NCBI GenBank assembly: GCA_947475245.1
Contig: CANJLW010000024.1
Span: 1-64,000, forward strand
Direction: 5' to 3'
Origin: Acetobacteraceae bacterium
Lineage (GTDB): Bacteria > Pseudomonadota > Alphaproteobacteria > Acetobacterales > Acetobacteraceae
DNA length: 64,000 nt
This document shows, one piece after another, positions 1 to 64,000 of the stretch (the stretch's first letter is position 1; every line of letters starts with the position of its first letter). The notes under the pieces were generated by a model. It worked only from the letters and a program-made list of their open reading frames with translations. It had not been told where the DNA came from and searched no databases. A program made the position numbers and the translations under genes.

Positions 1-34
1 AGTGACGGCGGCGGATTTCGGCAATCGTATCCAT
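1..34 (-). CDS. istA: IS21-family transposase IstA, N-terminal fragment cut by the window edge
   Basis: Read on the minus strand from an ATG at 34, the first eleven residues are MDTIAEIRRRH, the usual opening of IS21-family IstA transposases, which carry an N-terminal helix-turn-helix and a DDE integrase core. Only these residues lie in the window; the rest, and any IstB ATPase gene, would lie to the left. The sequence upstream of the start (right of it) carries the repeated end sequences expected for such an element, which supports the call. The short length is the main limit. Confidence 0.7.
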   Translation of the reverse strand, partial: MDTIAEIRRRH

Positions 35-148
35 GTAAAACACCCCAGACTCTCCCGCGTAAACGCCGGAGGATCGCACGGACCAGGGTGGAAACTATTG
101 GACGCTGTTTACCCCCGGAATCTGGAAAGGTTTGCACGCTGTTTTGCA
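35..148. mobile_element. Terminal region of the IS21-like element with repeated end motifs
   Basis: Two related blocks are seen on the minus strand: AAACAGCGTGCAAACCTTTCC (within 124-145) and AAACAGCGTCCAATAGTTTCC (within 92-112). Several repeats of about 20 bp near each tip are typical of IS21-family ends, where the transposase binds. The element tip is placed near 148 because a terminal CA dinucleotide occurs there; this edge is an inference, since the other end and the target duplication are outside the window. Confidence 0.5.
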
Positions 149-764
149 GGTATGGCGTAGGAAACCCGCCGAACCGTGGCGGGCCCGCTACAGCTGATAG
201 TCTTCGGAGTGTTCAAGCTCCGTCGCGGACGGATGCGCCGGCCGGGCGCGCCAGGTCAAGAGTCTCTGTCGCATCGTGGCGGACGCCGGCAGGGAGAAGG
301 GTGGACGGCCGGAGCGACGGAAACTCCCAGCCCGCGTTGGCGAAAAGACTCCCGGCCGAGAAAAAATCACAGAGGCCCCCCCAATGCTGGCACAGCGAAG
401 CCGAAAAACCTCCCCCCCCCTTCGCCGGCACTTCGCGGCCCGGCACCATCCCCAGCCTCGGCGGCGTAATCCAAAGCCTATCGCTCGCCGCTTGGGCCAT
501 GCTCGGAGGAGCAATCGCGTCCGATGCGAGCGGTCAATTGTCGGCGAAGATGCGCACGAGCCGCCCTGCTCATCCCCGATCCCCACGGCCCTGAGCCGAG
601 AAGTACCCGCGTCCAAAATCCCCAGAGGGGTGAATATCTCGGAGGCAGGGGCACAAACACGCTCGGGCGCGCGCGAAACCGCCCCCCCGGAGGGGGGCGG
701 TTGGTCGACGACGAAAAGGGTGTCGACACTACGGACGCTCTCCGTTGGGACAATGGGCGTGTAG
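149..764. other. Gene-free stretch between the IS end and the Sel1 gene
   Basis: Short open frames exist on both strands, but none has a credible ribosome site, a recognisable domain or a protein-like composition; they are rich in Pro, Arg and Ser as expected for GC-rich noncoding DNA. Apart from the hairpin at 677-702, I see no structure. It may be debris left by element insertion. Confidence 0.5.
677..702 (-). terminator. GC hairpin downstream of the Sel1 gene
   Basis: A perfect 11-bp inverted repeat (677-687 with 692-702) with a 4-base loop lies about 60 bases past the stop of the minus-strand Sel1 gene. On the minus strand it is followed by only three Ts, so intrinsic termination is possible but not strongly indicated. 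Confidence 0.4.
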
Positions 765-1505
765 CTACCGCCCGCTCGTTGGCCTCCACTCCCGGGATAG
801 ACGCTGCGCCTCGCCGATCTGCGCGGGGGTCATCATCGCTGCAATGGCGTCGCGGCTCTTCCTGCCCAGTTCATTGCCACCGGCCGCCCCAAGGTTGTAC
901 CACATATACGCAAGAGCATAGTCCTTCGGCACGCCTTGGCCGTCGCGATACATGACGCCGAGAAAGGTCTGAGCTATGGCATAGCCCTGGTCCGCAGCCT
1001 TGCGATACCACTGCACCGCCTGCACGTCGTCCTTCGGCACGCCTCTGCCAAGTTCATACATGAAGCCGAGGTTGGTCTGAGCCAAGTCATTGCCCTGGTC
1101 CGCAGCCTTGCGATGCCACTGCACCGCCAGAGCATAGTCCTGCGGCACGCCTTGGCCGTCGCGATACATGCCACCGAGGAAGATCTGAGCTACGGCATAG
1201 CCTTGGTCCGCAGCCTTGCGATACCACTGCACCGCCTGCACGTCGTCCTTCGGCACGCCTTGGCCGCTGTAATACATGCGGCCGATGGAGAACTGAGCGC
1301 TGGCATTGCCCTGGTCCGCAGCCTTGCGAAAAAATACCATCGCCGTAGCATAGTCCGGCGGCGCGCCTCCTTCGCCGTTGCGTAACATTTCGCCGACGGT
1401 AGCCATCTGGTCCGCAGCCTTGCGCTGATTGTCCTCAAACGGCCCTGCCGCCACCGGCCCGGGTATCGCCAGCACAACAGCCAAAGCCAACATCGCGACG
1501 CGCAT
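765..1505 (-). CDS. Secreted Sel1-repeat (tetratricopeptide-like) protein
   Basis: This 246-residue protein begins with a signal peptide (MRVAMLALAVVLAIPGPVAA, cleavage likely after the AxA near residue 21). It is then built of five to six Sel1 repeats of about 36 residues, with recurring A-x-x-W-Y/F-R-K-A-A-D-Q-G and Y-x-x-G-x-G-V-P-x-D motifs. Sel1 repeats form helical solenoids that bind protein partners; this one is probably periplasmic. The start has a GGAG ribosome site eight bases upstream. The repeats are nearly identical in DNA as well as protein, suggesting recent internal duplication. It stands alone between the IS end and the resolvase gene, and its partner cannot be told from the sequence. 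Confidence 0.85.
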   Translation of the reverse strand: MRVAMLALAVVLAIPGPVAAGPFEDNQRKAADQMATVGEMLRNGEGGAPPDYATAMVFFRKAADQGNASAQFSIGRMYYSGQGVPKDDVQAVQWYRKAADQGYAVAQIFLGGMYRDGQGVPQDYALAVQWHRKAADQGNDLAQTNLGFMYELGRGVPKDDVQAVQWYRKAADQGYAIAQTFLGVMYRDGQGVPKDYALAYMWYNLGAAGGNELGRKSRDAIAAMMTPAQIGEAQRLSREWRPTSGR

Positions 1506-1667
1506 AGAGCCACTCCGTTCCCGATCTGGTCATACTGCACCAACCAGCGGCTATTGGGCCAGCGCGGCCGGTCGCGCGATGCCAACCCCGTCCCAATAGG
1601 GCAAGCCCCAATCGGACGATCCCAAGCGGCTGCAAACCTTCCGGAAAATGTCCTATTAGAATGGGTA

Positions 1668-1696
1668 TTGACTTATCGGACGGAATGTCCGATAAC
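1668..1696 (+). promoter_or_regulatory. Resolvase promoter with an embedded operator palindrome
   Basis: A -35-like TTGACT (1668-1673) and a -10-like GATAAC (1691-1696) are separated by 17 bases. A perfect 9-bp inverted repeat, TTATCGGAC (1673-1681) and GTCCGATAA (1687-1695), fills the spacer. Further copies of the half-site core GGACA/TGTCC occur just upstream and downstream. A protein bound here would block RNA polymerase, so self-repression by the resolvase, as known for Tn3-type resolvases at res sites, is a reasonable inference. Confidence 0.55.
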
Positions 1697-1729
1697 GTTT
1701 ATATCATCAAACGGACAATCGAGGCGCAC

Positions 1730-2296
1730 ATGATCGTCGGGTACGCTCGCACCAGCACCACCGAACAACGCGCAGGCCTGGAAGCGCAAGAGCGCGATCT
1801 GAAAGCGGCCGGTGCCGAAAAGGTCTACGCGGAACAGGTGTCCAGCATGGCGCAGCGCGCGAAGCTGGCCGAGGCACTGGACTTCCTCCGCGACGGCGAT
1901 GTGCTGATGGTTGCCAAACCGGACAGGCTGGCGCGAAGCACGGCGGAACTGCTGGGCATCGAAGCCGATCTTAGCGCGCGCGGCGTAGGCCTGGTCGTGC
2001 TGTCCATGGGCGGCGAACGGCTGGACACTCGTAACCCCACGTCAAAGCTTATGCTCACGATCCTGGCGGGCGTTGCGACGTGGGAGCGGGAAATCATGCT
2101 GGAACGCCAGCGCGAGGGCATCGCCAAGGCGAAGGCCGACGGCAAATACAAGGGCCGCGCGCCAACCGTGGCGACGCAGGCCGAACAGATACGCGCCGCT
2201 CATGCGGCCGGAGAGAAGCCCGCCCATATCGCCAAGCGCCTGGGCGTGGCGCGTAGCAGCGTCTACCGCTTCTTACCCGGTCAGGAAGCGTCCTGA
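1730..2296 (+). CDS. Small serine resolvase/invertase
   Basis: The 188-residue protein starts MIVGYARTST, the standard opening of the catalytic domain of small serine recombinases; the nucleophile is Ser in the YARTS segment. The conserved DRLARS motif follows near residue 65, and the C-terminal 45 residues form a helix-turn-helix (GEKPAHIAKRLGVARSSVYR) that binds the recombination site. The ATG at 1730 is chosen over 1661 because it begins the conserved domain and has GAGG six bases upstream; the earlier start would lie inside the promoter. Such enzymes resolve cointegrates or invert DNA. It converges with the HD-domain gene, with 7 bases between stops. Confidence 0.85.
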   Translation: MIVGYARTSTTEQRAGLEAQERDLKAAGAEKVYAEQVSSMAQRAKLAEALDFLRDGDVLMVAKPDRLARSTAELLGIEADLSARGVGLVVLSMGGERLDTRNPTSKLMLTILAGVATWEREIMLERQREGIAKAKADGKYKGRAPTVATQAEQIRAAHAAGEKPAHIAKRLGVARSSVYRFLPGQEAS

Positions 2297-2303
2297 CCGG
2301 CGA

Positions 2304-2750
2304 TCAATCCGTCGTGACGCCGAACCTGGGCCGATCCACGATCTCCAAAGCCGCGCGGTATCGTTCCACCCGGCGAAGGTCCTTCTCTGTCGGGTTGGCG
2401 ATCCGGGACAGGTCCATATTGTCGCGGAGATCAGCCAGCTTTACCGCGCGGCCCAGGGGATTGCTGGCAGCGCGCCGCACAAAGGATTGGTAATCCTCAC
2501 CCTCACGCTTCGTAACTGACGCGATCCCGTCCAATATCCGCGGCGCGAAGCCTTCAACCGCCAACCGTTCAATCGACCAATCCGGGCAGTCTTCGCACAC
2601 GTCGTGCAGTACCGCGACGATACGTTCATCGTCCGTGCCCACTGCCAGCATAACGCGTAACGGGTGCAGCACGTAAGCCGCTCCCGCCTTATCGGTCTGC
2701 CCAGTGTGCGCCTCCGCCGCGATGGCGATGGCCCTTTCAAGCGTGCTCAA
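2304..2750 (-). CDS. HD-domain protein, SpoT/MESH1-like (p)ppGpp hydrolase family
   Basis: The 148-residue product carries the HD-domain pattern of RelA/SpoT hydrolase domains: a histidine in AAEAHTGQ, then YVLHPLRVM, then AVLHDVCEDCPDW with the metal-binding His-Asp pair, and a later Asp-Asn in KLADLRDNMDLSR. The synthetase domain of long RelA/SpoT is absent, so the size fits a small alarmone hydrolase or related nucleotide phosphohydrolase. The TTG at 2750 is preferred because AAAGGAA lies seven bases upstream and homologous sequence begins there; the frame stays open further upstream but that part shadows the integrase gene. Substrate specificity is inferred from the family only. Confidence 0.75.
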   Translation of the reverse strand: MSTLERAIAIAAEAHTGQTDKAGAAYVLHPLRVMLAVGTDDERIVAVLHDVCEDCPDWSIERLAVEGFAPRILDGIASVTKREGEDYQSFVRRAASNPLGRAVKLADLRDNMDLSRIANPTEKDLRRVERYRAALEIVDRPRFGVTTD

Positions 2751-2800
2751 TCGCTTTTCCTTTCGTTGGCATGAATTATCCGGAGATGTACGCACGGAGG

Positions 2801-4123
2801 TCACCCGCCGACTTTCCTTGGGTGGGGCAGAACATTGGACGGCGCGGCACGCCCGCGCAAAAGGTCCGACATTCTCGAACCCGTGCGATCCGCCACGTCT
2901 TTGATGGGATCGGGAGCCAGATGCGCATACCGAGCCGTAGTAGAGGTTTGCCGGTGACCGAGCAACTTCCCGACGATGAACAGACTGTCTCCCGCCGCGA
3001 CCGCGACGGAGGCAAACCCGTGCCGGAGGTCGTGTATACGAAGATCGGGCAGACCGGCCAACCTGCGCACGCGCTGCCAGGGCTTTTGTATCCCGACGAA
3101 CGCGGCTCCCAAGCGGTCGCCCGGCAGCACATGCGGATTGCCGGCGACGCGTGGCAACTGGTCCAGCACGGCCAGGGCGCCCGGCGGAAGGTATAGTTCT
3201 TTGCGCCCGGTCTTGCTGTCCGGCAAACGGGCAAGACCGCCCGTGACGTCGATCCAATCCCATTGAAGGCCGAGGATTTCCCCCAGGCGCGCGCCCGTGA
3301 AGATAAGCAAGCGTAGCGCCGCGATGGCTCGCCAGTCCTCGGGACTGTCGCGTGTGGGTGTTCGGGCCGCGATCCATGCGGCGCGCTGCCCTTCGGGAAT
3401 ATCGGCGGCAATCGCCTGACGCGCGCACTCCACCCGCCAGGTGGCCTTGCGGGGGGCGGTCCATCCTTGTTCCGCATGGTCCAGCGCCTCGCCAAGGCGA
3501 GCGAGTTCGGGTGCAGTCAACAATTTCTCTCGTGGCTTCTCCGGGAAGCGATCAATATGGCGACAAGGATTTGTGCCGTCGTCGCGCTCGCCGATGCGTT
3601 CCGCCCAGGACATGACGGTGCCAAGCAAGGCAAGCGTTCGGTTCGCCGCGACGGGCTTCGCGCGCAACGAAGCGTGGAGCCGCGCCACGTCGGCTCGGCC
3701 AATGTCGCGGAGCTTCTTATCTCCCAAGGCGGGCAGGATGTACCGACGAAACAGCCCCGCTACCTCCGTCCGCGTTCGGGGCTTGTGCTGAGCGTCGGAG
3801 TATTCGTCGGTAAATCGCGTGACAAAGTTGGAAAGGTTCGGCGCAACCCTGTCAGCATCACGGGCACCCGCCGGGTCTTTCCCGTCGCGGATCAGGCCGA
3901 GCAGTCGTTGCGCCTCTCGCCGAGCCGTCTCCGGCCCCCATGCTCCTTTGCCATGCCGCCCGATGGTCAAAACGCGCTGCTTGCCCTTGATCCGGACTTT
4001 AACGAGATAGGTCAGGTCGCGCGCGCGGTAGCGGACACCGAAGCCGCGCACCTCGGTATCCCAGGTCACGTCTCCTGGCTTCATCCGGTCAAGGGCGGCA
4101 GCGGTTATACGGATCGCTGGCAT
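2801..4123 (-). CDS. Tyrosine-type site-specific integrase
   Basis: This 440-residue phage/island-type integrase has an N-terminal arm-binding domain (MKPGDVTWDTEVRGFGVRY), a core-binding domain (about residues 90-200) and a catalytic domain. The catalytic residues are visible: Arg in FTGARLGEIL, His-x-x-Arg in HDLRHGF, His in LLGHRQ and the nucleophile Tyr in TARYAHL. It would cut and join the element at the attachment site. The ATG at 4123 is preferred over an in-frame TTG at 4159 because the family usually starts here. The gene begins only about 140 bases from the tRNA-Arg fragment, the classic position for an integrase beside its att site. About 60 residues between LDHAEQGW and TRDSPEDWRA look like an insertion within the catalytic domain. 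Confidence 0.92.
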   Translation of the reverse strand: MPAIRITAAALDRMKPGDVTWDTEVRGFGVRYRARDLTYLVKVRIKGKQRVLTIGRHGKGAWGPETARREAQRLLGLIRDGKDPAGARDADRVAPNLSNFVTRFTDEYSDAQHKPRTRTEVAGLFRRYILPALGDKKLRDIGRADVARLHASLRAKPVAANRTLALLGTVMSWAERIGERDDGTNPCRHIDRFPEKPREKLLTAPELARLGEALDHAEQGWTAPRKATWRVECARQAIAADIPEGQRAAWIAARTPTRDSPEDWRAIAALRLLIFTGARLGEILGLQWDWIDVTGGLARLPDSKTGRKELYLPPGALAVLDQLPRVAGNPHVLPGDRLGAAFVGIQKPWQRVRRLAGLPDLRIHDLRHGFASVAVAAGDSLFIVGKLLGHRQTSTTARYAHLAPDPIKDVADRTGSRMSDLLRGRAAPSNVLPHPRKVGG

Positions 4124-4222
4124 GGCTGTGGGCCTGACTGTTGGTTCTCGGGATACCAACGGGATACCACGTCATGGCCCGACACGAAATGCCTCGGAAC
4201 GACACCTCCCTATAAAATCAGT

Positions 4223-5842
4223 CTATTGGCGGCTTCGGTCGTCCGCTGTCATCGCCCGCAAACAAACTTCTAAGCTGTGGGTCGGTGGTTCGAATCCACC
4301 AGGGCGCGCCAGCTTACTTTCACCACCCGGAAAACCGCCTATCACATTGAATGGTAGGGACAAATTTGCCGTTCTAAATCCCTTATTCCGCGCATATCGG
4401 AGTTGGTCCGCAAACGTCAGTTTCAGCACTGTTCGTTGATCCTCCAGACGCTTCGAATCCCATAGTTTCCAAGGACTTGCGATGAATTCGAGCGCCGTTC
4501 TAAGTGTTTCGTCGAAGCTGCGAGCCGGACGGCTCATGTTCGCCATCCGCTCCTTGATCAAAAGCTTCTCCTCCTCCAGCTTTCGCACCCGCTCCTCGTA
4601 GGCTTTCACCACGCTGGGCACGCTGGCGTCGAGAATCCGCTCCAGGAACTGCGCGACCTGGCGCTCCACCTTCACCAGCTGGGCCGACAACGCCTTCGAC
4701 TGGCTTTCAGCCTGCGTCAGGCGGCGGTTCCATAGGTCCTCGAACATCGCCCGCGCGACCTTGAACAGGCTGTCGGTCGGTTGCACCGACCGCAGCAGCT
4801 TCTCAAACTCGCCTTCGATCTGATCGCGCTTGATCGACTTGCCGTAGCTGTCGCAACCGCGCTTGGGGCAAAGGTAGTAGGGGTAGCGAGCGTTCGTCCC
4901 GGTCGACCAGCACGCCGTCAACGGTGTCCCGCAGCAGTCGCAGATGACAAACCCGCGTAGCGGAAAGTCGAGGTTGATGTTCTTACGCTTGGCTGCGCGA
5001 CCGATGCCGTTTCGGCGTTCTTGGATGCGCTGAAAGGTCTGAAAGCTGATCAGCGCCTCATGCTGGGCTGGCCGAAGCGACACGTCCCAATTTGGGGCTT
5101 CGATGTATCCCGCATACGCGCATTGGCCCAACATCAGCGTGACGCGGTGATTGGTCACACTTCCGCGAGGGTCCTTTGGGAACGCCGGATGCGCGCGGAG
5201 AAAGCGCATCACTTCGGCCTGCGTCTCAAAACGGCCGGAGGCATACCCTTCCAGCGCCTCTTGGATGACGGAAGCAGCGGGCTCATCGCGCTTCAACATC
5301 ATGCCGCGCCCGGTTACGCGCTCGAACTTGTATCCGGTCGGCGGCTGAAACACCCAATACCCATTCATGATGCGGGAGCGCATACGGTTTTTGGTCTGCT
5401 CGCCGTTCTTCTGGCGCTGGTGCTGTGACACGCTGGCAAGCAGGTTCTCGACCAGGATGGAATCCGGGTCCTCGCCGAATTCGATCGACGGTGATTCCAG
5501 CATTCCACCGGCATTGGCGATCATGCCGCGCAGCTCCAAATGCGCGTGCAGTCCGCGCGCGAGGCGCGAGACATCGTCGATGATGACGACCGTGCCGCTC
5601 GCGCGCCGCTTCTTGATGAAGGCCAGCATGGCCTTCATCCCCGGCCTGTCTGTCAGGCTCCCCGAAACATCGTCTTGGAAAACCGCCGTGACGGTGTAGC
5701 GCTTCATCCGCGCGAACTCGCGGCATCGCGTCTCCTGCGACTTCAGGCCATCGCCAGCGATCGTTTGCTTCACGTGCGATACGCGGCAGTAGATGACAGC
5801 CTGCTTGGAGCCATCCTCGTTGATACGGTTCTTCTCTCTCAT
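4223..5842 (-). CDS. Large serine recombinase
   Basis: The 539-residue protein has an N-terminal catalytic domain starting AVIYCRVSHVKQ, with the nucleophile Ser in CRVS, and the DDVSRLARG motif. A recombinase domain follows (about residues 165-290), then a zinc ribbon with CDCCGTPL and CPKRGCDSYG, and a coiled coil (about 380-450). This is the architecture of large serine integrases that move elements without accessory proteins. The ATG at 5842 overlaps the upstream stop codon (ATGA), so translation is probably coupled. Its final 30 or so residues (ARPGGFEPPTHS onward) are the antisense reading of the tRNA-Arg fragment, so the C-terminus was acquired from the attachment site. It likely mobilises the element to the right. 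Confidence 0.9.
   Translation of the reverse strand: MREKNRINEDGSKQAVIYCRVSHVKQTIAGDGLKSQETRCREFARMKRYTVTAVFQDDVSGSLTDRPGMKAMLAFIKKRRASGTVVIIDDVSRLARGLHAHLELRGMIANAGGMLESPSIEFGEDPDSILVENLLASVSQHQRQKNGEQTKNRMRSRIMNGYWVFQPPTGYKFERVTGRGMMLKRDEPAASVIQEALEGYASGRFETQAEVMRFLRAHPAFPKDPRGSVTNHRVTLMLGQCAYAGYIEAPNWDVSLRPAQHEALISFQTFQRIQERRNGIGRAAKRKNINLDFPLRGFVICDCCGTPLTACWSTGTNARYPYYLCPKRGCDSYGKSIKRDQIEGEFEKLLRSVQPTDSLFKVARAMFEDLWNRRLTQAESQSKALSAQLVKVERQVAQFLERILDASVPSVVKAYEERVRKLEEEKLLIKERMANMSRPARSFDETLRTALEFIASPWKLWDSKRLEDQRTVLKLTFADQLRYARNKGFRTANLSLPFNVIGGFPGGESKLARPGGFEPPTHSLEVCLRAMTADDRSRQ
4267..4311 (+). other. 3' fragment of tRNA-Arg(UCU): attachment-site scar
   Basis: The stretch reads as an anticodon loop CTTCTAA (anticodon TCT at 4269-4271), the 3' anticodon strand GCTGT, variable loop GGGTC, a T arm GGTGG-TTCGAAT-CCACC (4284-4300), the acceptor strand AGGGCGC, a discriminator G and an encoded CCA (4309-4311). 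The bases to the left cannot form the anticodon, D or acceptor 5' strands, so the gene is not complete. A clean break at the anticodon loop is what tyrosine-integrase crossover in a tRNA gene leaves behind. Confidence 0.8.
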
Positions 5843-6162
5843 GGTGATCTGGCGTTCGATGGCCCCTCCAATGTTGCTGTATCCGTCAATTCTACACCGT
5901 CTTGGGCGGGATCGGTTGCCTGTACGAAGCCCTCTATCACTTGCCCACAAATTTTCACGTCGAACCCGAGTTCGACGAAGGAGCGCATGATCGACCAAAG
6001 CGCCGAAAGCAGCTCCAGCTTCTGCGCCTCGGTGAGATCGATATCATCGAGATAGGGGCTATACCGCCCCGCATCCATCTCGAATGTACCGGGCAGCGGC
6101 GCCGATACGGTGTTCACCTCATCGATCGTCGCTGGCGTCACGCTTCTGTCTTCCGCTTGCAT
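5839..6162 (-). CDS. Small acidic protein translated together with the recombinase
   Basis: This 107-residue acidic protein has no recognised domain. A helical stretch (LTEAQKLELLSALWSIMRSF, then VELGFDVKICGQVIE) dominates the second half. A strong AAGGAGGT ribosome site lies just before its ATG at 6162, and its stop overlaps the recombinase start by four bases, so the pair form one transcript with coupled translation. The context suggests a recombination accessory or control factor, but nothing in the sequence proves a function. Confidence 0.7.
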   Translation of the reverse strand: MQAEDRSVTPATIDEVNTVSAPLPGTFEMDAGRYSPYLDDIDLTEAQKLELLSALWSIMRSFVELGFDVKICGQVIEGFVQATDPAQDGVELTDTATLEGPSNARSP

Positions 6163-6206
6163 GAGATACCTCCTTGTTCGCTTCTCGCCGCTCAGGCGCT
6201 TTCAAA

Positions 6207-6851
6207 TCACTCGGGTCCGGTGCGGTTCATTGTGCGGGCCTGTTGTTGGCCATCGGGGCCTCCCTCGCGGCGCTGCCGGTCCGCCTCGACCTGCGGGCGA
6301 TAGAAATCTCGTTCGAGCGCCTTGCCCCAGTCGTAAAACTCAGCGCCGCGCTGGACCTTGAATTCCGCGCTCATCACACTCTTGGCGAAGGTGTCGGTGA
6401 TGCCGAGTTCCATTGCGAACACCTGCGCCTGGTAGGCATAGGCACGGTTGAACGTCATTCGACGGCCCTCGGCGGTGTTCCCGACTTTGATCATGTCACC
6501 GACACCGACCGCGAATTGATATCCACGCTGCCGGTCCTGCGGGGTGAGTTGCTCTTCCTTCGCCATCAGCGCCTCGCGCATCTGGTTCATCGAACGCCCC
6601 GTGCGCTCGCGGAAGAGATCGCGCAGAATCGTCTCGGCCTTCATCGCCTCGAATTTCTCGGTCCGGGCGAACGCGTGGGCGTAGTCACCGAGTTTTTCCT
6701 TGAAGGTTCCCGTGCGTTGAATCTCCCGCTCAATGATCCCCGTGATAGCCATCGCCTCATCGAATTGGGGCTCGGTCAGCAGGCGACCGGAGAAGCTCTC
6801 CCTCGCGCTGATGCGGCGATCGTCTGTTGCTATTTTTGTATTACCGTCCAT
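6207..6851 (-). CDS. Conserved-looking hypothetical protein of the transfer region
   Basis: I do not recognise this 214-residue protein. It is soluble, mostly helical and charged, with no signal peptide or membrane segment; the tail is rich in Arg, Gln and Gly. It starts at an ATG with AAAGGAAA upstream and is preceded by an AT-rich promoter region. It lies between the recombinase operon and the coupling-protein operon, so a role in element maintenance or transfer is possible but only by position. Confidence 0.65.
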   Translation of the reverse strand: MDGNTKIATDDRRISARESFSGRLLTEPQFDEAMAITGIIEREIQRTGTFKEKLGDYAHAFARTEKFEAMKAETILRDLFRERTGRSMNQMREALMAKEEQLTPQDRQRGYQFAVGVGDMIKVGNTAEGRRMTFNRAYAYQAQVFAMELGITDTFAKSVMSAEFKVQRGAEFYDWGKALERDFYRPQVEADRQRREGGPDGQQQARTMNRTGPE

Positions 6852-6967
6852 GTTGCTTTCCTTTACTTGTTATAGAACAAAATAAGAACACCTTAGGATA
6901 TAACTCCTAGTTTTTCAACATTAGTCAGAGCAATATTGTTGCTTCTTATTTTTGATAATGTTTGCCC
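6852..6967 (-). promoter_or_regulatory. AT-rich promoter region with a short palindrome
   Basis: This 116-base gap is far more AT-rich than its surroundings. It has several -10-like hexamers on the minus strand (TTATAT, CTATAA) and a perfect inverted repeat AGCAA-TATTG-TTGCT at 6929-6943. It probably drives the 6207-6851 gene, with the palindrome as a candidate operator. The exact promoter cannot be fixed by eye. Confidence 0.4.
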
Positions 6968-7447
6968 TCACTCCGGGCCGCTGCGACGCCGGTCAGGACC
7001 GGCGCGCCGATCGCTGGCCTGATTGAAATCCGTGCGCGCCAAACCTTGGATGGCATTCTCGCGCCCGGATTGGAGAACAAGCATCCTCAGCTCCCGCAAC
7101 TCGATGCGGTCGATGCGCGTCAGACGGCGGTCATGCGCCGCCCGAACATCGCGTTGAGCCTGCCTATTGATTGCCGCGCGATCGAAGCGGTCCGTGCCGG
7201 TGCCCGCCGGATTGAATTCGCGGCGCTGCCGAGCACCTTCATCAATCAGCCTTCGCTGAGCAGCTTCAACCCGGCTATCGTAGCGCTCGACGAAGAGACG
7301 CCTTTCGGTGTCTCGCAGTTTTCTCGCCTGCAAGCCGATATCATTCGCCATGGCCCACTGGCGCGGCGTTTGAATGTGTTTCGCCTCTTGCCGCATGGAT
7401 GCGAGCTCGAAGGTGAGGCGCAGTTCCTCGGCCAATGTCATAGCCAT
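6968..7447 (-). CDS. Charged hypothetical protein of the transfer region
   Basis: The 159-residue product is strongly charged, rich in Arg, Asp and Glu, and predicted to be largely helical or coiled. No known motif is visible. The start is the ATG at 7447. It precedes the 6207-6851 gene in the same direction, separated by the AT-rich promoter, so they need not share a transcript. A nucleic-acid-binding or relaxosome-associated role is conceivable from the charge pattern, but this is not supported further. Confidence 0.55.
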   Translation of the reverse strand: MAMTLAEELRLTFELASMRQEAKHIQTPRQWAMANDIGLQARKLRDTERRLFVERYDSRVEAAQRRLIDEGARQRREFNPAGTGTDRFDRAAINRQAQRDVRAAHDRRLTRIDRIELRELRMLVLQSGRENAIQGLARTDFNQASDRRAGPDRRRSGPE

Positions 7448-7509
7448 GGCGAAGCAGCCTTTGTGCTGGGAATTTGCATTGCGCGGAACGAATCTGCGAC
7501 GCTGATGGA

Positions 7510-7761
7510 ATGCAGACGTTCAAAGATAGAGATGATGTGGAGGAGTGGTTGGACCCGCTCGGCTATGACGAGTTCTGGACGCAGATCGAGATATTCGCGC
7601 TCGCGATACCGCCGCGCGCCGAGTGCGATGACGACATTCGGAAAGGACGCGCCGAACAAGCCGTCGTCCTGAACGTCCTCAAGGCCATGGCCAGATCGCA
7701 GATCATCGCCGATCAAGCTCTGCCGCCACGGGACCTGGTGGCCTGGATGGCGCTTCATTAG
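7510..7761 (+). CDS. Small acidic protein of unknown function
   Basis: An 83-residue frame starting MQTFKDRDDVEEWLDPLGY has a protein-like composition: acidic, with aromatic residues and an amphipathic helix near AEQAVVLNVLKAMARS. The antisense frame is Arg-rich and unlikely. The ATG at 7510 has a weak GATGGA upstream; an in-frame ATG at 7474 is the alternative. It is the only plus-strand gene in this part of the element and overlaps the stop of the small membrane-protein gene by four bases. Confidence 0.5.
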   Translation: MQTFKDRDDVEEWLDPLGYDEFWTQIEIFALAIPPRAECDDDIRKGRAEQAVVLNVLKAMARSQIIADQALPPRDLVAWMALH

Positions 7762-8021
7762 CCACGCTCCGGCGCGGTCATAAATCTGACCCAGGCACAC
7801 CGACCATTCTTCGGCGAACCATTCACCACACCATATGGACCGGCATAGCTGCACCGCGTGTAGAAGCGGCTATCGAAATCCGTGCTGTAGCGGGTGGGGG
7901 CGCGATAATCGTACGTCCACAGCACGTGCGGCAAACCCACCACCAGGATGGAGAGATAGAGTGCCGCAACCACCGGCACCCAAACGAAATGGCTCAGCCG
8001 GAAAAATCGCACGCGCGTCAT
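7758..8021 (-). CDS. Small single-span membrane protein after the coupling protein
   Basis: The 87-residue protein has one clear membrane segment (VWVPVVAALYLSILVVGLPHV, about residues 13-33) and a cysteine-containing soluble tail with RCSYAGPYG and NGRCAWVRF, which could form a disulfide in the periplasm. Its ATG overlaps the stop of the TraG/VirD4-like gene by four bases (ATGA), showing tight coupling with the conjugation operon. No family name can be given. Confidence 0.7.
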   Translation of the reverse strand: MTRVRFFRLSHFVWVPVVAALYLSILVVGLPHVLWTYDYRAPTRYSTDFDSRFYTRCSYAGPYGVVNGSPKNGRCAWVRFMTAPERG

Positions 8022-9403
8022 GGCCCACTCCTCGCGCTCGTTGGCAAATGCACTTTCGGATTCGGCTTCAAGCGACCGCCTTCCAGCGGGTTGTCCGCCA
8101 GGTCAAAGCAGTAGGGCGCAATCTCGTTCTGCCGAATTTTCTTGGCGTGGATAAAGCCGACATCCGCAACGTGGATGATCTGCTCATCGCCTGGCAGGCT
8201 CATCAGCTCGTATGGGGTGAACAGGCGGTCACGCCCGATCGAGAGCGAACCCGAATACCCGGCGCGGTCTGAATTCACGCCGAGGCCGTGCGAGACATTC
8301 AAGGACTCGCCCATCGCCTTGCTCACCCGCTCGGCTTCTTCGAAGTTTGAGAATTTGAGCCACTGCTTCACCGCGCAGTTCTCTTCCAGAACGGCGGTCT
8401 CGCGCTCGCCGTACCGGCGGACGCTATCGAGGCGGGATTGCGTGATGTAGAGGCAGCGCAACCCAAAGGCGCGAAACGCCGTCACGCGGTTGACGGCTTC
8501 CCGAAGCGGGGCGTTGCAAAACTCATCGAGAATCCAGCACGCGCGGCCAACCGTGCCCGACATCTGCGCCTGCATCAGGGAGAGCACGTGCTGCGCAAAG
8601 TAGGGGCCAAGGCGGTCCGCATAGCGGATCGGATTGACGAAGCAGACCACGTAGTGCTCGCGCACCAACTGTTCGTGCGTGACGGTCGCCGTGCGCCCCG
8701 CTTCATCCAGCGGGGGATACGCGAAGATTTTCAGCGCCGAGATCGCGGCATGATGATGTTGGGCGTAGTGCTCGGGGTTGAATTTCTTGAGATCGAGTAG
8801 CCGCGTTGCCGCGTTCCGATGGGGCGAATCCGGGTCAGAAGCCTCGATCTCCAAAGCGCTCTTCCATGTCGTCGGATCAGACAGGAAGGCAGACAGGCCG
8901 CCGGGCGTTGCCAGGCGCGCATTGTGCCAAAGCAGGATATTGGTGCCAGCGGCCAAGAAATCGCGCGGGCTTTCCCGCCAGTAGAAGTTCTTCTGATCGT
9001 TGTCGGGTTCTTCAATCAGCGCGTAGTTGGCGCTATCGATGATGAAGGGCAAGTGACCCGCAGGCGACTGCGCCGCCGCCTGCGCAGCACTGAACGGATT
9101 TAGCGACACACGATGCGGGTAGTTGGCACCGAGCACGTGGAAATCATCCACGACCGCGAATTTTCGGCCGTGCTTGATGCACATATCGGCAATCTGCGCC
9201 GCGATCTCCCCGTTCTTCACGTCATTGATGAGCAGTGCTTGCTCTGTATCGATTAGCATCGATTGGATCGCCGGGACGGCGGCGCACGTTGTCTTGCCGC
9301 CGCCCATCGCCGCGTAGATGATGGCGGACGCATTGCCGTGCGGCTCATAGATCGGCTTGCCATCAAACGTCAGGCCGAGTAGGCGGCGGGATGGCTTAAC
9401 CAT
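8018..9403 (-). CDS. VirD4/TraG-like conjugative coupling ATPase
   Basis: This 461-residue ATPase has a Walker A motif AMGGGKTT (about residues 32-39) and a Walker B motif ACWILDEF (about 286-293), with FITQSRLDSV-like sensor sequence shortly after (LYITQSRLDS). It matches type IV coupling proteins, which bring the relaxase-DNA complex to the secretion channel at the inner membrane. It lacks the usual N-terminal pair of membrane spans; these may be supplied by the small membrane proteins encoded just upstream, with which its gene overlaps by eight bases. It is the core transfer gene of the element. No other channel ATPase is seen, which points to dependence on a helper system. Confidence 0.82.
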   Translation of the reverse strand: MVKPSRRLLGLTFDGKPIYEPHGNASAIIYAAMGGGKTTCAAVPAIQSMLIDTEQALLINDVKNGEIAAQIADMCIKHGRKFAVVDDFHVLGANYPHRVSLNPFSAAQAAAQSPAGHLPFIIDSANYALIEEPDNDQKNFYWRESPRDFLAAGTNILLWHNARLATPGGLSAFLSDPTTWKSALEIEASDPDSPHRNAATRLLDLKKFNPEHYAQHHHAAISALKIFAYPPLDEAGRTATVTHEQLVREHYVVCFVNPIRYADRLGPYFAQHVLSLMQAQMSGTVGRACWILDEFCNAPLREAVNRVTAFRAFGLRCLYITQSRLDSVRRYGERETAVLEENCAVKQWLKFSNFEEAERVSKAMGESLNVSHGLGVNSDRAGYSGSLSIGRDRLFTPYELMSLPGDEQIIHVADVGFIHAKKIRQNEIAPYCFDLADNPLEGGRLKPNPKVHLPTSARSGP

Positions 9404-9707
9404 CGAGCATCCCCGCCTGCTTCATCTGGTCGCGCGACGCGACCTGTGACGACTTTGGTTCCGGCCCCAGCGCCGCGAATTCGGCAATCGCGCGGTCATG
9501 CTCGTAGACGCGCACCATGGCGGCGATGGCGCCTTTCAGAGACAGTGCCGAAGCCATGGCGAACATCACGCTCATGATGCCCAGCCCCCACCACTGCGCC
9601 GTCTCGGGCCAGATCGCCCAGGCGACCACGCCCAAGATGACCGCGACGGTGAATTGCGTGTTGATCGAAACGGCTGTTGCGATGCGGCGGCTAAAGGGCT
9701 GCTTCAT
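9396..9707 (-). CDS. Small two-span membrane protein upstream of the coupling protein
   Basis: The 103-residue product has two hydrophobic segments (about residues 17-34 and 40-62) followed by a soluble helical tail. Its gene overlaps the coupling-protein gene downstream by eight bases and the upstream gene by four. Two N-terminal spans followed by a cytoplasmic part is the layout missing from the coupling protein, so it may be its separately encoded membrane anchor. That idea rests on arrangement alone. Confidence 0.65.
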   Translation of the reverse strand: MKQPFSRRIATAVSINTQFTVAVILGVVAWAIWPETAQWWGLGIMSVMFAMASALSLKGAIAAMVRVYEHDRAIAEFAALGPEPKSSQVASRDQMKQAGMLDG

Positions 9708-10081
9708 CGGCGTGCCTTCCGGGATGTCGCCACGGCATCCGAAATCTCGCGCCGGATTCCATGCAGCCGGGAAGCGCGGCCCCAGATGGCACCTACCAAC
9801 TCACTGCCGCGAAGATCGCGAGACAGCAACTTCAGCTGGCCGAGCTGCCAGCCAAGGAACAGGGAAGCCGCCCCACATGAAGCGACGGTCACAACTTCAT
9901 GCTGATACAGCAGATCGCCGAAGGCGATGGCGAAGCCGCTGAGCCCACAAGCGGCGGCCAGGGCAAAGGGCAGTAGCGGCCGTCTCACCGACACAACGGT
10001 GAGGGTTTCGAGCAGATAGGTGTCGCGATGCGTGTGGACGGCACCTTGTTCCTTGTCGATGCTGACCGATCCGAATATCAT
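9704..10081 (-). CDS. Small membrane protein of the transfer operon
   Basis: The 125-residue protein has an N-terminal soluble part and two hydrophobic segments (PLLPFALAAACGLSGFAIAF and EVVTVASCGAASLFLGW), then a basic tail rich in Arg. It overlaps the next gene by four bases, and its ATG is five bases after the preceding stop, so it is part of one operon running from about 11.9 kb to 7.8 kb. I do not recognise the family. Confidence 0.65.
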   Translation of the reverse strand: MIFGSVSIDKEQGAVHTHRDTYLLETLTVVSVRRPLLPFALAAACGLSGFAIAFGDLLYQHEVVTVASCGAASLFLGWQLGQLKLLSRDLRGSELVGAIWGRASRLHGIRREISDAVATSRKARR

Positions 10082-10085
10082 GGCC

Positions 10086-10613
10086 TCACTCCTTCATCGC
10101 GCAGGAAGAAGAGTTGAGTGCGACATCCAGCTCGGAGCCGAGAGCTTTGACCGGGCGTGGCGTGATCAGCCGGAATGACCCCGCGTAGATCGCGAAGGCC
10201 GAGCGCCGTTCTTCCAGCACAACATTGACCGCGCAGTCGCATCGGGTTGTCGCCGTGGACGCCGACCGCGCAATGCGCGACTGGTTAGCATCACCTTGCA
10301 TCCGGCCGAGATCGCCGAGCAGATTGCCGAACGGCAGGGCTCCGCCGTAACGGCGGCAGAAGGCTTCGCCTTGTGTGCCATAGATAGTGCCGAGAACGGC
10401 GGCGCAATCGATGTTGGGCATTTTGGTCGCGGATGGCCGATGCGCTTCAGCCTGATCGCGGATATGGCGCGGGCAGGATTCAGCCCACCCGGACTTGATG
10501 ATCGTGCGCTCGCCGACGATGGGGCCGGTGATGAACAGCGAGGCGCCCGCGTAGATGCCTGCTGCCAGAAGGGCACTCCCCGCCAGGGGAAAGCCGCTCA
10601 GTTGATCGAACAT
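10086..10613 (-). CDS. Membrane-anchored cysteine-containing protein of the transfer operon
   Basis: This 175-residue protein has one N-terminal hydrophobic segment (GSALLAAGIYAGASLFI) that would anchor it with the remainder outside the cytoplasm. The outer part holds seven cysteines (in ESCPRHI, NIDCAAV, AFCRRYG, RCDCAVN and SSCAMKE), consistent with disulfide bonds. It is followed after four bases by the next operon gene. It may be a periplasmic part of the transfer apparatus or a surface-acting protein. Family unknown to me. Confidence 0.65.
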   Translation of the reverse strand: MFDQLSGFPLAGSALLAAGIYAGASLFITGPIVGERTIIKSGWAESCPRHIRDQAEAHRPSATKMPNIDCAAVLGTIYGTQGEAFCRRYGGALPFGNLLGDLGRMQGDANQSRIARSASTATTRCDCAVNVVLEERRSAFAIYAGSFRLITPRPVKALGSELDVALNSSSCAMKE

Positions 10614-10659
10614 GGATCACCCCACACAATCATTGCCGTCATCGTAAATTTGTCGGAGC

Positions 10660-11910
10660 TTATCGCTGGGCCGGACCGTGAAAGCCGTTGGAGCGCGGGG
10701 TGATCTTGGGCGATGGCCGCTTGAAGGAATCGTCGGCCGCCGCATCGCCCGGCAGTTCGGGCCGGGCGAACAATTTGAGGACCGCTTCATCATCCTCGTG
10801 CAGCCGGGCGGGCTCACGCGGGGAAATCCGATCGCCCGCCCAGCGGAACGTGAGGAAGGTGTAAATCCACAGCACCAGCGGGAAAACCAACTCGACGACG
10901 CCGGTGATCGCGGCGATCGGCGCGAAGTGGCCGATATAGTTCAGCGTATCGCTGACACCTGCCTTGCTCGGGAAATCCGGCCCGCGCGCGGCTTTCGCCT
11001 CGGCCGACGCGATCACGGTCTTCAGGCTTGCCGCATGCCCCCGCAAGATGCCCGTGAGCTGACGGGATGCATCCGGGCGGCCCGGAATGTCAGCGCCGCC
11101 AGCGAGCTCGGTTGCATAGGCGGATGCCAGCGCCACAGGCATAGCCTCGTCCAGCTCACTCGTCGCCTGCTTGATCTGAGAGTCGATGCGGCGCAGGGCT
11201 GGCCACTTCTCATGCACATCAGTTTCGTTCGACTGTGCGATGGATTGATACTGCCCCAGCAGTCGGTCGATGCGCGCGCCGATCTCCGGACGCGCAGCAC
11301 CGCCATTGGCAATCTGGAGCGCGACGGACTCGGCACGACCGAGTTTCTCGTCGATCGTACGCGAAACCGGGCCACGACCACCGCCGCCGCTGCCCGAGAT
11401 GCACGACACCTGTATCTCGCAATCGCGCTTGCCGCGAAGGTCCACGGCGACGGCGTTCGCCGCCGGAAGAATGCGACCCGCCTGCGCCGCCGCTTTGGCG
11501 CGCTGATCGACGAACGCTTGAAGCTGCGCGCCGTGCGCCTCCAGCTTCAGTTCGGAAACGGGCTTGAACACGAAGCCGGAGAAGGTCGCGACGAACAGAC
11601 CGGCGCCGACAACTCCAATCGAGGCAAGCGACGCCACTGCCGCGCTGGTGTAGCCGATCGTGGCGAGGGGCGCGCCTCGCTCAACGGCCAGGCGGTTTAC
11701 ACCGTAGGCGACCAGCGCGCCTGCGCTGGCAAGCAGCGCCGCCTTGAAAGCGACGACGGGGCCGCTGCCATCGATGATGGCGGGAACGGCAAAGCCCAGC
11801 ATGCAGCCGGACGCGACGGACAGCCCCAGAACAATGGCCTGCGGCGCGGACTGTTTCCGGCGCGGCGGAAGTCTGATCGGGTCGGACGCATGGTCATGGT
11901 TTGTCGACAT
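10660..11910 (-). CDS. Large polytopic membrane protein, first gene of the transfer operon
   Basis: The 416-residue protein starts at an ATG with AGGAGGG eight bases upstream. It has about three hydrophobic segments near the N-terminus (about residues 22-125), a long soluble helical middle with a Ser-Gly-Gly loop next to two cysteines (DCEIQVSCISGSGGGG), another membrane segment near residues 335-360, and a charged C-terminal tail. It heads the operon that leads to the coupling protein, so a role in mating-bridge or inner-membrane complex formation is likely. It is not a recognisable VirB component. Confidence 0.65.
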   Translation of the reverse strand: MSTNHDHASDPIRLPPRRKQSAPQAIVLGLSVASGCMLGFAVPAIIDGSGPVVAFKAALLASAGALVAYGVNRLAVERGAPLATIGYTSAAVASLASIGVVGAGLFVATFSGFVFKPVSELKLEAHGAQLQAFVDQRAKAAAQAGRILPAANAVAVDLRGKRDCEIQVSCISGSGGGGRGPVSRTIDEKLGRAESVALQIANGGAARPEIGARIDRLLGQYQSIAQSNETDVHEKWPALRRIDSQIKQATSELDEAMPVALASAYATELAGGADIPGRPDASRQLTGILRGHAASLKTVIASAEAKAARGPDFPSKAGVSDTLNYIGHFAPIAAITGVVELVFPLVLWIYTFLTFRWAGDRISPREPARLHEDDEAVLKLFARPELPGDAAADDSFKRPSPKITPRSNGFHGPAQR

Positions 11911-12022
11911 GTGAAATGCCCTCCTGGCCATTCCACTACGCCGAGAAAATCGGTACGTGCCGGGGGGCGATCGGGTAATGCGGTACTGGCCCGATGTGAA
12001 CTGCCGGGCCAGGATGCGCAGC

Positions 12023-12811
12023 ATGACGATCGACTGGGACCAGACCACGAACGCCGAGCGCAAGTGTCTCAATGCCGCCACTAAGGCGCTGAGATCGCGC
12101 CTGAACATAGACTGGCAGACCGTGTTCCAGCGTGCCTTCGGCCTCGATGACCAGGTCGGTGATGGCTATCAGGACAATCTGCGCAAGGGCGCAATCGCGC
12201 CCGGCAAGGCCTACAAGCTCTACACTTGGTTGTACCACCATGACCGGGCTCTCGCCGACCAGGTCGAAAGTCAGATTTTCGCGCTGCGCGCGGCCACCGC
12301 GCCAGAGGCGCCGCCGCTATGGGAATCCCTCATCAAGCGCGGGCGGTTCGCGAACATCCGAACCATCAAGGCCCAAAGCAGCCTCGGAATCGTCGACTTC
12401 GCGCGGCGTGAACCGATCGATCCCACGGCGCTCAAGCTCTTCGACGAGTTCATTTTTGAGATAGACGCGCCGCTAACCGGAGAGGTCATGGCATTTCAGG
12501 GATATGGCGGCCAGTGGTATCCGCTGCCGCTCAGCACCGTTGCGCCGACCGTCAATGTGCAGAAGGGCAAGGCTCTCCTGCCGGTCGATGACGAGGGTCG
12601 GCCGGAGCCGCTGCGAGAAGAGGAGAGGCCGGGCCGCTACCGCTTCATGTTTGTGATCGTCCAAGGCGACCGACTTCCAGACCTGGAAACGTTGCAACCG
12701 CACCTGCCGATACCGACCCGCATCCGCGATGACATTGCCCGCGCCGTGATGTCGGCGCCCGCGAGCGATTGGGTAGTACTCCGCACGAACATCGTGTTCA
12801 AACAAAGCTGA
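12023..12811 (+). CDS. Unrecognised soluble protein divergent from the transfer operon
   Basis: The 262-residue frame encodes a soluble protein of mixed helix and strand with no motif I can name. The N-terminal part (TTNAERKCLNAATKALRSRL and DNLRKGAIAPGKAYKLYTWL) resembles a small helical DNA- or protein-binding domain; the second half is strand-rich. The ATG at 12023 has AGGA upstream; in-frame starts at 12014 and 11957 are alternatives. It converges on the metallopeptidase gene with 16 bases between stops. A regulator or defence component is possible. Confidence 0.55.
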   Translation: MTIDWDQTTNAERKCLNAATKALRSRLNIDWQTVFQRAFGLDDQVGDGYQDNLRKGAIAPGKAYKLYTWLYHHDRALADQVESQIFALRAATAPEAPPLWESLIKRGRFANIRTIKAQSSLGIVDFARREPIDPTALKLFDEFIFEIDAPLTGEVMAFQGYGGQWYPLPLSTVAPTVNVQKGKALLPVDDEGRPEPLREEERPGRYRFMFVIVQGDRLPDLETLQPHLPIPTRIRDDIARAVMSAPASDWVVLRTNIVFKQS

Positions 12812-12827
12812 GGGATATCAGTGGGAT

Positions 12828-13910
12828 CTAACCCCAACCGATCCATGCCCAGCGCGCGCAGGAAGGCCGGTGTTGTCGTTGTAGTACCTGCAATCGCTCC
12901 AACTCGGATTCGATATCGTCGATGTACGCCTCAGAATGAACGCTGGCATTGAACAGCTCGACCTGTTCCAGGGCGATCAGCATCTCATCGACGCGATCAT
13001 CGAGCAGCGCGTGAAACAGACCAGCGTCAAAGCCGTTCCGATCGCGCACCGCTGCGAACAGCATATCCTTGAGATAGTGCGCCCGCACGATTGGAGCCGG
13101 ATGGGACGAACGTTTGTCCAGCCTATGCCGCATACCTTGGACGTACGAAAAATATGCGAACAGCCCCGCGACCACGATCGCAATCGTGTGCTCCAAATTT
13201 CGGCCGTCATCGCGACAGAAGATCGTACGCACCCGCGCATCGCGCTCACCGATCTCAATCAGCTGATCGACGAACTGCGTCAGCAGCGATGCGGCAATCA
13301 CGTCGGCATCGTACTCCCATGCCTGGCGCCGCGCGGCGGTAGTACCGGCGATTCTTGCCCGCGACACCAGCTCGGCAACCCTGGCCCGCCGCTCATAGAA
13401 ACGTATGCCTTCAACGTGACCGCTCATAATGTGCCCAACCTCATGGCAGATCACGAAGGTGGAGCAGATGTCCGCTATCGTGCTCGCCGCGAAAGCCCTG
13501 ATGCCGTTGAGCTTGATCTGCCAATCGACCCGCCGATCGAAATCCGCCGGATCAATGATGAAGGGAAGAGCGTAGTCGCTCGCCTTCATCCCGTCGGCGT
13601 CCAAAAAAGGAAACACGGCCGCGTCCGACAGGAGCCGCGAGAAGAGGATCACCCCGAACAGCGGCATCGAGGCGTTGACCTCCACTGTGTAGGCATTCCC
13701 GTCTTCCCCGGCGTAGGCGTTGAACTCACTCTCATTGATATAGCGGAAGACAATCGGCTTCCGGCCAGCGCCATAGGCGGCGGTCACGGATCGGGCGATA
13801 TTCCCGGCTCGGCTTTCCAGAAACTGGTACTCGCGGCGCAGGCCCTCGTCGCTGATGTTGGTGATGTCGAAGGGGGGCAAGGGCCGTATGATGTCCTGGT
13901 TGAAGCTGAA
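12828..13910 (-). CDS. HEXXH zinc metallopeptidase, possibly Lit-like (peptidase U49)
   Basis: About 360 residues of protein-like sequence contain ICHEVGHIMSGH, a zinc-binding HEXXH with a second downstream His. About 40 residues later comes AWEYDADVIAASLL, whose acidic residues suit the third metal ligand. The spacing and the later acidic-Ala/Asp-x-x-Ala helix recall the Lit phage-exclusion peptidase, but overall similarity cannot be measured here. A hydrophobic segment (HTIAIVVAGLFAYFSYV) follows. The 5' end is unresolved: no in-frame ATG precedes the conserved part, and upstream the frame runs into the repeat region, so the true start may have been displaced or the gene shortened. The coordinate 13910 marks where protein-like sequence begins. 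Confidence 0.6.
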   Translation of the reverse strand, partial: FSFNQDIIRPLPPFDITNISDEGLRREYQFLESRAGNIARSVTAAYGAGRKPIVFRYINESEFNAYAGEDGNAYTVEVNASMPLFGVILFSRLLSDAAVFPFLDADGMKASDYALPFIIDPADFDRRVDWQIKLNGIRAFAASTIADICSTFVICHEVGHIMSGHVEGIRFYERRARVAELVSRARIAGTTAARRQAWEYDADVIAASLLTQFVDQLIEIGERDARVRTIFCRDDGRNLEHTIAIVVAGLFAYFSYVQGMRHRLDKRSSHPAPIVRAHYLKDMLFAAVRDRNGFDAGLFHALLDDRVDEMLIALEQVELFNASVHSEAYIDDIESELERLQVLQRQHRPSCARWAWIGWG

Positions 13911-14105
13911 GCAAGAGGGGAGGCATGACCCGTGATTATAGCCAATCCACCGCTCGGGCGATCCATAGCAGGGAGTGCAAGAGGGGAGGCATGACCCGTG
14001 ATTATAGCCAATCCACCGCTCGGGCGATCCATAGCAGGGAGTGCAGGGAGTGCAGGGAGTGCAGGGAGTGCAGGGAGTGCAGGGAGTGCAGGGAGTGCAG
14101 GGAGT
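13911..14105. repeat. 66-bp tandem duplication followed by eight 9-bp repeats
   Basis: The block starting GCAAGAGGGGAGGC at 13911 is repeated from 13977 with a 66-bp period (13911-13976, 13977-14042). The second copy leads into GCAGGGAGT repeated eight times without change (14034-14105); the first copy contains the same 9-mer once (13968-13976). Both periods are multiples of three, which is why the minus-strand frame stays open and reads as repeated Cys-Thr-Pro. There are no unique spacers, so this is not a CRISPR array. Slippage during replication is the likely origin. Confidence 0.9.
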
Positions 14106-14203
14106 GCAAGATGTGCGGTGTAGTACCGCAATCTTGGCAAGGGGGCCGCTGCGCGCCCCCGTTGCATCCCCCACGCGAACCGTGCGCCGGTTCATCGCGC
14201 TTC

Positions 14204-14435
14204 GGGATGGGCGTTCCTGCCCCTCCCCAAGACCCCACCCAGACCAACGGTATCGCCGTTGGATCACGACCAGGGGCGTGTGCCTGCCCCTTGGAACCCA
14301 GCACCATGGTTTCGCCCATGGAGACGACCAAAGGGCGTTCCTGCCCTCTGGACACCAGACCAACCGTGCGCCGATTGGATGGGCGCCAGCGTTTCGCCGC
14401 TGGACCACGACCGGGGAGATTTCGCTCTCCCCTGG
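14204..14435. repeat. Array of about eight short hairpins with variable stems and recurring loops
   Basis: Successive inverted repeats lie at 14204-14227, 14244-14262, 14270-14294, 14304-14321, 14328-14351, 14360-14378, 14386-14403 and 14411-14435. Most begin with CCA and end with TGGA, and several are joined by a CACGACC or GACGACC spacer. Stems differ (CCAACGG/CCGTTGG, CCATGG/CCATGG, CCAGCG/CGCTGG, GGGGAG/CTCCCC) yet pair within each unit. Loops fall into classes: TTTCGC in three, GTTCCT in two. Starts are spaced 24-40 bases apart. Stem changes on both arms with pairing kept suggest selection for folding as RNA or single-stranded DNA. The whole stretch 13911-14600 is otherwise gene-free. 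Confidence 0.75.
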
Positions 14436-14600
14436 ACCCCATGACCAGGGGCGCACCTTTCGGCCATCGATCCAATGCGCCACTTGAACGTCGTCCAGTA
14501 TTACCGCATAGTCTGAAAAAAATTACGGATTCTTATGATGTTACGATCCAATAAAACATCGCTGCCACTCCATTATAGAAAACCCGAGATCGGCGTTTCG

Positions 14601-17486
14601 ATGGACCGCTCTGAATACCATGCAAAATATTTCGCGTATGATCTTACGCGCAGAGCTTCATCAGGTATCGATCGTCTCTCGATGTCGCTCTTTGATGCGG
14701 CGGTGGATTTAAATCCTCATCAGATTGAGGCTGCTCTTTTTGCGCTTGAATCGCCGTTGTCGAAGGGCGTTCTTCTTGCAGATGAAGTCGGCCTTGGTAA
14801 GACCATCGAAGCCGGTATCGTGCTCTGCCAGCTATGGGCAGAGCGGAAGCGCCGCCTGCTCGTTATCTGCCCGGCGTCGCTGCGAAAGCAATGGGCGATC
14901 GAGATGGCGGAAAAGTTCAACCTTCCCAGCCAGGTCATCGACGCGAAAACCTATCGCGATGCCAAGCGCGCCGGCCGCTCGCCGCTCGACTCCAAATGCA
15001 TCACCATTCTGTCGTTCAACTATGCCGCCGCTTTGCGCGACGAGCTGAAAGCCATCAACTGGGACATCGTTGTCATCGACGAAGCCCACAAACTGCGAAA
15101 CGCCTACAGGCCGAGCAACAAGGTCGGCCAAGCCATCCGGTGGGCGACAGAGGATTGTCGCAAGCTGCTCCTCACCGCCACGCCGCTCCAGAATTCCCTG
15201 GTCGAACTGTACGGCCTTTCGACCCTGATCGACGAACATATCTTCGGTGACGTGAACGCATTCCGTGCCCGCTATGCGAGCGCTGGCAGCAGTATCGTCG
15301 ATCTTCGCCAACGCCTCGCCACCTTCTGCAAGCGCACCCTGCGCAATCAGGTGACCGAGTATGTCCGCTATACCGAGCGACGCGCGATCACGCGCCCGTT
15401 CACACCAAGCGACAGCGAGCACTCGCTTTATGAGGCCGTATCGGGATTTCTTCAGCGCCCAAACAGCTACGCATTACCACAACGGCAGCGGCACCTAACG
15501 GCGCTGATCCTCCGCAAGCTGTTGGCATCCTCATCGCTCGCCATTGCCGGCACGCTCGACACGCTGCGCGCGCGGTTGGAAACGCTGCGGGATGAACAGG
15601 TGAAAGACGATCCTGTTTTTGCAGAGCGGTTGATCGAGTCCGAGGAAATCGAGGACGAGTTGCTTGACGAAATCCTGGCCGATGAAATCGAGGGCGACGC
15701 CGAAACCGCAACCGCGCCGGTCGATCGGATGAAGCTGAAGGAGGAAATCGAAATCCTCCAAAGCCTCGCGACACGCGCGAGAGCAATTCCCGTTGATACA
15801 AAATCCGAAACCCTGCTGAAGGCGCTCGACATCGGCTTCGCGCAGATGGCCGAAACCGGCGCGGCGCGAAAAGCGTTGATCTTCACGGAATCGCGGCGCA
15901 CGCAGGACTATCTCAAGGGCTTCCTTGAGACGAACGGCTATGCCGGCCAGGTCGTTCTGTTCAATGGCACCAACAGCGGGCCGGAAGCTACCGCCATCTA
16001 TGAGCGTTGGCTTGCTGAGAACCGCACCACAGGACGATCATCCGGCTCGCGCGCGATCGATGTCCGCACGGCACTGGTGGAAGACTTCAAGGACAACGGA
16101 ACCATCTTCATTGCTACCGAGGCCGCATCAGAAGGCGTCAATCTGCAATTCTGTTCGATGGTCGTGAACTATGATCTACCGTGGAACCCTCAGCGCATCG
16201 AACAGCGTATCGGGCGCTGCCATCGCTACGGCCAGAAGCATGATGTCGTCGTCATCAACTTCCTCAATGAGCGCAACGAAGCCGACCGGCGCGTACTCGA
16301 ATTGCTTGGCGAAAAATTCAGCCTCTTCAACGGCGTGTTTGGCGCTTCCGATGATGTGCTCGGCAGCATCGAGTCCGGCGTCGATTTCGAAAAACGCATC
16401 CTCGCCATCTACCAGGAATGCCGTTCGTCGGAAGAGATCGAAGCGGCCTTCGCCAAACTGCAAGCCGAGATGGACGAGAACATTCGCGCGCGCATGGACG
16501 ACACGCGCCGCACGCTGTTCGAACGTTTCGATGAAGACGTGCACCAACGGCTGCGCATCAAACTGGCCGATGCCAAGGCGCAGCTCGACCGCGTTGGACA
16601 TCGCTTTTGGTCGCTGACGCGCTTCATCCTGTCAGCGCGCGCTGCTTTTGACGATGACGCACTCGCCTTTGATCTAACCGACCCGCCGGCGACTGATATC
16701 GCTTCCGGCCGCTATCATCTGATTTCGAAATCGCAGCCAGAGGCCGGCACCGATCGCAGCGAAGACCAGGGCAGCTTCCTCTATCGCTTGTCGCATCCGC
16801 TTGGAGAGAATGTCATCCATGCCGGCAAGACGGTGGCGACGCCGCCGGCGACGCTCACCTTCGACATCAGCGCTCACGCATCACGCATCCATGCCGTCGA
16901 AGCGTTGCGCGGCAAATCCGGCTATCTCACACTTCAGCGTTTGCAGATCGATTCCTATGAACGCGAGGAACATCTGCTGTTCTCCGGCTTCGATGATGAC
17001 GGCGCATCGCTTGACCAGGAGACGATGGAGAAATTGTTCGGTTGCGATGCCGGGATAGATGACCTGCCAATGGTGCCGGACACCATCGCGGCACGGTTGG
17101 AGGCCGAAAGCCTCCGCCACGCCAAGGCGACCATCAGCCTGTCGCTTGAGCAGAACAGCGCGCACTTCAACCAGGCGCGCGAAAAGCTGGAAAAGTGGGC
17201 CGACGATATGGTGCTTGCGGCCGAGAAGGCGCTCACTGATACCAAGGAGCAAATCAAGGTGCTGCGTCGCCAGGCCCGGCAGGCGCTGACCCTTGAGGAG
17301 CAGCACGACATTCAGGAGAAGCTGCAAAAGCTGGAGCGCCAGCAGCGCCGCCAGCGCCAGGAGATTTTTGACGTCGAAGACAAGATCATGGAGAAGCGTG
17401 ATACGCTCATCGAGCAGCTTGAGCGGCGCCTATCCCAGAAGACCGAAACTGAGACCCTGTTCACTATCCGGTGGCAGGTCGTCTAA
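14601..17486 (+). CDS. SNF2-family helicase/translocase, first gene of the restriction-like operon
   Basis: The 961-residue protein has helicase motif I DEVGLGKT (about residues 61-68), motif II DEAH (160-163) and, in the second lobe, NYDLPWNPQRIEQRIGRCHRYGQ-type motif VI sequence near residue 530. The last 130 residues form a long coiled coil. This is the SNF2/RapA-type layout, a DNA translocase rather than a strand-separating helicase. The ATG at 14601 begins the recognisable sequence; 14535 and 14538 are earlier in-frame choices. It is followed after 29 bases by the methyltransferase gene and then the nuclease gene. SNF2 proteins occur in phage-defence loci such as DISARM (DrmD), but the other DISARM parts are absent here. 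Confidence 0.88.
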   Translation: MDRSEYHAKYFAYDLTRRASSGIDRLSMSLFDAAVDLNPHQIEAALFALESPLSKGVLLADEVGLGKTIEAGIVLCQLWAERKRRLLVICPASLRKQWAIEMAEKFNLPSQVIDAKTYRDAKRAGRSPLDSKCITILSFNYAAALRDELKAINWDIVVIDEAHKLRNAYRPSNKVGQAIRWATEDCRKLLLTATPLQNSLVELYGLSTLIDEHIFGDVNAFRARYASAGSSIVDLRQRLATFCKRTLRNQVTEYVRYTERRAITRPFTPSDSEHSLYEAVSGFLQRPNSYALPQRQRHLTALILRKLLASSSLAIAGTLDTLRARLETLRDEQVKDDPVFAERLIESEEIEDELLDEILADEIEGDAETATAPVDRMKLKEEIEILQSLATRARAIPVDTKSETLLKALDIGFAQMAETGAARKALIFTESRRTQDYLKGFLETNGYAGQVVLFNGTNSGPEATAIYERWLAENRTTGRSSGSRAIDVRTALVEDFKDNGTIFIATEAASEGVNLQFCSMVVNYDLPWNPQRIEQRIGRCHRYGQKHDVVVINFLNERNEADRRVLELLGEKFSLFNGVFGASDDVLGSIESGVDFEKRILAIYQECRSSEEIEAAFAKLQAEMDENIRARMDDTRRTLFERFDEDVHQRLRIKLADAKAQLDRVGHRFWSLTRFILSARAAFDDDALAFDLTDPPATDIASGRYHLISKSQPEAGTDRSEDQGSFLYRLSHPLGENVIHAGKTVATPPATLTFDISAHASRIHAVEALRGKSGYLTLQRLQIDSYEREEHLLFSGFDDDGASLDQETMEKLFGCDAGIDDLPMVPDTIAARLEAESLRHAKATISLSLEQNSAHFNQAREKLEKWADDMVLAAEKALTDTKEQIKVLRRQARQALTLEEQHDIQEKLQKLERQQRRQRQEIFDVEDKIMEKRDTLIEQLERRLSQKTETETLFTIRWQVV

Positions 17487-17515
17487 ACCGAACCAGAGAG
17501 AAACCGAGCGACCGC

Positions 17516-20745
<3,230 letters not shown>

Positions 20746-20746
<1 letters not shown>

Positions 20747-23700
20747 TGCCGCGCGGGCGTCCTCGGAAAGTCGCGGCGGCTGGTGCAGCTGCGCCGGTAG
20801 CGCCGCGCGCCCGACGCGGCCAGCCGCAGGTCCCGTTTGTGTTCAAGTTGGCATTGAACCAGTGGCTGTTGTCATTGTTCAACGTCAGCAAGTTCGAGCA
20901 GCTCGCCGAGCATCTGCGTAACGAAAAACTGGAAGGCATGGACGAGAACAACGTTCATCATTTTCACCATGCGCTGACCGCGCAGCTGTTCAACCTGACC
21001 CAGTTGCCGACCGAGCTGTTGCTGGAGTATGACCAGAATATCGTTCGCCATACCCAGCGCCTAAACGAACGCCGGATCACGCGCGGCGAAGCGCCGATCG
21101 TGTGGAAATATTTCCAGTATCTGACCCTGCTGTTCACTGAAATCTATCTAGACCGCTATTTCCGCGACCCCAAGACGCTGCTCGCCGATATCAACGCCCA
21201 GGTGGCAGAGATGAATGCTGACCGACCCGAGGGCGATCATGTCGCGGCGTTCGACGACAGCGCCGAGGCATGGTCTCAGATCAACAAGCTGGCCTACTGG
21301 AGCGCCACCGGCAGCGGCAAGACGCTGCTGATGCACGCCAACATCCTGCAATATCAATTCTATCTCGACAAGCATGGCCGCCGCCGCGAGTTGAACCGCA
21401 TCATCCTGCTCACCCCCAACGAAGGGTTGAGCCAGCAGCATTTGCGTGAATTCGAAGAGGCCGGCCTTCCTGCCGAGCTGTTTCAGAAGGACGGCGGCGG
21501 ATTGTTTTCTGGTCGGCGGATCGAAATCCTCGACATCCACAAATTGAAGGATGAGATGGGCGACAAGACCATCGCCATCGACGCCTTCGAAGGCAACAAT
21601 CTCGTGTTGGTCGATGAAGGTCATCGCGGCGCATCCGGCGGTGAGGAGGGCGCGTGGATGCGCTTCCGCAACGCCCTGTGTGAGAGAGGTTTTTCGTTCG
21701 AATATTCCGCGACCTTCGGCCAGGCGGTGAAGGGCAACAAGGCGCTTACCGACCTGTACGCCAAAAGCGTGCTGTTCGATTATTCCTACCGCTATTTCTA
21801 TGGCGACGGCTTCGGCAAGGACTATCAGATCCTCAATCTCGACGAGGCTACGCAGACCAGCCATCTCGATACCTATCTCATCGCCTGCCTGCTCGCCTTC
21901 TTTCAGCAGCAACGCCTGTTCAAGGAACAAGGCACAGCATTCCGTATTTTCAACATCGTGAAGCCGCTTTGGATTTTCGTTGGCGGCAGCGTGACGAAGA
22001 CGCTCGCGACGCGCGACGCATCGGACATCATCGAGATTTTGAAATTCTTCAGCCGCTATCTCGCCAACCGTTCAAACAGCATCAAGCAGATCGAGCAGGT
22101 GCTCAACCAGGGCCTGCTGACGGCCGGCGGCAAGAACCTGTTTGCTGGTCGCTTTGCCTATCTCAATACCATCGGCCTCTCCCCGATGCAGATTTTCGAC
22201 GAAACCTTGGCGGTCATGTTCAATGCTCCCGGCGGCGGTGTTCTGCACGTGGAGAACATCAAGGGCGCGACCGGTGAGATTGCGCTGAGCGTTGGCGACA
22301 ATGTGCCGTTCGGCGTCATCAATGTGGGGGACGACGCTAAGCTGGTGAAGCTGTGCGAAGACAATGGCCTGTCCACAGGTGACAGCGAATTCGCGGGCTC
22401 GCTGTTCCACGGGATCAACACGCCAACATCGCCGGTCAATCTGTTGATCGGCTCGAAGAAGTTCACCGAAGGCTGGAACAGCTGGCGAGTCAGCACCATG
22501 GGCCTCATGAATGTAGGCCAGACCGAAGGCTCGCAGATTATCCAGCTCTTTGGGCGTGGCGTTCGGCTGAAGGGCTATAACGCCAGCTTGAAGCGCAGTA
22601 GCAAGGTGCAGCTTCCCGATGAAGTGCAACGGCCAAACCACATCGGCGTGCTGGAGACGCTTTCGATCTTCGGCATCCGCGCGGACTATATGGCGCAGTT
22701 CCGAGACTTCCTTGAAGAGGAGGGATTGCCGACGAATGATGACCGCGAGGAGTTCATGCTCCCGATTATCAAGAACCTCGGTAAGCAGAAGCTGAAGACC
22801 ATTCGCTTGAAGAAGACGATTAACGGCGTCAGCACGGAGTTTGGTGACGCCTTCCGTCGGCTCGGGCCAATCCCAACCTTGGCGAAGCCTGATCCGGCCG
22901 CTGATGCGGCGACGGCCTATCTCCAGAATAACCAGGTTGTCCTGAATTGGTACCCGAAAATCCAGGCGATGAAATCACGCGGTGTTGCCGGTGGCGATGT
23001 CGAGGCCGCGCCGAACCAGGAGCATCTGTCCGCCCAGAATGTCGCCTTCCTTGACCGCGACCAGCTCTATTTTGAGCTGGAGCGATTCAAGGCCGAACGC
23101 GGCTGGTACAATTTCAACATCAGCGCTGATGGCATCGCAGCGCTGCTCGCCGATCCGACCTGGTATCAGCTGCTGATCCCCGCCGAGGAGCTGATTTGCG
23201 ACTCCTTCGAAAAAGTCCGCCTGTGGCAAGACATCGCGCTCGCGCTGCTGAAGAAATACACAGAGCGCTATTACACGTTCCGGAAACGCGAATGGGAGTT
23301 GCCGCATCTTGAGTATCAGGAGATGAGCGAAGACGACCCCAACTTCCCGAAGGGTGGCGACGAGGATGGCGATGGCTATTACCGTATCCTACTCGACAAA
23401 TCCCAGACCGAGATCATCACCAAGCTGACTGAGCTAAAGGCCATCATCGAATCCGGTACGCTCAAGCCTTGGGAATTCAGCGGCATGAAAGCCATCTGGT
23501 TCGGCAAGCATCTCTATGAGCCGCTGCTTTACCTTGACCAAAACATCGTCGAGGTTAGCCCGGTGCCTTTGAACAAGGGCGAGCGCAACCTTGTCGAGGA
23601 CATCAAGGCGTATCACGACAGCGCCGGCGCATTCTTCGCCGACAAGCAGCTCTACCTGCTACGCAATCTCAGCAAAGGTCGTGGCGTCGGCTTCTTCGAG

Positions 23701-24042
23701 GCCGGGAATTTCCATCCCGACTTCATCCTCTGGCTGATCGTCGGCGACCGCCAGTTCATCACGTTCGTCGATCCAAAAGGCATTCGCAACATCGGCTTCA
23801 GCGACCCTAAGATTCAGTTCTATCAGACAATCAAGGACATCGAGGCGCGCTTGGGCGATCCTGCGGTCACGCTCAGCAGCTTCATCATTTCGAACACGCC
23901 TTCGCACGTCATGCGAATGCTCTGGAGTGTCGAGAAGGCCGACATGGGTACGCGGAACATCCTGTTCCAGGACGAGGACAAATCCGACTACGTCGAGACG
24001 ATGATGAACCGTGTGGTGGCTACCCACCAAAGCTGTTCCTGA
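20746..24042 (+). CDS. Type III Res-like helicase with a C-terminal PD-(D/E)XK nuclease
   Basis: The 1098-residue protein has helicase motif [11 protein letters not shown] (about residue 185), motif II LVDEGH (about 290) and motif [14 protein letters not shown] (about 605). Near the C-terminus, [10 protein letters not shown] followed by ITFVDPKG fits a PD-(D/E)XK nuclease with Asp-x-Lys. This is the layout of type III restriction Res subunits, which cut after ATP-driven movement when sites are unmethylated. The short basic N-terminal tail ([10 protein letters not shown]) resembles an AT-hook. Its ATG overlaps the methyltransferase stop, so production of the two is coupled. Together with the SNF2 protein the three genes make a restriction-modification-like unit. 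Confidence 0.87.
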
Positions 24043-24104
24043 GAGTGATCACAGTTAATCTGGAGGCGATGAAGATTGTGCGCAACCTCCCGGCATTGGA
24101 AGAT

Positions 24105-27100
24105 TTATCGTAGCTCAATCATCTGAGCTAATTCGAGATATCGGCAAAAAGCGTTTGCTAGCTGCATTTGTCTTGGCGTCTTGCACTCAGCCTCAAAGAT
24201 AGAAGGGGAGGCGATTAGGATTGCAAGACACTTGGCGCGAGAGATCGCGACATTGAACCGATTGGAGCTGTAGAGAAACTCCATGCCGCGCGGCGCATCG
24301 GCGTGGCTGGACGTTGCCATCGAATAAATGGCAATTGGCGCCTCCTGGCCCTGGAATTTATCTACGGTGCCCACGCGAGCACCAGGCGGGAGACGCTCCT
24401 GAATCTCAAACACTTGAGCATTGTATGGGGTGATGATCACGATATCCTCGATCGTGATCGGTCTTTCGGTCCCATCACGGTCGATCCAGCGGGGATTCGA
24501 GTTCAGGATCGACATAACGGTTTGTAGCACAGCCCCAGCTTCTTCGACAGAATAGCTCTTGTTCCCGGAATGCTCTACTGGGATGTAGCGGAGCCCGGAC
24601 CCGTTAATCGATCCATCGGACAAGATAACCTGCTGCCTGCATCCTTCTTTGGGATGGAGTTTGTTCTCGTAGAAAAGTTCTGAATCAAAAGCACAAATTG
24701 CCGGGTGCATACGCCAGGTCTCAGCGAGGAATAGCCCCCGGTCAGACTCGATCGTCTGCCTTCCACTCAAGACGTGCTCCAATGACGACACGCCCGTTCC
24801 ATCTGGATGGGTGCCTTGCATAGGTTGATCAAGCTGCTGCGGATCACCGAGCAGGATCAGCCGCTTGGCCGCGTGTGACACGGCTAGCACATTTGCCAGT
24901 GACATCTGGGCAGCTTCGTCGACCACGAGGACATCCAGAAGGTCTTGGGCATCATCTCTCGCCCAAAAGAAACTCGTGGCACCTGCCACCTGAGTTTGCC
25001 CGGCGGTCAAAGCCGTAATCATGGCCTTGTTGTCTATGGCAAATGTCAGACGGTGCTGATCATCTTCTTTGTCGGCAGCCTTCTGGATGCATTGAACATA
25101 AACGCCCATTTCATCGGCGGCTTCGATAACCTTGTCGAGGAGATTACGGATCACTTTGTGGCTGTTGGCCGTTATCCCGACCTTGAGGCCTTGCTGTACG
25201 AATATGCAGATCATGCGTGCGCCGGTATGGGACTTTCCAGTGCCGGGTGGGCCTTGTATCGGAAGAACGCCACCTTCGAGGCTCCTCGCGATGCGGATGG
25301 CAGCATCGAGTGTGCTCTCTCCATCCTTCTGGATGACCTGATCACCCATGCGAGGTGGGATGCGAAGGAGAAGATCGCGTGCGGCGAGGTAGGGGTCGTT
25401 CCCGGTGATGCCTGAACCGGCGACATACTCGCCTATGCGCAATAGGCAATCTGCCTGCTCCTTCGATGGCACGATGTCATGGACAAAGACGGCGGCGGGA
25501 TGAACCGCCGCCGTTTTGCCAGTTTTCTTGATGTCGATCGTGCGATGCTCGTTTGAGATCGCAGCAACGCTGCCGAGCTTTTCTCCGCCAACAGCGTGCA
25601 GGGCCTTGTCCGCGCGTATGTCGGTGTCCTGTTGTGGGAACACGTACCGATGTGTGGGAAGCTTTCCCGTCGTCGGGGCATCGGCGGTATATCTTAGGCC
25701 CGACAACGCGGCGCGCTCATCGACAAGCTCATCGGCGCTCAGCGCGCTCAGGCGGAAGTATTCCCACCAAACCGCTTTATCCTCGCGGCGATGCCAGTCA
25801 AGGATATTGGCGAGTATCCATTGAGCCTGTTGCTCTTCCGATCGCTCAGCCGGATCAACCGGTATGCCCGCCGTGAGCCGTTCGACAAGGCGGTTTACAC
25901 GCTCTTGCCGTTCCGAAATCTCCTCGCTTGGCGCTTCCTGGCCTGGTGCCGGTCGCGGCACGTCCGTCCCACCGGCGATAAGCTGCGCACGCAGGACTTC
26001 GAGCCAGTTGCGAAGCGCCTCTGTCGAGACGCAGTCATCCTGGTTATAGCCTTGGACTGTTTCCTTGTTGGCGGCAGATACAGACTCAACATCGCCGAGT
26101 TCAAGGCCTGCCTGAAGTCCCGCCAGAGCGATGTTCGCTTCATTGAGAGGGACCAGGCGCTCGTATCCGTAGAATGCCTCAAGCTTCTTGATCGAATAGC
26201 TCTCAACGCTGGCGCGGAGCGCATTACGGACCACGCTGTAGAGATCGACGAACACGAGGCCGCGCAAGAGGTTGTCGATTTCATTCTCGCGCGAGGCGTA
26301 CCGTCCCATCAGGCGCTTGAGCGCAGCCGGTTCATATGGCGCGAAATGGTAGATATGAAGGTCGGGATAGGTTGCCTTCCGCTCGGTGGCAAAATCGACG
26401 AAGCGCTCGAACGCTGTCTTTTCGTCTGCGCGGTTGAATGCCCACTCCGCCCGATAGACGGCATTTCCGTCGCTATCCCGATAATGATAGCCGAACAGAT
26501 ATTCGAGCCCGTGCTCTCCGACGAAGGGATCCCCCTCAAGGTCAAAGAATATATCTCCGGGACTTGGCTCCGGGAGGATACAAAGACCGAAGCCCGGTTC
26601 GATCGTAAGAAGCTCATGGCGAAGCTCGCCCGCTTCGCGCGCCTCCGCCTGGATGTGCGCTTGCTTTTTTATCTTCTCAAACGACTGCGCCGCGCCGCGC
26701 TTGGGTTTCCAAGAGATTGGTGTTGAGAGTGCGGCTAGGTCAGCTAGCGTTTGGACGCCGTTCTCACGGAGTTCGGTGATCTGATTGCGGGAAATACCTG
26801 CCACATACGAGAGGTGATCGTCGTGCCGCCGCCTCTTGTCGCAGTTTTCAGACCAGCGGCAGATATCGCAATGCTCGGTGGGCTCGGGATAAGTTTCGAC
26901 AGTGAGGCCGCCGCACGTGGCGTTCTCAATAGCGAGTTTCGCCCGACGGAAGAAGGCGGAGTAATCGTTGATCCGGTACGACTGCGGGGCGAAGTCAGAC
27001 CAAGGAACAACGACATGAGCATATTCGGGATCGTACTGCTGCATTTCCCGCAGCATCTCCGAATAGAGGCATAGCTGTAGAACGGTGCCACCCTTGGTTT

Positions 27101-27515
27101 CGCGCGCAAGCTTAGTATCCACGACCTCGTAGGACCAGCCGCCAAACGCACACGGTGCACTGACGCGGCGCAGGATGTCGGCGCGTCCAGACCACAGCCC
27201 GTGCCGCAGCGCACCTTGAACGATAATCTCGGCGCCAGCCTTCATCGCCTCAATAGTCGCGGCGACGCTGGCATCGGAGATATCGACACCATCGATGATC
27301 GTCGCCGTGAGGCCACTTGCTTGAAGGTGGGAGATGAAGGCCCGCTCATGCTGAAATCCGCGCTCGCGCAGGATTTCCAGCAAAGGGTCCCATCGCACAG
27401 GCTTCGAGATATCGCCGGATGTAACCAGGATATCGAGTGCGGTTAGGTGCGTGCAGTTCAGATGACCGACTAGGTCGGTAGCACTTAAGTGAATTTGTTC
27501 GTGCAGCTTCTTCAT
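24105..27515 (-). CDS. TM0106-type RecB-like nuclease fused to an SF1 (DNA2-like) helicase
   Basis: The 1136-residue protein has, in order: a RecB-like nuclease (EVVDTKLARETK and QLCLYSEML) with a cysteine cluster CDICRWSENC that may bind an iron-sulfur cluster; an RNase H-like fold (FFDLEGDPF, HIYHFAPYE, NQDDCVSTEAL); and a superfamily 1 helicase (motif I GPPGTGKSHTG, motif II VVDEAAQMS, then LLGDPQQL, VDKFQGQEA and RFNVAISRAK). The start at 27515 begins the conserved part; an in-frame start exists at 27566. It faces the restriction operon, with 62 bases between stops. A DNA-degrading defence or repair enzyme is likely; whether it works with the restriction operon is open. Confidence 0.87.
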   Translation of the reverse strand: MKKLHEQIHLSATDLVGHLNCTHLTALDILVTSGDISKPVRWDPLLEILRERGFQHERAFISHLQASGLTATIIDGVDISDASVAATIEAMKAGAEIIVQGALRHGLWSGRADILRRVSAPCAFGGWSYEVVDTKLARETKGGTVLQLCLYSEMLREMQQYDPEYAHVVVPWSDFAPQSYRINDYSAFFRRAKLAIENATCGGLTVETYPEPTEHCDICRWSENCDKRRRHDDHLSYVAGISRNQITELRENGVQTLADLAALSTPISWKPKRGAAQSFEKIKKQAHIQAEAREAGELRHELLTIEPGFGLCILPEPSPGDIFFDLEGDPFVGEHGLEYLFGYHYRDSDGNAVYRAEWAFNRADEKTAFERFVDFATERKATYPDLHIYHFAPYEPAALKRLMGRYASRENEIDNLLRGLVFVDLYSVVRNALRASVESYSIKKLEAFYGYERLVPLNEANIALAGLQAGLELGDVESVSAANKETVQGYNQDDCVSTEALRNWLEVLRAQLIAGGTDVPRPAPGQEAPSEEISERQERVNRLVERLTAGIPVDPAERSEEQQAQWILANILDWHRREDKAVWWEYFRLSALSADELVDERAALSGLRYTADAPTTGKLPTHRYVFPQQDTDIRADKALHAVGGEKLGSVAAISNEHRTIDIKKTGKTAAVHPAAVFVHDIVPSKEQADCLLRIGEYVAGSGITGNDPYLAARDLLLRIPPRMGDQVIQKDGESTLDAAIRIARSLEGGVLPIQGPPGTGKSHTGARMICIFVQQGLKVGITANSHKVIRNLLDKVIEAADEMGVYVQCIQKAADKEDDQHRLTFAIDNKAMITALTAGQTQVAGATSFFWARDDAQDLLDVLVVDEAAQMSLANVLAVSHAAKRLILLGDPQQLDQPMQGTHPDGTGVSSLEHVLSGRQTIESDRGLFLAETWRMHPAICAFDSELFYENKLHPKEGCRQQVILSDGSINGSGLRYIPVEHSGNKSYSVEEAGAVLQTVMSILNSNPRWIDRDGTERPITIEDIVIITPYNAQVFEIQERLPPGARVGTVDKFQGQEAPIAIYSMATSSHADAPRGMEFLYSSNRFNVAISRAKCLAILIASPSIFEAECKTPRQMQLANAFCRYLELAQMIELR

Positions 27516-27677
27516 TGGGTCCAATCGTATCAACGAATCTGGCGGCAAGCCATCACAGAATGGCATCGGCCAGATCGGCGAAAGCTAGGCGCGGTCTAGC
27601 TGGGAGACAAATGCAGCACCATAAGCCAGCCATTCACGGTTGAGTTTCCACTGGGATATGCGTGATCCGACGAGTTC

Positions 27678-28004
27678 TTAGGGGCGCATTTCCATCGACA
27701 CGGCAGCGGGGCGCCGTGGGTGGATTTTCACGGTCACTTCGACCTCCTGGCCGAGATGGGCAAGGATCGTCATCAGACGGTCGATGGTGAAGCGGTCCAG
27801 CTTGGCTTTGCGGATGCGGGAGAAATCAGCCGCCGCGACGCCAGTCGCTTCGTGCGCTGCACGCACGGTCAGCTTCTTCTCATCGAGCACGCTAATGATG
27901 CGTGCCGCGAGCAGGGAGCGCAGTTGCTCTTTGTCCGCGTCGGGGTGGCCCAGATCGCGAAAGACGTTGCCGCTCCCGCGAATGATTTCAGTGTCTTTGC
28001 TCAT
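27678..28004 (-). CDS. XRE-family antitoxin
   Basis: The 108-residue protein has a helix-turn-helix domain (KLTVRAAHEATGVAAADFSRIRKAKLDRFTIDRLMTIL, about residues 43-80) of the type found as antitoxin next to phage Gp49-like/RelE toxins. It would bind and neutralise the toxin and repress the shared promoter. Its ATG overlaps the toxin stop by four bases, so the toxin is encoded first, the HigBA-type order. The C-terminal tail is Pro- and Arg-rich. Confidence 0.85.
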   Translation of the reverse strand: MSKDTEIIRGSGNVFRDLGHPDADKEQLRSLLAARIISVLDEKKLTVRAAHEATGVAAADFSRIRKAKLDRFTIDRLMTILAHLGQEVEVTVKIHPRRPAAVSMEMRP

Positions 28005-28345
28005 TTCAGCATCTCCTTCAGTCGCTTCAACCGATCATGGATCAGGTCGATTTCGTGTTTCGGGGTTTTGATCCCGCTCTTCGATTTCTTCTGGAAGGCA
28101 TGGACCACCCAGATGTCATCATCAATCTGCAAGGCGTAGACAACCCGATACGCATCGCCCCGGTGTTTTAACGCCAATTCCATCACGCCAGAGCCAAACC
28201 CGGTCAGGTGCTTGGCGATATCCGGCATCTGGCCTTCGGCCAGGATCGTCAGTGCCCGGCCCATCTCAAGCTGTGCCCCGGCCGGAAACTCCTCAAAATC
28301 CTTCCGGGCGGCCTTCAGCCAGCTGATGGGGCGTGTGTCTATCAT
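28001..28345 (-). CDS. RelE/HigB-like toxin (phage Gp49 type)
   Basis: The 114-residue protein matches the Gp49-like branch of RelE-type toxins: SWLKAARKDFEEFP at the start, a basic GDAYRVVYAL strand in the core, then WVVHAFQKKSKSGIKTPKHEID. Such toxins cleave mRNA at the ribosome. The ATG at 28345 is chosen because the longer frame would begin at a TTG inside the promoter. Its stop overlaps the antitoxin start. The pair lies between the nuclease-helicase and ArdC genes and may stabilise the element or add to its defence. Confidence 0.85.
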   Translation of the reverse strand: MIDTRPISWLKAARKDFEEFPAGAQLEMGRALTILAEGQMPDIAKHLTGFGSGVMELALKHRGDAYRVVYALQIDDDIWVVHAFQKKSKSGIKTPKHEIDLIHDRLKRLKEMLK

Positions 28346-28381
28346 CTGCTCTATGTTGTCAAATATGACTACATTTGTCAA
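28346..28381 (-). promoter_or_regulatory. Toxin-antitoxin promoter and operator
   Basis: On the minus strand a consensus -35 TTGACA (28381-28376) is followed 17 bases later by the weak -10-like CAACAT. Between them is an inverted repeat CAAAT-8-ATTTG (28360-28377) and a second copy of TTGACA. An antitoxin bound there would cover the promoter, as usual for these operons. Confidence 0.5.
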
Positions 28382-28736
28382 GGGTGTTGATGGAAGGGGC
28401 GCGCCCCGTTGGGCCAGGCTCTACGCGGGCGCGAAGCGGCGCCCTTCCCAAGCCCGAAGGTGCGGTCTTGGCCCTCTCGGGTGACGATCCTTCGCGTGAA
28501 AGCAAGCAAGGCCGGATGGCCGCAGACGCGGCCTGACCTGGCGTTGCCAGGGCTTAGGGGCCAGCCCCTCGGCGCGCTGCAAGAGGCTTCCGCCCAGCTT
28601 CCTCCGCCTTCGCGAAAGACGCTCCGGCTCCGTGCAGCCGGGTCCCCGCGAAGCCTCTTTCCGCTTGCACACCCCGATCTCGCCGATGGGCAGGAAGCAG
28701 CGGCGCTGCTTCGCAGTTCAAAAGGAGATCAAGAAG
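28382..28736. other. GC-rich leader region before the ardC-like gene
   Basis: No convincing gene is seen in about 350 bases. There are several short palindromes, including AGGGGC-CA-GCCCCT near 28556-28569 and a GGCGCGCC block near 28398. The region may hold the ardC promoter or a structured leader, but no -35/-10 pair stands out. Confidence 0.4.
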
Positions 28737-29669
28737 ATGGCAAACACCAACCAAACCCCGAAAGGGGATGTCTACACCCGCATCACCGACAAAATCATCA
28801 CCGATTTGGAGAAGGGCGTGCGGCCCTGGATGAAGCCATGGTCGGCCGATCACGCTGCGGGGCGGATCACGAGGCCGCTTCGACACAATGGCATTCCGTA
28901 TCGCGGCATCAATATCATCATGCTTTGGTCGGCATCTGTGGCAAAGGGGTTTTCCTGCCCGTTGTGGCTGACCTTCAAGCAGGCGTTGGAGCTGGGCGGG
29001 AATGTGCGGAAAGGCGAGAGCGGCGAATTGGTGGTTTATGCCAACTCAATCACCCGCACCGAGGCGAAGGAGGATGGCACGGAGGAGGAGCGGGAAATCC
29101 CCTTCCTGAAAGGCTATACCGTGTTCAATGCTGAGCAGTGCGAAGGCTTGCCCGCGCAGTATTATGCCAGGGCCGAGCCGAACGCATCGACGCCAGCGCA
29201 GCGGATTGATGCCGCCGACGCCTTCTTCGCCGCGACCGGTGCCGATATTCGGCATGGTGGAACGCGGGCCTATTACGCGCAAAGCGCCGACTACGTGCAG
29301 ATGCCGCCGTTCGAGACGTTCCGGGATGCCGAAAGCCACGCCGCGACGCTGGCGCATGAGCTCACCCACTGGACAAAGCACGACAAGCGCCTGGCCCGTG
29401 ACATGGGCCGGGTGAAATGGGGTGACGAAGGCTATGCGCGGGAAGAACTCGTCGCTGAGCTTGGCGCGGCGTTTCTCTGTGCTGATCTTGGGATCACACC
29501 CGAGGTGCGGGAAGATCATGCCGCCTATATCGCGTCGTGGCTGGAAGTGTTGAAGGGCGATAAGCGGTTTGTGTTTTCGGCGGCGAGCCAAGCGCAGCGC
29601 GCGGTTGACTACCTGCATGGGCTGCAAGCCGCGAAGGAAGAAGAGGAGGGAGAGAGGGCCGCCGCATAG
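28737..29669 (+). CDS. ArdC-like antirestriction protein with a metallopeptidase domain
   Basis: The 310-residue protein has the ArdC arrangement: an N-terminal single-stranded-DNA-binding domain (DVYTRITDKIITDLEKGVRPW and RHNGIPYRGINIIMLW) and a C-terminal zinc peptidase domain with LAHELTHWT, followed by EELVAELGAAFL. ArdC proteins protect incoming DNA from host restriction during conjugation. AAGGAG lies nine bases before the ATG at 28737. Its place in an element with its own restriction-like genes suits a role just after transfer, before methylation is complete. Confidence 0.88.
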   Translation: MANTNQTPKGDVYTRITDKIITDLEKGVRPWMKPWSADHAAGRITRPLRHNGIPYRGINIIMLWSASVAKGFSCPLWLTFKQALELGGNVRKGESGELVVYANSITRTEAKEDGTEEEREIPFLKGYTVFNAEQCEGLPAQYYARAEPNASTPAQRIDAADAFFAATGADIRHGGTRAYYAQSADYVQMPPFETFRDAESHAATLAHELTHWTKHDKRLARDMGRVKWGDEGYAREELVAELGAAFLCADLGITPEVREDHAAYIASWLEVLKGDKRFVFSAASQAQRAVDYLHGLQAAKEEEEGERAAA

Positions 29670-29766
29670 GCGGCGATCCCGCTGCCTTGAATCACGCGAA
29701 GCCAGAAAATCTCGCCGCCGCTTGATGACAAGCGGCGGCGCTTTGCATCTTCAAACGGCTGTCCCG

Positions 29767-31200
29767 TTAACTCCGCTTCGACAAGATAGAAATCACCTTT
29801 TTTGCCACTTCCTGTGGGTCAGCCGGCCGCAGCAAAGCTCGAAGATCACTCTTGGATGGCCGCTGTGACTTCCCACCGCCGCTCGAACCGGGCAACGCGA
29901 TAAGCTGTTCCGCAATGGCTTTCGCAACACCGCCCGTCGAACCTATCGGCAACAAATAGGCTCCACTATTTCGAGCGGCTTCCAGCTCAGCTGTGACGCC
30001 GTCTGCATCGACGAGCTGCCCTTGCTCCCACTTTGCGCCGCCGATAAACACAATAGCGCCCGATACTCGGGCCATTTCCGCTCGGAGTTCCGCCCACTGC
30101 GCGGTCTCGGGTGGTTTGCCGTCGAGGGGTTGTGGGAACGGCCGAGCAATCAATCGACGATTAAGGTCCCAATTTCCTCCTCGCTGAAGTGCAGACAGGA
30201 ACCCTGTGAGGGCAGCAGAGCTCACAGCAAGCCCGGAGCCGGTCACGAGCGAGAAATCACCTTCACCAAGCCGTTGCCCAACCGCCGATGCTACTTCGTA
30301 AACATAACTGAGATCAGCCGGGTCGCCGCCTGTGATCGGCCAGCTGCCACTGATCCATACGCGATTCCGAGCCACTCGCCGCTCAACATCGCTCATAAGA
30401 TCGTCAACTTCTTGATAGCGCTCAATTTCGACAACCTGAAGACCATATCGTTGCAGGTCATCAGCCCACAGTTTATGTTGGGTGAGCCGCGCTTTATATT
30501 CTTTTGAGGTTTTATAGTCTGTCCGTTGCGGCGGTCTGACGATCGCGAAGTGCTCGGGCGGCGATGCGGTGAAACTTTCTCGAATTAGCGAAAGAACATG
30601 CCTAACGTTTGGGTCAGTGAAACTGAGACCCACGAATAGCATTGAAAAACTTGTCATGTGTGACTGAAGCAGGGGTAGAAACGCACCCCGCTTCAATCGG
30701 TATAACTCGTAGTCATCCGTAGCAATGACTATATTATCCAAATTATTTACGCAGCCATGCATCTTGAATAGCCTTGCAGCCCCCGGTCGGGGACGGAGTG
30801 CTAGGTCGGCTGCGGCTGATATCGGGTCGATTGGCCGGGCGATTTCTGAGAACGACCGCTCAATCAGCCGATCGTAATTCGTTGTCCATAGATTGCGAAT
30901 GGGAAGGCGGGCAATGGTTTTAAGTACCGACGGGATCGGCTTTTCCTGGGCAATCTCGGCGCGAATTACGTTGTTGACCCGAGTGCGGCCCGCTGATTTA
31001 CGCACGCTCCATTGAGCAAGTGCAGCTAGATCGTGTACATCGCCGGAGTCCACCCCTAACTCATGTCCGATCTCGCGCAGCAGTTCTTTCCATGAGGGAT
31101 AGCCTGCACCAGCCGATACGCCTGCTCCAATAAAAACTGCGGCTGCATCGTCGGCTATCGCTTTGGGAAATTCTGCAAGAAATCTACTTCGTGCTGTCAT
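29767..31200 (-). CDS. thsA: Thoeris ThsA: SIR2 NADase with C-terminal SLOG sensor domain
   Basis: The 477-residue protein begins with a SIR2 domain: FIGAGVSAGAG (about residues 23-33), TTNYD with Asn108, and MHGC with His148. The pair sits 40 residues apart, as in characterised ThsA NADases. The second half (about 280-430) has a Rossmann-like SLOG/STALD domain (RVWISGSWPI, SLVTGSGLAVSS, AIVFIGGAKW). In Thoeris, the TIR protein makes a cyclic ADP-ribose signal on infection, SLOG binds it, and SIR2 destroys NAD+, stopping phage growth. Its start is three bases after the ThsB stop. The locus is AT-richer than its surroundings, suggesting separate acquisition. Confidence 0.88.
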   Translation of the reverse strand: MTARSRFLAEFPKAIADDAAAVFIGAGVSAGAGYPSWKELLREIGHELGVDSGDVHDLAALAQWSVRKSAGRTRVNNVIRAEIAQEKPIPSVLKTIARLPIRNLWTTNYDRLIERSFSEIARPIDPISAAADLALRPRPGAARLFKMHGCVNNLDNIVIATDDYELYRLKRGAFLPLLQSHMTSFSMLFVGLSFTDPNVRHVLSLIRESFTASPPEHFAIVRPPQRTDYKTSKEYKARLTQHKLWADDLQRYGLQVVEIERYQEVDDLMSDVERRVARNRVWISGSWPITGGDPADLSYVYEVASAVGQRLGEGDFSLVTGSGLAVSSAALTGFLSALQRGGNWDLNRRLIARPFPQPLDGKPPETAQWAELRAEMARVSGAIVFIGGAKWEQGQLVDADGVTAELEAARNSGAYLLPIGSTGGVAKAIAEQLIALPGSSGGGKSQRPSKSDLRALLRPADPQEVAKKVISILSKRS

Positions 31201-31203
31201 GAA

Positions 31204-31695
31204 TTAATATGAATCCCTAACCCTAATGGCGTTTTCAACGAGCTGCCCGATGTTATCACTTATATTTTTGTATGCCGCTCTACTATCAATTCCCGGCGGA
31301 TCATAGAGAGTCACAATAGACGGTAAAGGGGTGGTCCCCACAGTGAAGCCAGAAAATGGGTCGCGCCCGGAATACGACGGCTGCGCATGTCTGTTCAGCA
31401 ATTTATGAATTCGAATTCCGACGATACCTTTTTTTAATTCCCACGCCTTTTTTATTTCGTACTCGATCCACGGGCGCCCAGCGGTTTCAGAGCCGACCAG
31501 GAGGACTAAGCAGCTCCTCCCAGACATCTGGCCGTCAATCCACCGCTTGATCGCCGCATCGCCTCCCCTTTTCACTGTCTCCCAATCATTGTCTGAGAGT
31601 TCAGCGTTTCCCTCTAATGCACCCATCTGCCGCACTTGCGACGCTCGCCAGTGATCACCATCGAAATGAAAACTATAGAAGACCTTACGTGCCAT
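31204..31695 (-). CDS. thsB: Thoeris ThsB: TIR-like (DUF1863) sensor enzyme
   Basis: The 163-residue protein starts MARKVFYSFHFDGDHWRASQVR and contains SCLVLLVGSETAGRPWIEYE, the pattern of the MTH538/DUF1863 TIR-like family, with the probable catalytic Glu in the WIEYE segment. ThsB is the phage-sensing half of Thoeris and makes the nucleotide signal for ThsA. The ATG at 31695 has GGGGAAAG upstream and starts the conserved domain; longer in-frame starts would run toward the relaxase gene. With ThsA immediately downstream the pair is a complete type I Thoeris locus with one sensor. Confidence 0.87.
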   Translation of the reverse strand: MARKVFYSFHFDGDHWRASQVRQMGALEGNAELSDNDWETVKRGGDAAIKRWIDGQMSGRSCLVLLVGSETAGRPWIEYEIKKAWELKKGIVGIRIHKLLNRHAQPSYSGRDPFSGFTVGTTPLPSIVTLYDPPGIDSRAAYKNISDNIGQLVENAIRVRDSY

Positions 31696-31825
31696 CGCTT
31701 TCCCCCCATGAGACATTCTCTTAATTTCAATGGGCGACCATATCACAATTGTATGTTCTCGGCATAGGAAGTTGCCGGGAACGATCCATCGCTGCTCCTG
31801 CCTCATAGAGGCGCCGATTCGTGAT

Positions 31826-33100
31826 CTACCGCTGAAGTTTGAAACGGAATACCTCCGAAGACCGCCGACCAAGCGGCCTATCGTCCGCACGCGCTAATCC
31901 CAGATATCGCCCAACATCGCGCCTGAGATCGAGCAACTGAGCAGCCTGTTGTTGGCGCAGTATCTTGAATTCTTGTTGCATTACACTGCGCTCTCGAAGG
32001 TGCGCCTCGATCAAAGTTTGTCGGCCCTGCGCGTGACGCATGCGTGTGGCTTTGGCTTCAGCTTCATTGGTTGCTCGCACCTCCTGATATCTTCCGGTGA
32101 TACGATACCAAAGGCCGCGCAGGCCGGTCGGCAATCTTGCCATCCGCTCACGCGTCTCGGTCTCCCATTCTTTTTTGAGACGCTGATCAAGTTCTCTGCG
32201 CGCATCGCGGTGCTGAATGGTCATCGCCACTCTGTGGCGATCAAGCACGGCAACTCGCGCCCGAAACTCGGCCTGCGCCTCTTCAATGTACCGACGCATC
32301 GCCGCGCTCATGCGTTCGCCGATCTGCCTCTTGACCTCATCAACGGTTGACAGATCGCCATCGTCGCCAAGCCGGTCCTTCACGTCCTTGGTCTTCAAGC
32401 CAAGCGCGCGGGGAAGCGAATGAACTTCACCGGCATGGTCGACGACAACGAAGCTTCGCTTGTCGCCTCTAGCGAGAAAGAAGCCATGTTCCTCAAGCCC
32501 CCGGACGAAGGCCCGCCGATTGTCGGATCGCGCCCAACAATCTTGCAGGGTCTGCTTTAGCCAGCGTGGATCGATGCCTTGCCGTTTGGCTTGCTGCCAT
32601 TCCGCTAGCGTGAAGTTGGTCGGATTGCGTTCCGCCGCATTCACCAGGCCGCGCGGCATCGTCCATCCCTGTTCGAGATAGAGCTCACGCGATATCCCGA
32701 CGAGCTTCCTCTTGAAGAAGGAGAGGGGCCGCGCTGTCATAGACTCCGCATCGATGCGCGACCATACGCAATGCGCGTGACGCCGGCCTTCCTTCTCGTG
32801 GAAGACAATGGCGCGCGGCTGGCCTTCAAGCCCAAGCCGCGCTTCAATCCGCTCGATCGCTTGCTCGAAGACATCAACCGGAACCTTCTCCCGCTCCGGC
32901 GGGCTCAGGCTCAGCGAGAACAAAAACTGGCGGCACTTCGTGGCGCGACTGATCGCTTCGGCTTCCTTGAATGCGCCCCTGAGATCATCCGACACGAAAC
33001 CGCGCGTCTCATGAAGACGGACGTGCTCGTTCTGGTCGGTGCGCATCAGATGCACAGCCAGGTCCTGGCCACCGCCGCGCTGGGAGCCTTTCAAGATCAT
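31826..33100 (-). CDS. Relaxase/mobilization nuclease
   Basis: The 424-residue protein has a conjugative relaxase layout: an early segment MILKGSQRGGGQDLAVHLM, then PRAIVFHEKEGRRHAHCVWSRID-type sequence with His-x-His, the metal-binding motif of VirD2/MobA-type relaxases, near residue 110. The C-terminal half is a long charged helical region. It would nick oriT and lead the strand into the recipient. Its ATG overlaps the mobC-like stop by four bases. The candidate oriT lies just upstream of that gene. The catalytic Tyr is not assigned with confidence. Confidence 0.82.
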   Translation of the reverse strand: MILKGSQRGGGQDLAVHLMRTDQNEHVRLHETRGFVSDDLRGAFKEAEAISRATKCRQFLFSLSLSPPEREKVPVDVFEQAIERIEARLGLEGQPRAIVFHEKEGRRHAHCVWSRIDAESMTARPLSFFKRKLVGISRELYLEQGWTMPRGLVNAAERNPTNFTLAEWQQAKRQGIDPRWLKQTLQDCWARSDNRRAFVRGLEEHGFFLARGDKRSFVVVDHAGEVHSLPRALGLKTKDVKDRLGDDGDLSTVDEVKRQIGERMSAAMRRYIEEAQAEFRARVAVLDRHRVAMTIQHRDARRELDQRLKKEWETETRERMARLPTGLRGLWYRITGRYQEVRATNEAEAKATRMRHAQGRQTLIEAHLRERSVMQQEFKILRQQQAAQLLDLRRDVGRYLGLARADDRPLGRRSSEVFRFKLQR

Positions 33101-33531
33101 GGTCCGTCCTCCGGCCTCATACCCAGAGCGGTCAGCAGCAGGCGGCGGATGTCGCGGATGTCGCGATAAGCCTCACGCAGCTCGGCTTCCGTCTCCGGCG
33201 TGAGTGCAAGGGCACCGACATGGGCGAGATGGGCCAGCTGATTGAGATTGCTGGCCAGCCGGGATCGGCCCAGCATTGCCAGGACTTGACCAAGCGCTTG
33301 CCGATCCTCTACCGCGCCGCCTGTTCGCCGCATCCGCAGCGGGCGGGCGTCCCCCAAGACCTTTGCCTTGATATAGGTGCCGAGCGGCGCGCCATCGGCT
33401 TCAACGATCAACATCTGGCGTTCCTCATCCGACAGCCGGAGGCTGAAGGGCGGCAATCGCTTGGGTTGCTCCTTCGCCGCTTCCTGCCGCTGCCGCTCCG
33501 CTGATTTACGAAATCCACCGCTTAGGGACAT
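33097..33531 (-). CDS. MobC-like relaxosome protein
   Basis: This 144-residue protein starts with a basic tail, then a ribbon-helix-helix-like segment (PPFSLRLSDEERQMLIVEADGAPLGTYIKAKVL), followed by the helical MobC region (LASNLNQLAHLAHVGALALTPE) where SNLNQLA is typical of plasmid MobC proteins. MobC binds oriT and helps the relaxase open DNA at the nick site. The gene is the first of a two-gene operon with the relaxase and is the outermost gene of the element on this side. Confidence 0.85.
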   Translation of the reverse strand: MSLSGGFRKSAERQRQEAAKEQPKRLPPFSLRLSDEERQMLIVEADGAPLGTYIKAKVLGDARPLRMRRTGGAVEDRQALGQVLAMLGRSRLASNLNQLAHLAHVGALALTPETEAELREAYRDIRDIRRLLLTALGMRPEDGP

Positions 33532-33535
33532 GGCG

Positions 33536-33564
33536 GCACCGGAGCGTCATGCGACTTCCGGTGC
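33536..33564. other. Candidate origin of transfer (oriT) inverted repeat
   Basis: An 8-bp perfect inverted repeat, GCACCGGA (33536-33543) and TCCGGTGC (33557-33564), with a 13-base spacer lies just upstream of the mobC/relaxase operon. An inverted repeat beside the nick site next to mobC is the usual oriT arrangement. The nick position is not identified, so this is a candidate only. Confidence 0.45.
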
Positions 33565-33622
33565 TCTAGGTAGGTGTTCCAGTCGGCCAGAATCTCGAAC
33601 AATTCGTTCGATGTTGCGCTAT

Positions 33623-33634
33623 CAAGGCGCGCCA
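33623..33634 (+). other. Candidate right attachment-site copy
   Basis: CAAGGCGCGCCA matches the tRNA-Arg end CAGGGCGCGCCA (4300-4311) at 11 of 12 positions, in the same orientation. It sits exactly between the last element gene and the first chromosomal gene. Because GGCGCGCC is common in GC-rich DNA, chance is a real alternative. Confidence 0.35.
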
Positions 33635-33642
33635 AATTCCCA

Positions 33643-35145
33643 CTACCCATACACAAACGCCGCATCGTCCAGATCAATCGCCGGCAATTGGTCCTTTTCG
33701 TTCCAATAATCCTGCGTGTGCGCCCATTCCGCCTTATCCCCGCGCTTCGGCAGCAAGTGCATCCCGCGCATCAGATATCCCGGGTTGAAGTTCTCCGGAT
33801 CAATCCATGGGAGTAAGTTCATATCGGCATCTTCCGGTCGCAACGTCGGTGTTACCCGTCGCGCGCCCATCTCTCGCATGTGGTTCAACAGCCGGCAGAC
33901 GAAATCCGCCACCAGGTCCGAACGCAATGTCCAGCTCGCGCGGAAATAACCGAACACCCAGGCCATGTTCGGAACCCCCGTGAACATCATCCCACGATAG
34001 GTCACGGTATCGCCGAACACCAACGGCTTGCCGTCGATCTCGAACGCAATATCGCCCAGCACGCTCAGGTTAAAGCCCGTCGCGGTGACGATCACATCGG
34101 CGTCCAACGTCTTACCCGACTTCAGCAGAATGCCGGTTTCGGTGAACCGATCGATTTCGTCTGTAACGACCGAGGCCTTGCCGTCGCGCACGCCCTGAAA
34201 CAAATCACCATCCGGAATAAACGCGATCCGCTGCCGCCACGGCCGGTAGCTCGGCGTGAAATGAGTTTCCACATCGTAGTCAGGACCCAAATAAGCACGC
34301 ACGCCGGCCAGTAATTCCTGCTTGACCGTTTCCGGTTCCTTGAACGTACGCTGCGTAAAGACCGACTGATCGTGCAGGATCTTCTTGCGCACGATTTCGT
34401 GAATCCACTCCTCATCGACCTGCAACTGCCGCAGTTCCTCGGCCAACGCGATCGCATTGCGACCGGTGCGGAAATAGGTCGGCGAACGCTGCAACATCGT
34501 CACGTGCTCGCACGCGCCCGCGATCGCCGGAACCACCGTCGCCGCCGTCGCGCCGGAGCCGATGACGACCACCTTCTTCCCCGTCAGGTCCAGATCTTCC
34601 GGCCAGGTCTGCGGATGCACGATCTGTCCCTTGAAGCTCTCCATCCCGGCCCAATCCGGCGTATAGCCCTTCTCGTGTCGGTAATACCCCTGGCACATCC
34701 ACAGAAACCGAGTCGTGAACAAACGGGTTGCCCCGGTATCGCCGGCCAAAGCTTCGATCGTCCAAAGATTGTCCTCTCTCGACCACGACGCCGAAATAAT
34801 CTTGTGGTGGTAGCGGATATGCCGAGCAAGGTCGTTTTCGGCGATGACGGAACCCATGTAGGTGCGGATTTCGGCCGCGGTCGCGATCGGCGCGCTGGTC
34901 CAGGGCTTGAACCGATATCCGAAGGTGTGCAGATCGCTATCGGAACGGATACCCGGATAACGATGCGTCCACCATGTACCGCCGTAGCTGTCCTGCGCCT
35001 CCAGCACCACGAACGACATGCCGGGGCATTGTTGTGTCAGGTGATAGGCCCCACCGACGCCGGATATGCCGGCTCCGACAATCAGCACATCGAAATGTTC
35101 CACCGTCTGTTCGGCGGAGGTCGACAAAACAACGGCGTCGTTCAT
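33643..35145 (-). CDS. Baeyer-Villiger/flavin-containing monooxygenase
   Basis: The 500-residue flavoprotein has an N-terminal FAD-binding GAGISG (about residues 23-28), the Baeyer-Villiger fingerprint FKGQIVHPQTWP (F-x-G-x-x-x-H-x-x-x-W-P, about 179-190) and a second, NADPH-binding GSGATAA just after. These enzymes insert oxygen next to a ketone to give an ester or lactone. A hydrolase of the HSL family lies downstream on the chromosome map (35225-36196, same strand), so the pair may oxidise and then open a ketone substrate. The start is the ATG at 35145. Substrate cannot be told from sequence. Confidence 0.88.
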   Translation of the reverse strand: MNDAVVLSTSAEQTVEHFDVLIVGAGISGVGGAYHLTQQCPGMSFVVLEAQDSYGGTWWTHRYPGIRSDSDLHTFGYRFKPWTSAPIATAAEIRTYMGSVIAENDLARHIRYHHKIISASWSREDNLWTIEALAGDTGATRLFTTRFLWMCQGYYRHEKGYTPDWAGMESFKGQIVHPQTWPEDLDLTGKKVVVIGSGATAATVVPAIAGACEHVTMLQRSPTYFRTGRNAIALAEELRQLQVDEEWIHEIVRKKILHDQSVFTQRTFKEPETVKQELLAGVRAYLGPDYDVETHFTPSYRPWRQRIAFIPDGDLFQGVRDGKASVVTDEIDRFTETGILLKSGKTLDADVIVTATGFNLSVLGDIAFEIDGKPLVFGDTVTYRGMMFTGVPNMAWVFGYFRASWTLRSDLVADFVCRLLNHMREMGARRVTPTLRPEDADMNLLPWIDPENFNPGYLMRGMHLLPKRGDKAEWAHTQDYWNEKDQLPAIDLDDAAFVYG

Positions 35146-35224
35146 GGAATCCGGCCCTTCTCGCGTGTTGCGTCAACGTAGCGCGCCGGTTGTGACGCGC
35201 CGTTGATCGAGATCAATCCCTGAT

Positions 35225-36196
35225 TTACGCCGTAACACGCTTCAGAAATGCATCCATCCGCGCGCTCGCCTCCACCGACAATGCATTGGGGAACAGAGTA
35301 AATCCGTGCGCGCCGCCCGGATAAATCGCCAGTTCCGCCTCGTTACCCGCCGCAATCCAGCGTGCGTGCATGAACAACGTATCGTCCAGCAAGGCATCGG
35401 CCGTTCCCACACTGAACAGCGCCGGGCACAAACCCTTAAGATTCGCGTAAAGCGGAGAAATATCGGGATCGCGACGATCCTGTCCGGTCGGCAGGAATGC
35501 ATTATAGAATTGCTGCATATCGATCGTGCGCAGCACCAACCTCGTATCCCCGAACTGCCGTTGGCTCGGCGTCATCGACATATCGAACGCACCGTAAACC
35601 AGATTGGCCCCGCGAAACCCGGTGTAGCCATAGCGATCGCGCATCCGCAGGACCGTGGCGCCGGCCAAATGCCCGCCCGCCGACTCGCCGCCGGTTGTCA
35701 GCACATCGGTGCCGAATTCGGTCTTGGCATTGGCCACCAGCCAGGCCGCGGCCGACTCGCAATCGTCGGGGCCGGCCGGATACGGATGCTCCGGCGCCAG
35801 GCGGTATTCCACGCTGACCACGGCAAGGCCGGTATTATCGGCCACGCGCTCCAACATCGGGTCCTGCAATTCCGCCGACCCCAACACCCAGCCGCCGCCG
35901 TGAATGTGCAGATAGACACCGCGAGGGGCACCGTTCGGCGCGATAACCCGCAGCGGGATTTCGTTGCCGTCCTTTCCCGTGATCACGATCGTTCGCGCGC
36001 GCGGCGATTTCGGCGACACCGGAAACGGCCCAACCCCGCGGCGGCGCGCATCGCGGGTTACTTCCGCGCCCACAACCCACCATTCCGGCAGGCCGGTCAG
36101 CAGCCCGACCAGGTCGGCGTTCAGCTTGGCGGTTTCCGGCGCGATGGCCTCCGGACGAAAAAGCGCGGGATCAAGCGAATACGGTGTGTCGGTCAT
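35225..36196 (-). CDS. HSL-family alpha/beta hydrolase (esterase)
   Basis: The 323-residue enzyme has the oxyanion-hole motif [11 protein letters not shown] (about residues 97-107), the nucleophile motif GESAGGH with Ser in the elbow (about 168-174), an acidic residue near GTADALLDD and the catalytic His in GGAHGFTLF. This is the hormone-sensitive-lipase (family IV) type, acting on short-chain esters. AAGGAGA lies eight bases before the ATG. It is transcribed toward the monooxygenase gene with 79 bases between them and could hydrolyse its ester products, an inference from context. Confidence 0.9.
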
Positions 36197-36253
36197 GGTC
36201 GAATCTCCTTCGACCCGATTGTGACCCAGCCGAACGCGTTGTCCAATCCCGGG

Positions 36254-36661
36254 TTATCGTCCGAACAGGCTTTGCGCGATCAACCCCACGCTCCCCAGGC
36301 CCAAAACCGTAAAGGTCGCGATCATGCCCGCTACCCGCGCGCGAAGGTCAGAGTATGTAATTGCATAGGCATGCGCCAACCGCCCGCCCAGCAGCACAGC
36401 GCCCAGACCATGCAGCGCCGCCGCCGGCGCGCCGTTCAGTTCCAGCAGAGCCATGAACAGCAGAGCAATCGGCGCATATTCGACAAAATTGCCGTGCGCG
36501 CGCATCGCGCGGATCAGATCCGGGAATCCTCCGTCCAGCAAAGCCACGCTTTCCCGCCGCCGCACCCGGATTACGGCAATGCTCAGCGCGATCAGCAGCA
36601 AACCCAACAATCCCGCATAGAACGCGGCGATCGGCAGTCGAACGATATCTGTCATGGCCAC
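36254..36661 (-). CDS. MAPEG-family membrane protein
   Basis: The 135-residue protein has four hydrophobic segments and the MAPEG signature RAMRAHGNFVEYAPIALLFMALLE, where Asn and Glu in GNFVEY are conserved. The family holds glutathione-dependent membrane enzymes and many uncharacterised bacterial members often annotated near detoxification genes. It lies 57 bases upstream of the esterase gene on the same strand, so the three genes may be cotranscribed. Confidence 0.88.
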   Translation of the reverse strand: MAMTDIVRLPIAAFYAGLLGLLLIALSIAVIRVRRRESVALLDGGFPDLIRAMRAHGNFVEYAPIALLFMALLELNGAPAAALHGLGAVLLGGRLAHAYAITYSDLRARVAGMIATFTVLGLGSVGLIAQSLFGR

Positions 36662-36777
36662 ACCCTTGGCGAAGCACGATCATGTCACGCCCTTCCCCGC
36701 CGCGTCGAGCGGTTCCGCACTTGCGTTTACCCACCGGCTGGGATTGGATACCCGCCGGTAGCAACCGGGGAACCGTC

Positions 36778-38007
36778 ATGAAATTCGGTATTTTCTACGA
36801 AATGCAATGCCCACGCCCGTGGGAAATAGACACCGAACTTAACCTCTACCAAAATGCCTTGTCTCAGGTCGAACTCGCCGACAAGCTCGGTTATCACTAC
36901 GCTTGGGAAGTCGAGCACCACTTTTTGGAAGAGTACTCACACTCCCCGCAACCGGAAGTGTTTTTGGCCGCCGCCAGCCAGCGCACCAAGCAAATACGGT
37001 TGGGCCACGGCATCATTCAGTTGACCACCAATCACCCCGCCCGCGTCGCCGAAAAAGTGGCAACGCTTGATCTCGTCAGCAACGGTCGCGTTGAATTCGG
37101 GATGGGTGAAGGCGCCAGCATCACAGAGCTCGGCCCGTTCGGTCGCGAAATGGAAAACAAGCAGGCGGTCTGGGAAGACGGCGTGCGCTGCGTGCTGCCG
37201 ATGTTCAAGGACGGCGGGTGGGAATACGACGGCCCGTATTTCAAATTCCCACTTCGTAACGTACTGCCGAAGCCGATCCAAAAGCCGCATCCCCCGCTAT
37301 GGGTGGCGTGCAGCCAACTCGAAACCATCGAAATGGCCGGTCGCTGCGGCATCGGCGCGCTTGGCTTCCAGTTCCTGTCCGCCGAAATGGCGCATGCCTG
37401 GGTTCATGCCTACTACAACAGCTTCACCAAACGGCAGAAAAAACTGGCCGACTATCAGGCGAACCCCAATATCGCCATGGTCAGCTATTTCATGTGCGCC
37501 GAAACCGACGAAGAAGCGCGCCGGCGCGCCGATGGCGCGACCTTCTTCCAGTTCTCCCTGGCCTGGTATTCCGGCGCCCGCAACCGCGAACGCGCTGCCC
37601 CCGGCACGGTCAACATGTGGGACGAATACACGAAGTGGAAGCAGGAAAATCCGGAGGCGCAACGTCGGGCGCTGTCGGGCGGCCTGATCGGATCGCCGGA
37701 AACGATCCGCCGGAAGCTGCGGCGGTTCAAGGAATCCAACGTCGATCAGATCATCCTGCTGAACCAGGCCGGCAAGAACACGCACCAGCATATCTGCGAA
37801 AGCCTGGAACTCTTCGCCAAGGAAGTCATGCCGGAATTCGTTGCCGACGAACCGGCCCATCAGGCGTGGAAACAGGGTGTTCTGAACGGTTCGATCCAAC
37901 TGGATGAAATTGATACGACTCCGTACAAGGAACGCGCCGGCGTCGGCAAGGGCGTCGCGATCTCCAAGCTGGCGACGACTGGCGTGGAAACACAGGCGGC
38001 AGAATAA
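36778..38007 (+). CDS. LLM-class flavin-dependent oxidoreductase (bacterial luciferase-like)
   Basis: The 409-residue protein has the luciferase-like beginning MKFGIFYEMQCPRPW, then GYHYAWEVEHHFLEEYSHSP with the conserved His pair, and HPARVAEKVATLDLVSNGRVEFGMGEG, a hallmark of F420- or FMN-dependent monooxygenases. It likely uses reduced flavin from a partner reductase to oxidise a small organic substrate. The ATG at 36778 begins the conserved fold, with GGGGAA upstream. It is divergent from the MAPEG/esterase/monooxygenase set, so all may share one catabolic task. Confidence 0.88.
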   Translation: MKFGIFYEMQCPRPWEIDTELNLYQNALSQVELADKLGYHYAWEVEHHFLEEYSHSPQPEVFLAAASQRTKQIRLGHGIIQLTTNHPARVAEKVATLDLVSNGRVEFGMGEGASITELGPFGREMENKQAVWEDGVRCVLPMFKDGGWEYDGPYFKFPLRNVLPKPIQKPHPPLWVACSQLETIEMAGRCGIGALGFQFLSAEMAHAWVHAYYNSFTKRQKKLADYQANPNIAMVSYFMCAETDEEARRRADGATFFQFSLAWYSGARNRERAAPGTVNMWDEYTKWKQENPEAQRRALSGGLIGSPETIRRKLRRFKESNVDQIILLNQAGKNTHQHICESLELFAKEVMPEFVADEPAHQAWKQGVLNGSIQLDEIDTTPYKERAGVGKGVAISKLATTGVETQAAE

Positions 38008-38018
38008 CTGAGGGCAAC

Positions 38019-38061
38019 GGGGCTTCCGCCCCAGACCTCGACCCGGGGCGAAAGCCCCGGG
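38019..38061. terminator. Two tandem GC hairpins between convergent genes
   Basis: GGGGC-TTCC-GCCCC (38019-38032) and CCCGGGGC-GAAA-GCCCCGGG (38042-38061) follow one another between the stops of the luciferase-like gene and the convergent DUF815 gene. The second has an 8-bp stem and a stable GAAA loop. Neither has a long T run, but their place suggests a two-way terminator. Confidence 0.5.
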
Positions 38062-38088
38062 ACTCCCTCCGGGGGCGACGTCCGAATG

Positions 38089-38952
38089 TCAGGCCGCGAC
38101 GCCCAGCCGCCCCGCCATTTCCTGAATGAACTGCCAGGCCACGCGACCCGACCGCGCTCCGCGCGTGACCGACCACTCCACGGCCGCCGCATGCAGCGCT
38201 TCCGTCTCGATCGGCAGCTTCATGCTCGCCGCATAGCCTTCGATCATCGCGAAGTATGTGGGCTGATCGCAGTTGTGGAACCCCAGCCACAGGCCAAACC
38301 GGTCCGACAGAGACACTTTCTCCTCAATCGCCTCGTTCGGATTGATGGCGGTGGAGCGTTCGTTCTCGATCATGTCCCGCGGCATCAAATGCCGCCGGTT
38401 CGACGTCGCGTAGAACAGCACGTTCGCCGGCCGCCCCTCGATCCCGCCGTCCAACACCGACTTCAGCGCCTTGTAATCGGCGTCCTCCCGCTCGAACGAC
38501 AGATCGTCGCACAGAATCAGGCAGCGCCGGCTTTCCCCGCGCAGCGCGTTCAGCAGGTCGGGCAGCGTGCGGATGTCCTCGCGATGAATCTCGATCAGCG
38601 CGAGACTGCCGGGAACCTCGGCGTTCGCCGCGGCATGGATCGCCTTGACCAACGACGACTTGCCCATCCCCCGCGCGCCCCACAGCATGGCGTTGTTCGC
38701 CGGCAGCCCGCGCGCGAAACGCATCGTGTTCTCGCTCAGAATCTCCTTCTGCCGATCCACGCCCTTCAGCAGTCCGATCTCCACGCGAGAGACTTTCGGC
38801 ACGGGCGCGAGGTGCGCGGGCGACGGGTGCCACACGAACGCGTCCGCCCCATCGAGCGAAAGAGGCGGCGTCGCCGGCGGCGCAAGGCGCTCCAACGCCT
38901 CGGCGATACGGGTCACAAGGGCCAACAAGTTCGGGTCCGCGGGCGTTGTCAT
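38089..38952 (-). CDS. DUF815-family AAA+ ATPase
   Basis: The 287-residue ATPase has a Walker A motif GARGMGKSSLVK (about residues 92-103), a Walker B-like LILCDDLSFE (about 143-152) and a sensor-like YATSNRRHLMPR. This is the DUF815 family, whose members are found across Proteobacteria without a settled function. The ATG at 38952 is used because a longer in-frame start would overlap the yajC promoter region. It is divergent from yajC, with 83 bases between. Confidence 0.87.
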   Translation of the reverse strand: MTTPADPNLLALVTRIAEALERLAPPATPPLSLDGADAFVWHPSPAHLAPVPKVSRVEIGLLKGVDRQKEILSENTMRFARGLPANNAMLWGARGMGKSSLVKAIHAAANAEVPGSLALIEIHREDIRTLPDLLNALRGESRRCLILCDDLSFEREDADYKALKSVLDGGIEGRPANVLFYATSNRRHLMPRDMIENERSTAINPNEAIEEKVSLSDRFGLWLGFHNCDQPTYFAMIEGYAASMKLPIETEALHAAAVEWSVTRGARSGRVAWQFIQEMAGRLGVAA

Positions 38953-39035
38953 GATGCTGTCTGATCCGGGAGTGCTTGACGAAAGGGTGGCGGAAACTAT
39001 GGTCCCGGCCCGCACACCGCAAGGACCAAGCCATC

Positions 39036-39419
39036 ATGAACCCGTTTGCGCTGATTTCCCCCGCCTACGCGCAGAGCGCGAACGACCTGCTCGCCAGCGC
39101 CACCCAGTTCATGCCCCTGGTGCTGATCTTCGGCGTGTTCTACTTCCTGCTGATCCGCCCCCAGCAGCAAAAGGCCAAAGAGGCCCGCGCAATGCTCCTC
39201 GCCCTCAAGCGCGGTGACCGTGTTGTGACCGGCGGCGGCATCCTCGGCACCGTCCAGCGCGTCGCCATGGTGCAGGACAAGGACGGCAAGCAGGTCCCGT
39301 CCTCCGAGATCGAAATCGAGATCGCCCCGAACCTGAAGGTGACCGTGCTGCGCGAGACCATCGCCAGCGTCATCAAGCCGATCGCGGCGAACGACAGCAA
39401 GCCTGCCAAAACCGCCTGA
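39036..39419 (+). CDS. yajC: Preprotein translocase subunit YajC
   Basis: The 127-residue protein has an N-terminal membrane segment (QFMPLVLIFGVFYFLLIRPQQQK) followed by the canonical YajC core: RPQQQKAKE, ALKRGDRVVTGGGILGTV and IEIAPNLKVTVLRETIASV. YajC joins SecD and SecF at the inner membrane and assists Sec-dependent export. AAGGAC precedes the ATG at 39036. Unlike in many alphaproteobacteria, secD and secF do not follow; a terminator-like hairpin and a repeat region do. Confidence 0.93.
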   Translation: MNPFALISPAYAQSANDLLASATQFMPLVLIFGVFYFLLIRPQQQKAKEARAMLLALKRGDRVVTGGGILGTVQRVAMVQDKDGKQVPSSEIEIEIAPNLKVTVLRETIASVIKPIAANDSKPAKTA

Positions 39420-39426
39420 TCCGACG

Positions 39427-39459
39427 CGCCCTCCCGCCTTATTGTTGGCGCGGAGGGCG
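39427..39459 (+). terminator. Hairpin after yajC
   Basis: CGCCCTCC (39427-39434) pairs with GGAGGGCG (39452-39459), and inside it CGCC pairs with GGCG around an AT-rich loop. It starts eight bases after the yajC stop. It lacks a following T run, but position and strength suit transcription termination. Confidence 0.55.
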
Positions 39460-39769
39460 GCTCTGGCTATCAACGGTGCATGAACGCTCCGGCAAACCCG
39501 TTTGGCTCCCTTCCCGCATCGCGCATCAAATCGCGCGATAAAACCCCATGCGCCCTGAGAACCGCCCCGCCACAAGGTGCCAACCGCCGGCGGTTTATCC
39601 AGGGGGCCACCCGCACCTTTGCCTCAGCCAAGCAGCGCAACAAGACCCCATGCGCCCTGAGCACGCCTCCCGCCGGCCCGGAGGCTCCCCTCCGCCGGAA
39701 CCGCGCGGAATGGAAATCCGACGCAAAGACCCCATGCGCCCTGAGAAACACCGCTAGCACGGCCCGCCC
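39460..39769. repeat. Gene-free stretch with three copies of a dispersed repeat
   Basis: The core A-A-R-ACCCCATGCGCCCTGAG occurs at 39541-39560, 39642-39661 and 39726-39745, 84-101 bases apart. The same core, inverted, is found in the tandem repeat at 63.5-63.9 kb. Each copy holds an ATG followed by CGC CCT GAG, which makes short spurious frames starting Met-Arg-Pro-Glu. No promoter or gene is obvious in the stretch. Confidence 0.75.
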
Positions 39770-40738
39770 GTGACTATCCCCGCCCCCTCCGATCCGATCC
39801 TGATCCTCGGCGCGCCCCGATCCGGTACGACCTGGCTCGCCAAGATCGTCGACAGCCATCCAGGCGTGCTTTATCGGCACGAACCCGACGAAATTCATCC
39901 CGCCACCACCTTGCCGCCCGAACGCCTGCTTCAGGTCTGGGTGAACGAGCGCGGCACGCGCACCGCAAGCAAGCGCCCGTTCTTCCGCAAATCATACCAG
40001 TCCGCGGTCGCGTTCCATCTACGAACCGCCCTGGCTTACGCGCTGAACGGCGCATCCCGCCTGCCGCCGCCCTTCAATCGCCTGGGCACCCTGCCCGTCC
40101 CCGACCTTGCCGACACCGCCCGAGCACGTCTTGCCATCAAGTCCGTGCGCTGGTGCGACGGTGTCGGCCGCTTCGCCCGGGCCTTGCCCGACAGCCGCGT
40201 GCTGCTCATCCTCCGCCACCCCTGCGGGCAGGTCGCCTCGGTCATGCGCGGCGCGCGTCAAAAGCGCTTCGACCTGCGGGAGGAAGGCACCGATATGCCG
40301 TTCGACGAGGCCTTCGCCGTCGCATCCGCCGAACGCCATGGGGTGGAGCGGCGCGCCTTCCAGTCGCTGCCCGACGCCGCCAAATATGCCTGGGCCTGGG
40401 TTGCCTTCAACGAGGCCGCGCTCGCAGGCGTTGAAACCCTGCCCAACCTCCGGGTTGTGATCTACGAGGAGCTTTGCGCCGACCCGATCGGCCTGTCCCA
40501 TCAGCTTTTGGGCTTCGCGGGCCTGACATGGACTCCGCAGACCGAGGACTTCCTGCGCCGCAGCACCAGCCATGACGGGCCCGCCGGCTATTATGCCGTC
40601 TTCCGCAGTTCCATCGCCGCCGCCGACGGCTGGCGGAAGTCCATGGCCCCCGCCGATCAACAAGCCGTCACCGACGTCGTCCGCGCCACGGCCCTCGCGC
40701 GCTTTTGGCCCGACCTGTCGGCCCCCAAAATGCGATAA
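39770..40738 (+). CDS. Sulfotransferase-family protein
   Basis: The 322-residue protein has the 5'-phosphosulfate loop GAPRSGTTWLAK (about residues 14-25) and a 3'-phosphate motif RHPCGQVASVMR (about 149-160), both marks of PAPS-dependent sulfotransferases. It would pass sulfate to a sugar, lipid or small molecule; the acceptor is unknown. The start is a GTG at 39770 with no clear ribosome site, directly after the repeat region; this start is the least certain part. No neighbouring sulfate-activation genes are present. Confidence 0.8.
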   Translation: MTIPAPSDPILILGAPRSGTTWLAKIVDSHPGVLYRHEPDEIHPATTLPPERLLQVWVNERGTRTASKRPFFRKSYQSAVAFHLRTALAYALNGASRLPPPFNRLGTLPVPDLADTARARLAIKSVRWCDGVGRFARALPDSRVLLILRHPCGQVASVMRGARQKRFDLREEGTDMPFDEAFAVASAERHGVERRAFQSLPDAAKYAWAWVAFNEAALAGVETLPNLRVVIYEELCADPIGLSHQLLGFAGLTWTPQTEDFLRRSTSHDGPAGYYAVFRSSIAAADGWRKSMAPADQQAVTDVVRATALARFWPDLSAPKMR

Positions 40739-40777
40739 TCGCGTGACATTACGATCCCTTCACGCCAGACTCGCTCC

Positions 40778-41446
40778 GTGAACATTCTCGCCCCCCCCAA
40801 GGCTCGGCTTGATATCGAGATCGTGCACGATCTGGTGTGCCCGTGGTGCTACCTGGGCGTGCGGCGTCTTCTGCGGACGTTGCGACGTCGACCCGATATT
40901 GCCTTCGAACTGACCTGGCGACCGTTCCTCCTCAATCCCGACATGCCGCGGATCGGGATGGCGCGGCCCGACTACATCGTTCGCAAGTTCGGCGGGGAAG
41001 ATCGCGCCCGGCGCATGTATGCCGCCATTGCCGAAACCGGACGCGCGGAAGGCATCCTGTTCCGCTTCGATCGCATTCGACGCACCCCGTCATCCGTCGA
41101 CGCCCATCGTCTGGTCCGCTTCGCCGCGCGCTTCGGTCGCGGCGATTCAATGGTGGAAGCCCTGTTCTCCGCTCATTTCACCGATGGACACGATATCGGC
41201 GATATCGGCGTGCTCATCGACATCGCGACGGGATGCGGCCTCGACCCACTCTCTGTCCGCCGCTTCCTGATTGGCGACGAGGACGCGGAGGCCGTTCACG
41301 CCGACAACCTGCGTGCCCATCGCATCGGGATCAACGGGGTGCCCTGCTTTGTGATCGGCGGGCGCCATGCCATCGCCGGCGCGCAGGAGCCTGAGGTCAT
41401 CGAACGACTGCTCGACGTCGCGGCGTCCGACGCGATCCCGCTTTAA
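40778..41446 (+). CDS. DsbA-family (FrnE-like) thiol oxidoreductase
   Basis: The 222-residue protein has the thioredoxin-fold motif CPWCYLG (about residues 22-28) in DLVCPWCYLGVRRLL and a cis-proline loop GINGVPCFVIGG near residue 190. It matches the DsbA/FrnE branch, which is cytoplasmic because it lacks a signal peptide. It could act in thiol redox or detoxification. The start is a GTG at 40778. Its end overlaps the stop of the convergent MFS gene by four bases. Confidence 0.87.
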   Translation: MNILAPPKARLDIEIVHDLVCPWCYLGVRRLLRTLRRRPDIAFELTWRPFLLNPDMPRIGMARPDYIVRKFGGEDRARRMYAAIAETGRAEGILFRFDRIRRTPSSVDAHRLVRFAARFGRGDSMVEALFSAHFTDGHDIGDIGVLIDIATGCGLDPLSVRRFLIGDEDAEAVHADNLRAHRIGINGVPCFVIGGRHAIAGAQEPEVIERLLDVAASDAIPL

Positions 41447-42660
41447 CCGGGATCGCGGCCTAGCCGGCGCAGCACATACAGCCCGGTCAGCGTCACGAAC
41501 GCCAGATGGCCGAAGCCCAGCCCCCAGCCCAGAACGACGTCGTCCCCCGCCCAGTCGAGCGCCAGACCGACGCCGAGTGGGCCGAGGAAGCCGCCGGTGT
41601 AGCCGGCCATGCTGTGTAAGCCCATGGTCGCGCCGCGCAGGGCCGGGTCCGCCGCCTGGACGGTGCCCGCCGTCAGCGCGGAACTGTCGATGTAGATCGT
41701 TGCGTTCCACAGCACGACCATCGCCGTTGCCAGCAGCATCGATACGCCGATCGTCCAACCCGCCAGCATCGACAGGACCGAAGCCGCGCTCATCGCCGTC
41801 ACCACGACGCGCAACCGCCCGTGCCGCTGCGCGGTCTCGTTGCCGGTGACCGAAACGACGATCCCCACCAGACCGGCCGTCGTGAACAACACCGTTGGGT
41901 CCGGCATCCACCAGGCGGAGCCCAATCGTGCCGCCGCCGCCGTCAGGAACGTGACCCCCCAGGCCCGTAGCGCCGCCAACTCCCAGGTATGGACTGTGTA
42001 TCCCGCGATCCAGGCCATCGCACGACGGTTCCGAAACACCGGGCGGAAGTCCAGCAATGCGCCGGGCTTCGCGGCTGTCGGCCGCATCGCCAGTCGCGCC
42101 GGCATGATGTTCCAGGCAATAACGCCCGCCCCGGCCGCCGCGATCGCGCCGAACAGAAACGCCGCCGCCGGCCCCAATAAGGCCGCGATGACGCCCGCGA
42201 CGGCAAACGACGCCGCCCCGGCAATGCCAACTCCGGCGGCATGCAGCGACACGGCGCGCGACTGCGCGTTCCCCTCCAACGTGTCGGCAATGGCGCGCAG
42301 ACCCGGCATATACGCCCCCGCCCAGCCGATCCCCGCGATCGCGCGCAAGGCAAAGCCCGACCAGAACCCATCGGCGAACAGAGCGAAGCCCAGATGCGAC
42401 ACCAAGGTGCATCCCGCCCCGACCATATACACTCGGCGAGTCGGCACCCGATCGGTCAGCGCCACCAGCACCGGCACGGTCGCCACATAGGCAGCGAAGA
42501 AGATGCCGATCAGCCACCCTGCCTCGGTCTTCGACAGGTTCCAGCGATCGATATACTGAGGCAACAGCGCCGGCAGCGTGAAGGCGCCGATCTGAACCAT
42601 CACCTGCGCCGATACGATCGCGGCGATGAACCCTGAGCGCGAGGACGTGGGTTCCGGCAT
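41443..42660 (-). CDS. MFS transporter divergent from arsM
   Basis: The 405-residue protein has about 12 membrane segments and the MFS loop motif (DRVPTRRVYMVGAG, about residues 70-83). A perfect AAGGAGGAG ribosome site precedes its ATG. It shares a promoter region with arsM, where an ArsR-like palindrome lies, so it is probably part of the arsenic regulon and may carry an arsenical or antimonial. The substrate cannot be read from sequence; general drug or metabolite transport is the alternative. Confidence 0.8.
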   Translation of the reverse strand: MPEPTSSRSGFIAAIVSAQVMVQIGAFTLPALLPQYIDRWNLSKTEAGWLIGIFFAAYVATVPVLVALTDRVPTRRVYMVGAGCTLVSHLGFALFADGFWSGFALRAIAGIGWAGAYMPGLRAIADTLEGNAQSRAVSLHAAGVGIAGAASFAVAGVIAALLGPAAAFLFGAIAAAGAGVIAWNIMPARLAMRPTAAKPGALLDFRPVFRNRRAMAWIAGYTVHTWELAALRAWGVTFLTAAAARLGSAWWMPDPTVLFTTAGLVGIVVSVTGNETAQRHGRLRVVVTAMSAASVLSMLAGWTIGVSMLLATAMVVLWNATIYIDSSALTAGTVQAADPALRGATMGLHSMAGYTGGFLGPLGVGLALDWAGDDVVLGWGLGFGHLAFVTLTGLYVLRRLGRDPG

Positions 42661-42685
42661 GGCGCTCCTCCTTTATTTCGTTAAT

Positions 42686-42704
42686 ATTCAAATTATCGTT
42701 GAAT
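42686..42704. promoter_or_regulatory. ArsR-type operator between the MFS gene and arsM
   Basis: ATTCAA and TTGAAT form a perfect 6-bp inverted repeat with a 7-base spacer in an AT-rich island within GC-rich DNA. AT-rich palindromes of this size are bound by ArsR/SmtB repressors. It would control both divergent genes. Confidence 0.55.
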
Positions 42705-42757
42705 TCAGCGTGAGGCAAGCCTATCTCGCCTCTCGAAGCTTATCGGGGACCACGAAC

Positions 42758-43540
42758 ATGACCAGCGCCGACGGTATCAAGGACATGGTTCGGACACGCT
42801 ACGGCGAAATCGCGCAGGCATCGGACGCGTGCTGCGCGCCCAAATCGTCCTGCTGCGGCCCGTCGGAGACAACGGTCTCCGCCCTTAAGATGGGCTATTC
42901 CGACGCCGATCTGGCGGCGATCCCCGACGGTGCCAATCTTGGTCTCGGCTGCGGCAACCCGCAGGCCATCGCGGCCCTGCGCGCGGGGGAAACGGTCATC
43001 GATCTCGGCAGCGGGGCCGGCTTCGATTGCTTTCTTGCCGCGCGTCAGGTCGGCGGCACCGGCCGCGTCATCGGCGTCGACATGACGCACGAGATGCTGG
43101 CCAAGGCTCGCGCCAACGCCGCCTCTGTTGGTGCCGCCAACGTGGAGTTCCGCCTTGGGGAGTTGGAGCATCTGCCCGTCGCAGACAACACCGCCGACGT
43201 CATCCTGTCGAATTGCGTGATCAACCTGGTGCCGAACAAGCCGCAGGTCTTCCGCGAAGCCTTCCGCGTCCTGAAATCGAACGGTCGACTGGCGATTTCC
43301 GATGTCGTCAACACCGCGCCGCTGACCGCCGAACTTGCCGCCGACAATGCCCTGATCTGCGGCTGCGTCGTCGGTGCCGCCCCGGTCGCCGAGATCGAGG
43401 CCTGGCTGGCGCAGGCCGGCTTCGTCGACATCGCCGTTACCGTCCGGCCGGAAAGCCGAGAGCTGATTGCCACCTGGGCACCCGGACGCGGGGTCGAAGA
43501 CTTCGTCGTCTCGGCCACCATCGAAGCCCGCAAACCCTGA
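42758..43540 (+). CDS. arsM: Arsenite methyltransferase ArsM
   Basis: The 260-residue enzyme begins with a Cys-rich segment (ACCAPKSSCCGP), has the S-adenosylmethionine motif VIDLGSGAGFDCFLA (about residues 73-87) with the Cys in GFDCF, and further cysteines at ILSNCVINLVPNK and LICGCVVG. These match the arsenic-binding cysteines of ArsM, which methylates As(III) stepwise to volatile or exported forms. The ATG at 42758 has GGGGA upstream. It starts an operon with arsR and an MFS gene. Confidence 0.92.
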   Translation: MTSADGIKDMVRTRYGEIAQASDACCAPKSSCCGPSETTVSALKMGYSDADLAAIPDGANLGLGCGNPQAIAALRAGETVIDLGSGAGFDCFLAARQVGGTGRVIGVDMTHEMLAKARANAASVGAANVEFRLGELEHLPVADNTADVILSNCVINLVPNKPQVFREAFRVLKSNGRLAISDVVNTAPLTAELAADNALICGCVVGAAPVAEIEAWLAQAGFVDIAVTVRPESRELIATWAPGRGVEDFVVSATIEARKP

Positions 43541-43551
43541 CGCGCCTCTCG

Positions 43552-43860
43552 ATGAACGCGACGCAGGCCGTGGATGCCCTCGGAGCTTTGGCGCATGAGC
43601 ATCGTCTGGCGGTCTTCCGCTTGCTGGTCGAAGCCGGGCCGGACGGTCTGCCCGCCGGGGTCATCGCCGAACGGCTCGGTCTCGTGCCGTCGTCGCTGAC
43701 GTTCCACTTGCAACAATTGCAGCGCTCCCGCCTGCTGGCGCAGCGCCGGGTCGGGCGCCAACTGATCTATGCCGCCGACTTCGACTCGATGAACGGCCTG
43801 TTGGGCTTTCTGACCGAGAACTGCTGCGGACGCGGCACCGCCGCCTGTGTGCCGACATGA
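43552..43860 (+). CDS. arsR: ArsR-family arsenic repressor
   Basis: The 102-residue winged-helix protein has the ArsR pattern (ALGALAHEHRLAVFRLL, then LGLVPSSLTFHLQQLQRSRLL). A C-terminal NCCGRGTAAC supplies vicinal cysteines, a likely As(III) site as in the ArsR groups that use C-terminal Cys. Binding would release it from DNA and turn on the operon. It follows arsM after 11 bases and overlaps the next gene by four bases (ATGA). Its target is likely the palindrome at 42686-42704. Confidence 0.9.
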   Translation: MNATQAVDALGALAHEHRLAVFRLLVEAGPDGLPAGVIAERLGLVPSSLTFHLQQLQRSRLLAQRRVGRQLIYAADFDSMNGLLGFLTENCCGRGTAACVPT

Positions 43861-45044
43861 CGGATACGCATAACCGCGTCGTTGTCATTCCGGCGATCGG
43901 GATCGGCCAGATCCTGTCCTGGGGCGCGTCATACTACCTGCCGGCCGTGCTGGTGCAGCCCATCGCCCGCGACACGCAATGGCCCACCCCCTGGATCGTA
44001 GGCGCACTGTCTGTGGGCCTTCTGATCTCCGGTCTGGTCTCCCCCCGTGTCGGCCGCCTGATCGAGTGTTACGGCGGTCGCCCGGTCCTGGCGGGAAGCG
44101 CCGTTCTGCTGGCCATCGGCCTGATCCTGCAAGGCTTCGCCCCCGGCATCGAAATGATGGTCGCCGCCTGGGTCGTGATCGGCGTCGGCATGGGCGCCGG
44201 CCTCTACGATCCCGCCTTCTCCACCCTCGCTCGGCTTTATGGCGACGGCGCGCGCTCCGCCATTACTCAGGTCACCTTGTTCGGTGGCCTGGCGAGCACC
44301 GTCTGCTGGCCGCTCAGTGCCTGGTTTGTGGAGCAGCTCGGCTGGCGCGGCACGAGTTTTGCCTATGCGGCGATCGAACTGGCCATCGTCCTGCCGCTCT
44401 ACTGGTTCGGAGTGCCGCGCGAAGCGCGCGCCGAACCCGCGCCACGCCCACCCGCCGCCTCCCCCCGCGCTCGGCGGGAGGACCGCTTCCTGCTGATCGT
44501 TCTGGGGGCATGCATGACCCTGGCCTCGGTCGTCATGACCGTCATCTCGGTCCATCTGCTGGCGATCCTGCAATCGCGCGGCCTCTCGCTGACCGAAGCG
44601 GTCGGTCTCGGCATGTTGATCGGCCCGGCGCAGGTCGGCTCCCGGATTATCGAGGCTGCCTTCGGACGGAAGCACAATCCGATCTGGAGCCTGGTGGTTT
44701 CAACCGCAACCGTCGCGATCGGTCTGGCAACGTTGTTGGGACAGGTCGAACTGATCGCCACCGGGCTGATCCTGTACGGCGCGGGCAGCGGCCTGCGTTC
44801 GATCGCACGGGGCACTGTTCCGCTGGCGATGTTCGGGCGCGAAGGATACGCAGTGTTGATGGGCTGGCTGGCGATGCCGGTGCTGATCGCCAGCGCCCTG
44901 TCGCCGTCCTTGGGCGACCTGCTGATCCTGCATCTGGGGATCCGCGATACCGTCGTGGTGCTGACCGCGCTGGGCGTCGTCACCACCGGTCTGGCGGTCA
45001 TTCTGGTACCGAAAGCATTGCGGCGGGGCATGGGCGCAGCCTGA
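43857..45044 (+). CDS. MFS efflux transporter of the arsenic operon (possibly ArsK-like)
   Basis: The 395-residue protein has 12 predicted membrane segments and MFS motif sequences (SPRVGRLIECYGGRPVL near residue 60). It is coupled to arsR by a four-base overlap, so it almost certainly belongs to arsenic resistance. ArsK proteins, MFS exporters of trivalent arsenicals and antimonite found in alphaproteobacteria, are the closest functional idea, but I cannot confirm orthology. Its stop codon meets that of the ACR3 gene base to base (TGATCA). Confidence 0.78.
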   Translation: MTDTHNRVVVIPAIGIGQILSWGASYYLPAVLVQPIARDTQWPTPWIVGALSVGLLISGLVSPRVGRLIECYGGRPVLAGSAVLLAIGLILQGFAPGIEMMVAAWVVIGVGMGAGLYDPAFSTLARLYGDGARSAITQVTLFGGLASTVCWPLSAWFVEQLGWRGTSFAYAAIELAIVLPLYWFGVPREARAEPAPRPPAASPRARREDRFLLIVLGACMTLASVVMTVISVHLLAILQSRGLSLTEAVGLGMLIGPAQVGSRIIEAAFGRKHNPIWSLVVSTATVAIGLATLLGQVELIATGLILYGAGSGLRSIARGTVPLAMFGREGYAVLMGWLAMPVLIASALSPSLGDLLILHLGIRDTVVVLTALGVVTTGLAVILVPKALRRGMGAA

Positions 45045-46079
45045 TCACGCCCGGTCGTACCAGCGCCGGCTGTTCATGACGATGTGCACGACCGACAGCA
45101 TGACCGGCACTTCGACCAGCACGCCCACCACGGTGGCCAACGCCGCGCCCGACTCGAAGCCGAACAGACTGATTGCCGCGGCGACCGCGAGTTCGAAGAA
45201 ATTACTGGCCCCGATCAACGCCGACGGACCGGCAACGTTATGCGCTTCTCCGCATTGCCGGTTCAGCCAATAGGCGATGCCGGCATTCAGATAGACCTGG
45301 ATCACGATCGGCACCGCCAGCAGCATAATGACCAGCGGTTGCGCCAGAATCTGTCCGCCCTGGAAACCAAACAGCAGCACCAAGGTCGTCAGCAGCGCAA
45401 TCAGCGACACCGGCTGCAAAGCCGTCAGAGTGGCCGTCAGGCCGCCGCTTCCCAGCAGATATCGCCGCCAAAGCTGCGCGGCCAGCACGGGCACCACGAT
45501 GTAAAGCACCACCGACAGGAACAACGTGTCCCACGGCACGACGATCGCCGACAGACCCAGCAGCAACCCGACGAGCGGCGCGAAGGCGACGATCATGATG
45601 GCATCGTTCAGCGCCACCTGGCTTAACGTGAAGTTCGGCTCCCCGTCCGACAGGTTCGACCAGACGAACACCATCGCCGTGCACGGCGCGGCGGCCAACA
45701 GGATCAGCCCGGCGATATAGCTGTCGATCTGTCCTTCCGGCAGCCACGGGCGAAACAGCCAGCCGATGAAAATCCAGCCCAGAACCGCCATGCTGAATGG
45801 CTTGATCAGCCAGTTGACGCCCACCGTGATCGCGATGCCCCGCCAATGCCGAGCAACCTGACCGATGGCGGTGAAGTCGACTCGCAGGAGCATGGGGATG
45901 ATCATCAGCCAAATCAGCGCCGCGACCGGCAGATTGACCCGCGCGAGGTTCATCCGTCCGAGGAACTGAAACGGTTCCGGAATAAGACTGCCCAGCGCGA
46001 TGCCGACGACGATGCACAGCGCGACCCAGAGCGTCAGATAGCGCTCGAATGTGCCGAGGGCGGAAGGTTTCGAGGTCAT
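45045..46079 (-). CDS. acr3: ACR3-family arsenite efflux permease
   Basis: The 344-residue protein has ten membrane segments and the ACR3 signature LAAAPCTAMVFVWSNL with the essential Cys (about residue 129), plus LIGASNFFELAVAAA near the C-terminus. It exports As(III) using the proton-motive force. It starts seven bases after the ArsJ stop; the four genes ArsR-ArsC, GAPDH, ArsJ and ACR3 form one operon running leftward. A longer in-frame start at 46136 would overlap arsJ and is rejected. Confidence 0.93.
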   Translation of the reverse strand: MTSKPSALGTFERYLTLWVALCIVVGIALGSLIPEPFQFLGRMNLARVNLPVAALIWLMIIPMLLRVDFTAIGQVARHWRGIAITVGVNWLIKPFSMAVLGWIFIGWLFRPWLPEGQIDSYIAGLILLAAAPCTAMVFVWSNLSDGEPNFTLSQVALNDAIMIVAFAPLVGLLLGLSAIVVPWDTLFLSVVLYIVVPVLAAQLWRRYLLGSGGLTATLTALQPVSLIALLTTLVLLFGFQGGQILAQPLVIMLLAVPIVIQVYLNAGIAYWLNRQCGEAHNVAGPSALIGASNFFELAVAAAISLFGFESGAALATVVGVLVEVPVMLSVVHIVMNSRRWYDRA

Positions 46080-46086
46080 GAAAATC

Positions 46087-47310
46087 CTAAGCTGGTTGGC
46101 GCTGCGTGGAGACGGCGGTTGGCAGCATAAACACAACCAACAGGCAAGCGCCCAGCATCGCCGCCGATCCCCACAGGCATGCCGACAATCCGCCCGCCTG
46201 CATCAACATGCCTGACAGCAGGATGCCGATCAGCCGACCGGCCGCATTGGCGGCATAGTAGAAGCCGACATCCTCCGCCGCTTTTTTCGATCCGGCATAG
46301 GCCAGGATCAAATAGGAATGCAGCGAGGAGATGACCGCGAAGGCAAAACCGAACACGCCCAGCCCGACGACCACCACAAGATCGGGATGCGGGACACCGG
46401 CGGCCAGCACCAATGCCAAAACAATCGGGATCGCCGCCAGGAATGCGCCCCAGAGACGCGCTTCGGGTGCTTCCCGGCTCAACCCGTCCGTGCTGCGCCG
46501 GATCATCGACGGCGCTAAGCCCTGCACGACGCCATAGCCAATCGTCCAGACCGCCAGGAAGCCCGAGACCTGCACGAAGGTCCAACCATTGGCATACAGG
46601 AACACCGGCAGACCGACGACAAACCACACGTCGCGCGCGCCGAACAGCACGATGCGCGCCGCCGCCATCAGGTTGATCGCGCGGGTCTTGGCAAACAGCT
46701 CCCCGAAGGATTTCGACGCCTTTGCCTTGCCCAGCCCGGCAGGCAGGCTGAACAGACCGGCGAGCAGCACGCCCACCAGCAGCGCCGCCATCAACCACAG
46801 CGAGGCGCGGAAGCCGAATGCCTGCAACAGTAAGCCACCCAGAAAGAAGCCGACGCCCTTCATCGCGTTCTTGGAGCCGGTGAACCAGGCCACCCAGCGA
46901 AACAACTGCCCTGCCCCACCGTCGGACGCCGCCTTGATCGCGGATTTCGACGCCGTCTTGGTCAGGTCCTTCGCCACCCCGGACACGCCTTGCGACGCCA
47001 CCACCCAGGCCACCGACGCACCCGCGCTCCAGGCCGGATCGAGTGCCGACAGCATTGTCAGCCCCACCACCTGCAAACCCATGCCGATGGCCAACATCCG
47101 GGGAATGCCGAAGCGCGTCGCCAGCCAACCGCCGCCCAGATTGGCGAAAATGCCAGCAGTCTCATACAGCAGGAACAACGAGGCCAAGGTGAACGGCGTA
47201 TAGCCGAGGCTGTAGAAATGGAGCAGCACGAGCATCCGCAGCGCGCCGTCCGTCAGCGTGAAGCTCCAATAACTGGCGGTGACGATCAGATAGTTGCGGA
47301 TCGACGGCAT
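46087..47310 (-). CDS. arsJ: ArsJ: exporter of 1-arseno-3-phosphoglycerate
   Basis: The 407-residue MFS protein begins [20 protein letters not shown] and contains GALRMLVLLHFYSLGYTPF and the K-rich loop KDLTKTASKSAIK, typical of ArsJ. ArsJ exports the unstable arseno-phosphoglycerate made by the partner GAPDH, so arsenate leaves without reduction. Its ATG shares one base with the GAPDH stop (TGATG), tying the two steps together. The longer frame start at 47385 overlaps GAPDH and is not used. Confidence 0.92.
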   Translation of the reverse strand: MPSIRNYLIVTASYWSFTLTDGALRMLVLLHFYSLGYTPFTLASLFLLYETAGIFANLGGGWLATRFGIPRMLAIGMGLQVVGLTMLSALDPAWSAGASVAWVVASQGVSGVAKDLTKTASKSAIKAASDGGAGQLFRWVAWFTGSKNAMKGVGFFLGGLLLQAFGFRASLWLMAALLVGVLLAGLFSLPAGLGKAKASKSFGELFAKTRAINLMAAARIVLFGARDVWFVVGLPVFLYANGWTFVQVSGFLAVWTIGYGVVQGLAPSMIRRSTDGLSREAPEARLWGAFLAAIPIVLALVLAAGVPHPDLVVVVGLGVFGFAFAVISSLHSYLILAYAGSKKAAEDVGFYYAANAAGRLIGILLSGMLMQAGGLSACLWGSAAMLGACLLVVFMLPTAVSTQRQPA

Positions 47311-48350
47311 CAGACGCCCGCCGCCCGAACGATGGCGGCAAGGTCCACCATGCGACAGGCATAGCCGACCTCGTTGTCGTACCACGCATAGACCTTCAGC
47401 ATCGTTCCATCCGTCACCATTGTGCTCAGCCCGTCCACAATGGCGCTGCGCGTGTCATTGGCATAGTCGACGGACACCAGCGGCCGCCCCTCGAACCCCA
47501 AAATTCCGGCCAGCGGCCCCGCGGCGGCGGCGCGGAACAGCGCGTTGATCTCCTCGGCGTCGGTCGGTCGGTTCATCTCGAAGACACAGTCAGTCAAAGA
47601 GGCGTTCAGCACGGGAATCCGCACCGCGTGACCGTTCAACCGCCCCTTCAATTCGGGATAGATCAGCGCGATGGCCGTAGCGCTACCCGTTGTCGTCGGC
47701 TGCAACGACAGCATTGCCGATCGCGCGCGCCGCAGGTCTTTGTGTGGCGCATCGACGACGACGTTTGTATTGGTCGGATTATGGATCGTCGTGATCTGAC
47801 CGTGACGAATGCCGATTGCCTCGTGCACGACCTTGACCACGGGTGCCAGGCAGTTCGTCGTGCACGACGCCGCCGTCAGCAGGCGATGTTGCGTCGGGTC
47901 ATACAAGTGGTCGTTCACCCCGACGACGACATTCAGCGCAGCCGCGTCCTTGACCGGCGCGGCGACGATGACCCGCTTTACCCCACGATCGAAATAGGCC
48001 TGCAACTGATCCGGACGCAGGAACTTGCCGGTGCATTCCAGCACGACATCGCATCCCAGATCGCCCCAGGCCACATCGCCGGGCAGCGCGGCGTCGGAGA
48101 ATCCCATCCGCCGATCCCCGACGAAAATCTGCCCGTCCGCCACACCGATCGACTCGCGCCAACGGCCGTGGAGGCTGTCGAACTCCAGCAGGTGCGCCGT
48201 CGCCTCTATGCCGCCCTTGACCTCGTTCAGATGAACCACATCCAGACGGTTGTCGCGGCGCGGATCGGCGGACTCACGATGCATGCCACCCAGCGCAGCC
48301 CGCAGCGCGAGGCGACCGATACGGCCCATGCCGTTGATACCGACGCGCAT
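47310..48350 (-). CDS. Arsenic-operon glyceraldehyde-3-phosphate dehydrogenase
   Basis: The 346-residue enzyme has the NAD-binding [11 protein letters not shown] at the start, the catalytic ASCTTNC (Cys about residue 171) and [14 protein letters not shown] near the end. Placed directly before arsJ, it is the dedicated GAPDH that makes 1-arseno-3-phosphoglycerate from arsenate and glyceraldehyde-3-phosphate, rather than the glycolytic copy. It follows the ArsR-ArsC gene after three bases. Its stop overlaps the arsJ start. Confidence 0.92.
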
Positions 48351-48353
48351 GCT

Positions 48354-49187
48354 TCAGACCGCCCCGGCGCGGGCGACGAAGGGACCGGCACCGATCTCAT
48401 CAAGGCGCGCGCGCATCGCCATGCGATCGAGCGTCGCGAACGGAAGGCTGACGAAGATTTCCAGACGACGGCGCAGGCTGGCGTATAACTCGTTCAGCAA
48501 TGTCGATACCTCGGCCGCCGAGCCGTTGAATTTCGCGGGATCGGGCAATGGCCAGGCGCCGGTCACCGCGGCGGCACCGAAATCGGGGCACACCTGTCCT
48601 TGCAGCACGTCGCAGAGCGCAATCACGAAATCCATGCGCGGCGCATCCGGGCCGGTAAACACCGACCAGGACTTGCTGTGCAAAAGCGACGTGTCGTGAC
48701 CCAACGTCGCCAACTTTGCCAGCACCTCCGGCATCGGCGCTTCCGCCGGCGCGGAGCCGGCGGAGAACGCGCGGAACCGCTCTCCACCAACCTTGGTCAG
48801 GATTGCCTCCGCCATGATGGAGCGGGCGGCGTTGTGCGTGCACAGGAACAGTACATTGAAAGCGGGGGTCATGCGGGCCGTCTCCTCGGCGATGTAGGGT
48901 AATGACGGTGCCAACTCGGTCACGAACGCCAATAACTGGCGCAGCATGAAAAACCGCGCCGCATAGACGATCTGACGCCCCTGACGCGTCGACTGCACCA
49001 GATCGGCCCGTTCCAGGGCCGCCAGGTGAAATGACGCGGTCGAGGCCGGCAGCCGCAACCGCTCCGCGCAGACCCCGGCGGGCAAACCCGTCGGACCGGC
49101 GTCGATCAGCAGACGCAGAACCGCAAGGCGGCTGTCCTGCGACAAGGCGGAGAAGACTCGTGCGGCATCCATCATTTCCATAATCAT
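48354..49187 (-). CDS. ArsR-ArsC fusion: repressor joined to arsenate reductase
   Basis: The 277-residue protein has an ArsR winged-helix domain (about residues 5-100; FSALSQDSRLAVLRLL and STASFHLAALERADLV). A low-molecular-weight-phosphatase-like ArsC follows (about 108-245), with the P-loop LFLCTHNAARS (Cys-x5-Arg) and later cysteines in VIALCDVLQGQVCPDF that would serve the thioredoxin-linked cycle. It both senses and reduces arsenate to arsenite. It heads the four-gene operon. The first ATG (49187) lies inside a palindrome; ATGs at 49181, 49175 and 49172 are alternatives. ArsRC fusions are known in Leptospirillum, so the design has precedent. Confidence 0.9.
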   Translation of the reverse strand: MIMEMMDAARVFSALSQDSRLAVLRLLIDAGPTGLPAGVCAERLRLPASTASFHLAALERADLVQSTRQGRQIVYAARFFMLRQLLAFVTELAPSLPYIAEETARMTPAFNVLFLCTHNAARSIMAEAILTKVGGERFRAFSAGSAPAEAPMPEVLAKLATLGHDTSLLHSKSWSVFTGPDAPRMDFVIALCDVLQGQVCPDFGAAAVTGAWPLPDPAKFNGSAAEVSTLLNELYASLRRRLEIFVSLPFATLDRMAMRARLDEIGAGPFVARAGAV

Positions 49188-49191
49188 GGAA
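49176..49191. promoter_or_regulatory. Palindrome over the start of the ArsR-ArsC gene
   Basis: TTCCATAATCATGGAA is a 6-bp perfect inverted repeat with a 4-base spacer, with another half-site GTGGAAA just upstream of the gene (49194-49200). It spans two possible start codons. A repressor bound here would block the operon, so self-control is likely. Confidence 0.5.
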
Positions 49192-49245
49192 TAGTGGAAA
49201 TTAACCCGGCACGCACGTGACAGTTACGCGACACTCGACCCGCGA

Positions 49246-50112
49246 TCAGTTCATCTGCACGGACTGCACGGCTTCTTCGAGTTCCGCGAAGGACGGCATA
49301 AACTCGTTCGGCACCATTTTGCGCCCGGCCTCGATGCTCACCTGCGGCGCATTGCCGTTCAAATGGGCGATCAGCACGGCACGGATCACCTCCATAAATT
49401 TCGCTTCCTCGTCCACCACGCTCTTCAGCCGAGCGGCGCAGGGACCGACCATGCCGTAGGCCATGAGGACGCCGAGGAAGGTGCCGACCAGCGCGCCGCC
49501 GATCATGCCGCCGAGTACGGCGGGCGGTTGATCGATGGACGACATGGTCTTGATCACGCCCAACACCGCCGCGACGATTCCCAATGCCGGCAGCGCATCC
49601 GCGACGCTTTGAAGCGCGTGCGCGGGGTGCTGCTCTTCGGCGAGGGTCTTTTTCAATTCCCGCGCCATGACGTCCTCGATTTGGTTGGGATCGTCCGCGT
49701 TCATCCCGACCATGCGGAGGTAATCGCAAATCAGGTCGCAGGCATGATGGTTGCCCAGAACCTTCGGGTATTTCTGGAACGCGCTGCTTTCCGACGGTTT
49801 CTCGATATGCGGTTCCAGCGCCATGTTGCCCTTGGTGCTGGCCAGGCGCACCAGGAAGTACATCAGGCTGAGGAGTTCGACATACTCGGCCTTGTGATAG
49901 GCGGAGCCCTTCAGAATTTTTCCGAACCCGCCCAGTGTGTGTTTCACGTCGTGCATGGAGTTCGACATCAGGAACGTCGCGACCGCCGAACCGCCGATCG
50001 CCCAAAGCTCGAACGGCAAGGAGTGCGTCAGCGGATCCATGCTGCCGCCGGATGACAGATAGCTGCCGAACACGCAGAAAAACAAAAAGAGCAAACCGCC
50101 GATCGTCAGCAT
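49246..50112 (-). CDS. motA: Flagellar stator protein MotA
   Basis: The 288-residue protein has the MotA layout: two N-terminal membrane segments (MLTIGGLLFLFFCVFGSYL; ELWAIGGSAVATFL), a cytoplasmic loop with charged residues, then two more segments (ALPALGIVAAVLGVIKTM and GGMIGGALVGTFLGVLMAYG). With MotB it forms the proton channel that turns the flagellum. AGGGGGA precedes the ATG. It follows motB by nine bases, the reverse of the common motA-motB order. Confidence 0.93.
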   Translation of the reverse strand: MLTIGGLLFLFFCVFGSYLSSGGSMDPLTHSLPFELWAIGGSAVATFLMSNSMHDVKHTLGGFGKILKGSAYHKAEYVELLSLMYFLVRLASTKGNMALEPHIEKPSESSAFQKYPKVLGNHHACDLICDYLRMVGMNADDPNQIEDVMARELKKTLAEEQHPAHALQSVADALPALGIVAAVLGVIKTMSSIDQPPAVLGGMIGGALVGTFLGVLMAYGMVGPCAARLKSVVDEEAKFMEVIRAVLIAHLNGNAPQVSIEAGRKMVPNEFMPSFAELEEAVQSVQMN

Positions 50113-50121
50113 GACTCCCCC

Positions 50122-51201
50122 TCAGCGAACCAGGGTGGGTTTTGGATCGGGGCGCCCGGCTTCTTTCAATACCACGATGGCGATGCGGCGATTGGCCGCG
50201 GCCAGCGGTTCGGCGGGCAGCAAGGGATCGCGATCGGCATGCCCGGTAACGGTGCGCACGCGGGTTTCGACCAGGCCGTTTTCCACCAGCAGACGCCGGG
50301 TGGCGTTGGCGCGTTCGGCCGAAAGGTCCCAGTTGGTGCGTCCCGGTCCCGGAAACGGCGCGGCGTCAGTATGGCCGTCGATCGACACGCGGTTCGGCAA
50401 CTTCGCCAACACGGGGCCGACTTTTTGCAGCAACAGGCGCGCGCGCTCGTTCGGCGTGGCCGAACCGGTCGCGAACATGGGCAACCTGATTTCGTCGACG
50501 ATCTGGATCCGCAGCCCCTCCGGCGTCATGTCGATGGTGAGTTGGCGCGCCAGTTCGGCCAGGGCGGGGTCGCCGCGCACCGCGTCGCGGATCGACTGCG
50601 CCGCCTGTTCGAAAGCGGCCTTCTCCTGCCGCTCCTGTTCGGCCTTGATTTCCGCTTCCGTCGGTTTGCGCGCGCCCTCCGCCTGCCCGTCGGTCTGGAT
50701 CACCGTCCATCCGGCGGCCGAGGGCGCGTTGGCGTTTGGCCCCACGCGCAGCGCCGCGACCCCGTCACCTTGCGCCGCGCCCAACCGCTCTTTCTCGCCA
50801 ATCTCGGTTTCGTGCTGAAACCCTCGGGGTTCGGAGATCACCTCCTCCCTGCCCTCCTCGACGCTGTTGATCTGCGGTCGCTTGCCGACGGTGACCTGGA
50901 TCGAACCGAGGTCGGACACCAATGCCCCCTCCGCGAACGCCGTGCGCCCGCCGAACGGTTGTCCGGTGCCGGAGGATGCGTGGCTCAGCAGGTTGTTCGG
51001 GCTGAAGTAATCCGCGAGGCCCTTGCGCTGATCCTCGGTCGTCGCGTTCAGCAGCCACATCAGCAGAAAGAACGCCATCATGGCGGTCACGAAATCGGCG
51101 TAGGCAACTTTCCAGGCACCGCCGTGATGCCCGCCCTCGATAATTTCGTATTTTTTGACGATGACGCCGCCACCGCCCTTTTTATCCGCCTTGCCCGCCA
51201 T
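50122..51201 (-). CDS. motB: Flagellar stator protein MotB
   Basis: The 359-residue protein has a cytoplasmic Lys/Gly-rich head, a single membrane segment with the proton-carrying Asp (KVAYADFVTAMMAFFLLMWLL, about residues 31-51) and a C-terminal OmpA-like peptidoglycan-binding domain (RVSIDGHTDAAPF, about 265-277, and LSAERANATRRLLVENGL). It anchors the stator to the wall. It is the first gene of a two-gene operon with motA. The linker between the membrane segment and the OmpA domain is unusually long and charged. Confidence 0.94.
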   Translation of the reverse strand: MAGKADKKGGGGVIVKKYEIIEGGHHGGAWKVAYADFVTAMMAFFLLMWLLNATTEDQRKGLADYFSPNNLLSHASSGTGQPFGGRTAFAEGALVSDLGSIQVTVGKRPQINSVEEGREEVISEPRGFQHETEIGEKERLGAAQGDGVAALRVGPNANAPSAAGWTVIQTDGQAEGARKPTEAEIKAEQERQEKAAFEQAAQSIRDAVRGDPALAELARQLTIDMTPEGLRIQIVDEIRLPMFATGSATPNERARLLLQKVGPVLAKLPNRVSIDGHTDAAPFPGPGRTNWDLSAERANATRRLLVENGLVETRVRTVTGHADRDPLLPAEPLAAANRRIAIVVLKEAGRPDPKPTLVR

Positions 51202-51283
51202 GCTGCCCCAGATCGCGCGTGATCGCGGCAGTATGACCGGAATTGGTTAAGCGAAGCCTAACGCCCCGCCTGTCGCGGCGATG

Positions 51284-52720
51284 TCACCGGCGCGGACGCG
51301 GCAGTTCGGCCACGGCGACGTGCTCGGCGGGCAGTACGGTCGTGAAGAATCGAAAGCCTTCTATCCCGCCTCGGGCGCCCTGACCGGACGGACGCGCGGT
51401 CGGCCACAGCGCCGGATCGGGCGGATCGGCCCGCGCGCCGGTCACCAAAAGCCCGACAGCGCCCTTCCGATCGCCGAGCGGCAGGGAAAACAGCGACCAG
51501 CGGGACTCAGCCGCCAGAACAGTGGTCGCCGGCGGCAAGTGCCAGGCCAGTTCGGCAGCGAGCGCATACTGCTCCGCCACCACAAAATCCGCGCCGGCGC
51601 GCAGGCGTTCGGCTTCAATCTGTTGGGCGAGACCGTCCCAGCCGCTCAGCCGCAACGCGATCGGGTCCAGCCGGACCGGAACCGGCAGCGCGAAGGTGCT
51701 TGCCTGCACATAGGCCAAGGCGGTCAGCGCAAACCCCAGCCCAATCGACGGCCGCCGCCAGCGTTCCAACCATCTCGGCAGCCGCTCCGCCGCCGCGACG
51801 ATCGCGGCCGGGTAGACGATCGCCGGCCAATTGCCCTGCACCCGATCGCCGATCGCATGTTGCAGGAACAGCAGCGACGCCGGCAGCGTCAGCAGGCACA
51901 GCAGAGTCCAGACCGGATCGCGCGATACGATCATGCGGCGCGTCGCCAGGACGATGCCCGCGAGGCAAAGCACATAGAGCCCCGGAGTCACCAACCCCGC
52001 CTGCCCGCCGATCAACTCCCCCAGAAAGCCAATGGCGCGTCCGGGTTGCCAGTCCGCGACCCGTCCGCCCTGGCGCAGGAATCCGACCCAGCCATGGGCG
52101 TGATTCCAGACGATGACCGGGGCAAAGACCGCCATTCCCAGCAGCGCGCCGAACCAGGGCATCGGATGGCGCAGCCAGCGGCGCATGGGCGGGGAAACGA
52201 CCAGCCACAGGAAAATGCCGCCCCACAGGAACGCGGCGGTGTACTTGCTGGCCAAGGCGGCACCGGCGAACACTCCGACGACCGGCCACCAGCGCGCATC
52301 GCCGCCGGTCGCGATCCGCGCCAAGGCCCAGATCGTGGCGATCCAGAAAAACAGCAGCGGCGTGTCCGGCGTCATTATGACCGAGCCGACGCCCAGCAGC
52401 AGAGTCGCGCTCAGGCCCGCGGCGGCGAACAGTCCGGCTTTCCGGTTCGGTATCAGCCGCTCCGCCGCATCGGCCAGCAGCAGCGCCCCAACCGCGGCGG
52501 AGATCGGCCCCAGCAGCCGAACCCCCAACAGGGTATCGCCGGCCAAAAACGTGCCCGCGGCGATCCACAGCGCCACCATCGGCGGATGGTCGAGGTATCC
52601 CGCCGCGGGCGCGCGCGACCAGATCCAGTAATACGCCTCGTCCGGTGCCAACGGCACGGCGGCGGCAACCAGCAACCGCACGCAGGTCAGCCCCAGCAGC
52701 ACCGCCCCCCAGTGAAGCAT
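51284..52720 (-). CDS. GT39 (ArnT/PMT-like) lipid-linked glycosyltransferase
   Basis: The 478-residue membrane protein has about 11 hydrophobic segments and the first-loop motif PLAPDEAYYWIWS with Asp-Glu, followed by YLDHPPMVALW, as in the ArnT/dolichyl-phosphate-mannose transferase family. It would move a sugar from a polyprenyl phosphate donor to an acceptor on the outer face of the inner membrane. The ATG at 52720 is used because upstream sequence reads as antisense of the next gene. The GT2-GtrA gene is 28 bases upstream on the same strand and probably makes the donor. Confidence 0.87.
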   Translation of the reverse strand: MLHWGAVLLGLTCVRLLVAAAVPLAPDEAYYWIWSRAPAAGYLDHPPMVALWIAAGTFLAGDTLLGVRLLGPISAAVGALLLADAAERLIPNRKAGLFAAAGLSATLLLGVGSVIMTPDTPLLFFWIATIWALARIATGGDARWWPVVGVFAGAALASKYTAAFLWGGIFLWLVVSPPMRRWLRHPMPWFGALLGMAVFAPVIVWNHAHGWVGFLRQGGRVADWQPGRAIGFLGELIGGQAGLVTPGLYVLCLAGIVLATRRMIVSRDPVWTLLCLLTLPASLLFLQHAIGDRVQGNWPAIVYPAAIVAAAERLPRWLERWRRPSIGLGFALTALAYVQASTFALPVPVRLDPIALRLSGWDGLAQQIEAERLRAGADFVVAEQYALAAELAWHLPPATTVLAAESRWSLFSLPLGDRKGAVGLLVTGARADPPDPALWPTARPSGQGARGGIEGFRFFTTVLPAEHVAVAELPRPRR

Positions 52721-52748
52721 CAGCGGGGCATCGGCGCGCCGGTCGCGG

Positions 52749-53864
52749 TCACCGTCCGCGCCAAACCAGCGTGGCGGAGACGGCGTAATTCCACACGACG
52801 CCGATGACCGCGCCGATCGCGCCGGCCGCGGACCAGGTGGTGTGCTGCTCGTACAAGGTATTGGCGATGCCGATATTGGCAATCGCGCCCACGCCGCAAA
52901 CCAGCATGAACAGCATCAGCCCGCGCCAGAGCCTGGGACCGCGCAGCCGCTGATCGCGATAGGTGACGGCATTGTTCAACTGGAAATTGAAGATCATCGC
53001 GATCACCGTGGCGATCGCCTGATCGACCTCAAAGCCCAGCGGCGTCGTTTGTCGCAGCAACGCCAGCACCGCCAGATGGATCAGCACGCCCAACGCGCCG
53101 ACCATCGCGAAGGACATGAAGCGCAGCGGCAACAGCCCGCCGAAGACCTTGTCCAGCAGCATGCCCAGGAACTGAAGCATCACCAGCGCGTCGAGCTTAC
53201 TCTCTCCGGCCACCCGTTCGGCAAAGGTCGCGGGCACTTCCAACACCCGCAACGGTGCCGGCGCGCTCAGCACCAGATCGAGCAGAATCTTGAAGCCTTG
53301 CCCGTTCAGTTCCTTGGCCAAGGCTTCGAACAGCGGGCGGGGCAGCATGAAAAACCCGCTCATGGGGTCGCTGAGCTTTACCGGCATGAACATCTGAGCC
53401 AACCGGATACCGCCATCCGACAGCATATGCCGCCAGCGATTGGCCAAGCCCGCGTTGTCGCCGCCTTCCACGTGCCGGCTGGCGACCGCGACGTCGTAGG
53501 CACCGCCCCGCAGCGCCGCCAACATCACGGGTATCCGTGTTTCGTCATGCTGCAGGTCGCCGTCGATCACCGCGACAAAGTCCGCCGAGGACGACAAGGC
53601 CCCCTCGATCACCGCCGATGCCAGACCGCGCCGCCCGACGCGACGGATGCAGCGCACGCGTGGGTCGGTCCGCGCGATTCGCCGAACTTCCGCCGCGGTA
53701 CCGTCAGGGCTGTCGTCATCGACGTAAATGACTTCCCAGTCGATGCCCCGCAGCGTCACCGCGAGCCGGTCGATCATCGGCTGGACATTCGCGCGTTCGT
53801 TATAGCACGGCACAACCACGCTGAGTTCCGGCGTGCGCGGTTCATCGGCGGCGGTGGCGGGCAT
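52749..53864 (-). CDS. GT2 polyprenyl-phosphate sugar transferase with a C-terminal GtrA domain
   Basis: The 371-residue protein begins with a GT2 domain (LSVVVPCYNERANV, then VIYVDDDSPDGTA, then VAVIDGDLQHDE with the DxD-type residues; about 14-240). A four-span GtrA-like membrane domain follows (about 245-370; FMSFAMVGALGVLIHLAVLA and NFQLNNAVTYRDQ). It is like dolichol-phosphate mannose synthases: it loads a sugar on a lipid carrier and may help flip it. It is followed by the GT39 gene, giving donor synthesis and transfer in one operon. Confidence 0.9.
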   Translation of the reverse strand: MPATAADEPRTPELSVVVPCYNERANVQPMIDRLAVTLRGIDWEVIYVDDDSPDGTAAEVRRIARTDPRVRCIRRVGRRGLASAVIEGALSSSADFVAVIDGDLQHDETRIPVMLAALRGGAYDVAVASRHVEGGDNAGLANRWRHMLSDGGIRLAQMFMPVKLSDPMSGFFMLPRPLFEALAKELNGQGFKILLDLVLSAPAPLRVLEVPATFAERVAGESKLDALVMLQFLGMLLDKVFGGLLPLRFMSFAMVGALGVLIHLAVLALLRQTTPLGFEVDQAIATVIAMIFNFQLNNAVTYRDQRLRGPRLWRGLMLFMLVCGVGAIANIGIANTLYEQHTTWSAAGAIGAVIGVVWNYAVSATLVWRGR

Positions 53865-54032
53865 GTTTGGCTTTCGCGTATCCGTTCGACCGGCGAGTCA
53901 GGAACTGTCCGCGCCGGAATGGAGATGGCTGATAGAGCAGCGGCGTCGCCCGTCAAGAGGGGCGGAATTCTACCTTTGGTTGCATACGATAGAGCCTCAA
54001 AAATAAAATAAAGTTGAAATTTTTATCCGGGT

Positions 54033-55529
54033 ATGTTTGAAGCAGGCCCATCGCCTCCCACCCTGAAAGCCAGTGCCGTGTCCCGCCGTTCGACCCTCCT
54101 TCTTGGCACCATCCTGACGCTCGCCGTGGGCATGAACGCTCATGCGACACCGCTTTCGGCGTCCGACGTGCTGGGGCAGTTCAACGCCGTCGTGTTCGAA
54201 AATTTCACGACCAGCGCGGACGTCGAAGGCCGTACGGTGATCGGCGGAAACATGACCGGCGGCGCGACATTTAATATTCACCCCGGCAGCGCCGCCTCCT
54301 CGGCCTATTCCGCGCTGACCGTCTACGGGAACGAAGTGGGAACTGGTTCCTACAATGTCAATAACGGCGGCGGCGTCACCGTTCTCGGCACCAATGCCGC
54401 GAGCTTCATGCTGAACGGCGGCGGATCGGCCTATATCGGCTCTTCCAACAGCGGCACCGTCAACGCAGGTTCCGGCTCCGGCTCCGTCACCGTCGGCGGC
54501 GCGAACAGCGGCACGCTGACGGCCGGTTCCGGCAGCAGCGTCTATGTCGGTGGCGCCAACTCCGCGGGCGTGTCGGTCAACAGCGGCACCGGCGCGATCT
54601 CGATCCTCGGCGCCAATACCGGCACGCTGTCGCTGGGCGGCGGCGGATCGATCTACACCGGCCTGAATACCGGCAACGTCAATATCAACGGCGGCACCGG
54701 TTCAGTGTCGATGAATGGCTCCAACAGCGGGCAGTTGACCTTGAACAGCGGCGGCACCGCGAAAATCGCCGGCAACACCGGCAACGTGACGCTGAATGGC
54801 GGCGCGCTGACCTATACCGGCAGCCAGACCGGTAATCTGAACATGAACGGCGGCGCGACGGCGACCAAGGTCGGCAGCGTCGCCCTCACCACACCCAGCG
54901 CCCCGAGCAGCACGGTCGGTGCCTTCGCGACCAACTTCCAGACGCCGATGACGGCATTGTCCACTCAGTTGTCGGGATTGAGCAGCAACAGCACCGCTTC
55001 CCGCGCCGGCAACGCGATCACGTTCGACGCCGTGCCCGATGTCGACGGCATCGCCGTGTTCAGCGTCAACACATCTCTGTTCGCCATCAATTCCACCGTC
55101 ACCATCCAGTTGCACGGCGCGAGCAGCGTGATCGTCAACGTCAACGTGGACAGCTGCATTTCCAATGCCTGCGCCTTCACCTTTCCGGGCAGCGTCAACT
55201 TCCAAAGCCCGACCAGCTACGCCGATAAGGTGCTGTGGAATTTCATCAACGCGACCGGACTGACCTTCCCGAACGAGTTCGGCGGCACGGTGCTGGCCCC
55301 CCTGGCCGCGGTGACCAATCAAGGCCCGATCAACGGTACGCTGGTCGCCAAAAGCTTCACCGGGAATGGCGAACTGCACAGCTATCGCTACACCGGTGCG
55401 TTGCCGAACAGCAGCGGCCCGGTATCGGGCGGGGCCGCGGCCGCGGCGGTGCCGGAACCGGCGAGCGTGCTGGCGCTATTGTCAGGATTGGTCGGTCTGG
55501 GCTGGGCGCGCCGGCGTCGGCGCGGTTAG
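54033..55529 (+). CDS. Choice-of-anchor A, PEP-CTERM exported repeat protein
   Basis: The 498-residue protein has an N-terminal signal (STLLLGTILTLAVGMNAHA). A choice-of-anchor A domain starts LSASDVLGQFNAVVFENF. A long region of Gly/Ser/Asn/Thr-rich short repeats (about 90-280) probably forms a beta-helix. It ends with the PEP-CTERM sorting signal VPEPASVLALLSGLVGLGW followed by a basic tail. An exosortase would cleave it for the cell surface; none is seen in the window. The start may be the ATG at 54033 or the GTG at 54078. An AT-rich promoter region lies at about 53990-54030. Its stop overlaps that of the convergent Lrp gene. Confidence 0.88.
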   Translation: MFEAGPSPPTLKASAVSRRSTLLLGTILTLAVGMNAHATPLSASDVLGQFNAVVFENFTTSADVEGRTVIGGNMTGGATFNIHPGSAASSAYSALTVYGNEVGTGSYNVNNGGGVTVLGTNAASFMLNGGGSAYIGSSNSGTVNAGSGSGSVTVGGANSGTLTAGSGSSVYVGGANSAGVSVNSGTGAISILGANTGTLSLGGGGSIYTGLNTGNVNINGGTGSVSMNGSNSGQLTLNSGGTAKIAGNTGNVTLNGGALTYTGSQTGNLNMNGGATATKVGSVALTTPSAPSSTVGAFATNFQTPMTALSTQLSGLSSNSTASRAGNAITFDAVPDVDGIAVFSVNTSLFAINSTVTIQLHGASSVIVNVNVDSCISNACAFTFPGSVNFQSPTSYADKVLWNFINATGLTFPNEFGGTVLAPLAAVTNQGPINGTLVAKSFTGNGELHSYRYTGALPNSSGPVSGGAAAAAVPEPASVLALLSGLVGLGWARRRRRG

Positions 55530-56008
55530 AGCGGAACGCCGGCGAGGCTGAGGCTGGTCCTGATCGTCTGTAACGTCTGCACTCGGCTTACGCTGGCTGC
55601 GCCGGTCAGGCGCTGAGTCAGTTGGTTCTCGTGCCCAGTGTCGCGCGCCACCAGCCGCAGCAAGAAGTCCCCGCCGCCGCGAATCATGTGGCACTCGCGC
55701 ACTTCCGGCCAGCTCGCCACAAGCTGCTCGAAGCCTGACAGCACCGATTCCTTCTGACTTTCCAACCCGACGATCGCAAAAAACGTGATCTCCCACCCCA
55801 GCTTCTGGGGGTCGGGATCGGCGTGGTAGCCACGGATCACGCCCGCTTCCTCCAACGCCCGCACCCGGCGCAGGCAAGGCGGGGCCGATATACCCGCTCG
55901 GCGTGACAACTCGATGTTCGTCATCCGCCCGTCGTCCTGCAACGACGCCAGGATCCGCCGGTCGATGGCGTCGAGTTGGACGGAGGTCTCGGGGGTTGAA
56001 GTTTTCAT
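55526..56008 (-). CDS. Lrp/AsnC-family transcriptional regulator
   Basis: The 160-residue protein has an N-terminal helix-turn-helix (LDAIDRRILASLQDDGRMTNIELSRRAGISAPPCLRRVRALEEAGVI) and a C-terminal RAM ligand-binding domain (EITFFAIVGL, VRECHMIRGGGDFLLRLVARD). Such regulators sense amino acids. The gene stands alone; a 180-base gap rich in GC palindromes separates it from the aldolase gene. Its target genes are not evident. Confidence 0.92.
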   Translation of the reverse strand: MKTSTPETSVQLDAIDRRILASLQDDGRMTNIELSRRAGISAPPCLRRVRALEEAGVIRGYHADPDPQKLGWEITFFAIVGLESQKESVLSGFEQLVASWPEVRECHMIRGGGDFLLRLVARDTGHENQLTQRLTGAASVSRVQTLQTIRTSLSLAGVPL

Positions 56009-56189
56009 ATACCTGCGTTCGACGGAGGCTGCTGTTCCCGCGCGATACTATTGCAGCGGGCGCGGCCCGCAAGGGGCCGGTAGGCCGCCTTGGGGAAACC
56101 CGCCATCCGGCGGGTCTCGCTATAGTCGAGACATCTCGGGACAGCACCCAGGCGGGGCACGAGGACGCCCCCCCAGCCCCAATCCCCGA

Positions 56190-56972
56190 TCAATCCTTGT
56201 AGTCGGGTTCCTTACGATCGAGGATCCGCTTCAGCGCATCGAAATGCCAGACATGGTTCGGCTTACCGCCATACTGCGTCGCGCCGCGCTTATACTCGGC
56301 GATGGTATGGTCAATGACGTTCTGCGGCAGATGCTTCAGGCGCTGGCCGGTCCACATCGCGTACAGCTGCACCTGCGCGACGCGCTCCACGTAGTACAAC
56401 AGGTCATACGCATGCGCGACACTGCGCCCGGCGGTGGCGATCCCGTGATTCGCCATCACCAGCACCGTCTTGTCGCCGATCACCTGCGCCAATCGGGCAC
56501 CCTCGGCCGGATCGAACGCCGGGCCGGTATAGATATCGTCATAGGCGGTGTGCATCGCCGTGCCGAGTTCGGTCTGCCCGATCGGAAGAATGCGGGGATC
56601 TTCCAGGCGCGCGAGCGCGCTGGCGAACGGCATATGCGTATGAAACACCGCCGCGGCATTGGGCAGATCGCGATGCATCGGCGCATGGATGCAATAGGCG
56701 GAGCGTTCGATCTCGCCCTCTCCGGCCAGACGCGTGCCGTCATAGCCGACTTCCATGAAGCAACTGGCGGTGACTTCGGACCAGTGCAGCCCGAACGGGA
56801 TTTGATAGTAGCGGTCGTCCGTGCCGGGTACGCGCAGGGTGAAGTGATTGAAAATCCCTTCGTTAAACCCGTGCATAACCGCCAGGCGATGCGCCGCGGC
56901 AAGATCCACGCGTGCCTGCCAGCGAATGTCGTCCAGCGCGAGTTCCTTGGTTTCCAGTGACTCAAGCGGCAT
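56190..56972 (-). CDS. Class II aldolase/adducin-family protein
   Basis: The 260-residue protein has the class II aldolase fold: GFNEGIFNHFTLRVPG near the start, the zinc-binding VFHTHMPFASALA (about residues 103-115) and LVMANHGIATAGRS with a further His (about 169-183). The usual catalytic Glu region is less clear, so it may be an aldolase or a decarboxylase-like relative. The ATG at 56972 has GGGGA nine bases upstream; an earlier start at 56996 is less likely. The substrate is unknown. Confidence 0.88.
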   Translation of the reverse strand: MPLESLETKELALDDIRWQARVDLAAAHRLAVMHGFNEGIFNHFTLRVPGTDDRYYQIPFGLHWSEVTASCFMEVGYDGTRLAGEGEIERSAYCIHAPMHRDLPNAAAVFHTHMPFASALARLEDPRILPIGQTELGTAMHTAYDDIYTGPAFDPAEGARLAQVIGDKTVLVMANHGIATAGRSVAHAYDLLYYVERVAQVQLYAMWTGQRLKHLPQNVIDHTIAEYKRGATQYGGKPNHVWHFDALKRILDRKEPDYKD

Positions 56973-57057
56973 GACCGCATCCCCTTTCTGAAACAATGAA
57001 CTCGAGCTTCGGCGCGCGTTAAGCTTTGGTCAATGCCCGAATGACACACTGCCGCGC

Positions 57058-57975
57058 ATGCGTATCGCGATCGTCATTCCCGCTTATAACGTCGCTCCGT
57101 TCATCGATCAGGCCGTCTGTTCGGTGCTGGCGCAAAGCCTGCACGACTGGACGCTGACGGTCATCGACGACGGATCGACCGACGGCACCGCCGACCGGAT
57201 CGCGCGGCATGCCGATCCGCGCATCGACGTGATCCGACAGCCCAACGCCGGCGTCTCCGCCGCGCGCAATCGCGGCATGGCGCGGGATGCCGACGCGTTC
57301 CTGTTTCTCGACGCCGACGATTGGCTGGCACCACACGCGTTACAAACACTGGCTGCGTCGCTGCCCGCGAACGCCGCCGCGGTCTCCGGCGCGCATGCCT
57401 GGGTCGACGCTTGCGGACGTATAACGCCCGCCGCCCCGCCGCCCGCGGGGTCGCTGCTTGCGCCGCTGCTGATCCACAACCGCTTCGTCAACGGCGGTCA
57501 AATCCTGATCCGCGCCCAGGCGATGCACCGAACAGGTGCCTTCCGTCAGGACCTTCGCTTTGGGGAGGATTGGGAATACTGGGTCCGCCTTGCGATGTCC
57601 GGCCCCTTCGCGACCACCGGATCGAGCGAACCGGTGTGCTTCGTCCGCCGGCGGGCCGGAAGCGCCTATCGCACGCTGGCCACAAATCCGGCGTCGGCAC
57701 AGGCCTGCCTGGATGCGATCTTCAGCAATCCTGCTGTCGCGACCCATATGTCCCCCGCCGATCTGCGCCTTACACGCCAACGGGCGGAAGCCGAGATCGC
57801 CTGGACCATCGGCCGCGAACTCACCCGCCACGGCGCGACGAAAGCCGGACGCCGCTGGCTGCGCCGATCCCTGACCGAGGCTCCCTCCCCCAGGCGCCTG
57901 GCTCTGTTCGGCCTTGCCCACCTCGCACCGCTGCTGCCAGGCCCGTGCCGAGGGCTGTTCCGGCCTTACGAATAG
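57058..57975 (+). CDS. GT2-family glycosyltransferase
   Basis: The 305-residue protein has the GT2 A-type fold: AIVIPAYNVAPFIDQAV, LTVIDDGSTDGTADRI, PNAGVSAARNRGM, then FLFLDADDWLAP with the DxD motif (about residues 82-86). It ends with a basic tail and no membrane segment. It transfers a nucleotide-linked sugar to an unknown acceptor, perhaps a surface polysaccharide. It is divergent from the aldolase gene, with 85 bases between, and stands alone. Confidence 0.9.
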   Translation: MRIAIVIPAYNVAPFIDQAVCSVLAQSLHDWTLTVIDDGSTDGTADRIARHADPRIDVIRQPNAGVSAARNRGMARDADAFLFLDADDWLAPHALQTLAASLPANAAAVSGAHAWVDACGRITPAAPPPAGSLLAPLLIHNRFVNGGQILIRAQAMHRTGAFRQDLRFGEDWEYWVRLAMSGPFATTGSSEPVCFVRRRAGSAYRTLATNPASAQACLDAIFSNPAVATHMSPADLRLTRQRAEAEIAWTIGRELTRHGATKAGRRWLRRSLTEAPSPRRLALFGLAHLAPLLPGPCRGLFRPYE

Positions 57976-58040
57976 GCTTGTCTCCGGAGGGTGCGTCGAT
58001 ATAGAACATATGAGGAACATACATCGGTACAGGCGCGATC

Positions 58041-58793
58041 ATGCTGACCCTTTTGCCCATGCCATCCATCGCCCCTCCCATCACACCGCCGCCGATCAGC
58101 GGTCGCGGCGCTCCGTCATCCTGGCGTCGCACGGCGCGCGTGGAAGCCCTGAGGACGCGGCTGCGCGAAACCGCCGCTCGCCTGTACGCACGGGACGGGA
58201 TTGACGGCGTGACCATCGCCGACATCGCCCGAGCCGCGCAGATTCCCCCCGGCAGCGCGACACATGCCTATCCCAGGCGACGCGATCTGCTGTTCGATAT
58301 CGTCCATGCCCATATCGACGCGTTGCACGAGTATGTCGGTCGCGCCGACGACGCCTTTGCCGACGCCGCGCCGCAGCGGCGGCTGGAAGCCATCGCCATG
58401 GCATTGCTCGACGCCGTGTTCGATCACCGCCATGCCCAGCGGGTGCTGACTCTGGCCGAACCCTTGCTGTCCGACGACCAACGCGACCTGCTGCGGTTTC
58501 AACTGCGCACGCTGCATGACCGCATCGCCGCCGTTGTCGCCGACGCGCTGCCCCATCTCGGTGCGCACCGCGCCTTCCAGGCCCCCTTGGCCCATATGCT
58601 GATGGCGATGGCGACCGACGCGCCGGCCTGGTTCCGCGATGACGGTGCCCTGTCGCGGCGCGACTATGCGCGCCTGATGGTGCGCGGCATCGTCAACGGC
58701 GGCGATGCGATGCTGGTCGCCGAGGCCATCGACGACGCGGCGGCGATCACCAGCGATCCGGTGTCCACGCCTCCGCCAGCGCAAGACCCCTGA
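58041..58793 (+). CDS. TetR-family transcriptional regulator
   Basis: The 250-residue protein has a proline-rich N-terminal tail and a TetR helix-turn-helix (LRETAARLYARDGIDGVTIADIARAAQIPPGSATHAYPRRRDLLFDIV, about residues 35-85), where the recognition helix reads SATHAYPRRRDLL. The remainder is an all-helical ligand domain. Its final 47 bases overlap the 3' end of the convergent metallophosphoesterase gene, so the transcripts run into each other. Targets are unknown. The start may be later than 58041, as the tail is not typical. Confidence 0.85.
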   Translation: MLTLLPMPSIAPPITPPPISGRGAPSSWRRTARVEALRTRLRETAARLYARDGIDGVTIADIARAAQIPPGSATHAYPRRRDLLFDIVHAHIDALHEYVGRADDAFADAAPQRRLEAIAMALLDAVFDHRHAQRVLTLAEPLLSDDQRDLLRFQLRTLHDRIAAVVADALPHLGAHRAFQAPLAHMLMAMATDAPAWFRDDGALSRRDYARLMVRGIVNGGDAMLVAEAIDDAAAITSDPVSTPPPAQDP

Positions 58794-59433
58794 CCCGTAT
58801 CCCCGACGGCAAGGTCGCCTCATAGGATTGGTGGTGATGGCCGTGCACGATCAACCGTGCCCCGCCCGCCTCGGCCAGCGCATCAATGACGTCGAAGCCA
58901 TGCGGATGCGACGACGGGGCCTCGTGCGCGACCAACACGTCGAAACGCTGGGCGGCGAGGAGGGTGAAGTCCTCGGGGAAGATGGTGTCGCGGTGAAACA
59001 GCGGCAGCCCGTCGCGCCATATCTGGTGCGTCGGCAGCGAGGCCCGGAATGCCTCTCGGGTGACGAACCGAGGCGGATCGATCGTCGTTGCCGGCGGTTC
59101 GGCGCGCGGATACCAGACCCGAGGGCGAAACACCCCCGGTAGTCCCGCGACCCTGAGGCCCGCGATCTCCCGCACCGTCAGACCCAGATTGCCCGCGGGA
59201 TCGGCCAGCATCAGGTTATCGAAGGCGCTCTCGGACTCCGTATCGTGATTGCCCAGAATCCAGCGCGCCTCCCACCCCGCATCCAGCGCGGGACGCAGGA
59301 TATCGGGCAGCGGGGCGGTGCAGTCGCAATCGCCGACCAGGATCAGCGTCCCCGGCTCCCGCGCGAGGCAGGCCCGCAGGATCGGCGTGAAGTTCCGATG
59401 CGGGTCCCCCGCGAACATAACCGGCGCGGTCAT
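58747..59433 (-). CDS. Calcineurin-like metallophosphoesterase
   Basis: The 228-residue enzyme has the metallophosphoesterase motif series: FAGDPHRNF (D-x-H), LILVGDCDC (GDxxD variant), ILGNHDTES (GNHD), VAHEAPSSH and VHGHHHQSY (GHxH). It binds two metals and cuts phosphate esters; the natural substrate cannot be told. Its gene follows the amidase gene on the same strand, nine bases after its stop. The overlap of its 3' end with the TetR gene is unusual but both frames look real. Confidence 0.87.
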   Translation of the reverse strand: MTAPVMFAGDPHRNFTPILRACLAREPGTLILVGDCDCTAPLPDILRPALDAGWEARWILGNHDTESESAFDNLMLADPAGNLGLTVREIAGLRVAGLPGVFRPRVWYPRAEPPATTIDPPRFVTREAFRASLPTHQIWRDGLPLFHRDTIFPEDFTLLAAQRFDVLVAHEAPSSHPHGFDVIDALAEAGGARLIVHGHHHQSYEATLPSGIRVRGLALAEAWTPDRW

Positions 59434-59442
59434 CGGCAGGAC

Positions 59443-60714
59443 TCAGGCGATTGCCGCCGCAACCCAGCGCGCCCATGCCAGGACCGCCCGATCCTGTCCG
59501 CGCCGACCGACGATCTGGATACCCAGCGGCAGCCCGTCCGGCCCCGATCCGGCGGGCACCGTGACACAGGGCACGTGCAGCGATGTCCAGATGTAGTTGA
59601 ACGCCGGATCGCCGGTCCATTCCAGGCCCTTGGGCGCCTGACCGGGGGCGGAGGGCGTAATCAGAACATCCAGATCCCCCAGAATATCGCCGAAGCCGAT
59701 CTGGGTGCGGGCGAAGACCTCGTACGCCTTCGCAAGTGCTGCGGGCGATTGCGACAATCCGAACGTCAGACGTTCCCGCAGGCCCGGGCTGATCCCCTCC
59801 GGATCGTGCGCCAACTCCCAGCCCAACGCCCGCCCGCTTTCCGCGTTCATCACGATCGGATGGGCTTCGATCAGGTCGGCGAAATCGTCCGGCAGCTCCA
59901 GCGGTTCGACCTTGGCACCGGCCATCCCAAGCTGTTCGGCGATCCGCGGCAGCAGGTCGCGCGTTTCCGGCAGCGCTTCCTTCCACGTCGGCGAGCGACA
60001 GATCCCCACGCGCGGAGCACGCCCCGGCGATTGATCGGGGTTCCCCAGATCGATGCCGGACAGGGCGCTGGCCACCAGCGCGCAATCGCCCACGCCGCGC
60101 GCGATGACGCCGACGGTGTCCAGACTGTCCGACATGATCTTCATGCCGTTCCGATTGATCAGCCCGAAGCTCGGCTTATACCCGACCACGCCGCAGTAAG
60201 CGGCCGGACGGATGATGCTGCCGGCTGTCTGCGTGCCGAACGCCACCGGAAAGAACCCAGCCGCGACGCCCGCCGCGGAACCCGACGACGATCCGCCCGG
60301 CGTGTGAGAGCGATTGGCCGGATTGGTGGTCGGCCCGGGCTTACGCGTGGCGAACTCCGTCGTCACGGTCTTGCCGACGATCGCCGCCCCTGCCGCCTTC
60401 GCCCAGGCCACCGGCGCGGAATCCGCCTTCGGCCGCCATCCCTTCCAGATCGGCGACCCGTACTCGCTCGGCATTTCGGCGGTATCCAGCACGTCCTTCA
60501 CGCCGAGGGGAATGCCGTGCAGCGGGCCGGGTCGCGCGGTGCGCGCGGAGTGCAATGCTTGGTCTCGGTCGAAATGCGCGAAGGCGTTGACCACGTCCTC
60601 CCGCTTGTCGATCCGCGCGATGCAGGCCTCCATCAAGGCGACCGGCGTCAGGGTTCCGGTTTCGAACCCACGCAGCGCGTCCAGCGCGGTCAGCAAATGC
60701 AGGTCAGACGGCAT
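59443..60714 (-). CDS. Amidase-signature family enzyme
   Basis: The 423-residue enzyme has the amidase signature: Lys in GIPLGVKDVLDT (about residue 75), a Gly/Ser-rich GGSSSGSAAGVAAGF with the two catalytic serines (about 149-163), and TQTAGSIIRPAAYCGVVGYKPSFG. It hydrolyses an amide bond of an unknown substrate. It is probably cotranscribed with the metallophosphoesterase gene. The start at 60714 is the ATG that begins the conserved fold. Confidence 0.92.
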   Translation of the reverse strand: MPSDLHLLTALDALRGFETGTLTPVALMEACIARIDKREDVVNAFAHFDRDQALHSARTARPGPLHGIPLGVKDVLDTAEMPSEYGSPIWKGWRPKADSAPVAWAKAAGAAIVGKTVTTEFATRKPGPTTNPANRSHTPGGSSSGSAAGVAAGFFPVAFGTQTAGSIIRPAAYCGVVGYKPSFGLINRNGMKIMSDSLDTVGVIARGVGDCALVASALSGIDLGNPDQSPGRAPRVGICRSPTWKEALPETRDLLPRIAEQLGMAGAKVEPLELPDDFADLIEAHPIVMNAESGRALGWELAHDPEGISPGLRERLTFGLSQSPAALAKAYEVFARTQIGFGDILGDLDVLITPSAPGQAPKGLEWTGDPAFNYIWTSLHVPCVTVPAGSGPDGLPLGIQIVGRRGQDRAVLAWARWVAAAIA

Positions 60715-60811
60715 GGTCGTATCACTCCGTTCCGCGGGGTTGGCTGGTCAGTGTCGGTTCCGGGCGGAATTCCTCTGGTGCGGCACGCTCGGCGGGTTCA
60801 TCTTGCCAGCA

Positions 60812-61726
60812 ATGGACGCGCATGAGCAGCCCCAATCCATTCGCGTAGGCGCCGGACCGGATGGTTCGCTGACCTATTTGGTCGACCTGCCGCCGGAGGA
60901 TTTGCCTCCCGTCGGCAAGCGAGACCTTGAGCATGCCTGGTACGCCGCCCGCCACGCCGCCATTGCCCGGCATTGGGGGGAAGTCCGCGGCTTTCGCTTC
61001 ATGCGCCCGGACGGCACGCACACCGATCTGGCGCTGGCCGATCGCGACGCGCGCTGCTGGGTCGGCGCGGTAGACGGCATTGCCCGCGTCGCGACCCCGC
61101 GCGGCCTGTCGCTCTGCCTGCGCCTGCTGGCGCTGATCGACCTGCTGGCGCGGGCCGCCTGGGCACGCCCGCTGTTCACCCTGGCGCGGGACGGCGCCGA
61201 ATTGCACCCGGCCTTGCTGCGCGCCGCCGCCACCGCCCGGTTGACGGCGGAGGCCCGATTCGACGAGACCGGGTTCCGCGTCGATCTGTCCCGCTTCGCC
61301 GCCGGCTACCAACTCGAGTCCCCCTCTCCTCGCCACGCACCAGTACAGAGCCACACTCAGGAGTCTTCCCGTATGCGCCGCCCCGCCCTGCCGCCCGTCC
61401 TGTCGATGCTGGCTCTGTCCGTCATAACCCTGACCGCATGCTCCCGCCCGATCGCGCCCGCCGCGCAGACCGGCACCGACGCCGCGACCCAGGCCGCCTG
61501 CCGACAACGCGCCGAGGCCGTCTATTCCACGCAGAACCGCGCCGCGATCTACAGCCCGTCGGCCTCGGTGAACTCGCCGTTCTCCGGCAGCTATCAGGCC
61601 GGCAGCACCGATCGCGGCCTGTCGCAATTGTATGCACATCAAACCATGATCGGCGACTGCGTGCGCGCCAACGGCGTGGCCGACGGGTCCCCTCAACCGG
61701 CGGCAGAGGCCCCGGCGCGGCGCTAG
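60812..61726 (+). CDS. Hypothetical protein whose frame runs into the lipoprotein gene
   Basis: From the ATG at 60812, about 185 residues of soluble protein-like sequence are read (MDAHEQPQSIRVG to about SHTQESSR), with GEVRGFRFMRPDGTHTDLALADRDARCWVGAVDG in the middle. No family is recognised. There is no stop before the lipoprotein start at 61373, which is in the same frame, so ribosomes that do not drop off would make a 304-residue fusion. Either the stop was lost by mutation or two proteins are made from one frame. The coordinates give the whole open frame. Confidence 0.5.
   Translation: MDAHEQPQSIRVGAGPDGSLTYLVDLPPEDLPPVGKRDLEHAWYAARHAAIARHWGEVRGFRFMRPDGTHTDLALADRDARCWVGAVDGIARVATPRGLSLCLRLLALIDLLARAAWARPLFTLARDGAELHPALLRAAATARLTAEARFDETGFRVDLSRFAAGYQLESPSPRHAPVQSHTQESSRMRRPALPPVLSMLALSVITLTACSRPIAPAAQTGTDAATQAACRQRAEAVYSTQNRAAIYSPSASVNSPFSGSYQAGSTDRGLSQLYAHQTMIGDCVRANGVADGSPQPAAEAPARR
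61373..61726 (+). CDS. Small lipoprotein
   Basis: The 117-residue protein has a basic start and hydrophobic stretch (MRRPALPPVLSMLALSVITL) ending in the lipobox LTAC, so it should be lipidated at Cys near residue 23. A good AGGAG ribosome site lies nine bases before the ATG. The mature part has two further cysteines (QAACRQ, GDCVRAN) that could form a disulfide. It is followed after nine bases by an MFS gene. The independent start is well supported even though the upstream frame runs into it. Confidence 0.8.
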   Translation: MRRPALPPVLSMLALSVITLTACSRPIAPAAQTGTDAATQAACRQRAEAVYSTQNRAAIYSPSASVNSPFSGSYQAGSTDRGLSQLYAHQTMIGDCVRANGVADGSPQPAAEAPARR

Positions 61727-61735
61727 CCGGTCCGG

Positions 61736-62980
61736 GTGGCCAGCCTTTCAGCCCTCGGCGGCGTACTCGCGCAGCGCAACGCCCGTATCTTCTACTCCGG
61801 CAGCATCGTATGCTGGACGGGGTCCTGGGTGCAGCGCATCGCCACGGACTGGATGGCATGGGAACTGACCCATTCGGCGTTCTGGGTCGGTATCGTTGCG
61901 TTTTGCACGCTGGTGCCCTCAATCGTCATCTCCCCCATTGCCGGGGCCATCGCGGATCGGATGGACCGCGTTCACCTCACGATGTTCTCTCAGTTCGTCG
62001 CCGCGGGTCAGGCCGCGATGTTGGTCGTTCTGGTGCTGACCGGCACGATCCGCATCGAGTTCATCGTCATCCTCGCCTTCATCAACGGCGCCGCCGAAAC
62101 CTTCGCCCAACCCGCTCGGCAATGCCTGATCCCGGGGTTGGTGCCGCGCCAGTACCTGCCCGGCGCGGTGGCGTTGAACTCCTTGACCTACAACATGGCG
62201 CGCTTCATCGGACCGGCAATTTCCGGCCCGATGATCGCCGCCTGGGGCGTCGTGCCGTCGATCGCCGTCAACTGCCTCGCCTTCCTGTATGCCAGTCTGA
62301 CCATGCACATGCTGGTGCTGGACCCCGCCATCCGCCGTCCGCAACCGCGTGCGTCGAGCGTACTGCACGACGCGATCGAGGGCGTGCGCTATGTCACCCG
62401 CCATCGCGGCATCGGCCCGCTGATGCTGTTCGCCGCCACCGTCGGTATGTGCCTGCGCAGCGTGCCGGAAATGCTGCCGCCCTATGTCGCCGAACTGTTC
62501 GGACGCGGGGCGGAAGGTCTGGCGACACTCGCCAGCGCCATGGGCGCGGCCGCGCTGGTCGGCGGCACGCTGATCGCCATCCGCGGACGTATCGCGGGGC
62601 TGACGCGCGTTGCCATCCTGGCCGGGCTTTGCCTCGCGCTCGCCAGCGCCTGCTTCGTCGCCACGCATGATTTCCGCATCGGCATCGTCTGCATCGCCGC
62701 CATGGGCGCGGCGACGACGATGCACGGGATTTCGATCCAGACGCTGCTGCAAAACTCCTCGTCCCCGGCCATGGTGGGGCGCGTGCTCAGCCTTTGGGGC
62801 ATGATCACCCGCGCCGCGCCGGCGATGGGCGCGCTGATCTATGGCGTGGCGTCGGAATTCCTCGGCCTGCAAATCCCCGTTCTGATCGGCTGCGCGATCT
62901 GCGCGGCGGTGTGGCTGCGCACCTGGCGGCTGCGCAAGCGGATGGGTTCGGCGCTGGAAGGCACGGAGAGTCCGCCGTAA
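61736..62980 (+). CDS. MFS transporter (enterobactin-exporter-like family)
   Basis: The 414-residue protein has about 11-12 hydrophobic segments, the MFS motif IAGAIADRMDRVHLTMFS (about residues 67-84) and FINGAAETFAQPARQCLIPGLV, a pattern shared with EntS-type MFS proteins. It starts at a GTG nine bases after the lipoprotein stop, so the two are probably one transcript. The substrate is unknown. A charged loop near residue 200 divides the halves. Confidence 0.87.
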   Translation: MASLSALGGVLAQRNARIFYSGSIVCWTGSWVQRIATDWMAWELTHSAFWVGIVAFCTLVPSIVISPIAGAIADRMDRVHLTMFSQFVAAGQAAMLVVLVLTGTIRIEFIVILAFINGAAETFAQPARQCLIPGLVPRQYLPGAVALNSLTYNMARFIGPAISGPMIAAWGVVPSIAVNCLAFLYASLTMHMLVLDPAIRRPQPRASSVLHDAIEGVRYVTRHRGIGPLMLFAATVGMCLRSVPEMLPPYVAELFGRGAEGLATLASAMGAAALVGGTLIAIRGRIAGLTRVAILAGLCLALASACFVATHDFRIGIVCIAAMGAATTMHGISIQTLLQNSSSPAMVGRVLSLWGMITRAAPAMGALIYGVASEFLGLQIPVLIGCAICAAVWLRTWRLRKRMGSALEGTESPP

Positions 62981-63055
62981 CCGCGCACTGGTCTGATCGC
63001 GGCGGGTGCCGTAGAACGGCGCGGTCGAGTTTTTTGTCAGGGAGCAGTCATACAC

Positions 63056-63406
63056 ATGAGCAAGATCATCCGTACCGAGCCAGGCCCGATCCTGTCGAAG
63101 GCCGTCGAATACCATGGCTTTGTCTATCTGCCGGGCATCACCGCGCGTGATACCAGCAAGGACATCAAGGGCCAAACCGCGGACGTCCTGGAACAGATCG
63201 ACGCGATGCTCGAACTTCACGGCACCGATAAAACCCGGATGCTGCAGGCGATCATCTGGGTCAAGGACATCAAGGAACGCGGCGCGATGAACGAAGTCTG
63301 GACCCCCTGGCTGCCGAAGGACGGTGCCCCCGTGCGCGCCTGCGTGCAGAGCGAGATGGCGGCGCCGGCAGTTCTCGTGGAAATCATGATCACCGCCTGC
63401 AAGTAA
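63056..63406 (+). CDS. RidA-family protein
   Basis: The 116-residue protein has the RidA (YjgF/Rid) fold: GFVYLPGITA, then QTADVLEQIDAMLELHGTDKTRMLQAIIWVKDI and RACVQSEMAAPAVLVEIMITA at the end. The usual active-site Arg of RidA is expected in the PVRACVQS segment, where Arg is present. RidA hydrolyses reactive enamine/imine intermediates. AGGGAG precedes the ATG. It is followed by the tandem repeat region. Confidence 0.92.
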   Translation: MSKIIRTEPGPILSKAVEYHGFVYLPGITARDTSKDIKGQTADVLEQIDAMLELHGTDKTRMLQAIIWVKDIKERGAMNEVWTPWLPKDGAPVRACVQSEMAAPAVLVEIMITACK

Positions 63407-63498
63407 TCCGAACGATCGGGGCGGCGCAGATGTGCCGCCCCAAGCGCCGGGGGACAGTCGCGGTTCTATAGGTCCCCTCCCCGGCGGCGGAGCCATTT

Positions 63499-63900
63499 CT
63501 CTGGGCGCATGGGGTTTTGTTCCCTGTCTTTGCGACGGGGGCGACGATATTGGCCCTTTCCCCGGGTGCCGACCGGGATGCTCACGGCGCATGAGGTTCT
63601 TTCGCCGGAAAGCCAGTGCTTGCCGAGCGGGGGTATGCGAAGCGGGTGGGCTTTGACCGGTTTCTCTGGGCGCATGGGGTTTTGTTCCCTGTCTTTGCGA
63701 CGGGGGCATCGATCCCGGTCCTTTCCCCGAGTGCCGACCCGGACGCTCACGGCGCATGAGGTTCTTTCGCCGGGAAACCAGTGCTCGCCGAGCGGGGGGA
63801 TACGGTGCGGGTGGGTTTCGGCCGGTCTGTCTGGGCGCATGGGGTTTTGTTCCCTGTCTTTGCGACGGGGGCGACGATGCTGGTCCTTTCCCCCAGAGTG
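63499..63900. repeat. 165-bp tandem repeat containing the dispersed repeat core
   Basis: Units start at 63501, 63666 and 63831 with an exact 165-bp spacing; the third is cut short near 63,890. Each starts with CTGGGCGCATGGGGTTTTGT, the reverse complement of the core seen at 39.5-39.75 kb, and has a weaker version of it (CACGGCGCATGAGGTTCTTT) inside. Because 165 is a multiple of three, a minus-strand frame stays open and reads as repeated Met-Arg-Pro-Glu; this looks like a by-product rather than a gene. Units differ from each other at scattered sites. Confidence 0.85.
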
Positions 63901-63933
63901 ATCGCATTTGGCGGCGAAAGGTGCGAATTTTCA

Positions 63934-63952
63934 CCTCTCCCCCTGGGAGAGG
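63934..63952. repeat. Short perfect hairpin after the tandem repeat
   Basis: CCTCTCCC pairs with GGGAGAGG across a 3-base loop. Hairpins of this kind are widespread intergenic repeats in GC-rich Proteobacteria. The final 60 bases beyond it hold no recognisable gene. Confidence 0.5.
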
Positions 63953-64000
63953 TCGTGCCGCGAAGCGGCGCGGGTGAGGGAGGTGATGCGAATACAATGG

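Follow-up and report, generated by a model that had tools for sequence, protein, structure and literature searches.

What could a row of small hairpins, whose stems differ in sequence from one to the next, be for? The row in question lies in a 64,000-nt stretch of DNA (the window), where an initial annotation had described an array of inverted repeats at 14204-14435, with the loop TTTCGC occurring three times and GTTCCT twice. The array is real, and the sequence within these limits, recurring loops included, is as described: seven strict hairpins cover 138 of its 232 bases, compared with 1.9 hairpins on average and 5 at most in 1000 dinucleotide shuffles, the kind of control proposed with the annotation, in which local pairing was never as strong (0 of 1000 reached 7 hairpins or 138 bases; the strict hairpin finder was written only once the array had been seen). 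At the same time the array is wider than first drawn, with about ten small units at 14177-14465 whose starts lie 24-40 nt apart:

14177-14193, minus strand: hairpin u1 (GAACCG/CGGTTC), from the fold and the strict finder
14204-14227, minus strand: hairpin u2, loop GTTCCT on plus, imperfect stem, from the fold and outside the strict list
14244-14262, minus strand: hairpin u3, fold and strict finder
14270-14294, minus strand: hairpin u4, fold and strict finder
14304-14321, minus strand: hairpin u5, fold and strict finder
14328-14351, minus strand: hairpin u6, fold and strict finder; an A.C mismatch on plus is G.U on minus
14360-14378, minus strand: hairpin u7, fold and strict finder; a C.A mismatch on plus is G.U on minus
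14386-14403, minus strand: hairpin u8, fold and strict finder
14411-14435, minus strand: hairpin u9, fold and strict finder
14448-14465, no strand assigned: weak final unit (-2.6 and -3.0 kcal/mol), probably decayed

The energy of u7 is -2.8 kcal/mol on the plus strand versus -8.4 kcal/mol on the minus strand. Read on the minus strand, many of the loops are GCGNNN or AGGAAC, with few loop types overall, and the linkers between units are, judged by eye, recurrent. Folded as RNA, 14195-14475 gives z = -2.1 on plus (8 of 200 shuffles equally good) and z = -2.7 on minus (3 of 200), and the whole-strand folding energy is only moderately unusual; the signal of the array is numerous small local hairpins, not a single large fold.

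Directly upstream of the array, at 14106-14165, there is a conserved head of two larger hairpins, which the original list of units had omitted:

14106-14138, minus strand: head hairpin 1, inverted repeat of a predicted oriT (fold, covariation)
14137-14165, minus strand: head hairpin 2, with 97% of cells paired and 5 of 11 pairs altered on both sides

The inner 6-bp stem of hairpin 1 is freely variable (5 of its 6 pairs are altered on both sides among 54 heads), while its loop is usually TACTA or similar. In the alignment of these 54 heads (A6, which includes those of genomes G000, G136 and G137), 94.9% of the cells in the drawn structure are paired and 12 of its 23 pairs are altered on both sides, and neither value was reached by any of 500 shuffles; the structure was drawn by the author from that same alignment, which favours it for cells paired. 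The covariation score of the head is 0.250, as against 0.088 for shuffled and 0.024-0.074 for slid versions.

A blastn search with the array region returned similar stretches in three alphaproteobacterial plasmids, in two of which the shared part begins upstream of the array, in the two-hairpin head. An exact pattern for part of the head matched 4 of 385 genomes of the class, with no match for the reversed control, and it also matched at least 117 stretches in a collection of 84,980 species genomes as well as 2 viral contigs. Once eight duplicate loci are removed, the head is present at no fewer than 120 distinct loci, the window included, and nearly all of them have an array; by record label, the loci from the genome collection are mostly Alphaproteobacteria, together with four gammaproteobacterial ones, one Nitrosomonas and one Oceanobacillus. 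The 114 loci with enough sequence for a hairpin count have a mean of 6.7 hairpins in the 400 nt past the head (2.9 when shuffled), and a few of them do not surpass their own shuffles. Units defined by loop and stem number 204 in the arrays on the plus strand and 0 in the reversed orientation, with 16 on both strands together in 853 kb outside the arrays. Among heads found by a covariance model, 18 of the 26 loci long enough show an array by eye and 8 show little or none (a 27th locus was too short; the 26 include four that also belong to the first set). About a third of the model-found heads thus have little or no array, and the array is therefore not essential; heads without arrays, taken with the varying array lengths, suggest that it is a helper.

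The compensating changes that the annotation had cited were comparisons between neighbouring units of a single array. Such changes are borne out across loci at a shared unit, which was picked by loop and position alone, with no requirement for pairing, and which is present in 70 of the 120 loci as 49 distinct sequences. Its five stem pairs hold in 47-49 of the 49, and its variable positions are altered on both sides; the third pair, for instance, is CG in 19 sequences, AT in 14, TA in 12, GC in 2 and mismatched in 2. Covariation across loci therefore supports selection for folding in both the array and the head, as had been proposed from the window alone.

Several identities for the array were rejected. 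It is not a dispersed repeat, being confined to a single locus in its genome, where the window copy alone matches well and the next best match has an E of 0.056. ORFs do cross the array, but at most of the 78 loci where the shared unit was found, that unit starts 45, 46, 47, 48, 49, 50 or 51 nt after the head, and therefore no reading frame is kept. A tRNA or other known RNA was rejected for want of a match: Rfam gave 0 matches at gathering score for the window and three relatives, and the best hit in 14000-14600, the only one there, scored 17.8 against a cut-off of 50 bits. A CsrA-type array was likewise set aside, since the AGGA of the minus-strand loop AGGAAC is absent, by eye, from the other loop types. 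We found no description of an array of this kind in the open-access literature searched.

Mismatches within the array stems are distributed unevenly between the strands. Counted on the plus strand, A.C mismatches outnumber G.T by 209 to 50 (829 to 581 in shuffles), or by 119 to 31 when each of 480 distinct hairpins is counted once, and since A.C on plus is G.U or G.T on minus, this bias favours the minus strand as the one that folds. The corresponding counts are 29 to 12 in the covariance-model set (270 to 196 in shuffles) and 8 to 5 in four plasmid arrays; the wobble bias, plain in the large set, is weak in the covariance-model set and not visible in the plasmid arrays. Folding of 60 loci did not separate the strands, whether with RNA parameters (mean z of -3.03 on plus and -3.02 on minus) or with DNA parameters (-2.77 and -2.61), and strand assignment by folding energy was dropped for lack of a difference.

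Two genes elsewhere in the window bear on what the head may be:

31826-33100, minus strand: relaxase of the MobA/VirD2 nuclease family (PF03432; relatives typed MOBP)
33097-33531, minus strand: MobC-like relaxosome protein, aligned with four MobC proteins at 19-36% identity

The relaxase, which lies 17.7 kb from the head, is the sole PF03432 match in its genome (E up to 0.001). On plasmids the two can be much closer: of the nine plasmids that match the head, four, from Methylomagnum, Desulfosarcina, Nitrosospira and Frigidibacter, have mobC and a relaxase gene just downstream of it, with the head 0.04-0.55 kb upstream. In the Frigidibacter plasmid pcai42B the order is coupling-protein genes, head, array, mobC and relaxase; the array (11 hairpins vs 3.4 shuffled) and a small annotated CDS lie between head and mobC, and the relaxase is 38% identical to that of the window over 280 aa. 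Beside the heads of the other five plasmids (two from Acidibrevibacterium, one each from Sinorhizobium, Devosia and Tritonibacter) no relaxase was seen, where inspection covered one of the two Acidibrevibacterium records and the Tritonibacter record is without annotation; in the latter a relaxase match of 158 aa does occur at a distance of 14 kb, on the strand opposite to the head, an arrangement like that of the window. The annotation likewise shows no relaxase around the R. etli array; part of an array in R. etli 8C-3 (L010, 6144-6599) is annotated as a 'hypothetical protein' that is probably not a genuine gene.

A search that started from the relaxase led back to the head. Nine of 14 matching plasmid records were inspected (those left out are Peteryoungia, a second Sinorhizobium, a second Bradyrhizobium and two Xanthomonas), and among five further relatives, selected by their relaxase and not by DNA, a diverged head lies upstream of the relaxase in four: pTF4.1, pSREG01, a pSymB island and a Bradyrhizobium plasmid. 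The last three have arrays (9, 11 and 7 hairpins, with 2.4-3.9 in shuffles), pTF4.1 has a single extra hairpin in place of an array, and the inspected gap upstream of the Sphingobium baderi relaxase holds no head.

Across the 385 genomes, the head model R1 has hits in 21 and the relaxase in 27, with both in 18 where 1.5 would be expected (Fisher p = 1.6e-21, with the window's own genome included and kinship not corrected). Nine genomes have the relaxase with no head hit and three the head with no relaxase, in a survey whose filters lose weak matches. All seven adjacent pairs (0.4-0.9 kb apart) have the relaxase on the plus side of the head. There are ten further same-contig pairs, the window among them and with the nearer head counted in G227; in nine of these the relaxase is on the cargo side at a distance of 4-19 kb and oppositely oriented. 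G148 is the exception, with the relaxase on the other side, and G380 fits the cargo-side layout if its contig is circular. Genome G237 carries on contig 6 two opposed heads (L156 and L169) about 1.5 kb apart, neither with an array.

Two properties of a MOBP oriT are therefore found here, namely adjacency to mobC and relaxase genes in relatives and an inverted repeat kept through compensatory change, and we read the head at 14106-14165 as the oriT of an integrative mobilisable element, a reading made from sequence. A candidate nic can also be placed:

14110-14111, minus strand: predicted nic, ACAT|CTTGC, from the motif 3' of hairpin 1

Of 32 heads that were not picked by the DNA pattern, 31 have the motif NNNNCTT(G/A) on the minus strand, 3' of hairpin 1. 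A nic at GCATCC on the plus strand was rejected, that motif being present in 13 of the 32; 23 of these heads were found by a model built from heads having both motifs, which biases both counts alike. In 6 of the 31 heads the nic motif reads ATGGCTTG, which resembles what we take to be the ColE1 nic, CTGG|CTTA, a sequence for which the literature looked up gave no confirmation. Relaxase nic sites lie 3' of a hairpin that re-forms on the incoming strand for re-circularisation, in the part of PMC4814116 that deals with them, and relaxase genes are typically in the region that enters last, according to an extract of PMC11541004. The position of the relaxase and the motif 3' of hairpin 1 together thus point to the minus strand as the one transferred, with a nic near 14110/14111, in which case the array would lie within the final few hundred nucleotides that enter. 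Repeats fill 13911-14108 up to the start of the head, which is the leading side relative to the predicted nic: a pair of identical 66-bp units and 8.3 copies of the 9-mer GCAGGGAGT.

We read the region of about 4.2-33.6 kb as an integrative mobilisable element, in which the order is serine recombinase, coupling protein, four unknown genes, head and array, SNF2-Mod-Res, helicase-nuclease, ArdC, Thoeris, relaxase and MobC. Its genes other than the last two are as follows:

4226-5998, minus strand: large serine recombinase (Pfam Resolvase 1.4e-22, Zn_ribbon_recom 3.2e-8)
8021-9403, minus strand: VirD4/TraG-like coupling protein (Pfam T4SS-DNA_transf 3.1e-18)
9399-12108, minus strand: four genes lying between the coupling protein and the head (103, 125, 175 and 482 aa), none matching a Pfam family below E 0.05
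14535-24042, plus strand: cargo of DrmD-like SNF2 helicase, type III Mod and type III Res (Pfam; PADLOC DrmD 3.7e-199, MTase_III 1.3e-257, REase_III 2.1e-226)
24105-27566, minus strand: RNase H-like and AAA_11/AAA_12 helicase protein (best PADLOC match MkoA 1.3e-42)
28632-29666, plus strand: ArdC-type anti-restriction protein (Pfam ArdcN 1.2e-41, MPTase-PolyVal 4.7e-54)
29767-31890, minus strand: Thoeris, ThsA (SIR2-STALD) at 29767-31200 and ThsB (TIR) at 31204-31890 (Pfam, PADLOC)

The Thoeris pair directly adjoins the relaxase. Between the helicase protein and ArdC, two small minus-strand ORFs at 27678-28381 may, by eye, be a toxin-antitoxin pair, and a minus-strand ORF at 2801-4159, adjoining the serine recombinase and with no PADLOC match, resembles a tyrosine integrase by eye. 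ArdC is encoded on the plus strand, and the minus strand, if transferred, would therefore be its template; ArdC-type genes in the window are too few for a strand test. Among the ORFs scanned, which are a part of those in the window, no mating-pore gene was recognised. The right border is probably near 33642: of 11 relative loci, nine cease to be similar in DNA at 33642-33650 and two at 33682-33691, positions that coincide with the stop of the flanking gene, so that ordinary divergence could give the same. The ends at 3.3-6.3 kb and 33.0-34.2 kb share no word longer than 12 bp, and a search for an empty site found the flanking gene in relatives and no joined flanks. Long tandem repeats lie at 921-1329, within a Sel1-repeat gene, and at 63496-63893.

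The surroundings of the head at other loci show a similar division between its two sides. A homologue of the window's serine recombinase is present at 27 of the 119 other loci, upstream and on minus in 26 of the 27, and homologues of its coupling protein at 3 of the 119. When the largest ORF within 4 kb upstream was scanned (94 of 95, the window left out), 15 of the 94 proteins matched T4SS-DNA_transf and 15 matched Resolvase. The 102 downstream proteins scanned, out of 105 largest ORFs with the window, L041 and L107 left out, gave 19 matches to N6_Mtase, 17 to ResIII, 10 to MmeI_Mtase, 9 to Eco57I, 8 to HsdM_N and 6 to DNA_methylase, where one protein may match several families; none of these is among the best 25 of 53 upstream families. 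An SNF2 homologue lies downstream at 6 of the 119 other loci, and many of the others have a different restriction system there, which speaks against the earlier suggestion that the array is a repeat family in use by the SNF2/Mod/Res operon and shows that it does not always sit beside these genes. At four loci (L016, L021, L023 and L024) a small gene with a similar start, by eye, lies between the array and the restriction genes; it looks like a ribbon-helix-helix regulator.

Considering the head, its relaxase and the position of the array together, we estimate a probability of about 0.55 that the array is a folded single strand linked to oriT, on the trailing side of transfer, and presumably of DNA rather than RNA. 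Of the three readings offered at the outset, a protein-binding single-stranded DNA array comes closest to this conclusion. Hairpin 1 would then be the inverted repeat of the relaxase, with the nic immediately 3' on the minus strand; this strand would leave toward the coupling-protein and recombinase genes, so that the array and the two head hairpins would form the final few hundred nucleotides of the transferred strand, and the ten or so units would fold one after another while this stretch is single-stranded. The likeliest task of the folded tail at the trailing end would be to hold back the strand end, or anchor it in the channel or the recipient, though even granting a folded strand on the trailing side we would give such a braking or anchoring task well under even odds. 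The tail may also keep the regenerated nic hairpin exposed, allowing the relaxase to rejoin the ends. Selection would act on folding, loops and linkers rather than on the letters of the stems, and non-identical repeats would recombine less, which together could explain why the stems of the units differ in sequence.

A different task on the same strand, which we consider unlikely, is that of a start site for the second strand, at which primase or RNA polymerase would be drawn to the hairpins once they are in the recipient, as at single-strand initiation sites or at Frpo, a single-stranded promoter and priming site according to a title cited in PMC11541004. Several hairpins beside an oriT in one orientation would suit redundant priming, but in the orientation proposed here the array would enter at the end, whereas the extract of PMC11541004 places its promoters in the leading region, and the loop types vary along one array. 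A structured non-coding RNA or leader transcribed across the array, also among the first suggestions, seems to us quite unlikely. The changes of G.U type favour one strand, as those in an RNA would, and the array precedes a mobC or relaxase gene in four plasmids, but the strand favoured by wobble is opposite to a mobC leader, and the flanking ORFs point either way (the first downstream ORFs of at least 200 aa are 68 on plus and 38 on minus, the nearest upstream 49 on minus and 48 on plus). Moreover, the far ends have no common sequence, by eye, among the loci listed, save for the small gene in four of them, and the array is without an Rfam match at gathering score.

It is improbable, though compatible with the other readings, that the array serves as a point of cargo exchange, with recombination at shared linkers swapping defence cassettes. 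Array DNA is shared by 430 pairs of loci and cargo DNA by 23, under cut-offs that differ (180 nt at 78% for the array, 400 nt at 75% for the cargo), and for L013 and L018 an identity of 91% extends from about 1.5 kb upstream until 182 nt inside the array, past which nothing matches. These counts indicate a cargo that is replaced while the neighbouring array stays more stable, but ordinary turnover beside a conserved oriT gives the same pattern, no dedicated recombinase could be linked to the array, which in plasmids is followed by mobC, and we do not claim that the array drives the turnover. Double-stranded binding sites, whether for MobC or for an accessory factor, and cruciforms aiding the opening of oriT are hardly probable: MobC genes adjoin some heads and the units are like head hairpin 2 in loop type (by eye), but the stems vary freely with pairing kept, and a reader of duplex DNA needs no pairing.

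Returning to the folded tail on the trailing side of oriT, we would propose, tentatively, that a modular and self-diversifying hairpin tail is a regular, undescribed oriT part of one relaxase family in Proteobacteria. Such a tail would fold on the strand being transferred, govern how conjugative transfer ends and be carried by mobile defence islands. To our knowledge, the ending and re-circularisation of the transferred strand are far less understood than the start of transfer, and natural variants ranging from none to about a dozen units would offer a direct handle on the strand-ending step. As far as we know, oriTs are mostly without annotation; the head, often beside restriction genes, is a practical genome marker that one exact pattern or one covariance model can find.

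The closest likeness to the head among known systems is in the MOBP plasmid oriTs of Paracoccus pMARC2 and pAES4, where a G-rich inverted repeat lies upstream of mobC, as here, and where the pMARC2 repeat and its flank resemble head hairpin 2 by eye; these oriTs were predicted and not mapped, and the text seen of PMC3832669 mentions no hairpin array. Like an iMOB (terms from the portion of PMC11389934 consulted), the window element has a recombinase, a predicted oriT and a relaxase of its own, the first and last of these being marks of an iMOB. In contrast to an iMOB, it adds a VirD4-like coupling protein, the hairpin array and two defence systems. Frpo leading-region promoters are likewise folded transferred DNA near oriT, whereas the array is on what would be the trailing side, has many units and is flanked by ORFs in both orientations. 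Intergenic palindromes of the REP/BIME type are short palindromes in series, as is the array, but the array occupies a single locus in its genome and is tied to one relaxase family.
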